DNA of 57,455 nt from Stentor roeselii. Lineage: Eukaryota; Ciliophora; Heterotrichea; Heterotrichida; Stentoridae. The position numbers and the translations under genes are program-made. The stretch covers positions 1 through 57,455 of the forward strand of contig RSEH01000284.1 in assembly GCA_006503475.1 (NCBI GenBank), read 5' to 3'. Positions 1 through 57,455 of this stretch are shown in pieces; within the stretch, counting starts at the first letter, position 1; each line of letters starts with the position of its first letter. Under the pieces are notes generated by a model that searched no databases, was not told the DNA's origin, and saw only the letters and a program-made list of their open reading frames with translations.

Positions 1-3
1 GAA

Positions 4-77
4 GGTCCCATAGCTCAGCCGGTTAGAGCGCTGTGCTAATAACGCAGAGGTCCTGAGTTCGATCCTCAGTGGGACCA
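4..77 (+). tRNA. tRNA-Ile (anticodon AAU), copy 1
   Basis: A 74-nt cloverleaf. The seven-base acceptor arm GGTCCCA pairs fully with TGGGACC, followed by discriminator A. The anticodon stem closes a CTAATAA loop, giving anticodon AAT (Ile). The T-arm CTGAG-TTCGATC-CTCAG is canonical. A T-run right after the gene fits a Pol III terminator. CCA is not encoded. First of four tandem copies spaced about 143-145 nt apart; copies 1, 3 and 4 are identical in the tRNA body. Confidence 0.96.
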
Positions 78-146
78 TTTTTTTATCTTATTTATCCTTC
101 ATACCCCAAACATCTATAAATTCTCAACAATTACCGAAGAATCGAA

Positions 147-219
147 GGTCCTATAGCTCAGTGGTTAGAGCACTGTACTAATAACGCAGTGGTCCTGAGT
201 TCAATTCTCAGTGGGACTA
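147..219 (+). tRNA. tRNA-Ile (AAU), divergent copy 2, possibly decaying
   Basis: This 73-nt copy has the same AAT anticodon and T-arm stem but differs from its neighbours. The D-loop lacks one base. The acceptor has two G-U pairs (first pair G147-T218, and T152-G213). The last anticodon-stem pair next to the loop is A-C instead of G-C. The T-loop reads TTCAATT. It is still followed by a T-run terminator. It may be a poorly functional gene or an early pseudogene; the fold is otherwise intact. Confidence 0.8.
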
Positions 220-289
220 TTTTTCGACTTATTAGGCTGAATAATCACAAACCTCTATTAATTCTGAACAATAATCGAAGAATCATGAA

Positions 290-363
290 GGTCCCATAGC
301 TCAGCCGGTTAGAGCGCTGTGCTAATAACGCAGAGGTCCTGAGTTCGATCCTCAGTGGGACCA
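290..363 (+). tRNA. tRNA-Ile (AAU), copy 3
   Basis: Body identical to copy 1: full acceptor pairing, anticodon AAT in a CTAATAA loop, canonical T-arm, T-run terminator after 363. The 5' flank (tctattaattct...aatcgaagaatc) resembles the flank of copy 2, so the repeat unit includes about 60 nt of spacer. Confidence 0.96.
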
Positions 364-434
364 TTTTTTGTCTTTTTTAGCCTTACTAAGCTCAAATATC
401 TATTAATTCCATCACTTATCTAACAAATCATTAA

Positions 435-508
435 GGTCCCATAGCTCAGCCGGTTAGAGCGCTGTGCTAATAACGCAGAGGTCCTGAGTTCGATCCTCAG
501 TGGGACCA
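435..508 (+). tRNA. tRNA-Ile (AAU), copy 4
   Basis: Body identical to copies 1 and 3, with a T-run directly after it. It lies just before the 3' end of the minus-strand gene at 526-1149, so the last tRNA terminator and that gene's stop codon are less than 20 bp apart. Confidence 0.96.
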
Positions 509-525
509 TTTTTTCTCTTTTTCAC

Positions 526-1149
526 TTAAACCATTCTATTTGTCTTTAAATTCCTATAAACCCGGCCTAATCTCATCGATTCAGTCCTGACCAAAACTGG
601 ATTTTTTAACCTGTTCCCTGAAACTCTGTTCAAAATCTCTGAAATTCCTGGATTTAATGTCTGAAGTGGATTTTTTGAGTAAATTCCGATAAAACTTTTT
701 TTTTGAGCAGGTGACTTTGAGTCAGGACTTTGATTTTTAAGTAAAGTTCGATTTGAAAACATTCTTATATGGACTGGGCGCTTTTTTTGGCTACTTTTTG
801 GACTTTTGTGATTTTTTGACGTTTTCAGCTGACGGGCTGTGAATGTTTCAGGAACTCGAGTTTCAAGATAAGGGTAAAGAGTTGACTTGCTGCTTCGATG
901 TAAGAGTTTTTTTTTTGCTGATTCGAAAGAGTTGACTGAGAAGTTTTTTCCATTGTTCATGTTTTTTGTGGTTCTTGGGAACTTGTATTGGGAGTTAGTT
1001 TTAGACTGGTGGAACTTTGACTCGATTTCCATTCTGATGTTCATGTCGACGTCGCTGTTGAAACTGGTCTCGACTAAGAAGCTGTTGGCAGATTCGATGG
1101 TTTCTAAGGGGATGTCTTTTAAAATAGTTTGGGGAAAAAAGGACTTCAT
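526..1149 (-). CDS. Hypothetical basic protein, 207 aa
   Basis: An uninterrupted frame with ATG start, rich in Lys, Ser, Asn and Arg, with no membrane segment and no domain I recognise. The middle (about residues 80-160) is strongly basic with several KS/KK runs, as in cytoskeleton-associated or disordered ciliate proteins. It starts 54 bp from the start of the divergent BEACH gene, so the two may share a promoter region. Coding status is supported by length and position, not by homology. The plus-strand frame inside it is a shadow. Confidence 0.7.
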   Translation of the reverse strand: MKSFFPQTILKDIPLETIESANSFLVETSFNSDVDMNIRMEIESKFHQSKTNSQYKFPRTTKNMNNGKNFSVNSFESAKKKLLHRSSKSTLYPYLETRVPETFTARQLKTSKNHKSPKSSQKKRPVHIRMFSNRTLLKNQSPDSKSPAQKKSFIGIYSKNPLQTLNPGISEILNRVSGNRLKNPVLVRTESMRLGRVYRNLKTNRMV

Positions 1150-1203
1150 GGATAAAGAATTATAGATGAAGGAAAAGTGAAATTTTGATATTTTAAGATT
1201 TGC

Positions 1204-4200
1204 ATGTTTTCTTCTAATAGTTACGCAGGATTAATTATTATGGACTATTTTTCTTTATCGTCTCCTAATTTTATCCAACACGATGCTCTTCGAAGTTTGT
1301 CAACTTCTACTGACCTTGAAACTCTCAGAAGTGACTCACTCTCTTCGTTTATACAGTCTTTTGATGCTAAGGTCTATGAGAATCAACGATCAGGAGAGTT
1401 TTTTCAGGAACTTGTTTATTGGGCTAGAAAAAGTATCAAAAGTCCTTCGCAGGACTTGGGAACACTTTTTGAAATCTGTCAGTGGTCTGCTAAGTCTGAG
1501 GTGTTTTTAAAGGAAAAGTTTGGAGAAATCACTAATTTGTTGATTGAGAGTTTCGATGAAATTAAAAACTATTCGGGAAGCCAGTCAAATCAAAAGCTGG
1601 TTTTTTCCATGTTCCGAACTTTGATAGTCTTTACCGAAAGACTCGACTTCTGCAGAAATCCTGAAAAGCTTCAAGTGGACATCGATAAAATAACTTCAGA
1701 CCTATCATCATGGGTAAAATTCCAAAGTTCAATCGAACTGATCACAGAATTTTTACAAGTCCTTCACGAGCTGATAATAGAAAAGCAATTCAAAAGTCTC
1801 TCAACCATTCTATTTTCCAAGAAAAGCGGTAAAGACACAATCTCCCTAATCGAAAGTCTCTACTCAAACTTCCCATCATGTCCAGAAAGGTTAAAATTCT
1901 TCGAAATCGCTGAAAAAATCATAAAAAACTTTTCAGGAAGTCTTGATTTTCTCTTCTCAAGTCATTTAGTCTACCTTTTGCCTAAGTTTCCAGAAGATCT
2001 CCAGAAACTAGTAGAAGTCCTTCTTCTTCGATTAAAAAACAATGAAAGCCAAGACGAGATCTTCCGAAAAATCCTGATAAAAATCATTTTAAACAAAGAA
2101 GTTTCAGTGTCCTTTTCACAAGAAATCTTCAAAAATCTTCAAAAGCTTAACTGGAACAAGTCTCTTTTCTCTGAATCCTTCACCAAGTGCATCAAACAAA
2201 TGATCCTCGAGTCAGAAGACATCGCAAATAAAAGTTTCCTGCTCGAAATAATCTTTCCCTGGTTTGCCGACGGTTTCTGCATCCCTGAGATAAAACTTTC
2301 AACGAAAATCTGCAGCGAATACCCAGAAATTACTTCAAAGTTCTTCGCGGAAATGCTTGAAACTGCGAAATCGAAAACAGGCTGCAGAAGTCATTTTAAA
2401 GTAACTGAAAATTGCTCGATTTTCCTTGAAGCTGAATTTAACATCTTGCAAAGTCGTGAATTTTCAATTTGGACAAAGTTTTTTCCTGAAAGTTTAGAAA
2501 ATTCTTTGGTTTTTGAAGTGATTCAAGTGAATAAGTTTATTTCATTGATGCTTGTGATGGATAAATTGAGTTTTAAGATTGAGTTGATTAAAGGTAACCA
2601 AAGGGTTATTTTAGTCAATGTTCGGTTTAGTTTTGTTGAAAAGAACTGGTATTTGATTGGAATTTCTTTTAATTTGAAGCAGAAGATCAGTGGCAAGTTT
2701 CCTTTGAGGGTTGATATCAATGCGTATTCGGAGGAAGTACTTGTTGATGAAGTTGGATGCTTTAAAATTATTGACAAGGTTCAAATTATTGGAAACGGGA
2801 GACTTGAATTCTTTTATTTTTACTCTGGATTAGTCAATAAAGCGATTTTGCTTGGGCAGAAAACTAGTGATTTGGATCTGGTTGATGCGAAAAAGAAAGA
2901 GTTTTTGAAGTTGAATAGTCGGTTTACAGCTCCTGAGTGTCTTGCACCACTTAAAACAACTATCAAGGCTACTTATATTCAGGGTTTCGGGTTGTTTCAA
3001 AGCTTGAAGGCTGTGGGCTCGGTCAAGGTCATTCTTCCGATTTTAAGCAAATCTTCGGATTCTGCTATTTTTGAGCTGTTTTTTAGGATAATCACTGAGT
3101 TTTGCGAATGGCCCGAGTTTGACCTAATCATTGATGACGTCACCTTTCCATTGATCAAGCACATCCTAGGAGAAAAAGCTGTATTGCTAACAATGAACTG
3201 GTTAGAAGCAATAGAAGGTTTTTTACTATCCTTCCGAAAGTTTCCGAAGTACCCAAAAGCTGTTGAGAGTCTTTACTTTAACTTGAAGCTTTGGAGTAAA
3301 ATCGATCTCGACTACTTGATTTACTACTTAGAAGCCATAAAAACTCACATAAGCAGTCCTGAATACATCATAATCGACCAGGCAGTTTGTCAAACAATCA
3401 GTTATTTTCGAGAACTTGAAGACCTTCTTCCCACTAAAAAACTTTTATTGACTTACATGCTGAATATCATCGGAATACTCTTCAGAAAAGTATCAAAAGA
3501 TGCAAAAGTAAAAATTTTTCTCGATTCCATGACTTTACTTGTTGAAGACCCTTGGATTTCAGAAGTTTCTGAAGACTTTTCAAGACTTTTCAATGAAATT
3601 AATTCTCAAAGATGGATTGATTCTTCTGGAATTTTCGTTCAATTAAGCGAGTTTTTAAGGATTTTAAGTGAAAGGCTTGGAGGTACTTCTGTTGCCTGTT
3701 TCGTCAATTTTCTGCTTTATTTAAGCAGAAGTTTTTGGATTACTTTGAATAAACCTGCCCGAGACTTGAACTTTCAGAAAATTCAAAAGTTTTTGGATAA
3801 TTTGAACTTTTTGATAGGCTCTCAGCTTAATTTTCAATTGGCTCAGGTGGTTTTAGACTTTGTTTGCAAGGATAAAATCGTGAATTCCGCATTGGTTGTT
3901 ATTGTCAATTTTGTTACTCATAATTTGGTGCAAATTATTGATAATTTTGGAGAATTTCAAAGAGTTTTAAAAGTTTTTAACAACTTTTGTGGGAAATTCC
4001 CTGAAATTCCAGCTTTTGTTGCGAAAGAAACAAGTTTTCCTGCCTGGATGATGGAATTATTTAAAGTTGATAGAGCTTTTACTGAGGATTTCAAGGATTT
4101 TATTGTTTTTTGTCTTTCACCGACTGATCAGGAAAATTATGATAAAGCTCGATTGGTTTTGTTTGAGTTGGCGAAGACAGATAAAGAGATTCTTGCACTT

Positions 4201-7200
4201 CGTGTATTGAAAGGTCTTTTGGCTTTTATAGTTACTCCCACAGGTGAGGTGAAGAACCGAAAATTTTTCATTGAATACTTCAACTTATCCGAAGACCTCA
4301 TAAAAAGAATAAACTATTCAAAAATGCCAAGAGATTTACTTCTAGATTTCGTGAAAACCCTTCTAATCCCATTAAAAACCTTTAACTTTTCAACAGGCTT
4401 CTGCAACTTTCCAGGTTTTTCCAGTTACATCTTTTTCGAAAAAGTAAAAAAAGAAGATTCATCTAAAACAATCCTCCTACGAGAAGGGGGTCTAGCCCGT
4501 CAAATCCTTTACTTTACATTCTACGCTTTATCCTTCCACCCAAACGGAGACCTTGAAGACTTCCTCTTAAAGTTCAACCAAAAAGATTCAAACAAAAGCT
4601 ATTCCCGAGCAGAATGGTCAAATTTAGACTCCGACCCGTCAGTACGTCTTTCAACTCTCTGTCAAAAGCCAAAGCAAAAATCCTGTAAAAACCTGATTTC
4701 TATTTTTATCTTCGAAGAATGGGCAGAAATCATCAGATGCTATTTTTCTCGAGGTATTCAAACAGAAGAAATCCTTTCATCAGTGAGCAACTTTTCACAT
4801 TTTATTAAAACTTCAAAGATCAAACAAAAAGTTGAAGACGAGTTTAAAACTTATCTTGACCGACAAGGTTTTAAAGAATTCAGCAGAATTTCAATTGAAT
4901 GTCTTGATGAGGTTAATTTTGAGTACCTTCCTGAGTTTTTGCATAAGTTTGAAGAAGTGAAAAGACACTTGTATAAAGAAGACACTTTTTCTGATAGGGC
5001 GAGGATTGAAAATGATAAACATGAAACTTTGAAACTTGCAATTAAAAAGTATGTGGAAAGGGTCTTGGAACATGTGAACCGCTCTGAACTCAGCAAGTTT
5101 TTAGAGAAAGATTCGAAGTGCTATGATGTTGAGTTGTTTTTTAAGGTTTTGACTACTTTGAAGGTAAAAAAAACCTTTAATCATTATTTTAATGAAGGGC
5201 CTACTTTGACAATGATGACTCGAGTAGGGAAGTCAGTAAGTGTAACTTCAAGCAAGGATCTAAAAAAGCAGCTTGTTTTAAAATCCGCATCAGAACTATC
5301 TTTTGAAACTTTACATCGCAAGATCCTTGCAAATCATGGAGAGTTCTACGGACACTTAAACCACATGAATCGCCTGAAAGGAAAAATGTATTTAAAAGCC
5401 TCGGCTGACCGCCTCGGCAGGAAACTGATAACAAAACTAAAAGACAAGCAAGAACCAGTCCGAATCACTCCAGCGATCGACGATCTTTTCAGTTCTTTAG
5501 AAGTCTCTCGAACCCTAGAACGTGAAATAAGCTCCAGCGAGGAAAACATGTCAACAGAAGACTTAAACTCTCCTCAAATAGTAGAAGACTTAGAAGAAGC
5601 CTACCTCAGTTCATCTGAAACTCAAAGAGTTGAATTTGAATGTGAGTTGATTTTCATCAAAGGAAGCTTATACGGAACACTCTTCATCCATGAAGACGCT
5701 TTAGTCTTCACAAGCAAATCAAATGAAAAGCCTTTAATGAGTCCAGTTATTCTTCTTGACAAGGAACTAGTCCTCTGCTCTTCAGCCCTTCCTGAAACGC
5801 AGATAAAGAAAAAAGTTCAAAAAGTTTGGCCGTCTTCTTCATTATCTGAAGTTGTTTTCAAGAATTTCATTCACAACAGCTGTGCACTTGAACTTTACCT
5901 GAAGTCAGGAAAGTCTTACTTCCTCAACTTTTTCACTCGTCCTAAGTTAAAAGAAGTCTACACAAACTTAAAAAGTAACTTTTTACCAAAAGGTCTGAAC
6001 TTTCTATCAAAACAACACCTTTTTCAATATCGTGACCAGTGGATTTCAGGAAAGTTGTCAAATTTCGAGTATTTAATGATCTTGAATAAATTTTCCAGCA
6101 GATCTTTCAACAACCTCAGCCAATACCCGGTATTTCCCTGGGTGTTAAAAGACTACAAAAGTGAAGAATTAAACTTAAAAAATGAAGAAAGTTTCAGAAA
6201 CTTAAAATTTCCAGTTTCCGCTCAAACTCCAGAATCACGTGAAAAACTTAAAAAATCTCTTCAATTTGCAAGGCAGGACTCAGAACCTGCTTACAACTTT
6301 GGAACTCATTATTCAGCAGGAGGGATAATTTTGCATTACTTGCTTCGAATCCAGCCTTTTACATCAGAAGCTTTAAACTTGCATCGAGGGACTTTCGACT
6401 TACCCGACCGAATTTTCATGTCAATGAAAAAGTCTTGGAACTCAACTCAATATTCATCAAGTGACACAAAAGAACTGATCCCTGAATTTTTTTATCTTCC
6501 TGAAATGTTCTGCAACTGGAACAAGGAAAACTTCGGGTTAAGGCAAAAAGGTTCCAGGGTGGATGACGTGAAACTTCCTGTCTGGGCAAAAGACGATGTT
6601 TTTTTATTTTTGATTAAACATCGCAAGGCACTTGAGTCTGAGTACGTCAGTAAAAATCTTCATCATTGGATTGACTTGGTGTTTGGCTTTAAGCAGAATG
6701 GGAAAAAAGCGGAAGACTCTTGCAACTTGTTCCATCCGATCACTTATCCTGAAGTTTATCGCAATTTGATTCTTTCAGCACAGGACGTGTTTCAGAAGGG
6801 GTACTATTGTCAAGCTGTGCACTATGGACAGACCCCTTCACAGATCTTTGACAAGCCGCATCCACCTCGAAAGGCCGTTGAAGTGAAAAAGAATATCTTT
6901 GAAAGACTTGCGAGTACCTCAGGTTCGGAATGTATTAAAAGACATTCAAGTTCTTCACCTTTTATTCCTTTGATATCTTCAAAGTACTTTATTCTGGTCT
7001 CTTGGGATGAAAAAGTCCTCTGCACTACTTACAAGTGGCTCAACTCCAGTACTTATGACCAGTCCTCTGAAAGAAAAGCGGAACTTAAAGGATCTTTCCG
7101 CTGTGATAGTCTTTTAGCTGTTGTTTATGAAGATAAATGGCTTGCTACTGCAGGGTATATCGACTTGTCACTTGCGATTCATGACTTTTATGGAAATTTG

Positions 7201-7803
7201 ATTAAGGTCTTTTATTTTCATTCAAGGGAAACGAGTGACTTGCAGGGCGGCAAATGGCTTCTTAGTGCTTCAGCTGATTCAACTTTACTTGTTTGGACTG
7301 AAGATTCCACTACTTTTCTTCATGGACACGTCACTGGTATTTCATCAGTTTCAGGAATTTATGAATCTTGTCAAGTCGCCAGTTGTTCTGAGTTCATTTT
7401 ACTTCATGATTCAAGAACTGGAGAACTTTTACATAAAATTCAAGAAAAAGCTTTAAAAATACTTTCAAGTCCTTTAGGGATATATTTTTGTCTTGTTGCT
7501 GAAGAGTTGAAATTGTTTTACTTGAATTCACAGTTTATCAGAGCTTATTCTATTAATAAAAACAAGATCTTTGATGTGTCAAACGACTGGGTGTTAATCG
7601 AGGATAGAGGAAGTTTCCAGATTTTTCCTGTATTAGAGAAGACGAATGAAAGACTGATCAATTTGCAGGATTCAATGGATTTAATCAGTTTTTTGTTCCA
7701 TAAAGACCGGGACTGCTTGATGTTCCTAAACCACAGCAACGGCAGGTATTCTTTGTATTCAGTAGAAGTGCGTTCGAAAGACCACGACGAGGTGTGGCTG
7801 TAA
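1204..7803 (+). CDS. PH-BEACH-WD40 giant protein, 2199 aa
   Basis: BEACH-family scaffold, a group involved in vesicle traffic, lysosome size and membrane fission. Residues 1-1450 are mostly helical, with a beta-rich concanavalin-like stretch near 400-530. A PH-like domain starts near 1475. The BEACH domain covers about 1610-1900 and opens with the family signature (NKFSSRSFNNLSQYPVFPWVL, near 6080-6150); NFGTHYSAGGII and LPEFF-type motifs follow. Degenerate WD40 repeats fill 1920-2199. The length fits large NBEA/LvsA/WDFY types; the subfamily is not resolved. ATG at 1204 gives the longest frame, but the ATG at 1240 (MDYFSL) is an equal alternative. Synonymous codon choice switches between T/G-rich and A/C-rich blocks along the gene, for example near 4260. 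The next gene starts 15 nt downstream. Confidence 0.95.
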   Translation: MFSSNSYAGLIIMDYFSLSSPNFIQHDALRSLSTSTDLETLRSDSLSSFIQSFDAKVYENQRSGEFFQELVYWARKSIKSPSQDLGTLFEICQWSAKSEVFLKEKFGEITNLLIESFDEIKNYSGSQSNQKLVFSMFRTLIVFTERLDFCRNPEKLQVDIDKITSDLSSWVKFQSSIELITEFLQVLHELIIEKQFKSLSTILFSKKSGKDTISLIESLYSNFPSCPERLKFFEIAEKIIKNFSGSLDFLFSSHLVYLLPKFPEDLQKLVEVLLLRLKNNESQDEIFRKILIKIILNKEVSVSFSQEIFKNLQKLNWNKSLFSESFTKCIKQMILESEDIANKSFLLEIIFPWFADGFCIPEIKLSTKICSEYPEITSKFFAEMLETAKSKTGCRSHFKVTENCSIFLEAEFNILQSREFSIWTKFFPESLENSLVFEVIQVNKFISLMLVMDKLSFKIELIKGNQRVILVNVRFSFVEKNWYLIGISFNLKQKISGKFPLRVDINAYSEEVLVDEVGCFKIIDKVQIIGNGRLEFFYFYSGLVNKAILLGQKTSDLDLVDAKKKEFLKLNSRFTAPECLAPLKTTIKATYIQGFGLFQSLKAVGSVKVILPILSKSSDSAIFELFFRIITEFCEWPEFDLIIDDVTFPLIKHILGEKAVLLTMNWLEAIEGFLLSFRKFPKYPKAVESLYFNLKLWSKIDLDYLIYYLEAIKTHISSPEYIIIDQAVCQTISYFRELEDLLPTKKLLLTYMLNIIGILFRKVSKDAKVKIFLDSMTLLVEDPWISEVSEDFSRLFNEINSQRWIDSSGIFVQLSEFLRILSERLGGTSVACFVNFLLYLSRSFWITLNKPARDLNFQKIQKFLDNLNFLIGSQLNFQLAQVVLDFVCKDKIVNSALVVIVNFVTHNLVQIIDNFGEFQRVLKVFNNFCGKFPEIPAFVAKETSFPAWMMELFKVDRAFTEDFKDFIVFCLSPTDQENYDKARLVLFELAKTDKEILALRVLKGLLAFIVTPTGEVKNRKFFIEYFNLSEDLIKRINYSKMPRDLLLDFVKTLLIPLKTFNFSTGFCNFPGFSSYIFFEKVKKEDSSKTILLREGGLARQILYFTFYALSFHPNGDLEDFLLKFNQKDSNKSYSRAEWSNLDSDPSVRLSTLCQKPKQKSCKNLISIFIFEEWAEIIRCYFSRGIQTEEILSSVSNFSHFIKTSKIKQKVEDEFKTYLDRQGFKEFSRISIECLDEVNFEYLPEFLHKFEEVKRHLYKEDTFSDRARIENDKHETLKLAIKKYVERVLEHVNRSELSKFLEKDSKCYDVELFFKVLTTLKVKKTFNHYFNEGPTLTMMTRVGKSVSVTSSKDLKKQLVLKSASELSFETLHRKILANHGEFYGHLNHMNRLKGKMYLKASADRLGRKLITKLKDKQEPVRITPAIDDLFSSLEVSRTLEREISSSEENMSTEDLNSPQIVEDLEEAYLSSSETQRVEFECELIFIKGSLYGTLFIHEDALVFTSKSNEKPLMSPVILLDKELVLCSSALPETQIKKKVQKVWPSSSLSEVVFKNFIHNSCALELYLKSGKSYFLNFFTRPKLKEVYTNLKSNFLPKGLNFLSKQHLFQYRDQWISGKLSNFEYLMILNKFSSRSFNNLSQYPVFPWVLKDYKSEELNLKNEESFRNLKFPVSAQTPESREKLKKSLQFARQDSEPAYNFGTHYSAGGIILHYLLRIQPFTSEALNLHRGTFDLPDRIFMSMKKSWNSTQYSSSDTKELIPEFFYLPEMFCNWNKENFGLRQKGSRVDDVKLPVWAKDDVFLFLIKHRKALESEYVSKNLHHWIDLVFGFKQNGKKAEDSCNLFHPITYPEVYRNLILSAQDVFQKGYYCQAVHYGQTPSQIFDKPHPPRKAVEVKKNIFERLASTSGSECIKRHSSSSPFIPLISSKYFILVSWDEKVLCTTYKWLNSSTYDQSSERKAELKGSFRCDSLLAVVYEDKWLATAGYIDLSLAIHDFYGNLIKVFYFHSRETSDLQGGKWLLSASADSTLLVWTEDSTTFLHGHVTGISSVSGIYESCQVASCSEFILLHDSRTGELLHKIQEKALKILSSPLGIYFCLVAEELKLFYLNSQFIRAYSINKNKIFDVSNDWVLIEDRGSFQIFPVLEKTNERLINLQDSMDLISFLFHKDRDCLMFLNHSNGRYSLYSVEVRSKDHDEVWL

Positions 7804-7818
7804 TAATTTACTCTAAAT

Positions 7819-8970
7819 ATGCAAATGGACGAAAGCAGCGAGTATAGCGAGCCAGGCAGCATCTCTGATGAAATGATGTGGAAAAAAAACAGCCGGTTTT
7901 TTTACTGTCTGATGTTGAGTCAGCAGCTTGAATGGCCTTCACTTTCCTTGGAATGGCTGGAAAGCATGGATGAAAGCACACTGGGCTACAAAACTCACCG
8001 ACTCGCTTACGCGACTTTCACTTCAAGTCAAGATCAGGAAAAACTTATCATCGATGCCATTGGCATCCCTTTCGACAATATTGAAAATAACCAAATCGCA
8101 TCAATGATTAAAAAAAACAAATTTTTCAGTAGCATGGTCACTCTTAACCATCAAGGCGAAAGTCATAGAATCCGACGTCATCCTAGTGTCACTTCTATTA
8201 TTGCTTCAAAGAGCGCGAATGGATCGATATATATTTACAACTATTCAAATGAAAGTAAAAGATCAGTGGAATCGGTAATTAGTAATGGGAAAAATGAAAG
8301 GGAAAAAAAAACATTGCAAATTGTACTTAGTGGACATGATCTAGAAGGGTATGGACTTGACTGGAATTCTTTTGATAATGCGAATAACTTGATTGTGAGT
8401 GGGTCTTATGATAAAAAAGTTTGCTATTGGGACTACTCGAGACTTGACTCGAGACCTGTTAATTTTTTTGTTTGTCATGAGGAAAAAGTAGAAGACGTCG
8501 CATGGACTAGTCAACATCAGATTGCAAGTGTCGATGATGGTGGGTGCTTGATTTTAACTGATATTCGCAGTGGATGTCATGATAAGATTAAAAAGATTCA
8601 TGAAGGAAGTGTCAATAGCTTCGAGTGCTCTAAGGTTAGTGGATTGTGGACTAGTTCTTCGAGTGATGGGTTTGTTAAGGTATGGGAAAATAGGAAATTG
8701 GATAAGCCTTTGTATGCCTTAAAACATGATTTTGAAACACTTTCTGCTAGATGGGCACCTTTTAGTGATAAGTTTCTTGCTGCGTCTACAAAGGATAATA
8801 AAATATTTATTTGGCAAGTTGATGCGGATAGTCCTTGTTTTGTACATGAAGGGCATTTTGCGGGGATTAATGATTTTGCTTGGAATCCTTTTGAACAGTT
8901 TGTTTTTGCTTCTACTGATGAGGATAATGTTTTGCAGGTTTGGTGTATGCATCCTAGATTTTTGAATTAA
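7819..8970 (+). CDS. RBBP4/MSI1-family histone-binding WD40 protein, 383 aa
   Basis: The N-terminal helix and first blade carry the family pattern WKKNSRFFY...LEWPSLSLEWL. Then come the LNHQGE segment, the LSGHDLEGYGLDWN repeat, a SGSYDKKVCYWD repeat, and a last blade (GHFAGINDFAWNPFEQFVFASTDEDNVLQVW, in parts) very close to RBBP4/RBAP48. Known family members bind histones H3/H4 in CAF-1, HDAC, PRC2 and NURF complexes, so a nuclear chromatin-assembly role is inferred. Length is slightly under the usual ~425 aa. The start at 7819 reads ATG CAA ATG; the second ATG at 7825 is also possible. It lies only 15 nt after the BEACH stop. Confidence 0.93.
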   Translation: MQMDESSEYSEPGSISDEMMWKKNSRFFYCLMLSQQLEWPSLSLEWLESMDESTLGYKTHRLAYATFTSSQDQEKLIIDAIGIPFDNIENNQIASMIKKNKFFSSMVTLNHQGESHRIRRHPSVTSIIASKSANGSIYIYNYSNESKRSVESVISNGKNEREKKTLQIVLSGHDLEGYGLDWNSFDNANNLIVSGSYDKKVCYWDYSRLDSRPVNFFVCHEEKVEDVAWTSQHQIASVDDGGCLILTDIRSGCHDKIKKIHEGSVNSFECSKVSGLWTSSSSDGFVKVWENRKLDKPLYALKHDFETLSARWAPFSDKFLAASTKDNKIFIWQVDADSPCFVHEGHFAGINDFAWNPFEQFVFASTDEDNVLQVWCMHPRFLN

Positions 8971-9580
8971 TTGTTAAGGGATTTTTTAGTTTATATCATG
9001 GATTTAGAAGTTGTGATTCGGTTTTATTGTTAATATGCCAACATTATTTATTAAATGGATACTTACTGATTGATAACTTTGATATTTATTATAAGCAATA
9101 AGATAGATTTTATCTAGTAATACTAGTATTTATGGTCAAATAAATTGTTTTATTGAATATTCATAATTAATTCATCAGTCCAAGCTTTGTAAGATCTTGA
9201 AAATTATTTTTTACAAATTCTATGAAAATCTTGTGCTCCCATTTGAGAATCTTTGTAATAAAATATTAATTTTAATAATAAATTTTTTTAAACATAGTAA
9301 ATTCAATTTTCTATCGATTTGATGAATTAAAAAATTGATTGAAAACTAATAATTTGCAATTGTTTTAATATAAAACTAAAGATTATCTACTAGAATGCAA
9401 TGGTGAGACTAGAGTGATTAGCAAGAGGTTGAATTGTTCGAACAACAAGCTAACATAAATAGCAATTCCTTTAAATTTCACCAACTATTAATCATTGAAT
9501 TATTTATGTTATAATCTGCTAAAGTTATAGAAAAAAAAATCATCTTCATCCCTATTAACCTATAAATTTCCTAATATAAT
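8971..9580. other. Intergenic gap, AT-rich, no gene seen
   Basis: About 610 nt between two convergent genes. The first part (8971-9060) is T/G-rich, as in other 3' flanks of plus-strand genes here. The rest is AT-rich with frequent stops in all frames. A short perfect palindrome (ttgttcgaacaa, near 9435) sits in a slightly more GC-rich patch at about 9395-9465. I cannot assign it to any RNA family. Confidence 0.6.
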
Positions 9581-10846
9581 TCAACTTTCATCATCATCAT
9601 CCCCTGAAAAACTTACAGTACAGCCAGTACTATATTCACTACATAGATCACTAATATCACTCTCACTTTGAAAAAATTCCATTTCATCCATTCCTAATTC
9701 TAAATATTTTCCAAGTTGAACTTTCTCTCTAATCAATTCACCAAACCCTCGATTTAACCTCAAGAACAAACTCCTAATATCCTGAGAGTTTTGAATGTAA
9801 CTAAAAGACTTGGAACTACTACTATTTGAAGTTTCAATTGAATGAAACATTGAACAAGGTTTGATCCAATCCACAAACAATCCAGGATTATTTTTAACCC
9901 AAGAATTAAAACAACTTTTCTCATTCCTCTGAATTTTTCCCCTAGAAATTAAAATCGAAGAATAAGTCCTCGAGTTTTCCAAGCCATTCTTATAAAATCC
10001 ACTTGAATTATCTAGAGTTTTAATCATCATCTTCAAAGAATCCTTTTCATTCTTCACTTCACATGAAGAGTTCATCAAGTAAAAATGAAGCCTGATGAAA
10101 GGTGATAAAAAAGTATTAATTTTCTGATAAGTTGAAAAATTATTCCCAGGGTATCTTAAAAGACTAGTAAAATCTGAAACCTGTTGCCTGATAATTGAAT
10201 TAACTGCTGAAAACCCTTCAGTCCTTGAAACTCCTTCAAAAAGTTTACAGTTATCAAAACAAACACATAAATTTGAACTTTCCACCAACGAATAAATCGC
10301 CAAGCAAGAGTTAATTGTTTCATTCGCTGTTTCTAAACCAGGAATTCCTACAAAGTTAACGAAATTTTTACTTGGATTTTCTTCTACTAACTGATTCAGC
10401 ACTTCTTTCATTAGACCTGAACCTGTCCCTCCTCCGATTGAGTGAAAAAACTGAAAAACTTGGAAAGATTCGCATTTTTCTAATTGTTTTCTGCAGGTTT
10501 CTATGATTTTTGCGATTAACTCGTGATTTAATTTACCTGATGCGAAGTTTTTATTAGTGCTTCTGGTTCCAAATACCTGGGAGTCACTTGGATATAAAGA
10601 TGATGATGGAAAGTTGGATAAATGATTCATTGTTGATGGGTCTGAATCGATTATCACTGTTCTTGGATGATATGTGAAATCTGATGATTCTGAGAAAAAG
10701 ACTGAAGGAAGGGAATTGGGATCGCTGTCACTGTAGTCGATGTCGCCTGATGAGGATATTTTATGCTCATTGTTTAGGTCTTCCCAGAACATGTTGGCTA
10801 GAGTGTTACCGAAGTGACCTATTTGTAAGGTAATTACTTCTTTCAT
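9581..10846 (-). CDS. Divergent beta-type tubulin, 421 aa
   Basis: Tubulin superfamily. The start MKEVITLQIGHFGN parallels the beta-tubulin MREI.HIQAGQCGNQ opening. The GTP signature GGGTGSG is intact at residues 138-144. NFASG sits where beta-tubulin has NWAKG, and the C-terminal helix ends with GMDEMEF.ESE..DL.SEY, as in beta-tubulin. Against this, identity is low throughout and the protein is about 25 aa short. The segment at the beta-tubulin G.LNADLRK contact loop reads GNNFSTYQK. The acidic tail is short (GDDDDES). It is therefore probably not the main axonemal beta-tubulin but a derived paralog; ciliates are known to carry extra tubulin families. It could have a basal-body or cortical role, which is inference. 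Confidence 0.9.
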   Translation of the reverse strand: MKEVITLQIGHFGNTLANMFWEDLNNEHKISSSGDIDYSDSDPNSLPSVFFSESSDFTYHPRTVIIDSDPSTMNHLSNFPSSSLYPSDSQVFGTRSTNKNFASGKLNHELIAKIIETCRKQLEKCESFQVFQFFHSIGGGTGSGLMKEVLNQLVEENPSKNFVNFVGIPGLETANETINSCLAIYSLVESSNLCVCFDNCKLFEGVSRTEGFSAVNSIIRQQVSDFTSLLRYPGNNFSTYQKINTFLSPFIRLHFYLMNSSCEVKNEKDSLKMMIKTLDNSSGFYKNGLENSRTYSSILISRGKIQRNEKSCFNSWVKNNPGLFVDWIKPCSMFHSIETSNSSSSKSFSYIQNSQDIRSLFLRLNRGFGELIREKVQLGKYLELGMDEMEFFQSESDISDLCSEYSTGCTVSFSGDDDDES

Positions 10847-10943
10847 AGGATATTATTATTAGAGTTTATTGAAGATAAAGATTTGTTGAGAATTTAGAAT
10901 TTAAAGTTTATAGTCATCCTAAGATAAAATAATTGAAGGTTAC

Positions 10944-11987
10944 TCAATATTTCCATTTTGGGTGAAGGTTTTCTAAAGATCCAGATCTTCTTATTGACTT
11001 GATTTCTGGTAATTTTTCTATTGAGGTTCTTCTAGAAAGTTTCATTTCAGCATTTGGTTCTTGAATCAAAGTTGGTATAACATGATTTTTATGAAAGCAA
11101 TCACCTTTAGCATAGATAACTTTAAACTCATTATTTTTTGTATCAGTCTCAATCCCTTCTCCATCCTTCAGGTCATTAAACCAACTTCCTTTATACGAAA
11201 GTTGTTTTTCATCAAATGGCAGAAATTTTCCTAATCCACTTCTTTCACCTTGGCTGAAATCCCCTTTATATACATCTCCATTTGAATAAATCTTTAGTCC
11301 TTGATACTTTCTTTTGGAAGGGGATCCTAAATTAACAATTCTCCCTTGATAAATCGACCCATCTGCAAATATCTCAATTCCAAACCTAGGTCCTCCCTCT
11401 TCATGATCCTCCATTCCAATAAAGACCCTTCTATGACTGGATTCATTTTCATTGAAAATTTTAAACATTTTCTTAAACTCCATTGGAAAATAAAAAGAAT
11501 TCGATTTGACTCGTTCCTTGCATTGTAAACTCAAAATTCCACTAAAAAGTTCAGGTCTTACCATGAATTTTCCCTCATCATTTTCAAAGAACTTCTTATT
11601 TATCGACCGGTCACATACAAAAAGTTTGTTTTTTATCAGATTCTTGATTTCTTGATAGACGTCTTTGTTTAGAATGACAGGAATGAAAAAATTCATGAAT
11701 TTTAACCCTTCATTTGTTTCTTCTAATTGTTTTAAGATGTTTATTTTAGATTTTTCAAGTTGTTTACAGATTTTTTGGTAAGTGTCGTTGATGATCTTTC
11801 GACAGTTTTTAAGGCTGTTTTTTATTTGATATCTGTTAACTTTTTCTATTGATTCTTCTGATAATTCTTCTATTGAAGCGCTTGATTTAGTTTTGGGAAG
11901 ATGATCTTTACATGAATGAGTGATCGATGCTCCTTTTTTTACCCTGTGTGAGGCTGGTCTATAGCAGTCTTTAGACTCGCAAGACAT
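10944..11987 (-). CDS. MORN-repeat protein with N-terminal Cys/His zinc-like motif, 347 aa
   Basis: Three to four MORN-like units occupy about residues 203-280 (IYQGRIV, KYQGLKIYSNGDVYKGDF, SYKGSWFNDLKDGEG). MORN repeats commonly link membranes or cytoskeletal elements in protists. The first 35 residues contain C..KDCYRPASHRV and SCKDHLP, a spacing like a B-box zinc-binding half. A coiled-coil-prone region follows (50-110). It is clearly paralogous to the next gene (12318-13367) along its full length, so a local tandem duplication is inferred. The C-terminal 40 residues are basic and Ser-rich. Confidence 0.88.
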   Translation of the reverse strand: MSCESKDCYRPASHRVKKGASITHSCKDHLPKTKSSASIEELSEESIEKVNRYQIKNSLKNCRKIINDTYQKICKQLEKSKINILKQLEETNEGLKFMNFFIPVILNKDVYQEIKNLIKNKLFVCDRSINKKFFENDEGKFMVRPELFSGILSLQCKERVKSNSFYFPMEFKKMFKIFNENESSHRRVFIGMEDHEEGGPRFGIEIFADGSIYQGRIVNLGSPSKRKYQGLKIYSNGDVYKGDFSQGERSGLGKFLPFDEKQLSYKGSWFNDLKDGEGIETDTKNNEFKVIYAKGDCFHKNHVIPTLIQEPNAEMKLSRRTSIEKLPEIKSIRRSGSLENLHPKWKY

Positions 11988-12317
11988 TTATTTATAGAAT
12001 AATTTAGTCTCGAAAAGATTTGGTTTTTCTAACTTTTTGATTTTATTAAGGTTATTTTTGGTTTTATAGAAAATGCTATCTTCTAAATCAAGAACTATCC
12101 AATTAAGGAACTTAAACAAAAAAACCCAAAACTCGATAAAAAATATTACTACAAACTATTATTTATTTGATGAGTCTTTTTTATAATATTCATATAAAAA
12201 ATATATGCTGATCAAGACTCACTCTTAAAGATTAGAATTTCACATGAATAATCAGATATACTAGAATTAAGTTTATTATCATGATGATGAACTAAAATAT
12301 GAAAATAATCTTAATGT
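11988..12317. other. Intergenic gap between the two MORN paralogs
   Basis: 330 nt of AT-rich sequence with no frame of note. It holds the promoter side of the 10944-11987 gene and the 3' flank of the 12318-13367 gene. No RNA gene or clear repeat is seen. Confidence 0.6.
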
Positions 12318-13367
12318 TTAAAAGTTATTCCAAGGAATTTTTTCTGCAATTCTTTTTCTAATAATTTGATTACCAGGCTTCTTATTAGGACTAATTGTAC
12401 GAGGCCTAGCATGTATAACTTTTCTTTTTTGTTGATTTTCCTGCATTTTTAAATATTCATCATATTCAGATTTTGGAACTTTGTTACCATTGATATAATA
12501 ATAGATTAATTTTCTTCCTTCACCAGGTATAAGAGTCGCTTTTCCAATTAATTTATCATCATGCCATGAACCTTCTATCTTTGTTTTATCATATAATAAT
12601 GATAAACCCTCTCCATGTCGCTTACCTCTTATGAATTTTCCATTATGCATATCCCCATTCTTATAAATTCTTATCCCTTCGTATGATTTAGTGGGATCAT
12701 TAGAGTTAATCTTACCTTGAAATAAAGATTCATCTTCATAAATTTCAATACCATATTTATCTCCTTGTTTATCATTTTCTTCATTTTGATCCATTCCTAT
12801 GAAGTATTTCACTTGATCTTTTGGGTACTCATTTATCATTTTGAATTTTTTTAAAACATTTATAGGAAATTCAAAAGAAAACTCTTCACAAGTTTTTTTA
12901 CACTCTTCACTTACAAAATGATCAAAGAAGTGTGGTGTCACTTTGAACGTATTTTCGGTTTTCTTTATAAAAGGTTCCTTTATATCATTTTCATCAATGA
13001 ATAAATCTTTTTCTATTAACAATATAATACTCTCAAAAATTTCAAGTTTTACTTTGATAGGAATGAAACTCGCCCGATATTTTATCTTATTTTTGCGTTG
13101 TTTGAGCAAATCGATAATTCTTATTTTAGTTTCATCTATTTTTTTAGATATTGTTTCACAATATCTATTGATATCACTTTTACATTCATAATACGAATCA
13201 TCGATCCTTTTTTTGTTTAGATCTTTAATTTCTTCGGGTGATAATGGATCGCAATTTGATTGATAGTGTTCAAAACAATAATATAATATTTTATTATTCA
13301 CTTTTTTTTTATATTCTACAGGTAAGTAGCACTTTATGTTGGTGTTATCATCATCGCACATATGCAT
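12318..13367 (-). CDS. MORN-repeat protein, tandem paralog, 349 aa
   Basis: Same architecture as 10944-11987. An N-terminal Cys/His segment (CDDDNTNIKCYLP...CFEHY) is followed by a coiled-coil-prone region, then the shared block where FIPIKVKLEIFESI aligns with FIPVILNKDVYQEI, then MORN units near 205-285 (LFQGKI, SYEGIRIYKNGDMHNGKF, IEGSWHDDKLIGKA). The tail is Lys/Arg-rich. Divergence is high and A/T-ending codons dominate, more so than in its partner. The frame opens ATG CAT ATG; the second ATG (complement of 13359-13361) gives a start matching the paralog better. Confidence 0.87.
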   Translation of the reverse strand: MHMCDDDNTNIKCYLPVEYKKKVNNKILYYCFEHYQSNCDPLSPEEIKDLNKKRIDDSYYECKSDINRYCETISKKIDETKIRIIDLLKQRKNKIKYRASFIPIKVKLEIFESIILLIEKDLFIDENDIKEPFIKKTENTFKVTPHFFDHFVSEECKKTCEEFSFEFPINVLKKFKMINEYPKDQVKYFIGMDQNEENDKQGDKYGIEIYEDESLFQGKINSNDPTKSYEGIRIYKNGDMHNGKFIRGKRHGEGLSLLYDKTKIEGSWHDDKLIGKATLIPGEGRKLIYYYINGNKVPKSEYDEYLKMQENQQKRKVIHARPRTISPNKKPGNQIIRKRIAEKIPWNNF

Positions 13368-13862
13368 TTATTTTATATATAAAATCTGAAAAAAAGTAGA
13401 ATCAATCAAAATGGTTCATTAGTAGACCTAACATTTTTATGTTTTATATTCTAAAGGATTATTGCCATAGGATACTTTAATACATGTGAATTTATATTGT
13501 TTATTGTTTGAAATTACTAGTTTTTTATGTAATAATATTAAGATAATTAACTATTTACAATAAAGATCACAAATTATCCTATAAAATTCTTTTAAAACTA
13601 GAATATTAATTGCAATTAGTTTCAAGCCTCAGTTCTATTTATCTAAAACTTCTCAATAAAACATCTCCTTCAATCAAACCTCCACAAATGAAATAAAAAT
13701 AATTTCCATTACCATCATCATAAACCTATTAGAACAAAAAAATTTCAACGATATCCTCACAATTAAAATTCCTTCAAACATCAATATCATAACTTCAATC
13801 CAAAATCAAAAACCGATCTTCCAATCCAACTTCATTCCAAAAATTAAAATCCTTTATTCATA
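13368..13862. other. Divergent promoter region, 495 nt
   Basis: Lies between a minus-strand and a plus-strand start. The left part is AT-rich. From about 13620 to 13862 the plus strand becomes poor in G and rich in A and C (tccaatccaact-like), the usual look of 5' flanks of plus genes in this window. No coding frame or RNA gene is recognised. Confidence 0.6.
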
Positions 13863-14561
13863 ATGGATTTTTCAAACCTTCAGTTCAAAAACCCAAAAGA
13901 TACCTCAAAGCCTCCGCTTTCCTCAAGCCGCTACCTTCAGAGTTTCCGAAGCGATTCGAATTCAAGGCCATCAAGACGTCGAACCGAAAGTTACGGTTCA
14001 TCAGGAGGAGATTCAAGAGCAATAAGCGCATCTCCCTCACGAGTTTTAATCCCTTTAAGCCTAGTATCATCCTCAAACGTGAGTATTCCAATAACCCTGC
14101 AACAGAAGTTAAAAAGTTCATCAAATCAGCGACGAGCACTTGCAAGTATTCTTCAAAAATCAGACGAAAACACAAAAATCTTAAAAACATGCAATTTAGA
14201 AAAGTCTTCATTATCAACAAAAAGTTCAAAAGTTTCATTAAAACTAAATGATTCCAAAGACCATCTAAGAACAGCGCCGTTAAAAGAATGTACTTTTGGG
14301 CCTTCTTCAGCGAAAGAAAATAATTACGTGAATCTTTACTACAAACATAAAAAACTCAAGGAACAGTTGAAAGGACAAGAAAGTGTTGTTGAGTGCATTC
14401 GAGGTCTGAAGGAATTCGAAGACTCGAGACCTGAATTGAAGAATTTGCAAGAAATGGACTCGGATGAACTGGAAAAGAGGTATTTGAAGATTACTGATAA
14501 CTTGGATAAAATTGCAAGAAATATTCAGATGGCGATCAATGGTGGGAAAATCAGGCAGTAG
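13863..14561 (+). CDS. Hypothetical Ser-rich protein with C-terminal coiled coil, 232 aa
   Basis: No recognised family. Residues 1-140 are Ser/Arg/Lys-rich and probably disordered, with several SR and RRR clusters. A short CTFGPSSAKENNYV segment near 143-157 resembles conserved linear motifs in ciliate cytoskeletal proteins. Residues 155-225 (YYKHKKLKEQL...ELEKRYLKITDNLDKIARN) are predicted to form a coiled coil by heptad-like spacing. ATG at 13863 sits in an A-rich context (ataATGG). Codon style changes from A/C-ending to T/G-ending near 14300. Confidence 0.75.
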   Translation: MDFSNLQFKNPKDTSKPPLSSSRYLQSFRSDSNSRPSRRRTESYGSSGGDSRAISASPSRVLIPLSLVSSSNVSIPITLQQKLKSSSNQRRALASILQKSDENTKILKTCNLEKSSLSTKSSKVSLKLNDSKDHLRTAPLKECTFGPSSAKENNYVNLYYKHKKLKEQLKGQESVVECIRGLKEFEDSRPELKNLQEMDSDELEKRYLKITDNLDKIARNIQMAINGGKIRQ

Positions 14562-14656
14562 TTGTTAATAAGTATTAAGGATGAAAAATTTAGATTATTT
14601 AAAGTTAGCTGAACTATGGCTTTGGTTGAATGGTAATGGTTTTTATAATTTTTATT

Positions 14657-14872
14657 ATGGGATGTTGTCAGATGGCTGGAAAATTTGAGTCTTTTGACTT
14701 GAATATGCATGATGATGAGAGGAAAAACTCGCTTCAGTTAAAACCTTGCCCTGGTGATAAGAATGACCCTGAAGAACTCACATGGGCTTCGATGAATTAT
14801 TCGTTTCAATCAGATCTGCAACTTCCAGATCAATCAAATGACATGAGTTTGGCCTCATGGAAGTTTTCCTAG
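14657..14872 (+). CDS. Small acylated-type protein (MGCC start), 71 aa
   Basis: Starting at the ATG of 14657, the product begins MGCCQMAGKFESF, a pattern typical of N-myristoylation at Gly2 with palmitoylation of Cys3 and Cys4. A later in-frame ATG (14672) would remove it. The rest is polar with FDLNMHDDE and an acidic middle, and ends near SLASWKFS. The frame is open further upstream to a hydrophobic MVMVFIIFI segment, which is less likely to be the start because it would bury the acylation motif. No family is recognised. It may be a small membrane-anchored regulator, by inference. Confidence 0.6.
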   Translation: MGCCQMAGKFESFDLNMHDDERKNSLQLKPCPGDKNDPEELTWASMNYSFQSDLQLPDQSNDMSLASWKFS

Positions 14873-15111
14873 CTTAGATATTTAAATTGATTAAATTAAG
14901 AGTTTTTACTAAATCATCTCTGAATCCTTGAATAATGATGAAGTTTTAATGAGTTTAAATCATTATTCTAGAAATTAGTCTAAATTTTTATCACCTTTTA
15001 AATATATTCAGGCTTTCATCTCAAATTAAAAATTAATTATGCAGCAGGTTTAAAATATTCATTTTTCATCTGAGTTAAGAAAGATCTTGCTTGGGTTTAT
15101 ACTTATTCAAT

Positions 15112-15318
15112 ATGGAAACTAAACTCTCCAAACAACTGCAGGATGCCAATAACTACTTCGAGCAACATAAAATTGAAAAGACTGTCAGCGATGTGCTCAA
15201 TAAAACTGTTCAAAGTCAAGATAAAAATCCTTTGGCGTTTATGATTAGGTGTCTTGCTGATATTACACCTCCAGAAGTTCTAGAAAATAATGGAATTGTG
15301 ATTCAGAAACTAGAGTAA
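15112..15318 (+). CDS. Small Dpy-30/RIIa-like docking domain protein, 68 aa
   Basis: After a short lead, the sequence ANNYFEQHKIEKTVSDVL, then NKTV....KNPLAFMIRCL, follows the pattern of the Dpy-30/RIIa helix-turn-helix dimerisation fold (Y.x.H.I...h..hh..h....P..F). It especially resembles the short N-terminal extension of plant ENO3-type enolases, here as a free-standing protein. Such domains dimerise and dock amphipathic helices, often in axonemal complexes. ATG at 15112 follows an in-frame stretch with no earlier ATG. Short length makes the family call tentative. Confidence 0.68.
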   Translation: METKLSKQLQDANNYFEQHKIEKTVSDVLNKTVQSQDKNPLAFMIRCLADITPPEVLENNGIVIQKLE

Positions 15319-15416
15319 TTGGAAAATTATGGAAATAGTAGCTAGGAATAGTAAAATTTGATAGATATCCCATAAAAACTTCTAATATAATTCCAAAATT
15401 ATAATAAAACCAGCAA

Positions 15417-15498
15417 GGCAATTTGCCCGAGTGGTTAAGGGGGCAGACTTAAGATCTGCTGGTTAATAGCCGCGTGGGTTCGATCCCCACAGTTGCCA
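15417..15498 (+). tRNA. tRNA-Leu (anticodon UAA)
   Basis: An 82-nt class II tRNA. The acceptor GGCAATT pairs with AGTTGCC (one G-U). The anticodon stem GCAGA/TCTGC encloses the loop CTTAAGA, so the anticodon is TAA. A long variable arm (tggttaatagccgc) follows. The T-arm GTGGG-TTCGATC-CCCAC is canonical. A short T-run terminator follows the discriminator A. Confidence 0.95.
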
Positions 15499-15568
15499 TT
15501 TTTGACAAGTTTCACTTCATCCTAAAAAAAAAACCAAACCTCCTTCAAAATAAAATTTTACCTAAACT

Positions 15569-16798
15569 TTAAGAATCAATAGAAAAGAACCTAAGTCCAT
15601 CAGCAAGAAAAATCGCTATTTTAGTAGATTCAATCCTTTCAATAAGTACCGAATCCTCATTAGTTTCCTTAACACATTCTTCATCCCCGATGCAACTTCC
15701 ACTAGCTTGAGCCCTAACAATACTACTCATAAACCTAATCAAATAATATTTCATTTCAAAATCAAAAGTAAAGCAAAAAACTTCTTCTTTACATTTAAAA
15801 CTATGTAAACAATCCGGTTTCTCTTTATTATTCCATATTTTTATTGTAGAGTCTTTCGAACTTGAAACAAGCTGAGTTTCTTTCTCAATCAACTTGATAA
15901 AATTAACTCTTTCAGTATGTCCAACAAAAGTTTTCAATAATTCAAGTGAATTCAGATTCCAAGCATAGATGCTATTTGGCGAAGTTGCAAGATAAAACTC
16001 TTCTGAGTTTTCTGAAATGATTAAATATTGAGGAATACAATTTGGTTCCAAGTTGATTGTTTTAAATAAAGACTTTGAAGAAATTTCCCAAATTTTCAAG
16101 CCGTAGTCTTTGTGACCTGAAATAGCGTATTTATTGTTTGGGGTCAGTTGAAGGACTTGGATTTTAATGGTTATATCATTTGAGATTCGTGAAAATTCAA
16201 GATTTTTGCAGTTTTTAGGAATTTTCGAGATTTTCAAAGTTTTTAAATAATCGTAAAGAAGCACGTGGCTCATATCGGAAAATATGCAGAAAAGAGAGAC
16301 TTTGTGGGGAAGAGTGAATTGTTTTATTTCGGATTTGGGAAGTTCTATGTCTACAATTAGTAGTTTTTTCTTGGTTAATGCGAATAAATAGTGATTTGAA
16401 TGAATTTTAAACTGTAAGACTGGGTCTTCACTGATATCGACAACACCTCCAGTCGTGAAAAGTGATGGATTAGGTTTAACATATTCAGGAACTTCTTTTT
16501 TTCGAATACCGAAAAACTTTTGACTAAAAAATTCATCAAATTGAAATCCTTTAATTTTTTCCATACATTCAAAATACTCAAAAACTCCCAATTCAAGTTT
16601 TTCCTCTTCACTCAAATCAAGGACTCTATTCCTCATCTCTGAAATTTTTTTCTTTTTATTTTTGATAAATGTGATAATTTGATTGAACCTGTTAAAAAGT
16701 TCATCTGAAGTTCGATTAAACTCTTCATAAACTTTATCAATACAAGTCTGTAAAACCTTTTCATCACTAAGACATTGTTGATAAAACAGATTTTCCAT
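15569..16798 (-). CDS. WD40 protein with N-terminal coiled coil, 409 aa
   Basis: Residues 1-75 are charged and helical (NRFNQIITFIKNKKKKISEMRNRVLDL) and likely form a coiled coil. WD40-like blades cover about 105-400; the clearest are NKYAISGHKDYGLKIWEIS and GHTERV...QLVSSSKDSTIKIWN. Other blades are degenerate. This layout matches many stand-alone ciliate WD40 proteins with a coiled-coil or zinc-finger N-terminus; no orthologue is named. The stop is 70 nt from the tRNA-Leu 3' end. Upstream, PLK4 on the same strand ends 42 nt before its start. Confidence 0.85.
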   Translation of the reverse strand: MENLFYQQCLSDEKVLQTCIDKVYEEFNRTSDELFNRFNQIITFIKNKKKKISEMRNRVLDLSEEEKLELGVFEYFECMEKIKGFQFDEFFSQKFFGIRKKEVPEYVKPNPSLFTTGGVVDISEDPVLQFKIHSNHYLFALTKKKLLIVDIELPKSEIKQFTLPHKVSLFCIFSDMSHVLLYDYLKTLKISKIPKNCKNLEFSRISNDITIKIQVLQLTPNNKYAISGHKDYGLKIWEISSKSLFKTINLEPNCIPQYLIISENSEEFYLATSPNSIYAWNLNSLELLKTFVGHTERVNFIKLIEKETQLVSSSKDSTIKIWNNKEKPDCLHSFKCKEEVFCFTFDFEMKYYLIRFMSSIVRAQASGSCIGDEECVKETNEDSVLIERIESTKIAIFLADGLRFFSIDS

Positions 16799-16840
16799 AA
16801 TATCTAAACTTAACTCTATTTTTATACAGCATCTATTTAA

Positions 16841-18331
16841 TTAAATAACATGTTTTTCCTTCGCAAGGCACTTTTTAAGTCCATCCATAGCAATTTCAAG
16901 CACACGCTGAAGCCTATTCTCTTTATTCCTCTGATCCAAATAAGGATTTATCTCAATTTCTTTTCCATCTGGCTGCGTGACGAGAAACACATCACTGCCG
17001 ACCTGATACCTGACACGACAACCGTCATGAAAATCAACTTCAAAGTTAGGAAAAGGAGAATTCGACATCAACATACATCTAGCTCCCTGTTCCTCAACAA
17101 CCACTTTCGGAGTCTTCGATCGAAGTACTTGTAAAAATTCAGTCCCGATCCTTAACATCTTCGCAGGAGTTTTTTTAAGATTTTTTAAGTCCACTAAATT
17201 TCCCATGTAAAAAACAGTTACTCCATCAGGACTGACTTCTAAAACACGACTTTTTATTTGAACTTTCATCCACCCGTCTTCAGTGATTTCGAGTTTTCCA
17301 TGATTCAAAACGTGTACAAAAGGTTTCAAGAATTTCGTTGAAACCGGTGCGAATTTTTCATTATTTCTTACAGGAAGGTTTTCTTTATTCGCTGAAAAAT
17401 TTCGAGGGCGGTTAAGACTTTTCACGTAATTCCTACTGGGAACAAATCGAGAACTTTCCATTGACTCAGAGTACTCAACAGGTGCCCTTGATCGAATAGG
17501 GCTGATATCAAGTATCTGCAATGCAGGTACTTTTTTCCCTTTAAAGAAAAAGTGTTCTTTTACTTGAAAGATATTCAGACGTTTCTGAGGGTCCCAGTTG
17601 AGAAGGTCTTGAATTAAGTCAGCAGCTTCTGAAGATAAATCTTGTGGAAGAAAGAGTTTCATATCCTTTAACTTCAAGAGCGTATCTTGAATGCTCGGAC
17701 TGTCAAAAGGTGGATGACCCGTAAGACAAGCAAATAAAATACACCCAAGACTCCACAGGTCAGAAGACAGGCCGTAAGGCCTGCGAGAGACAATCTCAGG
17801 AGAAATATAATTCGGAGTCCCACAAAGAGTATTCCTTTCTTCTGACAAGTCCCTTAATTGCGTTGCCAGTCCAAAGTCAGCAATTTTCGCTGTTTTATCC
17901 TCAGTCAAAAGAATATTTCCTAGTTTCAAATCACGATGTAAAATATTTCTGCTGTGAAGATAAGAAATTCCTTCAACTACATGTCCACAGATCTTTTTCG
18001 CTTCAGATTCTTCAAGTTTTCCTGAAGACTTCAAATAAGAAAACAAGTCCCCCCCTGAGCATAACTCGAGAAGAAGGTAAAAATTGTCCTGGTCTTCAAA
18101 AGACTTTAAAAGTTGGACGATGTTTTTATGGCTTAAAGAACGTTGAAGTGAAATTTCATTTTCAAGTCTTTTCGTTACCCGGGTGCTTGAAGGGTTTGAC
18201 TTGTTTACGACTTTTAAAGCGTAAAACTCGTTTTTAGAACGAGTTTTGACTTTATAAACCACACTATATGCTCCTCGTCCCAGTGGAGATATGATTTCTA
18301 AGTCGTCTAGGGAGAATTGGCTATGGTTCAT
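16841..18331 (-). CDS. PLK4: Polo-like kinase 4 (SAK) homologue, 496 aa
   Basis: Ser/Thr kinase domain at about residues 10-263: Gly loop GRGAYSVV (18-25), ATP lysine K40, catalytic HRD (132-134), DFG (152-154) and T-loop TLCGTPNYISPE with T168. The run KIADFGLATQL....TLCGTPNYISPEI is the PLK4 hallmark. After a linker (265-345) with a KENLPVRN segment, the C-terminal 150 residues (ITEDGWMKVQIKSRVLEVSPDGVTVFYMG and RVRYQVGSDVFLVTQPDG) look like cryptic polo-box folds. PLK4 drives centriole/basal-body duplication, which fits a ciliate. The protein is shorter than animal PLK4, so a C-terminal polo box may be missing. It starts only 27 bp from the divergent gene at 18359. Confidence 0.88.
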   Translation of the reverse strand: MNHSQFSLDDLEIISPLGRGAYSVVYKVKTRSKNEFYALKVVNKSNPSSTRVTKRLENEISLQRSLSHKNIVQLLKSFEDQDNFYLLLELCSGGDLFSYLKSSGKLEESEAKKICGHVVEGISYLHSRNILHRDLKLGNILLTEDKTAKIADFGLATQLRDLSEERNTLCGTPNYISPEIVSRRPYGLSSDLWSLGCILFACLTGHPPFDSPSIQDTLLKLKDMKLFLPQDLSSEAADLIQDLLNWDPQKRLNIFQVKEHFFFKGKKVPALQILDISPIRSRAPVEYSESMESSRFVPSRNYVKSLNRPRNFSANKENLPVRNNEKFAPVSTKFLKPFVHVLNHGKLEITEDGWMKVQIKSRVLEVSPDGVTVFYMGNLVDLKNLKKTPAKMLRIGTEFLQVLRSKTPKVVVEEQGARCMLMSNSPFPNFEVDFHDGCRVRYQVGSDVFLVTQPDGKEIEINPYLDQRNKENRLQRVLEIAMDGLKKCLAKEKHVI

Positions 18332-18358
18332 TTAAATATGAAAGCCGCTGTCGTATAA

Positions 18359-18781
18359 ATGAGTCTGAAATTGTTTAAGTTTACCAATCAACAGAGGAAA
18401 TTCTTGTTTGCGCTGGTTACTTGTGGGAGAAGATCGGATGTCCTTGAAGGTGAGGACTTGAAAATAGCTGAAAAAGCAAAGAAAAGAATTATTTATACGC
18501 AGACCTTTACATGGCTTGGAAGTATTGCAATATATTATCATTTTACGTGCTTTGGATACTTCTTGATCAACTTTCCCGTTTCGGTTATTGCTTCCACGGT
18601 GACTAGTTATCCATTGAGTTGGTATTTATCTGGAAAGAGATATCGGGAGTTGGCTGAGGTGGCGAAGAGAACTCAATTAGTTAGTAAAATTGATCAGTTT
18701 CGAGTACCTATCAAAACCAGGGAATTTCTTAAAAGCAAATATGAGAGACTCGTACTTAAAGATAGAGATTTCTTAAACTAA
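18359..18781 (+). CDS. Small membrane protein, 140 aa
   Basis: Two hydrophobic stretches near residues 48-66 (FTWLGSIAIYYHFTCFGYF) and 68-88 (INFPVSVIASTVTSYPLSWYL) suggest two transmembrane helices, with basic cytosolic ends. No family recognised; the size would fit an organelle or ER membrane subunit. ATG at 18359 lies 27 bp from the PLK4 start on the other strand, so both promoters must overlap. Its 3' flank is T/G-rich. Confidence 0.75.
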   Translation: MSLKLFKFTNQQRKFLFALVTCGRRSDVLEGEDLKIAEKAKKRIIYTQTFTWLGSIAIYYHFTCFGYFLINFPVSVIASTVTSYPLSWYLSGKRYRELAEVAKRTQLVSKIDQFRVPIKTREFLKSKYERLVLKDRDFLN

Positions 18782-19662
18782 TCAGGTGATTAGGAGATTT
18801 TATGGATTTTTTTTCTTGGGTGTTAATCATTTGAGATTTTGTTAGGATGAGATAGGGATAGCTTGTGGGATTTTCTTTTGAGGAGATTGAATTCGGATTT
18901 AAATCCATTTATTTCATTATCTTTAAGAAGGTTATTCTTTGGTTATGCCATATTGGGAAAAATTCATTATTTGAACTTGATTCAAGGAATTTTTGTTTGA
19001 TTCGAGATTTTTGTGAATGGTTTTTTATTTATATGATAGTTGAGGATAATAAGGTAATTCACTTCTGGTTTTATTTTGGATTGTGGAATTCTAGTATTTA
19101 GTTAGGATGAATGATTTCAGAAAACTGTTTTAGCGGGATTTGTAAATCAATCATTTCATAATTAATCAATTTTTTAGAATGACAAAGTTGATAATAGATA
19201 AAATGTAGATATTATTCATTTTCCAGCCTGATTGAAATTGATTGATTTGAATAAATTGTAGTTGAAAGACCTTTGATCTAAGTATATTCATTAAAATATA
19301 GAAATTATTTCAAATGCGGAAATAAATCAAGATTGAATAATTCACACTTTAATATAATTTATCCAGTTCATACCTACTCTAATACTATTCCATATTCTAA
19401 AATCCTTGATTTATCCAGTTATACTCTCCCCCACATCTAAAATACCCTAATAAACCCCGATAAACCCCAAACCATTTCTCCAATAAAAAACCAATAAACA
19501 TTCAAAAATACCTAACTCCTAAAAAATCCTTTTCATCAACACCCAATCCTTAAACCCAAAACCTCAACATTAATCCCTCCTTCCCTTAAAAACCCAAAAC
19601 CTCAACATTAATCTCTCTTCAACCTCAAAAAAAAACCTAAAAAATACCGAATAATTAATTTA
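18782..19662. other. Long convergent intergenic gap with opposite strand skews
   Basis: 880 nt between two convergent genes. From 18782 to about 19260 the plus strand is T/G-rich; from about 19380 to 19650 it is A/C-rich. Both halves are therefore T/G-rich in the sense of the gene they follow, as expected of 3' flanks here. A 78-codon frame at 18865-19101 is judged non-coding (low-complexity, no conserved pattern). No RNA gene seen. Confidence 0.6.
19552..19613 (+). repeat. Direct repeat, two copies of about 24 nt
   Basis: The sequence aaacccaaaacctcaacatt plus aatc occurs at 19552-19575 and again at 19590-19613, 38 nt apart, within the C-rich 3' flank. It looks like a local duplication; function unknown. 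Confidence 0.8.
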
Positions 19663-20190
19663 TTAAATCTCAATTGTGTTAACCGTATCAAAAAGACAAG
19701 TCAAATTCTTCTTATAAGTACTATCAAACCTAAACTCATCAGCCATATCTTTATAGCTTTTTTGCAGTTTATAAAAATGGAAATCAATAACCTGCGGTAA
19801 AAGAGCTTCAGAACAGCTGAGGATTCCCAGTTCAACTTTCGGAGTTTCTCTTGCAAGGAACTTGTTTTCAGGAATCGAGGCAAAAATATCACAAAGTGAA
19901 CTTTTCACTAGAATTTTGTTCTTTTCTTGTGCGAACATCTTTTTTTTTTGGTCCCAGCCCCACTTGTAGATCTGGGCTTCGGTTAAACCTGTTTTTTTCA
20001 TCAGTCTGGAGATCTGCTGCTTGTCCCATTCGGAGTTCGTCGCGAACTCCTGGGAAAGGATTTCAAGTTGGTTTAGACTTTTCCTTTTACGCTTTCTGAT
20101 TGTTTTTCTTTTGGAGAGACGGTTGGTGCAGTCTTGGAAGGGACTTGATAGGAATTCTTTATCTTCTTCGGGGGATGAAGAGTATTTCAT
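19663..20190 (-). CDS. Homeodomain-type transcription factor, 175 aa
   Basis: A basic N-terminal arm (RKTIRKRKRKS, 28-38) leads into a homeodomain-like three-helix fold at about 30-86: QLEILSQEFATNSEW (helix 1), DKQQISRLMKKTGL (helix 2) and TEAQIYKWGWDQKKKMF (recognition helix). Homeodomains normally have WFxNxR in helix 3; here the motif is WGWDQKKK, with W77 kept, so base contacts would differ. It is probably a nuclear DNA-binding protein; the remaining 90 residues have no recognised domain. Confidence 0.8.
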   Translation of the reverse strand: MKYSSSPEEDKEFLSSPFQDCTNRLSKRKTIRKRKRKSLNQLEILSQEFATNSEWDKQQISRLMKKTGLTEAQIYKWGWDQKKKMFAQEKNKILVKSSLCDIFASIPENKFLARETPKVELGILSCSEALLPQVIDFHFYKLQKSYKDMADEFRFDSTYKKNLTCLFDTVNTIEI

Positions 20191-20422
20191 ATTTATTTGA
20201 AATGCTTTAAAACTGCCAATGGCGCCACTTATTTAAACAGTCATGGAAACCTATAGTTTTGAACTATTCCTATGGTATAATTACGCAGCTTTTAAAGATG
20301 AGCGGTTCAGTAAAAAGGGAGAAAAGGTCTAAGAAAAGGGTGCAACTCATTTCTTAAATAACAAAAAATTTACAATTTCCAAAAAAACCTATCAAAACCA
20401 ACCCAATCAATTCTAAAATAAG

Positions 20423-21163
20423 ATGGAAAGCATGAAAGAAATCCTAGCACTAAAAGAAAAAATCCGAGAAAAGGAAGACCAACTAAAAAAAACTCACCAA
20501 AAATCCTTATCCCAGCCTTCTCTTTACACCAACTACAACAAAATCGCATTCGATCGGCTTCAAGAGCAAGAAAAAAAGCGAATGATCAGTTCGACCCTTG
20601 CTCAGCAATTAGAAGCAAAATCTTTATATCGTCTTCAAGAGACTCAAAATAAACTTCAACAGGTCCGAAGTCGACTTGATTCACTTAATCGAATGAAAGA
20701 AGACCAGGAAAGAAGTCTTCTTCAAAAAGGACTTCAGTTCAGGGCTTATAAAGAAGATCTCGATGCTCAGCAGTACCTCAAGTCAAAGATCGTCTTGACT
20801 GAAAGGGCTGAACGCAAGTCGCCTCTTCCGATACCTGAAGAGTCTCCTGTTAAACCTGAACCGTTTAGGCAAGGACTTCATTCTTTGTATCTTACGAAAC
20901 GTCAGCCGAAGACTTTGTGTTTTAATCCGATTACTGGAAGCTTGCAGGATACTTCTAACTTTTTGAATGGAAAGTTTCCGAAGAATAACAGCAGTTATCA
21001 ACTCTCAACTCACGAAAACCTCTTCCTCCCATCCTTAAAAAACCGTGACCCAATTCCCGTAGAATTCTCAAATCTAAAAGCCTTCCAACAACCAAAGTTC
21101 ACAAAACTCCATCCAAAGTTTGTGCGATCATTTCCAATAACAGGAGGTGATTTTTACAATTAG
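20423..21163 (+). CDS. Coiled-coil protein, probable cytoskeletal, 246 aa
   Basis: Residues 1-120 are a long charged helix (EKIREKEDQLKKTH, RLQETQNKLQQVRSRLDSL) with coiled-coil character. The C-terminal half is Pro/Phe/Asn-rich with short linear motifs (FNPITGSL, LPSLKNRDPIP, FPITGGDFYN). No named family. Codon style switches sharply near 21000 from G/T-ending to C/A-ending. The gene converges with the RIIa gene, with 18 nt between their stops. Confidence 0.78.
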   Translation: MESMKEILALKEKIREKEDQLKKTHQKSLSQPSLYTNYNKIAFDRLQEQEKKRMISSTLAQQLEAKSLYRLQETQNKLQQVRSRLDSLNRMKEDQERSLLQKGLQFRAYKEDLDAQQYLKSKIVLTERAERKSPLPIPEESPVKPEPFRQGLHSLYLTKRQPKTLCFNPITGSLQDTSNFLNGKFPKNNSSYQLSTHENLFLPSLKNRDPIPVEFSNLKAFQQPKFTKLHPKFVRSFPITGGDFYN

Positions 21164-21181
21164 CAGTTACTAAATAATTTC

Positions 21182-21367
21182 CTACTTATGATGCCCCTTG
21201 ACAGATTCTTCAAGTAATCTTTCAAAATACGCAGCTGAAAAGGCGATGATATCAGAGGGGTTATTTTTAATCACTTCCTTTGAATAATTCTTAAGAATTC
21301 CTGGTAATTCCTCAGGTACCGAAATTTGTTCAGCAGCAAAAATTCTCATTTCTTTGATATCCGCCAT
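21182..21367 (-). CDS. RIIa-domain protein, ropporin/radial-spoke RSP11-like, 61 aa
   Basis: Nearly the whole protein is an RIIa dimerisation/docking domain: EQISVPEELPGILKNYSKEV, then IKNNPSDIIAFSAAYFERLL. This follows the ROPN1/ROPN1L/RSP11 pattern (I...LP.hLK.ft KaaI...P.Dhh.WsA.YF..L). Known relatives bind amphipathic helices of AKAP-type radial-spoke proteins in motile cilia. Missing the longer C-terminus of animal ropporins. It lies 25 nt downstream of the cyclin gene on the same strand. Confidence 0.87.
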   Translation of the reverse strand: MADIKEMRIFAAEQISVPEELPGILKNYSKEVIKNNPSDIIAFSAAYFERLLEESVKGHHK

Positions 21368-21392
21368 TTAAATTATATTCTTCGTGACAGGT

Positions 21393-22691
21393 TTAAAGAG
21401 TCTTAAGTAAGTTTTCATCATGAACTTCCCTCAGCTTTGCCTCTGCGCCATTACTGGAGCCTTGTAATTTTCTCACAGTGTCCACATCAAGAGGGACTAT
21501 TGGGAAACTTCTGGACTTTCGGTCAGTGAAGGTTCTTAGCAAGAAATAAAATTTTGCATATTCGCTTTTTGTGATTCCTACTTGAAAATCGATTAAACTC
21601 AGGAAAGTACTTTCTAATGAGTTTATTTCTGAAAGGCTGATGTTTGAAAAAACATCTGAAAAGTTGATGTTTTCGTAGGATTCGTCGTCCCAGACTTTGC
21701 TTGAGAGGACTAAGGTTATGAAGATTAAACGCTTCCAGTTGCGCTCGGTTGGACGGATACTTGTTAGGCTTCGAAGGCGCTCGATGTAGATCAGGCAGAT
21801 TATACTGCATTCTTTTTCCATTTTGCTTCGGATGATTATGTTTTTGGTGATGTTGTAGATTTCTTCTTCGGCTGGAAATACACCGAGTTTTGAGTGAGGG
21901 TCAGTAAACTTGACATTAAACATCTCTTTGATTCCCAAAGGAATAATAGCGCCAGGTGCAGCCAACCCAAGTTCCGCCAGCTGTTCATCTTCATTTAAAA
22001 TCATAACCCTAAGCACCTTACTGAGACACTTACAAATCTCTTCAATATCCAAATAATGCAAAGTAGACCTCATCTTAGCCGAGTCATAAGAAACTCCCAA
22101 CTCCTGCTGTTCCTTCGAAACCTCAGGAAATTCCTCAAAAGGGTCAAAAGACTCCTGCTTCTTAGGACTAGGCGAGTTGCACTCCAACTGCAAAGTCAAT
22201 TCCCTGATCTTCCTATTAGCTTCTTCAAGTTCCGCAATCAAATTCGACCTATCACTTTCACTGTTACTTTTACTGAAAGGCTCTTGAAAGTCCAGCATTT
22301 TTCGAAATGATCCTCTAGGAGTTGAAACTTTCGCCTTAGAAGAAGGTCTTCTTCCCTTTTCCTTCGAAGAGGACCTGGTTGATGAGCTTCTTACTTTTGG
22401 AGTGTCTTTGACTTGAAGTTTTTTTAGAAGATTTAAAATTCCTTCGAATTTGCTTCGATGACCTGGAAAAAACTTGATCGAGTCGAGAAGGGCTTGAGTT
22501 TCGGACTCGGACTGGTAGACTAAAGACTTCAGGTTCTGGTCGAAGCCCTTGTCGGCGAGGATCTTGTAGTAAGATTGCAAGTTGTACTTTTTTAATAGAG
22601 TCAAAAGGGCTGAGTCTTCTTCTGGTTTCTTTGGAGTTGGAACTTTAGGTTTTAAGGAGATCGGCTGCTTCTTTGGGATCTGGCTGCTCAT
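21393..22691 (-). CDS. SAM domain-cyclin Y fusion protein, 432 aa
   Basis: Residues about 27-92 (LLKKYNLQSYYKILADKGF...FFPGHRSKFEGILNLLKKL) fit a SAM domain. A basic Ser-rich linker and a short coiled coil (150-170) follow. Residues about 245-385 are a cyclin box of the cyclin Y/PHO80 type; ERNWKRLIFITLVLSSKVWD and YAKFYFLLRTF are close to CCNY. Cyclin Y partners PFTAIRE/PCTAIRE kinases at membranes, so a similar CDK-activating role is inferred, with SAM giving localisation or oligomerisation. Animal CCNY instead uses N-myristoylation. Strand composition switches near 21895 and 22330 inside the frame. Confidence 0.87.
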   Translation of the reverse strand: MSSQIPKKQPISLKPKVPTPKKPEEDSALLTLLKKYNLQSYYKILADKGFDQNLKSLVYQSESETQALLDSIKFFPGHRSKFEGILNLLKKLQVKDTPKVRSSSTRSSSKEKGRRPSSKAKVSTPRGSFRKMLDFQEPFSKSNSESDRSNLIAELEEANRKIRELTLQLECNSPSPKKQESFDPFEEFPEVSKEQQELGVSYDSAKMRSTLHYLDIEEICKCLSKVLRVMILNEDEQLAELGLAAPGAIIPLGIKEMFNVKFTDPHSKLGVFPAEEEIYNITKNIIIRSKMEKECSIICLIYIERLRSLTSIRPTERNWKRLIFITLVLSSKVWDDESYENINFSDVFSNISLSEINSLESTFLSLIDFQVGITKSEYAKFYFLLRTFTDRKSRSFPIVPLDVDTVRKLQGSSNGAEAKLREVHDENLLKTL

Positions 22692-22919
22692 TTGTTAATT
22701 ATTTAAAATTTTCATGTTGTGGTAGATGATTAACTGATGATGTAGGAGATTAGGAAGATTGGGTTATTATGAATAGGATGATGTTTTAGGTGAAAGGTTG
22801 GAAGATGCCATTAATGAGAAATTTCAGAATCGATTGAAATTTCTTTAATTCATAGGGCTTGAATCATTTATGCACGAAATGATGAATCTTTTCATGATGA
22901 GATTTTATTTATTATTGAA

Positions 22920-23648
22920 CTAGTCATTTTTGGACTGGGTTTCTGCTTTTTTGATAAACTCGTCGATTCCTTGGTCGACTCGGTCGATTGAGTTTAAGTT
23001 TTGTTTGATCTTGTTGAGAAGACTTTTTACCCTGTTTTTGACGGCACTTTCAGTTCGGTTTTTAACCAACCTTGTGATGAGGCTCCACTTTTTACCGAAT
23101 TCTTTGAAGCTTTTCAGGACTTTAACGTCATCTTCTAGTTTCCAAGGACCGCGCTCAACTTCCGGGTTTAGGTAGTTATTCCACCTTTCCTTACACTGTT
23201 TTCCGCTTCTGATATTCAGGTTATTATGCACTTCTTTATTCAAAACAGCAGCGATTTTCCCCCACTTTTTCTTGCTTTTTTGAATAAGTGCTTGTAACAA
23301 GTCATCTTCAGTCTTTGACCAGATACCAGGTCTCAAAGTTCCGCTTTTATGTATTTCATTGACTTTAAGCATGATTTGTTTCGGACTTTGTGTGAAACTC
23401 GCGCCGATTATTTCAAAGTCCTTCAAAGTCAGTTCTTCAAGTCTCTTGTTAGATTCTTCTGCGAATTGAGAGGCTTTGGAGAAGGCCTGTTCAATTTCTT
23501 GTTTTTTCCAAGTTCTTTGGTACTTCTTTCCCTGTGGGTCCACTGAAGGTGTTGGGGGCGCTACTGGGACTGCCACAGGTGCCGGGTAACAAGCGAAAAA
23601 AGGGTTCATTCTCATCAGATAAGTGAATAAATGGCTACCGTCAATCAT
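22920..23648 (-). CDS. MYB-repeat DNA-binding protein, 242 aa
   Basis: Two clear MYB/SANT repeats: about 106-160 (GIWSKTEDDLLQALIQKSKKKWGKIAAVL...QCKERWNNYLNP) and 162-212 (GPWKLEDDVKVLKSFKEFGKKWSLITRLV...AVKNRVKSLL). A more degenerate repeat-like segment with W47 precedes them. The first ~40 residues are Pro/Ala/Val-rich. It most resembles R2R3-type MYB factors. The start ATG at 23648 is upstream of a second ATG (MNPFFACY, about residue 14), which is an alternative. The 5' flank is A/C-rich in the sense direction. Confidence 0.88.
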   Translation of the reverse strand: MIDGSHLFTYLMRMNPFFACYPAPVAVPVAPPTPSVDPQGKKYQRTWKKQEIEQAFSKASQFAEESNKRLEELTLKDFEIIGASFTQSPKQIMLKVNEIHKSGTLRPGIWSKTEDDLLQALIQKSKKKWGKIAAVLNKEVHNNLNIRSGKQCKERWNNYLNPEVERGPWKLEDDVKVLKSFKEFGKKWSLITRLVKNRTESAVKNRVKSLLNKIKQNLNSIDRVDQGIDEFIKKAETQSKND

Positions 23649-24144
23649 TTTATATAGGAATGGATTCCTTAATGGATGTTGAAAATGCAGTAAAAAGGTT
23701 CAACTGATTTTAATTTTTTTTTGATTTCAATTAAAGAAAATCTAGTTTTTTGTGGGATTAAAGTGAAAAGAGATGATTAAGGAGATTTAGGTTTATTGTA
23801 AGATGGTTTCTGGAAAGGATTTAAATGGTTTTTTTTTGGATGAATTTGGGGGATTTTTGAGGGTTTTTAGAGGATTTAAGTGGGTTTATTATAAAAAATG
23901 TGGGGAATTGTATAGAAATCAGAGAGAGGGTTAATTTTTTTGGGTTAATGAAATAGTTTTAGGTATAAGGATTTATCAGGTAGAAAATTCATTTGATTTA
24001 CTAAAACAAAATTATTTGCTGTTCTCAAGGTCCTTCCATTCTTCTTCCAAAACCCAATCTTAATCCCCAAATATCTTAAACCAAATCCCTCCCAAACAAA
24101 ATCCCTAAGATAAAAGAACTTCCATATTGCAATGTCCACAATAA
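23649..24144. other. Divergent promoter region with a sharp skew switch
   Basis: 495 nt between the MYB start (minus) and the ceramide synthase start (plus). Up to about 23940 the plus strand is T/G-rich with G runs (tttgggggattttt); from about 24000 to 24130 it is A/C-rich. Each half is A/C-rich in the sense of the gene it precedes. A 64-codon minus frame at 23945-24139 is not believed, because it would leave 5 bp before the next start. Confidence 0.65.
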
Positions 24145-25140
24145 ATGCTTCTGGAATCGTTAGGAAATCTGATAAGTTTCAAAGACTTCAGCAGCAAATA
24201 CCTTCGAAGCCAGATCCAATACCTATTCCTTTCAATGCTAGTCCTGCTAATCCCCTGGACACTGAAGTTCCTAACAACTTTCACCGAAATCGTCCAAAGT
24301 CTAAAGCAAGGAAACCCAAATTACCCATGGCCAAGTTATTCAGACTTCTTGAAATCCTTGTTTTTTTCATTATTTCTACTAGGAATTTCAACATTATTCC
24401 GAAAATTCCTGACATCAACAGGAGACAAGTTGATTTCCTTGAAGTACAAAGGAGAAGATCGTTCATTTCGAGCAGAAAAACTGGTGGACTGTACATTTAA
24501 AGGAATTTACTACTTGTTTAGTTCAACTCTCGGGTACTTCATAGCGAAAGACTGCGATTTCCTCACTTCTCGACTAGGTGGCCATGGTTCTTCAGTGAAT
24601 TCATTCAAAGGGTACCCGTACCAGTCTTACTCGAACTACGAAGAAATCAAGTTTTACCTCGTGATGCAACTGGGGTATCACCTGTTTTCCTTATTTCAAC
24701 ATATCTTGAAAAAGCCGAAAAACGACTACATTGAGATGTTGCTTCATCATCTGATGACAGTGGCACTGATAGGACTTGCTTACTTCATGAACTATGTCGC
24801 GATTTCAGTGATTGTCCTCATGGTTCATGACTTTTCAGACGTTTTCGGGTATATTGTTAGAGTTTTCGTTGATACCAACTTTAAAGTAGTGACCCTCGCA
24901 GCGTACCTCGGGCTTCTTATCAGCTGGCTTTATTTGAGACTTGTTGTTTTTCCTTTCGACATTATTTACTATGGACTTTACCTGAATTTAGAGATTTTTG
25001 ACTTGCCAGGAACGATTTTATTAGCTGTTATGCTTCATTGTTTAGTGGTTTTACACTTGTATTGGTATTATCTCTTCATTCAAATGGGTCTCAAGTTCCT
25101 GAAGACTAAAACCACACAAGACACTTATCATGTCGAATGA
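24145..25140 (+). CDS. Ceramide synthase (TLC domain), 331 aa
   Basis: Polytopic ER membrane enzyme that N-acylates sphingoid bases with acyl-CoA. The TLC/Lag1 core is clear: DYIEMLLHHLMTVALI with the double His 201-202, followed by MVHDFSD (His228, Asp229) in the next helix; both are the conserved catalytic Lag1 residues. Six or more hydrophobic helices run from residue 25 to 325. No Hox-like domain is present. The first ATG (24145) gives MLLESLGN; an overlapping plus frame starting at 24132 is a shadow. Ends in TGA. Confidence 0.93.
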   Translation: MLLESLGNLISFKDFSSKYLRSQIQYLFLSMLVLLIPWTLKFLTTFTEIVQSLKQGNPNYPWPSYSDFLKSLFFSLFLLGISTLFRKFLTSTGDKLISLKYKGEDRSFRAEKLVDCTFKGIYYLFSSTLGYFIAKDCDFLTSRLGGHGSSVNSFKGYPYQSYSNYEEIKFYLVMQLGYHLFSLFQHILKKPKNDYIEMLLHHLMTVALIGLAYFMNYVAISVIVLMVHDFSDVFGYIVRVFVDTNFKVVTLAAYLGLLISWLYLRLVVFPFDIIYYGLYLNLEIFDLPGTILLAVMLHCLVVLHLYWYYLFIQMGLKFLKTKTTQDTYHVE

Positions 25141-25176
25141 GAACTTTAGTTAGTTCTAAACTTAAATTATTATTTT

Positions 25177-25734
25177 TCATAGTTGGAACATCTGCGATGT
25201 TCGGAAAATCCAGGGTGATAAGTTTTCACGGAATTTTGAAGGAATTTTCAGAGAATTTCGACGGTCTTGAAGAGCTGATGTTGTTCGTAACTTGGAATTT
25301 AAATCGGCTAATTGGAATGTTTTGGATTTTATGTCGGTTTTCTCGGTTTTTCGCTTTTGGGGTTGCGTGGGACTTTGGACTTTTTCGTGGAAGACCATGT
25401 TGAAATCGAGGGATTTTGATAATAATTGGAAACTCTCGATTTTGTAGTCTTTTGGAGTTGAATCGTGACTTGAAGGGATTGATGTTGAGAGACGAGCTCG
25501 TTTTTTTATGAATTTTTTAGATGAGTCTTCGATTCTGACTGGTGGCAAGTAAATCGCTTTAGGGTCTCTGGGAGATTCAACTTTAACCTCAACAAGAGTT
25601 TCTCGATTAAGCAAAATCCTATCATAAACACTTTCAGTAAAACGTGAAATTCGGTAAGGATTATACTTATTCATAGAAGCAATGAAAGTTCTTTTTCGTT
25701 GTTCTGGAGTTAATCCAGGATTTAATACTTCCAT
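25177..25734 (-). CDS. Hypothetical basic protein, 185 aa
   Basis: No recognised domain. Residues 1-50 (LTPEQRKRTFIASMNKYNPYRISRFTESVYDRILLNRE) look helical and conserved-like; the rest is Lys/Ser/Arg-rich and probably disordered. Minus-strand gene convergent with ceramide synthase (36 nt between stops) and 37 nt downstream of the next minus gene. Supported by ATG, length and the typical spacing only. Confidence 0.68.
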   Translation of the reverse strand: MEVLNPGLTPEQRKRTFIASMNKYNPYRISRFTESVYDRILLNRETLVEVKVESPRDPKAIYLPPVRIEDSSKKFIKKRARLSTSIPSSHDSTPKDYKIESFQLLSKSLDFNMVFHEKVQSPTQPQKRKTEKTDIKSKTFQLADLNSKLRTTSALQDRRNSLKIPSKFRENLSPWIFRTSQMFQL

Positions 25735-25771
25735 TTATCAAATAAACTAATATACAATAAATCTCAATTTT

Positions 25772-26500
25772 CTAAAGAATCTCGATTTTCCTTTTAACAT
25801 CCTGAAGTTCTTCCATCAACGACTTTTCAATTTCAGTTAAAAGTTGCAGATTCCTTATTTCCCCGCTTAAACTTCTCAAACCCATCCTTTTTTCACGTAA
25901 AAACTGATTTTTTAACGTTGAAAGTGCTTCAAAAGTCGATTTTATCTCGAGAAAATTATTGATTTCCTTGTCTTTCACCTGGTTTAGCAATGAAGAGTTC
26001 TCTATTCTCAGATCTTCTAAAGTTCCAAGGTCTTCAGCAGGCGATTTTAGGCAAATTTGAAGGAATTTTATTTTTTCACAGGTTTTTTCAAGTTTGCATT
26101 GATTTTCGTTTAGTTTTTGACTTACTTGGGACTTTTCTTTCTCGAGGGATAATAGGATTGAGAAGGTATCTGAAAAATCTCTTTGAAGGAAACGGGATTT
26201 TCGGTTTAGATCTTCGATTTTTAGGAAGTTTTCGGAATTGGATATGATTTTAGTTTGGAGATGGTGGCTTTCTTGCATTTTTTTTATGCTTGTTGAGGTT
26301 AGTTCTGAGTTTTCTTGGTGGATCTGGTCAATTCTAAATTTCAAGTCCCTCTCCAATTCCCTAACCATCTCCCAACACTTCTCACACAAGCCCTCATGAA
26401 AGCTTCCCCTTCTATTTCCAAAATCTTCCAAATTTTCAAAACATTCACAACAAGGAGTATTTTCAGCAGAAGTGACTTCATCAGAGTCTTCCCCAATCAT
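25772..26500 (-). CDS. Coiled-coil protein with N-terminal Cys cluster, 242 aa
   Basis: Residues 17-45 hold CCECFENLEDFGNRR...LCEKCWEM, two CxxC-type pairs that could bind one zinc ion. From residue 50 to the end the protein is almost continuously charged and helical (coiled coil, e.g. LEKEKSQVSQKLNENQCKLEKTC). No orthologue named. Its start lies only 8 nt past the stop of the TBC gene on the same strand. The composition of the DNA flips near 26335, inside the frame. Confidence 0.78.
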   Translation of the reverse strand: MIGEDSDEVTSAENTPCCECFENLEDFGNRRGSFHEGLCEKCWEMVRELERDLKFRIDQIHQENSELTSTSIKKMQESHHLQTKIISNSENFLKIEDLNRKSRFLQRDFSDTFSILLSLEKEKSQVSQKLNENQCKLEKTCEKIKFLQICLKSPAEDLGTLEDLRIENSSLLNQVKDKEINNFLEIKSTFEALSTLKNQFLREKRMGLRSLSGEIRNLQLLTEIEKSLMEELQDVKRKIEIL

Positions 26501-26508
26501 GACAAAAT

Positions 26509-27570
26509 TTATATTGAAAATTTAGATATATTATTAGAAATACTCTCAGAAAACTCTTCAATAATGCTTTTAGTGTGAATAACTTGTCGACTTTCCCAGT
26601 TAGTCTGAATAGTTTCATTCTCATCAACTTCCTGACTAATACTATAAGACCTTACCGGAAAATCCTGCAATACAGGCCTGACCTGAAACTTAACACTATT
26701 AAACAGGACTAAATCAATATCAAGTCCTTCTTCTTTCAACAAGGGTAAAAACTCTAGCATATCTTGAAAAGACTTTCCAAGTAAGTCACTTTTGATAGTT
26801 TCCACAAGTCCCAAAGCGACATTAATCATAAAATTCAATCCATTCGCAAAGATATTATCCCAAATGCGTACCACACATTTGAAATGAAAAGAATGAGAAA
26901 AAATCGTCATAAACCATTTGGTAAGCCAGAGGTGGTCATCAAAATCAATATCTTTAAGAAACCTCGACACTTCCGGCATTTTACATTCCAAAACTCGATG
27001 AAACTCTTGACAAGATTTTCCAACAAGAGGAAATTCATATTCAAACAAGCTCTTTCCACCCAGTGCAAAGCAAAGCCTGTCAAGCATTCCAAGAGATTCA
27101 GCCTGATCATTAGTGACGATGAGGAAGACCCCTGCGAGTGAGTTCATTCCTTGGCAGTAGCCAAGTTCTGGGTGGTAGTTGACAAGTGACAGAAGAACGT
27201 TCTTCAAAGCTTCTCTGTTCTTGGAACGTGAAAAGAACTTGTGGTTCGGAAAAGTCCTTTCTATGTCTTTTTCGATGCACAGGTGGTCCTCGTGAGCTGA
27301 CATGTCAAGTGGCAGTACTCGAGCACTGTCTAAAGCTACTTTCCATACCAACCATCGCATGTCCTCTGGAGGACCTTCTTCAAGGTACCTTTTGAACTTG
27401 TCGGGATGGGATTCTTTGAACTTTTCTAAGCCTCGGAAAGTTAAACCGTAACGTTTTCGGATGTTTTCCCAACGTTTTGAGATTTTTCGGATTAACTTCT
27501 CGTCTATCGCTTCGGTTAAGGTCTTTTTAGGAGCTTTTGAATCGGGTTTTAAAGAGGACTTGTTCCCCAT
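26509..27570 (-). CDS. TBC-domain Rab GTPase-activating protein, 353 aa
   Basis: TBC domain from about residue 60 to 290. Both catalytic fingers are present: the arginine finger in IEKDIERTFPNH (R105) and the glutamine finger in YCQGMNSLAG (Q140). GPPEDMRWLVWK precedes them and HLWLTKWFMTIFSHSF follows, as in the family. It should speed GTP hydrolysis on a Rab. The N-terminus MGNKSSLK fits N-myristoylation, suggesting membrane anchoring (inference). A decayed copy of its 5' half lies at 28975-29523, and the sequence just upstream of its ATG is conserved in both copies. Confidence 0.93.
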   Translation of the reverse strand: MGNKSSLKPDSKAPKKTLTEAIDEKLIRKISKRWENIRKRYGLTFRGLEKFKESHPDKFKRYLEEGPPEDMRWLVWKVALDSARVLPLDMSAHEDHLCIEKDIERTFPNHKFFSRSKNREALKNVLLSLVNYHPELGYCQGMNSLAGVFLIVTNDQAESLGMLDRLCFALGGKSLFEYEFPLVGKSCQEFHRVLECKMPEVSRFLKDIDFDDHLWLTKWFMTIFSHSFHFKCVVRIWDNIFANGLNFMINVALGLVETIKSDLLGKSFQDMLEFLPLLKEEGLDIDLVLFNSVKFQVRPVLQDFPVRSYSISQEVDENETIQTNWESRQVIHTKSIIEEFSESISNNISKFSI

Positions 27571-27576
27571 ATATTA

Positions 27577-28320
27577 TAAGTTTAAGATTAGAAAATTTAA
27601 AAAACTTGTCAGTAGGGTATGCAAGAATACCATTTAAAGTCGGCTTGAGTTTTTAGATACAATAAAGATTTTCCATTCATTCTTGCTCGATTTTTTCCAA
27701 TTATATAATATTTTGTTTGTTTCCTTCGTAAGGTTCTATTCTTTTTGTAACTTTTTTAGGTACTCCTAGTCTTTCTTCAGAGTCAGATAATAAAGACTAG
27801 AATTTGCAATGATGAATAGTTTTGATAAAGTTAGTTTTGCTTTCTTTTCAGCTCTGCCTAAGTTTAAAAAACAGTTTTCATGTAATTTTTTTTAGTTTTC
27901 GAGATCATCTGAGTTAATGCAACTAGTTTTGTTTGATAAGTTTGTTTTGTTTGATTATTTATTGCAAGTTATTCGTATTTCTTACTGCTGGGCATGAAAT
28001 TATATTTTTTTGTGTGAGGATTATTTTTTTTTAGTTTTTTGAGGACCGTCTCTTAGTTTTAAGAAGATTTTATGTTTTCTTTTTATTAAATGAATTATTT
28101 TTCAGTTATTCTTGACAATAAAGAAATTATTACGTTTTCAAGTGTTTGATTTTTATTCTGTCTTTTCGTTTTATTTTTAACTGCAAAATTTATTTCCTTT
28201 TGTTTTCAAATCGTGGCGGGTAAGAGATTTGTTTAAAATTAAGCTTTTCGAATGAAATTTATGGAAACTTGGATTTGTTGAATCGTTTAATTCGTGTTTT
28301 CTTTGATTTATTTATGATTA
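27577..28320 (-). pseudogene. Decayed copy of the coiled-coil gene at 29530-30321
   Basis: Plus-strand sequence from 27577 runs parallel to the coding region 29530-30321. The 3' end shares ttaaagattaaaaaattt-like text and the Pro-free coiled-coil codons; the best anchor is 28180-28291 against 30189-30302 (cctttt, then gtggcgggtaagag versus gcggcgggtgagag, then aagcttttcgaatga and acttggatttgttgaatcgt). Many indels and stops break all frames and the start codon CAT has become TCT. The copy is about 50 bp shorter than the intact gene. It sits directly upstream of the intact TBC gene, mirroring the order of the intact gene and the TBC remnant. Confidence 0.85.
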
Positions 28321-28974
28321 TTCGATTATGTAAAATTCTTATTTGAGAATTTTTTTATCCTCATACTATATATTTGAATTTTCTAATTTAAGGCTAAAAA
28401 ATTTTCTGTTATATTGAATTATGGCAATCGGTTAATGATAAAGAAAATTAGAACCTCTATAAATCCTAAAGAAATAAAAAATCTGCATGCCTTCTTTTAA
28501 TTCAGAGAGTGGATTAGAGTCGGTTATTGAAGTATATCCAATCTTCGATCAATTGATATTGGTGTTCTGAGGATTTAGATATTTCAAAATGATATCCTTT
28601 AATATTTTTTTTATTTCTTTTTATTATCTATATTGATAAAACATCCAAATAATTACTTTTTCTCATTTTCGATTAAGACTTCCTCAAACTCTAGAAATTT
28701 GTCTACACATGGTTCATGGATCTGATATTTATCTATTTAATTATAGCTAATATTTTATTTAAGTGGCTTGCAATTTACATAATATCAAATTAAAATTCCT
28801 CTTTCACAGACCCAAATATTCAATAAAATTTTTAGATAGTATTAAATATAAATATCACTTACAAAGAAAAATAACGAAAATATATTAAACACTTTAAAAT
28901 ATCAAAAATATTCTAATATTATTTAGTTATTCTTTGAATTTTCTCAATAAAGAACATTCTACATTGATAGAGAT
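28321..28974. other. AT-rich gap between the two pseudogenes
   Basis: About 650 nt, very AT-rich, with no convincing frame. By position it should hold the lost 3' half of the duplicated TBC gene, but I cannot align it by eye. Confidence 0.5.
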
Positions 28975-29523
28975 CCTGCCAAACATTCTGAGACTTTCAG
29001 CATGTCGTTCGTTACAAGAAGAGACTCCGATGACTGAGTTCATTCCTTACAGTAGCCCAGCTCTGGGTGGGAGTTAACTGGTACATCAGCGCTTTCTTCA
29101 ATACTTCTTTATTTTGAAAGCGAAAAACTTATGGTTTGAAAAGTCTTTTCTATGTCTTTTTCGATGCGCAGGTGATTTTGGTATGGAAAAGTGTCGAATG
29201 GCAGTAATCGGGCTCTGCCCGATGCCACTTTCGACATCAGCTGCTGCAGATTGTCTTAAGATCCTTTTAAAGAATTTTTTATTTTCCTATGAAAGTCGTC
29301 CATTCATGTCTGGAATATTTTCCTATTACTTCGAGATATTGGCTTAGCTTATTATCTATATCTTCATTTTAGTGTTTTTCTAAGATTTTAGTTATTTTTA
29401 AAGAGGGGTGAGTATTTTAGGGTCTTTGGTTGCACTTTTATCACCCTGGAAATTTTCATATGAATCATGATGCACTGAATAAACTTAAAGTTTATTCTTC
29501 ACTCGAACAAGAGGACTTTCCCT
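28975..29523 (-). pseudogene. Decayed 5' half of a second TBC RabGAP gene
   Basis: Plus-strand 28975-29290 aligns with 27080-27395 of the intact TBC gene: gagtgagttcattcctt(ggc)agtagcc, tgggtgg.agtt, cttttctatgtctttttcgatgc.caggtg and a weak match through the arginine-finger region. It carries single-base deletions, for example in the codons before the RTFP motif. At its 5' end, caagaggact...tattataagtt(a)aagatta matches 27552-27587, but the start codon CAT is now CAA. It is about 550 nt, half the length of the intact gene. Confidence 0.87.
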
Positions 29524-29529
29524 CAAATA

Positions 29530-30321
29530 TTATAAGTTAAAGATTAAAAAATTTAAAGACTTGTTGACAGGAGATGAAAGAATACTATTCACTGTTTGCT
29601 TTAGTTTTTGGGTAGACTGAAGCTTTTCCATGCACTCCTGTTCAATTTTTTCCAGTTGTATAATTTTCTGCTTAGTTTCTTCTTGATTTTCTATTTCTTT
29701 TTGTATCTTTTTTAAATATTCCTCATCTTTCTGCAAAGTCAAGCAATGAAGACTTAAATTTTTACGATGATGAATTTTTTTGATATTTTCATGAATCTCG
29801 CATGTAATTTTTTGCTTTCTTTTCAACTCCGCCTCAATTTCCAAAACAGTATTCATATAACTTTCCTTTATCTGCGAAATCATCTGCGTTCTTTGCATCT
29901 GATTTTCTTTGACCAATTTCGTTTTATTTTGTTTGATTTTTTCTTGCAAATTTTTCGCTTTTAAAAGGTTTTCCTGTTGTTGAGCATAAAGTTTTTTTTC
30001 ATTTTGACTGCGAAATTCGTTGTTTTTGAGTTTTTCTTGAGTGACCTCATCTCGAAGTTTTGAGTAGTTTTCATGTTTTTTCTTAGTTGAATCAATCGTT
30101 TTTTCTGTTTTTTCTTGTTCAGAATTCAAGAAATTTATACGATTTTGAAGTTGTTTCAATTTTTTATCAAGTTCTTTTCGTGTTGTCTTTAACTGCCACA
30201 TTTCTTTTCCTTTTGTTTGAAAATCGCGGCGGGTGAGAGAGTTATTCAAAACAAAGCTTTTCGAATGAGATTTACGTGGACTTGGATTTGTTGAATCGTT
30301 TAAACTACTCGGGTTGTTCAT
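29530..30321 (-). CDS. Coiled-coil protein, 263 aa (surviving duplicate)
   Basis: After a short Ser/Asn-rich N-terminus (SPRKSHSKSFVLNNSLTRRDF) the protein is one long charged helix from about residue 40 to 245, rich in Lys, Glu and Gln (KELDKKLKQLQNRINFLNSEQEKTE), typical of a coiled-coil rod. No family named. A decayed copy lies at 27577-28320. ATG is the complement of 30319-30321; the divergent gene starts 66 bp away. Confidence 0.85.
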   Translation of the reverse strand: MNNPSSLNDSTNPSPRKSHSKSFVLNNSLTRRDFQTKGKEMWQLKTTRKELDKKLKQLQNRINFLNSEQEKTEKTIDSTKKKHENYSKLRDEVTQEKLKNNEFRSQNEKKLYAQQQENLLKAKNLQEKIKQNKTKLVKENQMQRTQMISQIKESYMNTVLEIEAELKRKQKITCEIHENIKKIHHRKNLSLHCLTLQKDEEYLKKIQKEIENQEETKQKIIQLEKIEQECMEKLQSTQKLKQTVNSILSSPVNKSLNFLIFNL

Positions 30322-30387
30322 TGATTTTATTGTTATGGTCGAATATGGTTTGAATTCGGGAAGAAATGATTAAGTGACTTGGTTATA

Positions 30388-31041
30388 ATGAAAAAAGCGC
30401 ATCCGATCACAGCTGTTAGTGAAGAAAGTCCTAACAACTTTCACGTCAACAACGGAATGGTTTTAAGTCAAATCGAGAAAAACGAGAGAATATCTTCAGA
30501 TTTTTCCAGCAATCGTTTCTTGAACCGTCTAAAAAAAAATAACATCTACGACAAGCCGATGTTTAACTACTCTGATATAAGAAATCAAGCATTTGACTAT
30601 CATTCTATTACTCCAAGTAAAGCTGTTGACTTAAGCTATGGACTTTCTCCAGGACTTCGTTCATTGACGCCTTTCTCCTCAAAATACTGCAAGTTTCTAT
30701 CAGAAGGTTTCGGGAAAAGACGGGGACAATTCACTTTAGAAGCTTCTCAAAGCAAAGTACCAAGACTGGGCGTGAACGAGTTTAATTTCATCAGCAATCA
30801 AAAATTTAGATTCACGAAAAAAGAGAAAGTTTCAGAAAAAAACTTGAAAAAAGTAGAAATTCTTAAATTTTTAGCGAAGTCTGAAAAAAGAACGAAAAGT
30901 AGAAGTACTGATGGATCAACGACTCCGAAAATTAAGAAATCTTTGAGGCAAATTGATGAATTCGAACAGAACTTGCTGAAGTTTAAAGCAGGGTCCAATG
31001 ATCGGCTTCCGAGAAATAAACATTTTTATGATTTGAGCTAA
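30388..31041 (+). CDS. Hypothetical basic protein, 217 aa
   Basis: ATG at 30388 (MKKAHPITAVSEES) is the first true ATG of the frame. No recognised domain. It is basic overall, with a Lys/Ser-rich C-terminal third (KKEKVSEKNLKKVEIL) and aromatic motifs (YGLSPGLRSLTPFSSKY). It may be a cytoskeleton-associated protein. First of four closely packed plus-strand genes; the next start is 15 nt past its stop and no GT-AG intron fits that gap. Confidence 0.75.
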   Translation: MKKAHPITAVSEESPNNFHVNNGMVLSQIEKNERISSDFSSNRFLNRLKKNNIYDKPMFNYSDIRNQAFDYHSITPSKAVDLSYGLSPGLRSLTPFSSKYCKFLSEGFGKRRGQFTLEASQSKVPRLGVNEFNFISNQKFRFTKKEKVSEKNLKKVEILKFLAKSEKRTKSRSTDGSTTPKIKKSLRQIDEFEQNLLKFKAGSNDRLPRNKHFYDLS

Positions 31042-31056
31042 TTTGATATTAACTGG

Positions 31057-31932
31057 ATGAGTTTTAACTTAACTACTGTTCTTGAAAAACGACTCAAAGT
31101 CCTTCCGAATAAGGCCACTGTGGGCGTTCAGGTCATGATGCATGAGAGCAGGTTTGAATCGAAGCAGAAACCTCAAAGGAGACATTCTTGCTTTATTCCT
31201 GCGGAACTGTCAGTCACCAGTACTCATCGAGATGCGAAAATAGGGACTGAGCCTGTGAAACCAGGCCAAACCGAGTCATCAACAACAAAAAGCCTTAACC
31301 AATCCCTAAGATACCGTCTAAAAGGAGTGATGGCCGAAGAAAACATCGAAATCGAATCCATAAACGAAACCAACAAAGTCCTTCGAGTTGAGCTTTTAAA
31401 AGCAAGAAAGCATCTTCTACATCAAATGTAACCTAAAATCAGGATGTCCTACAACGAAAGACCTCCAGGAACACCCAGGTCTTTCCGATTCCAGCCAATC
31501 TCAATTCCCAGTCCAGTTCAAAAAACGACTAAAAAGCCAAAAAGTCCATCACCATTGTCAGAATCAGTAAATTTCATAAGTCACAACAAGCAAACCTTAT
31601 TCAACATAAAAACATCAAGTCCTCGACCAGTCTCCGACAAGTTCTGGGTGAAAACAATGAGAAAAACTGCAATTCTTCAAAAACATGGAAGTTTTGACCT
31701 GACAACCTGTGAAGCAGAAGTGCAAAATAAAGATTTCTCTAACTCCGAATGGAAAAAAAGGCCCCAAACAGGGGTTTCTATTAATTTACTCGACTTTTCT
31801 GATTTCACTGGCGAGGTTATGGTAAATCCGAGCTACGCCTATTGCGGAAGCTGTCGAAAAGGAACTGCTCCTATTTCTCTTAGAGGCAAAGATATGAGGC
31901 CTAGAGCGACTTTTACTAAAACTTTTGAATAA
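31057..31932 (+). CDS. Hypothetical two-exon protein, 286 aa
   Basis: Two frames (31057-31431 and 31444-31932) are joined in phase if the 15-nt GT-AG element at 31428-31442 is removed. The codon AT|G is then rebuilt and the product reads ...LLHQMMSYNERPP. The exon sum is 861 nt, 286 codons plus stop. Exon 1 encodes a polar N-terminus and a helical segment (MAEENIEIESINETNKVLRVELLKARKHL); exon 2 is Pro/Ser-rich and ends with YAYCGSCRKGTAPISLRG. No family is known. If the element is not spliced, these are two genes 12 nt apart, the second starting at 31444. Confidence 0.72.
31428..31442 (+). other. Probable 15-nt GT-AG intron
   Basis: GTAACCTAAAATCAG. It starts GTAA, holds CTAAAA as a possible branch-point region and ends CAG. 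It contains the in-frame TAA that closes the upstream frame, and its removal joins two adjacent frames in phase. Confidence 0.72.
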
Positions 31933-31941
31933 TTTCATAAA

Positions 31942-32853
31942 ATGGACAAACTTTCCTTTATGATCAGAGAACTTTCAGTCGCTCTTTACACTGAACTGGA
32001 AAATTCTGATAAAGAAATCTTGGGCAAGTCACTTTCTTTACTTTTAGACACCTCAGCTGAAGAAACTTTAAAAAATTTTCAGAATTTATTCAATTTTTTA
32101 ACAAGTTGTCAGAATAAGATCAAAGATTCACAAATTTTTAATGATTTTGCTGAAGTTGAAGCTTATCAAAGAGCTTTGCAGAAACTTGACAGTGAGGTTC
32201 GTAATCATATTAAACATGAACTTCAGATGAAGGTCTTTATTGACGCCCTTGACGAGAAAATCAGGGAGAAAAAAAGCTTGAAAATGAAGGATTTTCGTAA
32301 AAACTCTGGAAATATCGAGGAATTAGAAGAAGAAAATAAAAAGATAAAGAAAAAAATCGAAAGTGTTCAAAAAGAAATTGAAGACTTTTCAGCTCCTTCA
32401 AACGCGACTGACGAGTACGAACTTTTTTTTTTAAGAGAAAAAGTTCAGAAAGAAAACGAAAAAATTGCAGACTGTGAAAAAATCGGTTTAAAATTAGTTC
32501 AAAAATGTACAAATGTAAAAATTGAACTTGATTACCTATCAAGACAATACGAGAAGTTAAAAGACGATTTTTTAAACCTAAAATCTGCCATCTCAAAAAC
32601 TGACAATTCCCGAAGTCTCAGTCGAAGTAACGAGCGCCGTGATCTAATAAAAGACAGTTTCGACATAAAACTAAAAAACAGCGTAACTCCAAACGACCGT
32701 TCAACATCTCCAATTCCAAACCAATCATCAAAAATATCGAAGACAATCAGCAGCAAGCGACTGGAAGTAACACCCTTGCGAAAAATCCTGACAGTAGACC
32801 AGCCTCGTTCAAAGTTAAAAATTTCAAGTTCACTTCAATCAAAGAGAAAATAG
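31942..32853 (+). CDS. Coiled-coil protein, 303 aa
   Basis: Residues 1-60 are helical without strong charge (LSFMIRELSVALYTELENSDKEILGKSL). About 75-210 is a coiled coil (EELEEENKKIKKKIESVQKEIEDF, LREKVQKENEKIADCEKIG). The C-terminal 90 residues are Ser/Arg/Lys-rich and probably disordered. No family recognised. It starts 9 nt after the previous stop (aaaATGG context). Confidence 0.78.
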   Translation: MDKLSFMIRELSVALYTELENSDKEILGKSLSLLLDTSAEETLKNFQNLFNFLTSCQNKIKDSQIFNDFAEVEAYQRALQKLDSEVRNHIKHELQMKVFIDALDEKIREKKSLKMKDFRKNSGNIEELEEENKKIKKKIESVQKEIEDFSAPSNATDEYELFFLREKVQKENEKIADCEKIGLKLVQKCTNVKIELDYLSRQYEKLKDDFLNLKSAISKTDNSRSLSRSNERRDLIKDSFDIKLKNSVTPNDRSTSPIPNQSSKISKTISSKRLEVTPLRKILTVDQPRSKLKISSSLQSKRK

Positions 32854-32871
32854 TTTTTTCCATAAATAAAA

Positions 32872-34284
32872 ATGAACAAATACAGTCACCGTGATTCTCT
32901 ATCGAAATTCACGAATTCTCATAAAATCCTTCAAGGACTATCTCCGATTCCTAGTCCTTTGTCAGAACTTGTTGAGTTGCCCAGGTCGCAAAAGTCTTAT
33001 TTTAATATTCGACTGGCTCCTGTTGTCAAAGGGGAAATTGGAAAATCGCATAAAAAGACTGCTTCTCAAGATATTACCATCGCAAATAGTCTTGCTTATG
33101 TCAGTGAAAGGCAACCTTCGATTAGTTCTTTTACTGTCGCTCAGAATGAAATGGTCACTGAATCGTTACAGAGAATTCTTCAGGATCACAAAGTTCATCA
33201 TTGGTTCCCTGATTTGGAAACTGCCACTATGATGAGGTCTGATAAGGACTTTACTCAACTTATTAATAAACTTAATCGGGTCATTTATCCGGACTTGAAT
33301 AGAAGACCTGTTTTTTTGAATGAAGGAGAACCTCTTGATTTTAGTGTTGATGAAGGACAGGTTCAGCTTTGTAAAACTTTTGCTAAAGGGAAAAGGACTC
33401 CATTAATCATGAAAATTTTCAAATTCCGAGGCAAAGTCTTAACATACGTCTCATTTTTTGACAAGAACCCAGGTCCAAACAACTACGACCGGTTCTACTC
33501 ATCCGAGTACTTCGAGATCCGCGAAAACGCTCAAACCTTCAAATACCAATACATCTACTTCGCCTTCAAGGCAACTGAAGACTCCGACTTTAAAGTAACC
33601 TTAACATTCGGAAAGATTTCCGATTTAAACGAGGTTAAAAAGCTGAAAAGACAACTATCACAACTTCATTTAGGTAAAAATTCTCCTGATTCTTCTTCTC
33701 CATTATTCGTGAAATCAAAAATCGAGAAAAATTTTGTTTCTCTTAACAAAAGTATCAAGTTTCTCAATTCACATCTCAAGGCACCTGAGTTAAAGAAAAG
33801 AGCAAAAGACTGGGAAATCAAACATTCCCAAGTCTTGAGTAAAAAAAAGATCTTGCTTATTGAAAAAATGCAAAAAAATCAGAATTTCTTGAATAAACAG
33901 GTCATCAGGCAGAAGATTCGGAAACATGAGCAGGAAAAACAAAGTGAAAATGAAATGAAAGCTGCTGTGCAGAAGAAGTGGCTTGAATTTATGTTTTTTG
34001 CTAGTTCTTTAAAGGAAATTAGGAAGAAAATACAGGAAACTAGGACGAAAACACTGAAAAAAATCACTTTTAATATGAAAGCTTATCAAATTCAGAAAGT
34101 TTTTAAAGAGTATACGTCGAATATGGAGGTGCAAAAAGCTGTTGTTGCTAGGGCTAGGAATCATTTATTGTTTTTTAGGGAAAATGTCTTGCATCAGTCG
34201 CTGAAAACAGTTAAATCAAAGATATTTGACTTTATTGAGTGCATTTCACATAAAAATGTGACAACGAGGCACTTTACATTTTAA
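32872..34284 (+). CDS. Hypothetical protein with a beta-rich middle and helical tail, 470 aa
   Basis: Residues 1-130 are Ser-rich and flexible. About 155-250 (QVQLCKTFAKGKRTPLIMKIFKFRGKVLTYVSFFDKNPGPNNYDRFYSSEYFEI, in parts) looks like a beta-sandwich or jelly-roll domain; I do not recognise the family. From 290 to the end it is basic and helical, with motifs such as WLEFMFFASSLKEIRKKI and AYQIQKVFKEY that recall IQ-type helices. A composition switch occurs near 33400 (to A/C-rich) and back near 33680. Confidence 0.8.
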   Translation: MNKYSHRDSLSKFTNSHKILQGLSPIPSPLSELVELPRSQKSYFNIRLAPVVKGEIGKSHKKTASQDITIANSLAYVSERQPSISSFTVAQNEMVTESLQRILQDHKVHHWFPDLETATMMRSDKDFTQLINKLNRVIYPDLNRRPVFLNEGEPLDFSVDEGQVQLCKTFAKGKRTPLIMKIFKFRGKVLTYVSFFDKNPGPNNYDRFYSSEYFEIRENAQTFKYQYIYFAFKATEDSDFKVTLTFGKISDLNEVKKLKRQLSQLHLGKNSPDSSSPLFVKSKIEKNFVSLNKSIKFLNSHLKAPELKKRAKDWEIKHSQVLSKKKILLIEKMQKNQNFLNKQVIRQKIRKHEQEKQSENEMKAAVQKKWLEFMFFASSLKEIRKKIQETRTKTLKKITFNMKAYQIQKVFKEYTSNMEVQKAVVARARNHLLFFRENVLHQSLKTVKSKIFDFIECISHKNVTTRHFTF

Positions 34285-34791
34285 ATCCTAATAAATTAAG
34301 TGAATTTATCAGTCATTTCAAACTTTAACCTGCCGAAATATTATAACAATTAATTACTGATCTTAAGTATTTAAATAGCCTACTCCTGACCGCATGTTTT
34401 TTATTCCTTTCAAGTGATCCAGACTCCCTAACCTGCCCTTTTTTAACAGGAAAAATTCGCTTTTCCAACTCACAAGGTTCAGACTTTCTTAAATTCGAAG
34501 TTTTTAACCAACTCCTCATGAAACCAATTTAAAATTTTCTTGAATTTCAAAGAAATTCATTGAAACTTCCACAAATCTTCATCAAAATCCAAATTTTTCT
34601 GCTTTTTAAAATTTTCAAAGATCTTGATTTTTTCGAAATTTTTTCATTTCAATAAAATTCTTACCTGCTTCAGAATTGACAATTCTCTAACTAAGACTTA
34701 AGAAGTGAAAAGTAAAGAAGAGAAAAAATCGATTTTAAAGTTTTAACTCGATGTAGAACTTTTGATATTTATTTATTCAGATATAGTAAAA
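34285..34791. other. Gap with a possible small minus-strand gene at 34325-34519
   Basis: The 64-codon frame at 34325-34519 has an ATG and a basic composition (NLRKSEPCELEKRIF..KKGQVRESGSLERNKKHAVRSR). It is too short and family-less to count as sure. The remaining 270 nt upstream of ELOF1 are A/T-rich with no other frame or RNA gene. Confidence 0.4.
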
Positions 34792-35040
34792 ATGGGAAAG
34801 CGGAAAAGTTCAAGGAAGGTCCAAAAGGCTCCAAAGCCGAAACTTGAGAAGGTTTTTGACTGTCCTTTTTGCAACCACAACAAAACAGTCGAGATTTGCT
34901 TTAAAAAGGCGGACCAAAAGGCTAGCATCAGCTGCAGGGTCTGCACAGTTTCCTGGGAGACTAAAATGACACCTTTGATGGAAGCTATTGATGTTTATAG
35001 TGACTGGATTGATGCTTGTGAACACGTTAATTCAAATTAG
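34792..35040 (+). CDS. ELOF1: Transcription elongation factor ELOF1 (Elf1), 82 aa
   Basis: Small zinc-ribbon factor of RNA polymerase II elongation. The N-terminus is basic (MGKRKSSRKVQK). The zinc ligands are two CxxC pairs, CPFCNH and CRVC, and the family end motif DVYSDWIDACE is present. Length matches the ~83 aa of other eukaryotes. The ATG at 34792 fits the family start; an upstream in-frame TTG (34762) is not used. Confidence 0.96.
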   Translation: MGKRKSSRKVQKAPKPKLEKVFDCPFCNHNKTVEICFKKADQKASISCRVCTVSWETKMTPLMEAIDVYSDWIDACEHVNSN

Positions 35041-35093
35041 ATTATTTCATGCAAGGTAGATTAGTTCAGTCCTGTTTTCTTATTCCACTAAAA

Positions 35094-35789
35094 ATGAACC
35101 ACGTAGGAAGGAATACCGCTGAAAGTAGGCAAGCTTTGGAAAGTTTAAAACGTCGATTGAGTCAAAATCGGGCTTCTGTTTTAGCTGCATTTAAACAGTC
35201 GGCTTATTCAAATCAGAGTACGAAGACAGACCTGACAAGTCTTCACTTGGAATGCTTGAACAAACTTGAAGAAAGTTTCAAAAATTCCATTAAAAGTCTC
35301 GAAGGGGTAGCCTTAGAAAACTCTGTAATCAAGGAAAGGACTCTTCTTAAACTTGAAGAAGTTGAGAAAAAAGTAAAGCATCTCGAAGATTTTTTCTGTG
35401 AAAATGATGATTTGCCATTAGCTGACTATCATGAAATAAGTGATTTTTTGAAAAATTTAAGTGAAAATGTCAGGTTTAGATCACTTTTTGTGAAGAAATC
35501 ATTCAGAGTTGGGGACCTGGCAAGGATCTTTCATCTCAGTGATCAAGAAAAAGAAAAGAAAGAAGTTTTTGAATGGCTTTTCGTGAAAAGCGGGACTTGT
35601 GAAGAGAGCTTGTTTGATAAGTACGTTGAAATTCAATTGGAAAGAGGCTTTAATTCGAATTCTTGCCAGTACAAGCTGTATATGAAGGGTGAAAGAGACT
35701 CTTTTGGTTTCGTCTGTTTTGAAAGCATGAAGATGACTGTTTATAACCCCCGCAGTGAGTACAAAGTGATTAGAAGGGCTGTAAGTTAG
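35094..35789 (+). CDS. Coiled-coil protein, 231 aa
   Basis: The start ATG at 35094 has an A-rich context (aaaATGA) and begins MNHVGRNTAESRQALESLKRRL; an earlier in-frame ATG at 35049 would add 15 hydrophobic-leaning residues and lies 8 nt past ELOF1. Residues 10-115 form helices and a coiled coil (VIKERTLLKLEEVEKKVKHLEDFF); the C-terminal half holds an alternating charged segment and a possible beta-domain (YKLYMKGERDSFGFVCFESM). No named family. Confidence 0.75.
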   Translation: MNHVGRNTAESRQALESLKRRLSQNRASVLAAFKQSAYSNQSTKTDLTSLHLECLNKLEESFKNSIKSLEGVALENSVIKERTLLKLEEVEKKVKHLEDFFCENDDLPLADYHEISDFLKNLSENVRFRSLFVKKSFRVGDLARIFHLSDQEKEKKEVFEWLFVKSGTCEESLFDKYVEIQLERGFNSNSCQYKLYMKGERDSFGFVCFESMKMTVYNPRSEYKVIRRAVS

Positions 35790-36093
35790 TTGTAAAATTT
35801 TAATTCTTCAAAAGGCTATAAATATTTTTCATATATTTAATAGAAATCCATTAATCTTCAATAACGATCTCATTTTAGGCATACAAGATTTTAATCATCC
35901 TAAAAAGAGTATTTTTTAAAGTCTATCCTCTTTATATAATCATTTTTCTTCTCACTTAAAAGAAACCTTCATCGATTCTAAAATTTTTCTCTTACCAAGT
36001 AAACCATAAAAATCACGAAATCACGAAACCTTCTCCTTTCAATAACTTTTCCATTATATTCCAGTACCTTATCATCCTAGAACCTTATTAATA
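35790..36093. other. Intergenic gap, 5' flank of the astacin-like gene
   Basis: 304 nt, AT-rich. The last 150 nt are poor in G on the plus strand, the common 5' flank look here. No frame or RNA gene seen. Confidence 0.6.
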
Positions 36094-37752
36094 ATGGGAG
36101 CGTGCATATCATCAAAACCTAAAAAAAACCCTTCAAAACGCAAAGAATCCTTAAAATCAACCAACACCCAAGTCTCCACATCCCTAAGACGACTCTCTCA
36201 AGAGCAAACATCTCTTTACCGAATAGAAGCCTTTAAAATAGCTGAAAGTTCATCAAACCTAATTAAAAAGTCCTCATCATTAAACTCTCTCGATTCCCAA
36301 GACGATTCGTCAGATCCGATGATTCTCAATGAAGACAGCCGGGCGAATACGAGTTTAAAAAGCGAAAATGAAATAGGACAGAAAAAACTCTCATTCCACA
36401 GAAGGCGATACTTAAGGAAAAAGGCAACACAAAAAATCGAAGACTCAGTCAGCACGATGAATGCAACAAAATATTCTGAACAACTTTCTCATCTGATGCA
36501 AAACTCAGAGAAATGTCTTTTTGAGGCGAAAGAAGAATGCAAAGTTGAAGATGTGAATGTTGAGGTTGATGTTAAATATCCAGATGGAATTAATTTTGAA
36601 AATTTTGGGAATAGTCAGAAGTTTATCAATGAGATGGCTTTGAATTGTCTTAAAAAAGTTGATAAGAACAATACTAGGCAAACTGGACCGAAAAGACTTA
36701 GACAGACAAGCGGCCTTTGGAACAGGTTGACGGTGCAGCCTATTTCTTATAATGGAAAATTCGAAATTTCAGAGGTTTATGAAAATTCTGCGGAACTTGC
36801 AGCTTCTTCTTCATTGATATCTTTGTCGAATATTGAAGTGAATGGCTTAAAGAGTTATGATTCAAGTCACAAGACTACAGGCATGATCAAAAACCTAGAA
36901 GCTCTAGACTTAACTAATGATGGAAGCAAAGTTCACATCTTCCAAGTTCCTTTCAATCAGCCATTCAAACAAAAAGAACAAATTTCCATAAAAACTGTCG
37001 AAATCAATAAATTCGAAGTATTTTACAGAAGCATTCACATAGAAGATAAAAAAAACGGAGCTTCTTTGCTGAAGTTCTTCCCAAATCGTTGGAAAAAAGG
37101 CATAGTTCCTTATATAATTGAAAAGTCGCTTATGTTTGTAACCAACTCGAAAAATCAATCTTTATTCAACCTGATAATTTCCTCAATTCAAGATCTTCAA
37201 AGCAAAACAATAGTAAAATTTATCGCTTTCAACCCCGAAAAACACCAAAATTTCTTACATTTCTCCTTAGGCGACAAGAACCAAGCCTTTATCGGATGCC
37301 AGGCAGGGAAAAACGATATTTTTGTAACTCAAAAAGCAGGTAAAGGAGAAGTTTTGCATCAACTAATGCACAGTTTAGGTTTTTTCCATGAAATTCAAAG
37401 GAAAAATAAAGATAGTTTCATATACCTTGAGAAAAAACATCTGAAAAACCCTGGATTTTTAGAAGACGGAGAACATATCTGCTTGGCAGGTTTAAACCTA
37501 GGGCCATTTGACTTATATTCAATCATGCACTATCAAAGCTGTGATCAGATGATTTCATATAAACCGACAGTCCACGATGATGAAGCCGGTCTTTCAGAAG
37601 TCGACATCGGGAAGGTCAACTTATTTTACTCTTTCGATAAAAGTGAAAATGAATTCCTTGAAGACCTGAATCATCTTCAAGTACTAGCAAACAAAGCAAT
37701 TTTCAACAAACGTGTTGAAAGATCCAAACATAAATCATTAATTTTAATGTAA
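36094..37752 (+). CDS. Astacin-like intracellular pseudoprotease, 552 aa
   Basis: The C-terminal part (about residues 325-510) has the astacin metallopeptidase layout: NRWKKGIVPYII at the start, then the zinc site, then the Met-turn SIMHY (476-480). The zinc motif reads HQLMHSLGFFHE (422-433) where astacins have HExxHxxGFxHE. All three His ligands (422, 426, 432) and Tyr480 remain, but the catalytic Glu is Gln423 (codon CAA at 37360-37362). Without this general base it should be inactive, so a binding role is inferred. There is no signal peptide; the start MGACISSK suits myristoylation plus palmitoylation, unlike secreted astacins. Residues 10-300 are mostly disordered and basic. Confidence 0.88.
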   Translation: MGACISSKPKKNPSKRKESLKSTNTQVSTSLRRLSQEQTSLYRIEAFKIAESSSNLIKKSSSLNSLDSQDDSSDPMILNEDSRANTSLKSENEIGQKKLSFHRRRYLRKKATQKIEDSVSTMNATKYSEQLSHLMQNSEKCLFEAKEECKVEDVNVEVDVKYPDGINFENFGNSQKFINEMALNCLKKVDKNNTRQTGPKRLRQTSGLWNRLTVQPISYNGKFEISEVYENSAELAASSSLISLSNIEVNGLKSYDSSHKTTGMIKNLEALDLTNDGSKVHIFQVPFNQPFKQKEQISIKTVEINKFEVFYRSIHIEDKKNGASLLKFFPNRWKKGIVPYIIEKSLMFVTNSKNQSLFNLIISSIQDLQSKTIVKFIAFNPEKHQNFLHFSLGDKNQAFIGCQAGKNDIFVTQKAGKGEVLHQLMHSLGFFHEIQRKNKDSFIYLEKKHLKNPGFLEDGEHICLAGLNLGPFDLYSIMHYQSCDQMISYKPTVHDDEAGLSEVDIGKVNLFYSFDKSENEFLEDLNHLQVLANKAIFNKRVERSKHKSLILM

Positions 37753-37762
37753 TTCTTAGTCT

Positions 37763-38905
37763 TTAAACAATCTCGCATCTTGCACAGGGTCGAGTCGTTT
37801 CTTTTATCTGAGCTTCTTCTTCTTCATCATCGCCTCTTAGTTCTCGGTCTCGACGATCTTTATTGTTTGACATTCTCAACTCGAGTTTGAGTTTTTCAAT
37901 CATGGCCTGTTGATTTTTTTGTTTATTTCTTAACACCCTGATTTTTTCTTCTTCTTCCATGTTAAACCTGTTGCGATCATTAGTCACGAGTCTATCAGAA
38001 GCGACTTCTTCTCGACAATTTTTTATCTTTTTCTCGATTTCCAGGTTTTCATTGCGGATTTTTTCGATTTCTTTGAAAAGTTTCAAGTTTTCAGTTTCAA
38101 GTTCAAAGTTTTTTATCACCTGTGAGTTGAAATCAGCTTCTTCTTTTTTTTCAGCTTCTGATAAGACAAGGCTGGAACTTCTTTTAACTCCTTTTTTGTA
38201 AAGGTGGACTCTTGCATCTTGAATATCAGAAAGTTTATCTTTGAGATCAGTTAAATTTTCTTTTAATCCTTTCGAGTTATTTCTTTCAATTTGAAGTGCA
38301 AAACTGAGTTTTTTTATTTTTAAGTCTTGATTTTCTAAGATTTTTTGATGGTCTTCGTATTTTTTTACCATGTTCTGAAGTTTCCCAGATGAAAGTGATT
38401 TTTCCTTGGTCAGGTCTGGAAGGTCTTGATGTTGATTGAGGATCTCCCCAAGTTTCTCAGATTCCAAATGAATTAGACTTTCAAGTTTGTAAATTTCTTT
38501 CAAGATTGACTGAATATCTGTCCTTTGTTGTGCAGATTCTCTTCGAATCAGTGAAATTTGGTTCTGAGTCTCTGATGTGCGGATGTTGAAACTTTCAGAA
38601 AATGACTCTTTTAAAGAATTTTCACAGCAAAAGTTGCAGATTCGCAGGTTTTTCTTATCTTCAGGATGAAATGCAACTTTTGGAGAACACTTCGCGCAGA
38701 TGCCTCGATAACAAAATTTGCAGAAATGCTTTTTCGCGTGAAGGATGCCAAGTCCAAAGGCGTCTCCACAGAAGATGCATTTTTTGTCTTTTTTGTAAAG
38801 AGTTCTTTCATCTGATAGTTTTCCTTTAAAGTTCACAGTAGGTCCGAAAGGAGTTTCGATGATGGAAATATTTGTTTCTGAATCAGAAAATTCATCATCT
38901 TCCAT
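37763..38905 (-). CDS. FYVE-like zinc-finger coiled-coil protein with CaaX-like end, 380 aa
   Basis: Residues 43-93 hold eight cysteines in CX2C-CX2C-CX2C-CX2C order (C43, C46, C62, C65, C70, C73, C90, C93). KKHFCKFCYRGICAKCS resembles the FYVE core R(R/K)HHCR.CG..C, though the basic patch is altered to KKHF, so PI3P binding is uncertain. About 115-365 is coiled coil. The C-terminus PCARCEIV ends in CEIV, a CaaX-like prenylation signal. The true ATG is at 38905 (MEDDEFSD); the frame upstream uses a TTG. It lies 35 nt downstream of the HSF-like gene. Confidence 0.85.
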   Translation of the reverse strand: MEDDEFSDSETNISIIETPFGPTVNFKGKLSDERTLYKKDKKCIFCGDAFGLGILHAKKHFCKFCYRGICAKCSPKVAFHPEDKKNLRICNFCCENSLKESFSESFNIRTSETQNQISLIRRESAQQRTDIQSILKEIYKLESLIHLESEKLGEILNQHQDLPDLTKEKSLSSGKLQNMVKKYEDHQKILENQDLKIKKLSFALQIERNNSKGLKENLTDLKDKLSDIQDARVHLYKKGVKRSSSLVLSEAEKKEEADFNSQVIKNFELETENLKLFKEIEKIRNENLEIEKKIKNCREEVASDRLVTNDRNRFNMEEEEKIRVLRNKQKNQQAMIEKLKLELRMSNNKDRRDRELRGDDEEEEAQIKETTRPCARCEIV

Positions 38906-38940
38906 TTTACTTTCTATTAGACTTACTAGCCTCAACTATT

Positions 38941-39435
38941 TCATTGAAAAAGAAGCTGGGATGATGTGTGGGTCTCTTCAAGCTCGTTTATCAAAAACTT
39001 GTTCAACTCTATCATTTTGGAAAACTTTCTCTCGAGATTTTCAGCTGCTTCTTCCATTCTGTTGTGAAGAGACTCCATTTTCGTGATTTTTAGAAGAAAA
39101 TCTTCGTTTAAACTAATTTTTTTTCTAGAAGGTTTTTTGGTGGATTCTGAAAAATTTTTCATCAGTTGAGGTTTTTGTCTTTGGAAAAAACGGTGGGAGT
39201 ATAATAAGGAACTGGTTTTTTTTTTTTGAGAAAATTCTAAAGTTTTTAGCTTGGATTTGAAATGCTTTAGAGACATGTCTGGAAAATAGTTTTTTAATAT
39301 AATTGATTCGAATTCGGGCAGACTGAGAATTGAAAAAGATAACCCACCTTCCTCCCAGCAGATGATAGGCGCTAGTGAAAAATTGTTCAGAATCGAGTAA
39401 AGAGACTTAATGAAAGCCTGTCCTTGTATATTCAT
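38941..39435 (-). CDS. Heat-shock-factor-type DNA-binding protein, 164 aa
   Basis: Residues about 6-95 follow the HSF winged-helix pattern: FIKSLYSIL...APIICWEEGGLSFSILSLPEFESIILKNYFPD..LKHFKSKLKTLEF, then SHRFFQRQKPQLMKNF (HSF: F..KL..mv......hI.Ws..G.sF.v.....F....LP.yFkh.nf.SFvRQLN.yGF). A charged helix at 120-155 may serve as the trimerisation coiled coil. It is much shorter than typical HSFs and has no activation region. Some recognition-helix residues differ (SFvRQL is HFKSKL here), so DNA specificity may be altered. Confidence 0.8.
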   Translation of the reverse strand: MNIQGQAFIKSLYSILNNFSLAPIICWEEGGLSFSILSLPEFESIILKNYFPDMSLKHFKSKLKTLEFSQKKKTSSLLYSHRFFQRQKPQLMKNFSESTKKPSRKKISLNEDFLLKITKMESLHNRMEEAAENLERKFSKMIELNKFLINELEETHTSSQLLFQ

Positions 39436-39730
39436 TTTTTTATATTATATCATCAACCACATTTCTATCAATATGGAGTAACTTCTTAACTTAACTCTAA
39501 ATCAAGCCAGAAATTAAAGTTATCCATTAAATAAAAAAAATGAAATCCCTGAATAAAAATAAAATCCACCCAATTCTCAACTTATTCCCAAATCCAATAA
39601 ACCAAAAAAAGATTCAATTTTTGAAATCCCCTTTTTACATAAAATCATTAAAAACCTCCAAAAAACCTTATTTTTAATTCTTTTTTCCTCTTTCCAAAAC
39701 AATCAACTTCGTAAAAATCTCTTCAAATAA

Positions 39731-40681
39731 ATGCTTATTCTCGCTTTTCTCGTAATGGTCTCAAGCAACTGGTGGGAGCCATCCGTGGTTTTTGACATCA
39801 CTGACGAGAACCACGAGAAGATCCTAGGAAAGTCGCAACATGTGATAATCGAGTACTTTGCCCCTTACTGTCACTGGTGTCGCATAATGTTTCATGAATA
39901 CGAGGAGGTCAGCAAGCACTACAACTCTGAGACTAGTGCCTGGAGACGAGCAGATGTTTTGATTGCGAGAGTGAATGCAATGCACAATCAGCAAGTTACG
40001 AATAAATATCAAATTTATGCCTTTCCTAGCATTATCTTCATTCCTGCTCATTCTCAGGATATGAAGTCAATGTTTCAAGGACCGAGGACTAAGGCTAACT
40101 TTGTTGATTGGATTGAAAATCAGATTAAAGAACTTAAAGAACATCATTTTGATGAAAGGAAAAAGGAACAGAAAGAATCTCATGGGAATTATGAAGTTAT
40201 TCATGATATTGTTGAAGAGGCCCAGGGCGAGAATGGTAAGGAAGGAGATGGGGATGAACATGAGGAACATGAAGAAGAAGAACAAAATGAAAAGTATGCT
40301 AAGTTTGAAATGGTTATTGAAGATGTGTCCAGCCATGCTTCTGAAAAATGGAGAGGAGAATTCAATGCTCTTAGTATCAAACTAGATGAACTCACTAAAG
40401 CTGAACAGGAAAACACTCAAGAACTACTAATTACCTTAAGTGGGTTGAAACAAGGATTCGCTGAGCAGTCGCTGCAGTTATTGAAAAAAATAGAGAGCAA
40501 CTCTGCTAAAATCGATGAGGTTTTAGCGAACGTGGTTAACAGAAACAACATCGAAAATACTCAGAGCAGGTTCAATCCAACCCATATGGTTATTTTTGTT
40601 GTACTTGGGGTCATTATTGGATTTGCTTTAAGTGTTTATTTGGTGAAAATTAAACCAGCTAAAAATTTTAATAAAGTTTAG
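39731..40681 (+). CDS. PDI-like thioredoxin membrane protein, 316 aa
   Basis: An N-terminal hydrophobic segment (MLILAFLVMVSS) looks like a signal peptide. A thioredoxin fold at about 18-125 contains the active site CHWC (C47, C50) in FAPYCHWCRIM and a cis-proline in YAFPSI (P99). The middle is acidic (EEHEEEEQNEK) and coiled-coil-like to 270. A C-terminal transmembrane helix (about 286-308, MVIFVVLGVIIGFALSVYLV) precedes a short basic tail. It is probably an ER-lumenal oxidoreductase anchored by its C-terminus. No KDEL is present. Confidence 0.9.
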   Translation: MLILAFLVMVSSNWWEPSVVFDITDENHEKILGKSQHVIIEYFAPYCHWCRIMFHEYEEVSKHYNSETSAWRRADVLIARVNAMHNQQVTNKYQIYAFPSIIFIPAHSQDMKSMFQGPRTKANFVDWIENQIKELKEHHFDERKKEQKESHGNYEVIHDIVEEAQGENGKEGDGDEHEEHEEEEQNEKYAKFEMVIEDVSSHASEKWRGEFNALSIKLDELTKAEQENTQELLITLSGLKQGFAEQSLQLLKKIESNSAKIDEVLANVVNRNNIENTQSRFNPTHMVIFVVLGVIIGFALSVYLVKIKPAKNFNKV

Positions 40682-40740
40682 ATGTGATGATTAGAAGTTT
40701 ATTTGAGGATTTATTTCTAATTCTTCAACTTACAGTTGAT

Positions 40741-41649
40741 TTATGTCTGGGTTAAACCGAAATCTTTTAAAATTGAATGGGTTCTTGTCTCAACCTTCTC
40801 TCGACTAACATCAAATTCTTTATTTTGTTCAGCAACATCCCTAAGCAATCTGGTGATTTCCTTCGCCTTGACACAAGCCACATCAATGCACTGAAAAACC
40901 GTATCCTGTTCAACTCCAGCAGGTCCAATTTTCATAAAAGCCAAAACATCTCCATAGACATTGACACAAGCCACAATTCTAGCATCTAAAACACTTTCTT
41001 CCTTTTCATGAGGGTCAAGAAAAGCGACTCCCTTACAAAAGCCAAACGAGACACAAATCGGCAAAAAGTGTAAACTGAGAGGCTTCCAAATATTAAGAGG
41101 CTCAATTGATTTGTCAGGATTTACTTTAACATCAGGCACTCTCAAATGCATCAGAGAAAGAACCGCGGCTTGTACTGAAAGGTCTATCAAATTACCGTGA
41201 TCTGCCAATATGTGAAGGTTCACTGTGATGTGCCAGGCGAACTTTCCGGATACGATGCAAAGACTTTCAGGGTTTAATGCTCGAGACTTTTTTATGGTTT
41301 TTTCTAAAAGTCTTTCGAGTTTTTGAGAGACTTCGTTTCTGAATCTTCTGGTTCTTTGATTCAGGTTTGCACCGATTACCTGTTCAAAGTTCGGCCTAGC
41401 CATCGGTAAAAAATTGACATTAAACGTCAAAAACCCTTCCCCAGGGCGATCACTAAAAGGCGATTCTAAAGCAGCATCACTAGCACAAAAAACAAGACTA
41501 TCTCCTAAAGCAACTTCAACATGTCCTCTTTTCTGCAAGAAGTTGATCCCAGTCCTTCTAAACTCAAACAATCCTCGACCATCAGTCCTAATTCCAATTT
41601 TCAGAGAGTCCTGAATGAAAGAAATCTCGTTATTTGAAAGGACTTCCAT
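40741..41649 (-). CDS. EXOSC9: Exosome subunit RRP45/EXOSC9, 302 aa
   Basis: RNase PH-like core subunit of the RNA exosome. The N-terminus EVLSNNEISFIQDSLKIGIRTDGRGLFEFR aligns with EXOSC9 (E..FL..al....R.DGR....R). Further matches are ALGDSLVFCAS, FNVNFLPMARPNFE, NPESLCIVSGKFAWHITVNLHILADHGNLID, PISIH-type LHFLPICVSFGF, and DPHEKEES. The RNase PH fold is likely catalytically inert, as in eukaryotic EXOSC9, which serves as ring scaffold. The ATG at 41649 is the first; a further upstream TTG is not the start. Confidence 0.94.
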   Translation of the reverse strand: MEVLSNNEISFIQDSLKIGIRTDGRGLFEFRRTGINFLQKRGHVEVALGDSLVFCASDAALESPFSDRPGEGFLTFNVNFLPMARPNFEQVIGANLNQRTRRFRNEVSQKLERLLEKTIKKSRALNPESLCIVSGKFAWHITVNLHILADHGNLIDLSVQAAVLSLMHLRVPDVKVNPDKSIEPLNIWKPLSLHFLPICVSFGFCKGVAFLDPHEKEESVLDARIVACVNVYGDVLAFMKIGPAGVEQDTVFQCIDVACVKAKEITRLLRDVAEQNKEFDVSREKVETRTHSILKDFGLTQT

Positions 41650-41657
41650 TATTAAAC

Positions 41658-42053
41658 TTAAAAAGAAATACAACCACAACTGGTTGACAGTCCTTGTGTC
41701 TTATCAGTAGTCAAACAGAAAAACTCATCAATTTCAGCCTGGTCAGTCGAGGTGTTTATTTTGCATTTATTAATACTCGGTAATCTCTGAGAACTTTCAT
41801 TCAAAACATGTAAATCTTCATGAATTTTCAACTCATGAGCTGAAAAATCCTGCAAGTCGTGAAAAACTTGGGAAAATGAAATTGTTTGACTGAACTTTGG
41901 AGTGATTGAGTCTTCATTTGACATTTCTTCAAATAGAAGAGGACTGTATTCGAAGACTTGTGGAGAGTCCTTGGAAAATGAAATACTTCGCTTGGGTCTT
42001 GGAGCGACTTCCAGTTGATTGTGAAAATGAGGACTTGCTGCATTAGTGAACAT
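41658..42053 (-). CDS. Hypothetical protein with CaaX-like C-terminus, 131 aa
   Basis: Mostly polar, Ser/His/Asp-rich with no domain known to me. The C-terminus reads STSCGCISF, ending in CISF, a CaaX-type prenylation signal with a nearby upstream Cys that could be palmitoylated. It suggests a small membrane-tethered regulator, by inference. It ends 8 nt before the EXOSC9 start region and begins 79 bp from the divergent kinase start. Confidence 0.68.
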   Translation of the reverse strand: MFTNAASPHFHNQLEVAPRPKRSISFSKDSPQVFEYSPLLFEEMSNEDSITPKFSQTISFSQVFHDLQDFSAHELKIHEDLHVLNESSQRLPSINKCKINTSTDQAEIDEFFCLTTDKTQGLSTSCGCISF

Positions 42054-42132
42054 ATTTTTTATAAGCCATTCAAAAATGTTTGAATTTTTCTGAGACTTTC
42101 ATTATTATAAATCTATTTGTAGTTATTTAGTG

Positions 42133-43068
42133 ATGAAATTCACTGATAGTGATATTTTAGAGATTTTTCAACAGATTCAAGGGTTTTCTTCACTGGACAT
42201 TGTAGTACAGAGGGTTTTCAGTGGGACCAATTTTGTTTCTATTGTTTCTGCTGGTGACTTTCAAACTTCCCCAAAAAAAGCTATTTTTCGAGAATTCGGC
42301 TCTTGTGAACTGATCGATGCAGAAAGAGAAAGAATGATTTTTGAACTTGCTTCAAACTCATCAGTGGGGCCGAAGATGCTACTTGAAACCCAGGAATATC
42401 GCATAGAAGAGTTTTTAGAAGGAAAGACAATGGAAAGAACTACCTGCATCAATTATCTAAAATCAACAGCAGCAGCCCTAGCCGAGTTCCACAGTTTAAT
42501 CGACTGCAGGTCCAGTGAAAACTCAATCCTTGCCTATCTTCACAACTGGAGATCAAAACTAAACAAAAACCTTTCCTCATCATCAACCCTAAAAAAAATT
42601 TCCCTTTTACATGAAATCGACTCAAACTTCGATGAAGTCGCGACTTGGCAGTGGCCTTCTTCAGAAAACGTTTTAAGCCACAATGATTTTTCATATGGAA
42701 ATTTGATAGTCCAAGACGAAAAAGTGAGAATCATTGATTTTGAGTATTCAGGTCCAGGCCACCCAAGCACGGACCTTGCAAGTTTTTTAATTGAGACAAT
42801 GTTCGACTTTTCCCAAAGCGATTATCGCTTCTTTCCTCAAGACGAGCTTCCCTTGCAAGACCAGAAATCCCTAATCTTTCACTATTGTCAGTTAAGAAAC
42901 CTCGACGGGGAAGACATGTGGCTTAAAGTTAAGAAAAGTAAAGCAATTGTCTGCTTTTTAGGAGCTTTATGGGCAGGGTGTAACTATTCAGAAGAGAAAC
43001 CTTCAATGATTGACTACGCTTTTATCAGACTGGAACTTTTTAATAGGTTCAAAAACGAATTATCTTAA
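42133..43068 (+). CDS. Choline/ethanolamine kinase family, 311 aa
   Basis: CHK/APH-type kinase for the first step of the Kennedy pathway. The Brenner motif LSHNDFSYGNLI (H183, D185, N190) and the metal-binding IDFEYSGPGHPSTDLASF (D202) are typical of choline/ethanolamine kinases. The N-lobe (EIFQQIQ...FVSIV) is less clear, and the length is a little short of the ~380 aa norm. Substrate choice cannot be read. The true ATG is at 42133; the frame begins at a GTG just upstream. Its stop overlaps the stop of the convergent gene. Confidence 0.9.
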   Translation: MKFTDSDILEIFQQIQGFSSLDIVVQRVFSGTNFVSIVSAGDFQTSPKKAIFREFGSCELIDAERERMIFELASNSSVGPKMLLETQEYRIEEFLEGKTMERTTCINYLKSTAAALAEFHSLIDCRSSENSILAYLHNWRSKLNKNLSSSSTLKKISLLHEIDSNFDEVATWQWPSSENVLSHNDFSYGNLIVQDEKVRIIDFEYSGPGHPSTDLASFLIETMFDFSQSDYRFFPQDELPLQDQKSLIFHYCQLRNLDGEDMWLKVKKSKAIVCFLGALWAGCNYSEEKPSMIDYAFIRLELFNRFKNELS

Positions 43069-44771
43069 GTTTTCTTCAGGTTAGGCCGAAATGTGCAGTC
43101 TTTTAAAGCGAACATTTCGTTGATTTCTTTATGTTTCTGTGCTCGCATTTCTGTTAGTTTTTGAGCTGATACTAAACGTTCGTAGAGGTCGTCCGGCATG
43201 TCGACTCTTTTCTTTTCTGCGAGTTTTACTGAAGCTTGGCTGACAAATGGTTTGCTTTCTGGAAGAAAAGGCACTTGTGGCTTTGTGTCTCTTTTTAACA
43301 AATGGGCTCGGTCATCAACGTTAAGGGTCTTTGAAATGATTTCGAGACGTTGGATGAAACCTTTAAAGTCAACCTCAATGTTTGACTCTTGAAGGTCGTC
43401 AAAAAGTGGCTTGAGGATTAAAACAGTTCTTTCGTCGATATGGTCAAGAGTTATGCTGTTCGCAGAGATTAAACCGTCTTTGTCTTGGTCAAGGTTGTTG
43501 AAAATTCTTTCGTATTGCTTTTCTTTAAAATCATTAAAGATCTTTTTAGTGTTTTCAGTCGTTTTTTCTGCTGCTGCATTTGCTTCCCAGAACTTTTTAT
43601 CACTGGCCAGGTAACTTTCTCTTTCTTTCTTTATTTCACTGTCTTTTGAGTAAAGAATTTCCCAGACTGGTCGATCGCGAGGCTCTATTTTGCTTTCGGT
43701 GATTGGAGTGAATAACTTTTGACCTGTTATTGAATCGATGTCTTCGATGCGACTGTTTCGAATTTCTTCGATTTTGGAATCGAATTCTTTTTTCGCGTTG
43801 AAGAGTCTTTCATGAACTGGCTGATCACTGGTTTCTTTTTTTTTGGTCAGTTGGACGTTTGGAGCGAAGGAGTACTGTTTTAAGTCATTTTCTTGCTTTT
43901 GAAGCATCTTTTCCTTTATTTTTTCAGCCTGGCCATATAAGTTTTCATAAATAGTCTTCTCACATTTTTCCCTATGTACAGGGTTGATAATAGGTGCGAA
44001 TGTACATTCTTTAAGTTCATCCTGATCATTTTTTTCTTTCATCATTTTAATCTTCTGCTTAGTTGCCTCCGCTTTTTTCAACAAGACCTCTTCCGGTTTT
44101 TCATAATACCTAGGAGACATTAGACTTGAAACCTTATTAATCGCAGGAGTGAAAGTCAAGTCCTTAACCTCCTGATCATCTTTTTCCCTTTTCTTTTCCT
44201 CAACCGTTTTTTTCGCAGCTTCTTTCATTTTCATTCCTCTAACATAAAGCCACTCTCCATAATTAATATTATTTGCAGAGCGACTTTTGCTAGTAACATC
44301 TAAAGTTTTAACACTTTCTTTCGTTTCGACTGTTTTTTTCGATTTCTGGTAAAGACGGTCATAGACAGTGCCTCGTCTTTCACACTTCGACAAGATTTTC
44401 CTTGATTTTTCATTAATCTTCGGAGTGAAAGAGTCGAACTTATTGTTAATCTGCGACGCGTAATGTGAACCTGGCCAATCAGACCATTTTTCAAAGTCAA
44501 CATCATTGTTCTTCTTTTCAACAATGTCCTTGTTTTGCCTGATGAGCTTGCTAAGAGACTTTTGCAATGACAGGTCAAGGTTATGCTTATTTGCGAACTC
44601 TTGCGCAAGGAAACTAGGGTCGTCATCTTCATGAATAGCGATGATGTCAGTTCTGCCATCTCCAATTTCAACAGTCATGACAAGGTACTCTTGATTTTTG
44701 TTAACATCCGAGTTAAGAGTCTTGTCATGGAAACTATCTTCTTTTTGCGACATGCTGATAGGATCTTCCAT
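43065..44771 (-). CDS. EF-hand protein with repeated F-x-P motifs, 568 aa
   Basis: A ubiquitin-like/PFU-type segment near residues 27-85 (VMTVEIGDGRTDIIAIHEDDDPSFLAQEFANKH) opens the protein. Then come repeated short motifs LTFTPAINK, CTFAPIIN, YSFAPNVQ, KLFTPITE and CTFRPN, with long charged helices between (KKMKEAAKKTVEEKKREK). An EF-hand-like loop, LDQDKDGLISANS, sits near 440. Similar F-P repeat proteins occur in ciliates and apicomplexans and are often flagellar or cortical; that is from general knowledge. The true ATG is at 44771 (MEDPISMSQ). The stop codon overlaps that of the choline kinase gene. Confidence 0.82.
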   Translation of the reverse strand: MEDPISMSQKEDSFHDKTLNSDVNKNQEYLVMTVEIGDGRTDIIAIHEDDDPSFLAQEFANKHNLDLSLQKSLSKLIRQNKDIVEKKNNDVDFEKWSDWPGSHYASQINNKFDSFTPKINEKSRKILSKCERRGTVYDRLYQKSKKTVETKESVKTLDVTSKSRSANNINYGEWLYVRGMKMKEAAKKTVEEKKREKDDQEVKDLTFTPAINKVSSLMSPRYYEKPEEVLLKKAEATKQKIKMMKEKNDQDELKECTFAPIINPVHREKCEKTIYENLYGQAEKIKEKMLQKQENDLKQYSFAPNVQLTKKKETSDQPVHERLFNAKKEFDSKIEEIRNSRIEDIDSITGQKLFTPITESKIEPRDRPVWEILYSKDSEIKKERESYLASDKKFWEANAAAEKTTENTKKIFNDFKEKQYERIFNNLDQDKDGLISANSITLDHIDERTVLILKPLFDDLQESNIEVDFKGFIQRLEIISKTLNVDDRAHLLKRDTKPQVPFLPESKPFVSQASVKLAEKKRVDMPDDLYERLVSAQKLTEMRAQKHKEINEMFALKDCTFRPNLKKT

Positions 44772-44808
44772 TATTATAATCTCAGCCAATTAAAAGTGGT
44801 TTAAATAA

Positions 44809-46866
44809 ATGAAGCTAGCCTTGCTCTTGCTTGGTGCTTTGGTTTATATCACTGTTTCCATGAGTTATTATAAAAAAGTGAAGGATTTTCATAAATCTTA
44901 CGACGAAAAGTTCCATCCTTATTTTTCTAAAGATAACCCTTTGGCTGTTTCTGTCACTTTCGAACCAGAAGCTAGGAACTTGACGAATAAAGGAGAAGAA
45001 AGTCCTTTGCCGAACAGTAAGTTTGAATACAAACCGAAAGAGTTCGAAATCGACGATACTGAAATGTTGAAAAAGCTCGGACTTGCCTGCATGCCGACCA
45101 GTTTTGGATACAATGTCAAAAGAGGAAAAGAAGTCTTTCCTGATAAGGTCTACCCGAAGTGCTCGAAAGTGACAGGTCAAAATGACACTTTTCTTCATAT
45201 TGACAGGGCAAAAAATCTGCTTTTTATGGATTGTCCAGATTCCAACAATGAGTTCGTCTATGGCCCGATGGATGACAGAAAAATTATTAAAAGAGAAGAA
45301 GGACACCTTGGGTGGAAAACTGTCAGCTATAAACATCCTGTTGATGCTTCGAAAATCGAGTTCGGCTTAGGAAGCTGTGAAAAAGACGGAAAGGACTTCA
45401 TGCAAGGCTACATGACTCCTATTTTCAATAGATCTGCCTTTGAAAAAGCGAAGGCTAAAGTCATAGGAACTCCTAAAATTGTTTATTTTTTGACTTTAGA
45501 CTCGTTATCTAGAAGACATTTCTTTCGAAAAACCCCGAAAATTGTGGAATATTTGAATTCTTTGAATAAAGATTCGAAGTTCGCTGCTTTTGACTTTAAA
45601 CTTCATAACAACCAGGCTGATACCTCTCCTAAGAACCAAGTTCCTATTTTTTCAGGAAGTAGTCAATACGGAATGTTGAGTGAATCAAATAAAAACAAGG
45701 ACATTTTAGGAAAAAAGGCTCTTTGGAACATCTTAAGAGACAAGGGGTACATTAATTTAGTTGCATTTGAAGACTGTGATGGAAGTTTCGTTAATTACTT
45801 CGGACGATATCCGAATATTGAGTACTCCGTAGGTCCTTTTTACTGCGCAGTTGAAAAGTTCACTAGTAATAGTTTCAGAAAGGAAGGAACTGAACAACGA
45901 TGCTTGGGAGGACACATGTCGCATTATTATATCTTGAACTATACAAACGACATTGTTGATTTGAACTTAGGAGCAAATATGATGCTTTATGTCCATCTTA
46001 GTGCTGCTCATGAATATACAGGTAATCATGCTGCTACTTTAAACGAAGACATTGTTGAACATCTTGAACATTTTTTAGGAAAGTACGGGGAAAACAATGA
46101 TATTCTCATCTTTTTGCAAGCTGATCACGGCATGAGATATGGAGACTTCTTCAGAGACCTTGACGCTTACCAAGAGAATAAACTTCCAGGACTCTTTATC
46201 ATTGCAAGTCGCTCTCTTCTTGACAAAAACGAGTTTTCTTATCATTCTCTTCACATGAACACTCAAAGACTGGTCTCGAAGCTTGACTACCGGAAAACTG
46301 TTCTGGGACTTGAAGGGCTCAACGACATTCACCACGGCTCCATCAATTTAATGACAACAATCGCGTCAAAGAACCGCGTTTGTGACGATCTCGGAATTCG
46401 AGCTTGGGACTGTTCTTGTCTAAAAATGAAACTAGTCATGAAGTACTCTGATAAAATTGAAGTAATTTTAGACCTTCTAAAGAACTATGCAGAAGCTCTT
46501 ATTAATTCAGAGACTTACTCTTATAATAAATACGCACAAGGAAGTGTTTGTAAAAAAGTCGAACTTGGAGAAATTTCCAAAGTTTACCATACAGGCGTTA
46601 ATAACGTTGAAGAAATGTACAAAATCGAAATCGACACACCTACAAAGGCAGGAGTAAAATTTTCTATCACTTATGTTTTATCAAGCAGTGGAAAGTACAT
46701 GGCTCCCAGTCGAAGTAAGTTCAGAGTTGAAAATCTTTCCTTTGGCAGGTACCCTGTCAAGGCGAGGATCTTGAGCATTTCGAGACTTGACTCATACGCC
46801 GGCCCATGCGAGATAATCGCGAGTAAAAAAGGAATTCGTCCAGAGCTGTGTATATGTGCAGATTAG
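44809..46866 (+). CDS. DUF229 sulfatase-like membrane protein, 685 aa
   Basis: An N-terminal hydrophobic stretch (LALLLLGALVYITVSMSYY) acts as signal anchor, so the bulk is lumenal or extracellular, with N-glycosylation sequons. The DUF229 family pattern is clear: PKIVYFLTLDSLSRRHFFRKTPKIVEYLN, the LQADHGMRYGDFF segment near 440 and a Cys-rich end (GIRAWDCSCLK, PELCICAD). Members belong to the alkaline phosphatase-like superfamily and are poorly characterised. D and H residues of the metal site (DSLSR; ADHG) are intact, so hydrolase activity is possible. Confidence 0.88.
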   Translation: MKLALLLLGALVYITVSMSYYKKVKDFHKSYDEKFHPYFSKDNPLAVSVTFEPEARNLTNKGEESPLPNSKFEYKPKEFEIDDTEMLKKLGLACMPTSFGYNVKRGKEVFPDKVYPKCSKVTGQNDTFLHIDRAKNLLFMDCPDSNNEFVYGPMDDRKIIKREEGHLGWKTVSYKHPVDASKIEFGLGSCEKDGKDFMQGYMTPIFNRSAFEKAKAKVIGTPKIVYFLTLDSLSRRHFFRKTPKIVEYLNSLNKDSKFAAFDFKLHNNQADTSPKNQVPIFSGSSQYGMLSESNKNKDILGKKALWNILRDKGYINLVAFEDCDGSFVNYFGRYPNIEYSVGPFYCAVEKFTSNSFRKEGTEQRCLGGHMSHYYILNYTNDIVDLNLGANMMLYVHLSAAHEYTGNHAATLNEDIVEHLEHFLGKYGENNDILIFLQADHGMRYGDFFRDLDAYQENKLPGLFIIASRSLLDKNEFSYHSLHMNTQRLVSKLDYRKTVLGLEGLNDIHHGSINLMTTIASKNRVCDDLGIRAWDCSCLKMKLVMKYSDKIEVILDLLKNYAEALINSETYSYNKYAQGSVCKKVELGEISKVYHTGVNNVEEMYKIEIDTPTKAGVKFSITYVLSSSGKYMAPSRSKFRVENLSFGRYPVKARILSISRLDSYAGPCEIIASKKGIRPELCICAD

Positions 46867-46905
46867 ACATTAGGTAATCTGATATCTTGATAAGAAATAA
46901 ATAGT

Positions 46906-47398
46906 ATGCTGTCTAGAGCAAGGCGAAGACTTGAGAAAGAACTACAGCAGATAAGAAAGGAACATAGTGAGTTTGAAGTCGTTGTTCCTGATGATGATAT
47001 TTTGAATTGGAGGGTTAGCTTTACTGGACCTGAAGGAAGTGTCTATGCCGGAGAACGGTTTGTGTAAGGGTTATTCAGACTTTCTTTCAATTTTGACAAT
47101 AATTATGTAGTTTTAAACAGCCGATGGAGTCACCTGAAGTTGTCTTTGTGGGAAAACCTCCTGTTCATGATCATGTTTATTCAAATGGGTTCATCTGTTT
47201 GTCTACTCTTTACTCTGGTAGGGATAAACAGGCTGGACTTCAACGATGACTGTTAGAGGAGTCGTTGTTAGCATTGTTTCTATGCTTGCCTCTGCGGAAT
47301 GTAAAAGGAAGCCAAAGGATGATAAAAGTGTTGTCAAGGAAACTAAAGGGCAACGGGCTAAAGATCAAGAATGGGATTTTCATGATGATAAGTGTTAG
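46906..47398 (+). CDS. UBE2W: Ubiquitin-conjugating enzyme E2, UBE2W/UBC16-like, 149 aa, four exons
   Basis: Four exons (46906-47063, 47079-47106, 47121-47217, 47232-47398) total 450 nt and read through to TAG. The product shows the UBE2W pattern: MLSRARRRLEKELQQIRKE, then YAGERFVLSFNFDNNYPMES (UBE2W YEGEKFQLLFKFSSRYPFDS), NGFICLSTLYSGW with catalytic Cys88, TMTVRGVVVSIVSMLAS, and the diagnostic end WDFHDDKC (UBE2W WWYHDDTC). UBE2W attaches ubiquitin to protein N-termini. The three breaks are GT-AG introns of 15, 14 and 14 nt. A standard frame finder misses the gene because each piece is short. Confidence 0.93.
47064..47078 (+). other. 15-nt GT-AG intron 1 of the UBE2W gene
   Basis: GTAAGGGTTATTCAG. 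Splits the Val codon GT|A in ...ERF-V-LSFNF. Contains the TAA stop that breaks the frame. Phase and protein match are exact on both sides. Confidence 0.92.
47107..47120 (+). other. 14-nt GT-AG intron 2 of the UBE2W gene
   Basis: GTAGTTTTAAACAG, between NNY and PMES. The GT start, CAG end and phase 0 are required to join residues that match UBE2W on both sides. Confidence 0.9.
47218..47231 (+). other. 14-nt GT-AG intron 3 of the UBE2W gene
   Basis: GTAGGGATAAACAG, splitting a Gly codon (G|GC) in LYS-G-WTSTM. Shares GTAG...AAACAG with intron 2. Without removal the frame would shift and stop soon after. Confidence 0.9.
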
Positions 47399-47980
47399 TT
47401 TAGTATTTTTTTAGAGGGTTAAGGTGACGGGTTGAGAAAAGGTTGTTTATTGCTTGAAAAATTTGAAATGTTTCAAATTTTATTTAATAAATTAGATTCA
47501 GTAAAGTTTGAGAAATTTGAAGCAAAGATAAAGAATTTGACTTTTGAGTTTTAGTTCAAGTTTTATTAACTTTTCTTTTAGGTTAAAATGAAAATTAATA
47601 TCTAGATTATTACAATTTCAAAAGATAAAGAGAGATATTTAAAAATATCTGAAATCTTGACGATCAGTATGATATCCGGCCCTTATTTAAAGCCTAAGAA
47701 TTTTATAAAAGATGCTAATAACAATAAGATATCCTAAAATCTAAATTCAAAGCGGGCACATAGATCTTTGTCCATTTTCAAGTTTTACTAAAAATCTTTT
47801 GAAGCGGTAAAGGGGGTTTCAACAATAAGATCCAGAAGGTGTTAAAATCGACTTGTTCCCTACAGAACCTAATAACAATGACTGGAAGTATCTTAATAAT
47901 AGAAAAGAATAAGTAAATAGCATTCTAATACTAACTACGTAGTTTTTTAAATGGTGTGAACTTTTGTCTGGATATTAAAT
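47399..47980. other. Intergenic gap with an unexplained patch
   Basis: 582 nt. The first 70 nt are T/G-rich (3' flank of UBE2W). The stretch at about 47670-47880 has higher complexity and some minus-strand protein-like text broken by stops; it may be a decayed gene or an unknown ncRNA. No snRNA or tRNA is recognised. Confidence 0.5.
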
Positions 47981-48256
47981 ATGGACTTCGACGATGGCAG
48001 CACAGGCGACAGTGAGGATGAAACAGATAGTTTAGCACTGCAGTACCACATGACTGACCCCTCCTTGCTTGGTACTGCAGTGTTTATCAAAACAGTCGAC
48101 ATCGACGTAGGAGATTCCGTGATGGTCTATGTCCATCCAAGACATGAAGAGCCGACGAAAGAAACCTGGAACTTAACTTCAACAGTATTAAGAATAGTTC
48201 TCGCTGTATTCCCAGTGATAAGCTTTTCTTTATATACTCAATTCCTCCATAGTTAA
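47981..48256 (+). CDS. Small tail-anchored protein, 91 aa
   Basis: Acidic N-terminus (MDFDDGSTGDSEDETDS) and a C-terminal hydrophobic helix at about 65-87 (VLRIVLAVFPVISFSLYTQFL) with only a few residues after it: a classic tail-anchor layout. No family recognised. The stop is 9 nt from the stop of the convergent methionine synthase gene. Confidence 0.7.
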   Translation: MDFDDGSTGDSEDETDSLALQYHMTDPSLLGTAVFIKTVDIDVGDSVMVYVHPRHEEPTKETWNLTSTVLRIVLAVFPVISFSLYTQFLHS

Positions 48257-48265
48257 TTATATCTA

Positions 48266-51200
48266 TTACGTCCACTTCTTGACTTCTTCAACAGAGCATC
48301 CCTTCCTACCGGCATAGTCTTCAATCTGTTCCTCAGTGACCTGCCCAACAGCAAAGTAATGACTTTTCGGATGTGCAAAGTAAAGTCCACAAACCGACGC
48401 AGCAGGGCTCATGGCGAAAGATTCCGTCAATAAAATCTCGGCCTTTTCCTCAACCTGCAGAATTTTCCACAAAGTGACCTTTTCAGAGTGATCCGGTTGT
48501 GTAGGGTACCCAGGTGCAGGCCTAATTCCCTGATACTTTCCATAAATCAGTTCTCCAGGACTTGCCTCTTCACTCGAGTATCCCCAAAAGTCTTTTCTGA
48601 CCTGCAAATGAAGAAATTCAGCAAAAGCTTCAACAAGTCTATCAGCAAGTGCTTTGACCATCAAAGACTTGTAGTCATCATGTTCTTCTTCATACTTGGC
48701 ACACAAAGCTTCACACCCGAGTCCTGCAGTGACTGCAAAGGCGCCGATGTAGTCCGAGTCAGGACTGACGAAATCACTGAGACAGAGACTTGGGCCTGAA
48801 GTGAGAGGCTCTTCTTGTTGCCTCAGTCCGAAGAAGGTGACCTTCTCTTGTTTGAACTTGACTTGAATGTCGTCTCCGACGCTTCGAGCTTTGAACAGGC
48901 CGATGACTCCTTTGATCCCCAGGGACTTGTCTCGGCTCATCTGCTGCAGAAGGACTTTCGCGTCGTTGTAAAGTGACTTCGCCTGCTCCCCTGCACGAGG
49001 GTCGTCGAATATTCGCGGGTAGGACCGAGTCGGGTACCTGCCCCTCACCTGCCAAAGTGCGAAGAAAGGGTTCCAGTCAATGAAAGGAATGAGTTCTTCA
49101 ATACTTGCAACGACCTGAGTCACGCCCTTCACCCTTGGCTTGGGTGGGACGAATGAAGTCCAGTCAATAAGCAGTTTATTTTTTCGCGCATTTTGCAAGT
49201 CTTTAAATTTTTTATCCTTTTGAGTCGCGAGGTAGTCTTCTCTGATTTCCTTGTACTCTTCCTTCACCTCCTCGAAATAAGAGTTCTTCAAGTTCACATC
49301 AAGCAAGGCCGAAACAACGCCGACAGACCTGGAAGCGTCGAGGACATGTACGACAGGAGAACGATAATTAGGAGCGATTTTAACTGCAGTGTGAATTTTT
49401 GAAGTCGTTGCACCGCCGATGAGCAGAGGGATTTGCAGGTTGTTGATTTGCATTTGTTTTGCGTAGTTCACCATATGATCCAAAGAAGGAGTGATCAAGC
49501 CTGAGAGTCCGAGGACATCAACGTGAGTTTTTTTAATAGTTTCTAAAATCGTGTCCCAAGAGACCTGGACTCCCAAGTCGATGACTTCGTAGTTGTTGCA
49601 TTTCAACACGACTCCCACGATGTTCTTGCCGATGTCATGCACGTCGCCCTTCACAGTCGCCATTAAGATGGTCCCGTTGTTGCGCTTTTCGTTGGATTCT
49701 GATTTGTTCATGAAAGGCTCGAGATAAGCGATTCCTTGCTTCATGACTCTTGCGGATTTTATGACTTGAGGCAGGAACATCTTTCCACTTCCAAACAAAT
49801 CGCCAACGATGCTCATGCCTTTCATCAGTGGCCCTTCTATTAATGATAAAGGGTCAGGGTAAGTCGTTTGGGCTTCTTTCAAATCAGCTACAATGAAATC
49901 AGGGATACCTTTAACTAAAGCCTGTTGAATTCGCTCTTCCACTGAAAGAGTTCTCCATTCTTCCACTTGTTTTACAGAGCCTTTCGTTTTACTCTTGCTT
50001 TTTTCCTGCTCCGCGTAATTAATCAGTCGTTCGACGTGTTTTCCATCTGAACTTTTATTAAAAATCACTTCTTCGAAAAGATTTCTCAAATCTTCTGGAA
50101 TTTCAGCATAAATAGGCAAAGCCCCAGCGTTGACTATTCCCATGTCCATTCCTGATTTAATCGCGTGGTAGAGGAAGACTGAATGCATCGCTTCTCGGAA
50201 ATTTGCAAGACTTCGAAAGCTGAAGGAAAGGTTTGAAACTCCTCCACTTACATGACTGTAAGGAAATTCTTCTTTTAACTGCCTAGTCGCTTCGATGAAG
50301 TTCAGGGCATAAGGGTTATGCTCTTCAATTCCTGTAGCAATTGTAAGAATATTCAAGTCAAAAATGATATCTTCAGGTGCAAAGCCGATTTCAATGAGAA
50401 GTTTAAAACTTCTTCTAACAATCTCCATTTTATGCTTCACCTCAGTGGCCTGTCCAGTTTCATCAAAAGCCATAACAACGACACTAGCGCCGTGTCTTTT
50501 GACGACATTTGCCTGTGCCAAGAACTCTTCTTCTCCATTTTTCAAGGAAATGCTGTTGACGATGCATTTTCCTTGAAAACATTTAAGTCCTGCTTCGATT
50601 ATCTCGAATTTAGAAGAGTCGATCATGAGAGGAACACTCGCAATTTCAGGGTCTGTCGTGAGAAGTCGCAGGAACTTCGCCATGACAGTGACTCCGTCGA
50701 CCATTCCGTCATCGACGTTGACGTCTAAGACTTGTGCACCGTTTTGAACTTGCTCTCGAGCGACTTGCAAAGCAGCTTCGTAGTTGTTTTCAGTGATTAG
50801 AAGCTTTTTGAAGCGAAGAGAACCTGAAATGTTGCATCTTTCACCCACGTTTACGAAGGGAATGTCATCGAATAGGATGAATTCTTTCAGACCGGATAAC
50901 ATTAGCTTGTGCGTTGATGAGGGAACTGGTCGGATTGGGAATTGGGAAGAGAAGACTGCTTCTTTTACGGCTTTTATGTAGTCTGGAGTTGTTCCGCAGC
51001 AACCGCCGATCATGTTCACCAACTTGTCTCTGACGAAGTTGAGACAATTAGAGGCGAACATCTCAGGGGTTTCATCATAGCCGCCCATCGCATTAGGCAG
51101 GCCCGCATTGGGATAAGCATGGACATAAAACGGTGCGAGTTTCGAAAGATTCTCCAGAAAAGGCCTCATATGAACCGCTCCAAGTGCACAGTTCAGTCCA

Positions 51201-51904
51201 ATACAAAGTGGCTTACTATGCATCATACTAATCAAAAAAGCCTCAGCAGTCTGTCCAGAAAGAGTCCTTCCACTAAGATCAACAAGAGTTCCTGAAATAA
51301 TCAAAGGCAACTTAACCTTATCCTTGAAGTACTCTTCATAAGCATAAACCGCAGCCTTTGCATTTAAAGTATCAAAGATAGTCTCAATCATAATAATATC
51401 CGAGCCTCCTTCAGTCAAGCCCTTGATAGAAACAATATAAGAATTCACCAGCTCATCAAAATAAATATCTCGAAATGACGCATCATCCACATTTCTGCTT
51501 AATGAAGCTGTTTTAGGCGTAGGGCCCACTGCACCTGCCACAAAAGTCCCTGGGAAGAGACTTGTTGCTTTTTTAGCGAGTTGAGCTGCCTGGAAGTTCA
51601 TTTCATACGTCAGATCCGCCAGCTGGAAGTCCTCTTGGGCAATTGTGTTCCCGTTGAAGGTGTTGGTTTCGATGATGTCGGCTCCTGCTGCCAGGTACTC
51701 CTTGTGGATTGTCAGGATTAGCTCTGGCTGAGTCAGGTTCAAGACTTCGTTGTTGTTTAACAGGTCTTTGATGTGATGTTGGAATCTCTCACCTCGGTAG
51801 TCTGACTCGGTTAGACGGTGCTTTTGGATCATTGTTCCCATTCCTCCGTCTAAAATCACTGTTCGACTGGCAAACAAAGCAGATAGCGATGCGGAAGAAT
51901 CCAT
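48266..51904 (-). CDS. MTR: Cobalamin-dependent methionine synthase, 1212 aa
   Basis: Transfers methyl from 5-methyl-THF to homocysteine via cobalamin. All four modules are present. The homocysteine domain (1-~330) has zinc cysteines C239 (GLNCALG) and C302/C303 ([10 protein letters not shown]). The pterin domain is about 350-620 and a cap follows near 650-740. The B12 domain carries DVHDIGKN with the axial His near 755 and a GLSGLITPS motif. The AdoMet reactivation domain (from about 900) has [15 protein letters not shown]. Length fits the family (~1230). It needs B12, so the organism depends on a cobalamin supply. Codons look more G/C-rich than neighbours. A canonical cytosolic enzyme, well supported. 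Confidence 0.97.
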
Positions 51905-52053
51905 TTATACGGGTATTATGCGAATTTTCCATTGAAGGAATGACGGAAATGCAAAATAATTGATATTCTAATCAAAAATTTATTCTATCTAAATTATTTT
52001 ATATCTTAAGTCCTCAAAACTTCTTTCACCAGATACAAAGCTTACTACATTTG

Positions 52054-53520
52054 TTAAATCCTATTCGAGTCTTTTGTTTTAAACGACATGAGTTGCTTGA
52101 ACTCAGTAAAATCAATCTCACCATCATTATTCTCATCAGCCATTGAAATAATATCGAGCAAGTCAGCCTCCTTCAGATAAGACCCACCCAAGACTTCAAC
52201 GAGTTCACTCAAAGAAATCTTTCCATTACCGTCCTTATCAAAAACCTTAAAAGCACTTGCAAGTCTTTCAACATTTAAACTTTTTTCCCAATCCAAAGCA
52301 GCAGTTAAGAATTCAGTGTAATCCAAGAAGCCATTTCCATCCAAATCGCACTGTTCAAGTATTTTCGACACATCCATGTCCCTTTCTTCTAAAAACTTGT
52401 TGCACCCTTCACGAATTTCTTCTTTACTAAGTTTTCCATCGCCATTCTTATCACATTGTTCGAAAACTATTCTCAGTTGATCAATTTCTTCATTTCCAAT
52501 CAACTGACTTGCGATATAATTCATGGCGACTCTTTGCAACTGACTGGAAGATGCGAATTTTTCAATGTTTTTCAGAGCAAGTTCAGTGATCGGCCTGTCA
52601 GGGACTCTATTATGTGCCCGGTTCTGAATCCAAGGGTCTGTCAGGACTTCTGAGATTGAAATACGTGAAATTGGGTCTTTTCTGAGCATCTTCTGAATGA
52701 GAAGTTTGGCTTCGTCAGATACCGCATTCCAAGCGTCACCTTTGAAAGTGACTGGCAATTTTTTGATCTTTTCGTAGATCTCTGCCTCGACTCGACTGTA
52801 AAAAGGAGGCAAGCCACTGAGCATGATGTAGAGAATGACTCCCAGGCTCCAAACGTCGCATTTTTCGTCGTAGCTCTTGTCGATCACTTCTGGGGCGATG
52901 TAAAAAGATGTTCCGATGAATCGCTTCATTTTTTCTTTTGGGTTAAAATGCTGAGATGTGCCAAAGTCAATGATTTTCAGTCTGGCACCTACTTCGCAGG
53001 TCTCGAATAAGATGTTCTCCGGTTTCAGGTCACGGTGGACGATCTGCACGTCGTGGCAGTATTTAACTGCTGAAACTATGTCGAGCATGAAGTTCGCTGC
53101 CATGTTTTCGGAGAAAGTGCTGCAGGTTTTTATTTTCTCGAATAATTCACCGCCTGAACAGTGTTCCATTACGATGTTTAAGGACTTCACGTCTTGGATC
53201 ACTTCGAAGATTTTTATGATGTTTGGGTGGTCTAAGCTTTTTAGGATGTTCACTTCTTCCATTATTTTTGAGATGTTTAGCTCTAGGGTTAGAGGGATCA
53301 TCTTTATCGCCCTTTTCGAGTTACTCGCTTTGTGAACAGCCAACTTTACAACTCCAAAACCACCGTCTCCGATCTTTTTGATGATCTTGTAGTTATCGCT
53401 TACTGTGCCATTTATCAGTTTTATGAAAGCGGTTTTAGAAATCAGAGATTTCGTCCTGCATTCGAGCTTTCGTTGGCTTGAAGGTTTGCTTGATTTTGAC
53501 TTGGAGCAACATTTTCCCAT
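52054..53520 (-). CDS. Calcium-dependent protein kinase (CDPK), 488 aa
   Basis: The start MGKCCSKSK suits myristoylation and palmitoylation. The kinase domain runs about 44-298: GDGGFGVV loop (51-58), K73, HRD (162-164), DFG (185-187), GTSFYIAPE T-loop. A junction helix (315-345) then leads to four EF-hands with full loops at about 357-368 (DKNGDGKLSKEE), 392-403 (DLDGNGFLDYTE), 428-439 (DKDGNGKISLSE) and 462-473 (DENNDGEIDFTE). This is the standard CDPK plan of plants and alveolates, where calcium releases the junction pseudosubstrate. Fits calcium-driven cortical signalling in a ciliate. Confidence 0.95.
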   Translation of the reverse strand: MGKCCSKSKSSKPSSQRKLECRTKSLISKTAFIKLINGTVSDNYKIIKKIGDGGFGVVKLAVHKASNSKRAIKMIPLTLELNISKIMEEVNILKSLDHPNIIKIFEVIQDVKSLNIVMEHCSGGELFEKIKTCSTFSENMAANFMLDIVSAVKYCHDVQIVHRDLKPENILFETCEVGARLKIIDFGTSQHFNPKEKMKRFIGTSFYIAPEVIDKSYDEKCDVWSLGVILYIMLSGLPPFYSRVEAEIYEKIKKLPVTFKGDAWNAVSDEAKLLIQKMLRKDPISRISISEVLTDPWIQNRAHNRVPDRPITELALKNIEKFASSSQLQRVAMNYIASQLIGNEEIDQLRIVFEQCDKNGDGKLSKEEIREGCNKFLEERDMDVSKILEQCDLDGNGFLDYTEFLTAALDWEKSLNVERLASAFKVFDKDGNGKISLSELVEVLGGSYLKEADLLDIISMADENNDGEIDFTEFKQLMSFKTKDSNRI

Positions 53521-54090
53521 TTTTTATAACCAAAAGATTAGTCGTTTTGATTGGCTGGATAATCAATAATGAAATATTAGTAATCATAAGTGCAGTTATT
53601 AATATACTCAGGGGTTTTAATGGCTTGATATTTTTATTGAGATCGGTTTAGTATTTGGTCTTTTTTTTTTGAAGGCCTGGATTCTTGAAAAAATATTTGC
53701 AAGGGTTTAGTGAAGAGTTTTTTATTCATGATTTAAGTGATTTTGAATTTACTTAGCTAATAGGATTAGCGTTTAATAATTCTATTGAATATAAAAGCAG
53801 TTTAATTCTTTGTGATTTCTATAATTTATCATAGTTTAATTAAAATGAGTTAACTGAAGATTAACATTGGGAAAGTTGATGTTTATTTAGTTTCTTGAAG
53901 GTGATTAAAGATTTAAATATTATATTTAATTCTACTTGAATTGTAAAAAAATGATCTGACATTATTTTAAAATAATTACTACCTTATTTATAATAAAGCA
54001 TCTACAAATTTCTCCTAAAATCTCTTTTTTTTATGAGAAAACCCTTGCAAAATTTAAATAAATAGACTAAAATGGTTGGTAGAGATAAAA
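53521..54090. other. Divergent intergenic region, 570 nt
   Basis: Lies between the CDPK start (minus) and the WD40-channel start (plus). The left half is T/G-rich on the plus strand (sense A/C for CDPK). The rest is very AT-rich. No frame, repeat or RNA gene seen. Confidence 0.6.
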
Positions 54091-57000
54091 ATGTCAGCAG
54101 TTCTCGAAGCCCATCTTCTCGAAAAAGATAATTCCAAAAATATCCAAGCAGAACCAACATGCCCCAAACTACCTTCAGAAAAAAAGTCAACAATAGAACT
54201 TCTAGAAATCCAGAAAGCAATAAATAAAATTGAATCACTAGAAAATCCTGGAATTACTGAAGAAAGAATAAAAAAGCTCAAAGGCCATACCAACTGGGTA
54301 CTGAGTGCAGCCTTTAGCCCTGATGGCAAGTTCTTAGCCAGTGGATCAAAAGACTGCTTATTAAAATTATGGAGCCTTGCAGAGATGAAAGAAGAATTCA
54401 CATTCACTGGACATCGACATGAAGTGACTTGTGTTGTTTTCCTTAACGATTCTGAACTACTTGCCAGTGGTTCTCTTGACAAAACGATAAAAATCTGGAA
54501 TTTTAGTGAAAAAAAAGAAGAGTTTACACTTAATAAACATCAATATGGGATATTGTCTGTTGCTTGTAGTCCTAATGGCAAATTCCTTGCGAGTGGCTCG
54601 ATAGATAAGTCGATTAAGGTCTGGAATGTTGATGATAAACAAGAAGAATTCACTTTGTTAGGCCATAATCGGCAAGTCTCGAGTGTCGCTTTTAGTCCTG
54701 ATTGCAAATTTTTAGCTTCTGGGGCTTCAGATAAAAAAATAAAAATCTGGAATATTGAAGGAAAAAATGAAGAATTTTCTCTTGTTGGGCATCAAGATAA
54801 TGTTAAATGTGTGAGTTTCAGTATGGACTTGAAATATCTGGCTAGTGCTTCTGAAGATTATTCAGTGAAACTTTGGAATTTTGAAGATAGAAGAGAAGAA
54901 ACTACATTTCATGGGCATACAGGAATGGTTTTATGTTTGGACTTTAGTCATGATAGCAAGTTCCTTGTGAGTGCAGATGAAAATCAAATAATTATATGTT
55001 GGAATTTGGATGAGAAGAGAGAAGAGTTTACCTTGAAAGATCAAAAAGGAGGTATTTGCAGTGTCGCTTTTAGTCCTCGAGAAAAACTTCTAGCCAGTGC
55101 TTCTCGTGACAGAAGTATCAACATCTGGGATTTAGAGTACAAAAGGCCAGATAATATCATTCAAGGACTAAATCAAAGTATAAATAGTCTAAGCTTTACT
55201 CCTGACGGGAAACTTTTGGCAGGTCTTTCTGAAGATAAAAAAATAAAAGTCTGGAATCAGGAAAATAAACAAGAAGAGTTTTCATTCGAAGGGGAAGATG
55301 AAATAATCAACAGTCTTTCATTAAGTTATGACGGAAAGCTCCTGGCATGGACTCACTATTACTCAGTCAAACTATGGAACTTAAACAATATGACTGAAGA
55401 GTTTATCTTCAAAGGGCATTCTAATAATGTTTTAAGTGTTATCTTTAGTCCAAATGGATTAACTTTAGCAAGCTGTTCTGAAGATAAAACAATAAAACTT
55501 TGGAACATTTTAGAAAAAAAAGTTGAATTTACATTTGAAGGCCATGAGGATACAGTTTCCAGTATCGCTTTTACAAGTGATGAAAAAATCCTAGCAAGTG
55601 GTTCAAATGACTTTACAATTAAAATATGGGATTTAGAAACAAAGAAAGAAATTTTTCAGTTCCAAGATCTTCAGAGTGCAGTCAAATGTCTTGATTTCAG
55701 TCCTGATAATAAACAACTCATTAGTGGTTTATTAGATTCTTCAATAAAAATATTCAATATTGAAGAGAGGCGAGAAGTTTTTACTTTAAGAGGACATTTG
55801 AAACAAATAAAAAGTTTATTCTTTAGCTTGAATGGGGAATATCTAGTAAGTTCTTCTGAGGACAATACAATTAAGATCTGGAACTTTAATGAACTACGAG
55901 AAGAGTTTTCAGTGATTATTGATCAAGGCCAATTAGGATATGTTGGGTTTAACCCAAAGACAGTCCTTCTTGCACTCGGAATGAACAATGGAATTATAAA
56001 TTTATGGAAACTAGAAGAAAAAAACATAATCAAAGAATCGATTCAGTCTTCATACCGGTCTAATCAGTTCTTTTTCGATGAAAAATCAGTAAATAATGAA
56101 AGACTTAGCTTTTTCCCTGATTTTTTGAATTGTTTACAAATGCTAACAAAAAAAAAATATAAACTTATATCAAACTGGAATATTTTGATCACTAATTGCA
56201 ATTATACTCCACTTCATTTTGTTGTTTTTCAAGGACTAACTGAAGTGATTTCTTCAGTCTTGCAAAACCCTGAAAAAGTCCAACTAAAAGCTGATATCTT
56301 CGGAAGGTCTCCTTTATTTTATTCTATTTCTGGCCAGCACCAGTCAATTACTGATATGCTACTGAAGTTTCTCGCAGAAACTTTAGAAGAAGAACCTTTT
56401 CAATTATGTAAAACACTCGCAAGTTTCCATTCGATAAGAAAAGACTTTCCGTTGATAATTATTAATTCTTCACGATTTTTATGTGACTTTTTAGCGAATT
56501 GCTTGTTTTCTGGAAGTGATCCACCTGCATTTGGATTCGCCACAGAAAATATGAAATTTTTGGGAGGATTTATTAAAAATAATAAAGATTTCATTCAGGT
56601 ATCTGAACAGAATATAGAGCCTTTAAAAATCAAGGTGTCTAAACTTTTGATGCCTTCTTGTTATGGAAGCCAGTCAAGCATCGATTTATTAGATTCTCTG
56701 TTAAAGTCAACTGATAAAGACTTGTTTAAGCTTCAAATAGTGAATACATATATAAGGCTCAAATGGAACCAGCTGTGGAAATTTACTTTTTTCTACACTT
56801 GCTTGATTTGGCTTAATATTCTTCTAATAGCTTTATGCTTTACTAAATTGAATGAATCAATTTGGTGGGTAGTGACTATTTTATTGATTTTCATCAATGT
56901 TTTACTGGTCATTTGGGAAATTCTTCAGTTTATCACAACAGGTTTTCAATACTTCTGCAGTTTTTTAAACATTATAGATATTTTTAGAGTATTTATCACT

Positions 57001-57455
57001 GCAGCTTGGGTAATTGTAAATACTGTTGGATACCAAATCGTAGAAATTGATTGGATCGTTGTGATTCTCAGCAGTGTCCGAGGAGTTACAGGTTTCAGGT
57101 CATTTGACATGACGAGGTATTATATAAAGCTAATAGTTGAGTCATTAAAGAAAATTTTACCTTTTCTGAGTATTTTTATTTATACAACTCTCTGCTTTGG
57201 ACTTCTTAGTGCTGCTTCTAATGGAGTTAAAGTTAACTTCAAGACCGTCTGGATTGAGTCTTTTGCTTTGGTCACTGGAGATACAGATGACTATGATTTG
57301 AGCAAATTTAGTTTCTTGTATGTCACTTTCTTTTTGGCGACGATATTGAATGTTATTCTTATGCTGAATATGATCATTTCTATTCTCGGTGATTCTTTTG
57401 ATGAATTTCAAGTCCTTGCTATTTATTATGATCGAAAAGAGATGATTGAAGTAAT
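54091..57455 (+). CDS. WD40-ankyrin-TRP-like channel fusion, partial (cut at window end)
   Basis: ATG at 54091 opens a frame of at least 1121 codons with no stop in the window. Residues ~60-650 hold 14 WD40 repeats of about 42 aa (LKGHTNWVLSAAFSPDGKF type), enough for two seven-blade propellers; the linkers end KK/REEF(T/S). Residues ~715-770 (YTPLHFVVFQGLTEV, DIFGRSPLFYSISGQHQSI) are two ankyrin-like repeats. From ~890 six hydrophobic helices follow. A pore-like loop (WIESFALVTGDTDDYD) lies before the last helix, NVILMLNMIISILGDSFDEF, which matches TRP-family S6. This suggests a cation channel with a cytosolic propeller sensor; gating and ion choice are inference. The true C-terminus lies beyond 57455. 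Confidence 0.9.
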   Translation, partial: MSAVLEAHLLEKDNSKNIQAEPTCPKLPSEKKSTIELLEIQKAINKIESLENPGITEERIKKLKGHTNWVLSAAFSPDGKFLASGSKDCLLKLWSLAEMKEEFTFTGHRHEVTCVVFLNDSELLASGSLDKTIKIWNFSEKKEEFTLNKHQYGILSVACSPNGKFLASGSIDKSIKVWNVDDKQEEFTLLGHNRQVSSVAFSPDCKFLASGASDKKIKIWNIEGKNEEFSLVGHQDNVKCVSFSMDLKYLASASEDYSVKLWNFEDRREETTFHGHTGMVLCLDFSHDSKFLVSADENQIIICWNLDEKREEFTLKDQKGGICSVAFSPREKLLASASRDRSINIWDLEYKRPDNIIQGLNQSINSLSFTPDGKLLAGLSEDKKIKVWNQENKQEEFSFEGEDEIINSLSLSYDGKLLAWTHYYSVKLWNLNNMTEEFIFKGHSNNVLSVIFSPNGLTLASCSEDKTIKLWNILEKKVEFTFEGHEDTVSSIAFTSDEKILASGSNDFTIKIWDLETKKEIFQFQDLQSAVKCLDFSPDNKQLISGLLDSSIKIFNIEERREVFTLRGHLKQIKSLFFSLNGEYLVSSSEDNTIKIWNFNELREEFSVIIDQGQLGYVGFNPKTVLLALGMNNGIINLWKLEEKNIIKESIQSSYRSNQFFFDEKSVNNERLSFFPDFLNCLQMLTKKKYKLISNWNILITNCNYTPLHFVVFQGLTEVISSVLQNPEKVQLKADIFGRSPLFYSISGQHQSITDMLLKFLAETLEEEPFQLCKTLASFHSIRKDFPLIIINSSRFLCDFLANCLFSGSDPPAFGFATENMKFLGGFIKNNKDFIQVSEQNIEPLKIKVSKLLMPSCYGSQSSIDLLDSLLKSTDKDLFKLQIVNTYIRLKWNQLWKFTFFYTCLIWLNILLIALCFTKLNESIWWVVTILLIFINVLLVIWEILQFITTGFQYFCSFLNIIDIFRVFITAAWVIVNTVGYQIVEIDWIVVILSSVRGVTGFRSFDMTRYYIKLIVESLKKILPFLSIFIYTTLCFGLLSAASNGVKVNFKTVWIESFALVTGDTDDYDLSKFSFLYVTFFLATILNVILMLNMIISILGDSFDEFQVLAIYYDRKEMIEV

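What the first reader, a model, noticed from the sequence alone, without database searches (positions are those of the whole stretch)
26509..30321. Tandem duplication of a two-gene unit with reciprocal loss of one gene in each copy
The order is: intact TBC gene, decayed coiled-coil gene, gap, decayed TBC gene, intact coiled-coil gene. Sequence between the TBC start and the coiled-coil stop is conserved in both copies (27552-27600 and 29505-29560). Copy 1 kept TBC and lost the coiled-coil gene; copy 2 did the reverse. In both decayed copies the start codon CAT is lost (CAA, TCT). It is a rare, clear case of reciprocal loss in cis that leaves the original gene set unchanged but the genes about 2 kb further apart.
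Basis: seen in the sequence. Interest (0 to 1): 0.8.

Follow-up and report, generated by a model that had tools for sequence, protein, structure and literature searches.

The report
Tandem duplication, both inner copies decayed
In a compact ciliate genome two neighbouring genes were copied in tandem, the two inner copies decayed while the two outer ones stayed intact, so the gene set is unchanged and a 2-kb stretch of dead sequence now separates the pair: a clear but ordinary case of duplication followed by gene death.

Summary
27552-28330 matches 29509-30347 (72%, E 4e-114) and 27076-27343 matches 28975-29232 (74%, E 3e-33). The outer genes, TBC1 (26509-27570) and coiled-coil CC2 (29530-30321), are intact; the inner copies are full of frameshifts and stops. 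Trees put each decayed copy beside its intact twin, so the duplication followed the split from the nearest sampled relatives.

Two corrections. (1) The decayed TBC is only a 5' half-gene (codons 15-165); its 3' half is not detectable in the gap, and simulated decay says it should be. (2) "Reciprocal loss" need not be two losses: with breakpoints inside TBC and in the CC promoter spacer, both inner copies were defective at birth. Against this, about 600 bp of AT-rich junction DNA stays unexplained, and third-position data hint that the second TBC was once under constraint.

The class is known: duplication followed by loss (duplication-random loss), here with gene order kept. Interest is modest.

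The parts
25772..26500 (-). intact gene next to TBC (242 aa, called ZnF here by eye from cysteine pairs; no Pfam match); 8 nt after the TBC stop; not seen in the tandem unit
   Evidence: a diverged TBC-ZnF pair also exists at G000:C25
26509..27570 (-). TBC1, intact Rab-GAP TBC gene (353 aa), the kept TBC copy
   Evidence: PF00566 E 1.8e-46; relatives P0007 to P0025
27552..27601 (-). junction kept in both units: end of CC reading frame, TAA, TAT, ATG of TBC; now 5' flank of TBC1
   Evidence: 89% over 37 nt without gaps; 45 of 51 columns identical against 571 of 800 elsewhere in the CC alignment
27574..28330 (-). psiCC1, decayed coiled-coil gene, full length, start codon read AAG at 28303-28301
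   Evidence: 72% to CC2; 24 frameshifting indels, 12 stops in 217 ungapped codons; frameshift-aware z 38.0
28331..28945. unmatched AT-rich junction DNA (GC 22%), where the 3' half of the second TBC would be expected; right edge set by eye
   Evidence: no convincing similarity to TBC residues 166-353, to 25772-26500 or to 30388-31041; no second match found in the genome by a search that skips simple repeats and very common words; power check
28946..29526 (-). psiTBC2, decayed 5' half of TBC (codons 15-165), start codon read TTG at 29526-29524; the safe match begins at 28975
   Evidence: IEKDIERTF of TBC1 reads IEKDIEKTF
29530..30321 (-). CC2, intact coiled-coil gene (263 aa), the kept CC copy; no Pfam match
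   Evidence: four relatives at 47-70% identity, 4 of 4 keeping the ...FNL C-terminus
30322..30387 (.). 66-nt spacer between CC2 and the divergent + strand gene; only its CC-side part has a detected counterpart in unit 1
30388..31041 (+). divergent neighbour gene (217 aa), right flank of the duplication, not convincingly found in the gap

Best explanation
One tandem duplication of a minus-strand segment running from inside TBC (near codon 165-177) through CC into the 66-nt spacer before the divergent gene at 30388. In transcription order the result was CC2, TBC2, CC1, TBC1. The outer copies kept everything: CC2 its native upstream spacer, TBC1 its 3' half and downstream neighbours. The inner copies were born defective: TBC2 lacked its C-terminal half, and CC1 was cut off from most of its upstream region. 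Both then decayed neutrally. What looks like reciprocal loss is thus set by position. SHOWN: the homology, the decay, the undetectable TBC half, and (by trees) the placing of the duplication after the split from the sampled relatives. INFERRED: that the half was missing from the start and that CC1 lacked its promoter.
For: Two colinear matches in tandem. Frameshift-aware alignment covers TBC 15-165 at z 46.6; the C-terminal half against 28331-28974 gives z -0.7. Simulated decay of that half at substitution 0.25 and 0.35 never scored as low as the real gap (0 of 100 each; 2 of 100 at 0.45; 72 of 100 at 0.55). psiCC1 is sister to CC2 (99/99; 92/90 with the other threading), branch 0.83 against 0 and 0.06. 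psiTBC2 is sister to TBC1 (100/96; 96/93), branch 0.65 and 0.77 against 0.013 and 0.044. First- plus second-position divergence is alike in the two pairs, 85 of 480 and 26 of 172, Fisher p 0.48, fitting deaths at about one time. The CC position ratio 0.64 (CI 0.45-0.90) fits death at birth.
Against: A simple tandem duplication leaves no extra DNA at the joint, yet about 600 bp of unmatched sequence lies there; an insertion must be added. Third positions in the TBC pair differ more than death at birth predicts: ratio 0.32, CI 0.18-0.55; p 0.11 at omega 0, 0.053 at 0.1, 0.025 at 0.2. That hints that TBC2 was once under constraint and so complete. Third-position divergence also differs between the two pairs (62 of 240 against 32 of 84, p 0.037), which one shared age does not predict without different synonymous rates. 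The tree tool warned that the long psiTBC2 branch makes its place unsure, and the second CC threading is not starred. The promoter of CC is not known.
Confidence: 0.55

Rival explanations
1. Duplication-random loss: a complete CC-TBC unit was copied, all four genes worked for a time, then one of each pair was lost independently; the 3' half of TBC2 was later deleted or replaced by the junction DNA.
For: Third-position excess in the TBC pair. The gap 28331-28974 (644 bp) is about as long as the missing half (564 bp) plus a small spacer.
Against: No trace of the 3' half where it would be expected, so an extra deletion-replacement is needed. CC shows no sign of a period of shared constraint. Both decayed copies have similar divergence at positions 1+2.
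Confidence: 0.36
2. The block 27577-29523 has a kept use (non-coding RNA, regulatory spacer, chimeric transcript) and is not only relic.
For: It has persisted in a window with median gene spacing of 66 nt; 27552-27601 is more conserved than the rest.
Against: Frameshifts spread over both relics and codon-position differences in CC that fit neutral decay; no Rfam family in it, the window's 5 matches being tRNAs elsewhere. The conserved strip can be explained as 5' flank of TBC1 and 3' coding end of CC2.
Confidence: 0.07
3. Chance similarity or assembly artefact.
For: None found; the region is AT-rich, which raises chance scores.
Against: E 4e-114 and 3e-33; 0 of 200 dinucleotide shuffles for each of the two matches; copies 72-74% identical, too far apart for a misassembled repeat.
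Confidence: 0.02

Closest known systems
Duplication-random loss (tandem duplication-random loss, TDRL) in animal mitochondrial genomes (PMC5745709, passages seen)
   Same: A stretch of genes copied in tandem, one paralogue of each pair lost, pseudogene remnants left between kept genes.
   Different: Ciliate nuclear genome; gene order unchanged; losses probably set by the breakpoints and not random; one inner copy is only a half-gene.
Reciprocal gene loss (divergent resolution) between duplicates or populations (26 papers hold the search terms, 15 listed; listing only; the concept itself is recalled)
   Same: Different members of duplicate pairs are lost.
   Different: There different lineages or duplicate blocks lose different copies; here both losses lie in one tandem array, and no lineage with the opposite outcome was seen.
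Dead-on-arrival partial tandem duplicates (recalled; the one search for the phrase with four other terms returned 0)
   Same: Truncated or promoterless copies decay without ever working.
   Different: Here two defective copies, one per gene, would come from one event.

Membership tests
Duplication-random loss | two or more adjacent genes duplicated in tandem, same orientation | tested here: met
   full CC and 5' half of TBC
Duplication-random loss | one member of each pair non-functional | tested here: met
   (by sequence; no expression data)
Duplication-random loss | both members of each pair complete at birth, so that either could be lost | tested here: inconclusive
   TBC2 3' half not detectable, but third positions hint at former constraint
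Duplication-random loss | unduplicated order known from relatives | not testable with these tools
   protein search gives no context; scans of viral contigs and genome contigs gave no locus of a relative
Processed (retro) pseudogenes | copy of one spliced transcript inserted elsewhere | tested here: not met
   copies adjacent, same strand, two genes and their joint copied together
TBC (Rab-GAP) family, for TBC1 | TBC domain with the IxxDxxR and YxQ motifs (motifs recalled) | tested here: met
   PF00566; I99, D102, R105 and Y138, Q140 invariant in the 5 aligned sequences

The most novel reading that the evidence does not exclude
The original pair had CC's stop codon only 3 nt before TBC's start (TAA TAT ATG), in one frame, in a genome with many same-strand neighbours 8-18 nt apart. 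The relic block then cut TBC and its downstream genes off from CC's start and the divergent promoter, yet TBC1 stayed under strong constraint. So TBC either carries its promoter inside the last ~50 nt of its neighbour's coding sequence (kept at 88% in the dead copy), or is still read through 2 kb of relic: a natural test of whether such tight gene strings are co-transcribed.
Probability: 0.3. Interest if true: 0.5.

Novelty: new member of a known kind. Interest (0 to 1): 0.3.

Why it matters
It is a readable snapshot of how a tandem duplication is undone while gene order and content stay the same, and a caution: mirror-image loss need not be two chance events when the breakpoints cripple both inner copies. 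It also offers a natural experiment on where promoters sit in very compact ciliate gene strings.

Tried and rejected
Chance similarity: rejected. Retroposed copies: rejected (two genes and their joint copied together). Gap as decayed TBC 3' half: rejected at the decay level of the neighbouring relics. Gap as a copy of the divergent gene 30388-31041 or of the gene 25772-26500: no firm support; DNA against 30350-31050 gave z 2.3 locally (7 of 200 shuffles as high) but -0.4 globally, and the protein comparison z -0.3; for the 25772-26500 gene DNA z -0.4 and 0.5, protein z -0.5. Gap against the window's ORFs of 60 aa or more by tblastn: only weak hits, best E 0.003 to an unrelated short ORF. An inverted repeat at 28307-28446: blastn with lax scoring reports it at E 7e-7, but the best self-inverted score of 28301-28974 is not above dinucleotide shuffles (47 of 200 as high). 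CC remnant in the 477 bp upstream of the C25 TBC: none. Loci of relatives in viral contigs: none; in genome contigs: one stretch of a bacterial MAG, 38% over residues 99-158, not pursued. Papers on ciliate tandem pseudogenes: 5 listed, none opened. Naming the organism: only 'heterotrich-like' could be reached (nearest named proteins in the 120 listed hits: Blepharisma 55% and Stentor 53%; Stentor 47-48% for TBC).

Full report
The window is contig C212 of an unnamed 44.4-Mb, 522-contig genome. Its long ORFs read with the standard code, and it is gene-dense. Among ATG-started ORFs of 100 aa or more the 35 neighbour gaps have a median of 66 nt, and 7 of 17 same-strand gaps are under 20 nt. For the kinase at 52054-53520 the nearest named proteins among the 120 listed of 4,077 hits are of the heterotrich ciliates Blepharisma stoltei (55%) and Stentor coeruleus (53%). 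For TBC the nearest named one is Stentor (47-48%). The organism is therefore heterotrich-like; by these identities I infer it is not S. coeruleus.

Self-blastn of 25001-31500 against the window gives two distinct non-self matches: 27552-28330 with 29509-30347 (72.3%, E 3.8e-114) and 27076-27343 with 28975-29232 (73.5%, E 2.9e-33). No dinucleotide shuffle of 200 reached either score. The first ~70 codons of TBC are much less well kept (27344-27551 against 29233-29508: local z 4.3, global z 0.0). The intact genes are TBC1 (26509-27570, PF00566 E 1.8e-46) and CC2 (29530-30321, no Pfam match). Against CC2 the decayed copy has 32 indels, 24 frameshifting, and 12 stops in 217 ungapped codons. The decayed TBC segment has 9 indels, all frameshifting, and 1 stop in 78 codons.

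The second TBC is only a half-gene. A frameshift-aware protein-DNA alignment follows TBC residues 15-165 in 28975-29530 (z 46.6, 40 shuffles) and finds nothing of residues 166-353 in 28331-28974 (z -0.7; the relative P0007 gives -1.0). DNA comparison of 28351-28940 with 26440-27045 is below the shuffles (z -1.1 local, -1.4 global). If the 3' half had decayed as far as its neighbours, it should be seen: 0 of 100 simulations at substitution 0.25 and 0 of 100 at 0.35 scored as low as the real gap, 2 of 100 at 0.45, 72 of 100 at 0.55. The gap DNA (GC 22%) had no second match in the genome, in a search that skips simple repeats and very common words, and matches no neighbour convincingly. Its origin is unexplained.

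Timing. The protein search found 4 relatives of CC besides itself and 20 of TBC besides itself. In the CC tree (4 of 4 relatives, CC2 and psiCC1) the relic is sister to CC2 with 99/99 support when threaded on CC2, and 92/90 (not starred) when threaded on P0002. Its branch is 0.83 in both; that of CC2 is 0 and 0.06. At sites where CC2 and P0002 differ, the relic shares CC2's letter at 31, P0002's at 7 and neither at 20 (27, 11 and 18 with the other threading). In the TBC tree (18 of the 20 relatives; P0009, identical to the C25 gene, and the Babesia hit P0026 left out; plus TBC1, C25 and the relic) the relic is sister to TBC1 (100/96 and 96/93), with relic branches 0.65 and 0.77 and TBC1 branches 0.013 and 0.044; shared letters are 27 with TBC1, 4 with P0007, 17 neither (17, 5, 14 with the other threading). 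The tool warned that the long relic branch makes its place in the TBC tree unsure. Threading on a twin favours the twin; the second threadings, on P0002 and P0007, are the check. Both genes tell one story: a duplication after the split from the P0002/P0007 lineages, with nearly all later amino-acid change on the relics.

When did each copy die? In CC the divergence at positions 1, 2 and 3 is 48, 37 and 62 of 240 each; in TBC it is 14 of 86, 12 of 86 and 32 of 84 (the same pattern under five gap settings). The ratio of positions 1+2 to 3 is 0.64 (CI 0.45-0.90) for CC, as expected if it was dead from birth. For TBC it is 0.32 (CI 0.18-0.55), below that expectation at p 0.11 (omega 0), 0.053 (0.1) or 0.025 (0.2). 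The TBC figure rests on 256 sites. It is the main evidence against the born-dead reading. Positions 1+2 alone do not differ between the pairs (p 0.48), while third positions do (p 0.037).

Reading. With breakpoints inside TBC and in the spacer before CC, one event gives the pattern seen: complete outer genes and defective inner ones. As a mechanism it may be one event and not two losses. I put this at 0.55 and classical duplication-random loss at 0.36.

The joint. In both units the CC stop is followed by TAT and the (former) TBC start, so the original genes were 3 nt apart in one frame (sequences). In unit 2 this is the coding end of CC2 (...FNL, kept in 4 of 4 relatives); in unit 1 it is the 5' flank of TBC1. 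The TBC start is credible because 3 of the 4 relatives aligned begin MGNK (P0014 does not), as does P0008, with MGNS in Stentor.

Older history. A TBC-ZnF pair also lies at C25 (TBC 57%, ZnF 29% identical), with another gene upstream and no trace of CC in the 477 bp before TBC. TBC-ZnF thus looks like the older pair. Of the 7 CC-like matches outside the window, only one, on C516, shares a contig with a TBC match, about 29 kb away; the neighbours of one of the seven (L011) were read and hold no TBC ORF. Both match lists are lower bounds.

Known kinds. The duplication-random loss model describes tandem copying, loss of one paralogue per pair and lingering pseudogenes in mitochondrial genomes (PMC5745709, passages including part of the abstract). 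Compact heterotrich genomes with short intergenic regions are described for Blepharisma (PMC9942806, passages). Among the titles listed by five searches (15 of 32, 10 of 10, 15 of 26, none, 5 of 5) I saw none on a ciliate case like this. That is a statement about those listings only.

Noticed in passing
window 4-508: Tandem array of four tRNA-Ile (AAT) genes, starts 143-145 nt apart; the second (147-219) is diverged and scores lower in Rfam (61.7 against 66.3 bits).
   Followed up: partly
window 30388-34284 and 25177-27570: Strings of same-strand genes with tiny gaps (five + strand genes with gaps of 15, 12, 9 and 18 nt; TBC and its neighbour 8 nt apart), operon-like spacing for a nuclear genome.
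   Followed up: partly
window 42133-44771: Convergent genes whose reading frames overlap by 4 nt (43065-43068).
   Followed up: no
G000:C25:23129-27178 (L002): Paralogous TBC-ZnF gene pair, an older two-gene duplication of the same neighbourhood without CC.
   Followed up: partly
window 10944-11987 and 12318-13367: Neighbouring same-strand genes, 33% identical over 268 aligned positions: an older tandem pair, the first with a MORN match.
   Followed up: partly
window 9581-10846: A diverged tubulin-superfamily protein of 421 aa (PF00091 E 5.8e-37).
   Followed up: no
window 26509-27570 and 52054-53520: Relatives of the TBC and kinase proteins share 'longest contig' lengths (53,146 for P0007 and P0062; 117,974 for P0015 and P0030; 23,252 for P0017 and P0047), suggesting kept synteny in related ciliates.
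   Followed up: no
window 28331-28945: About 600 bp of AT-rich DNA of unknown origin at the duplication joint, no second match found in the genome.
   Followed up: yes
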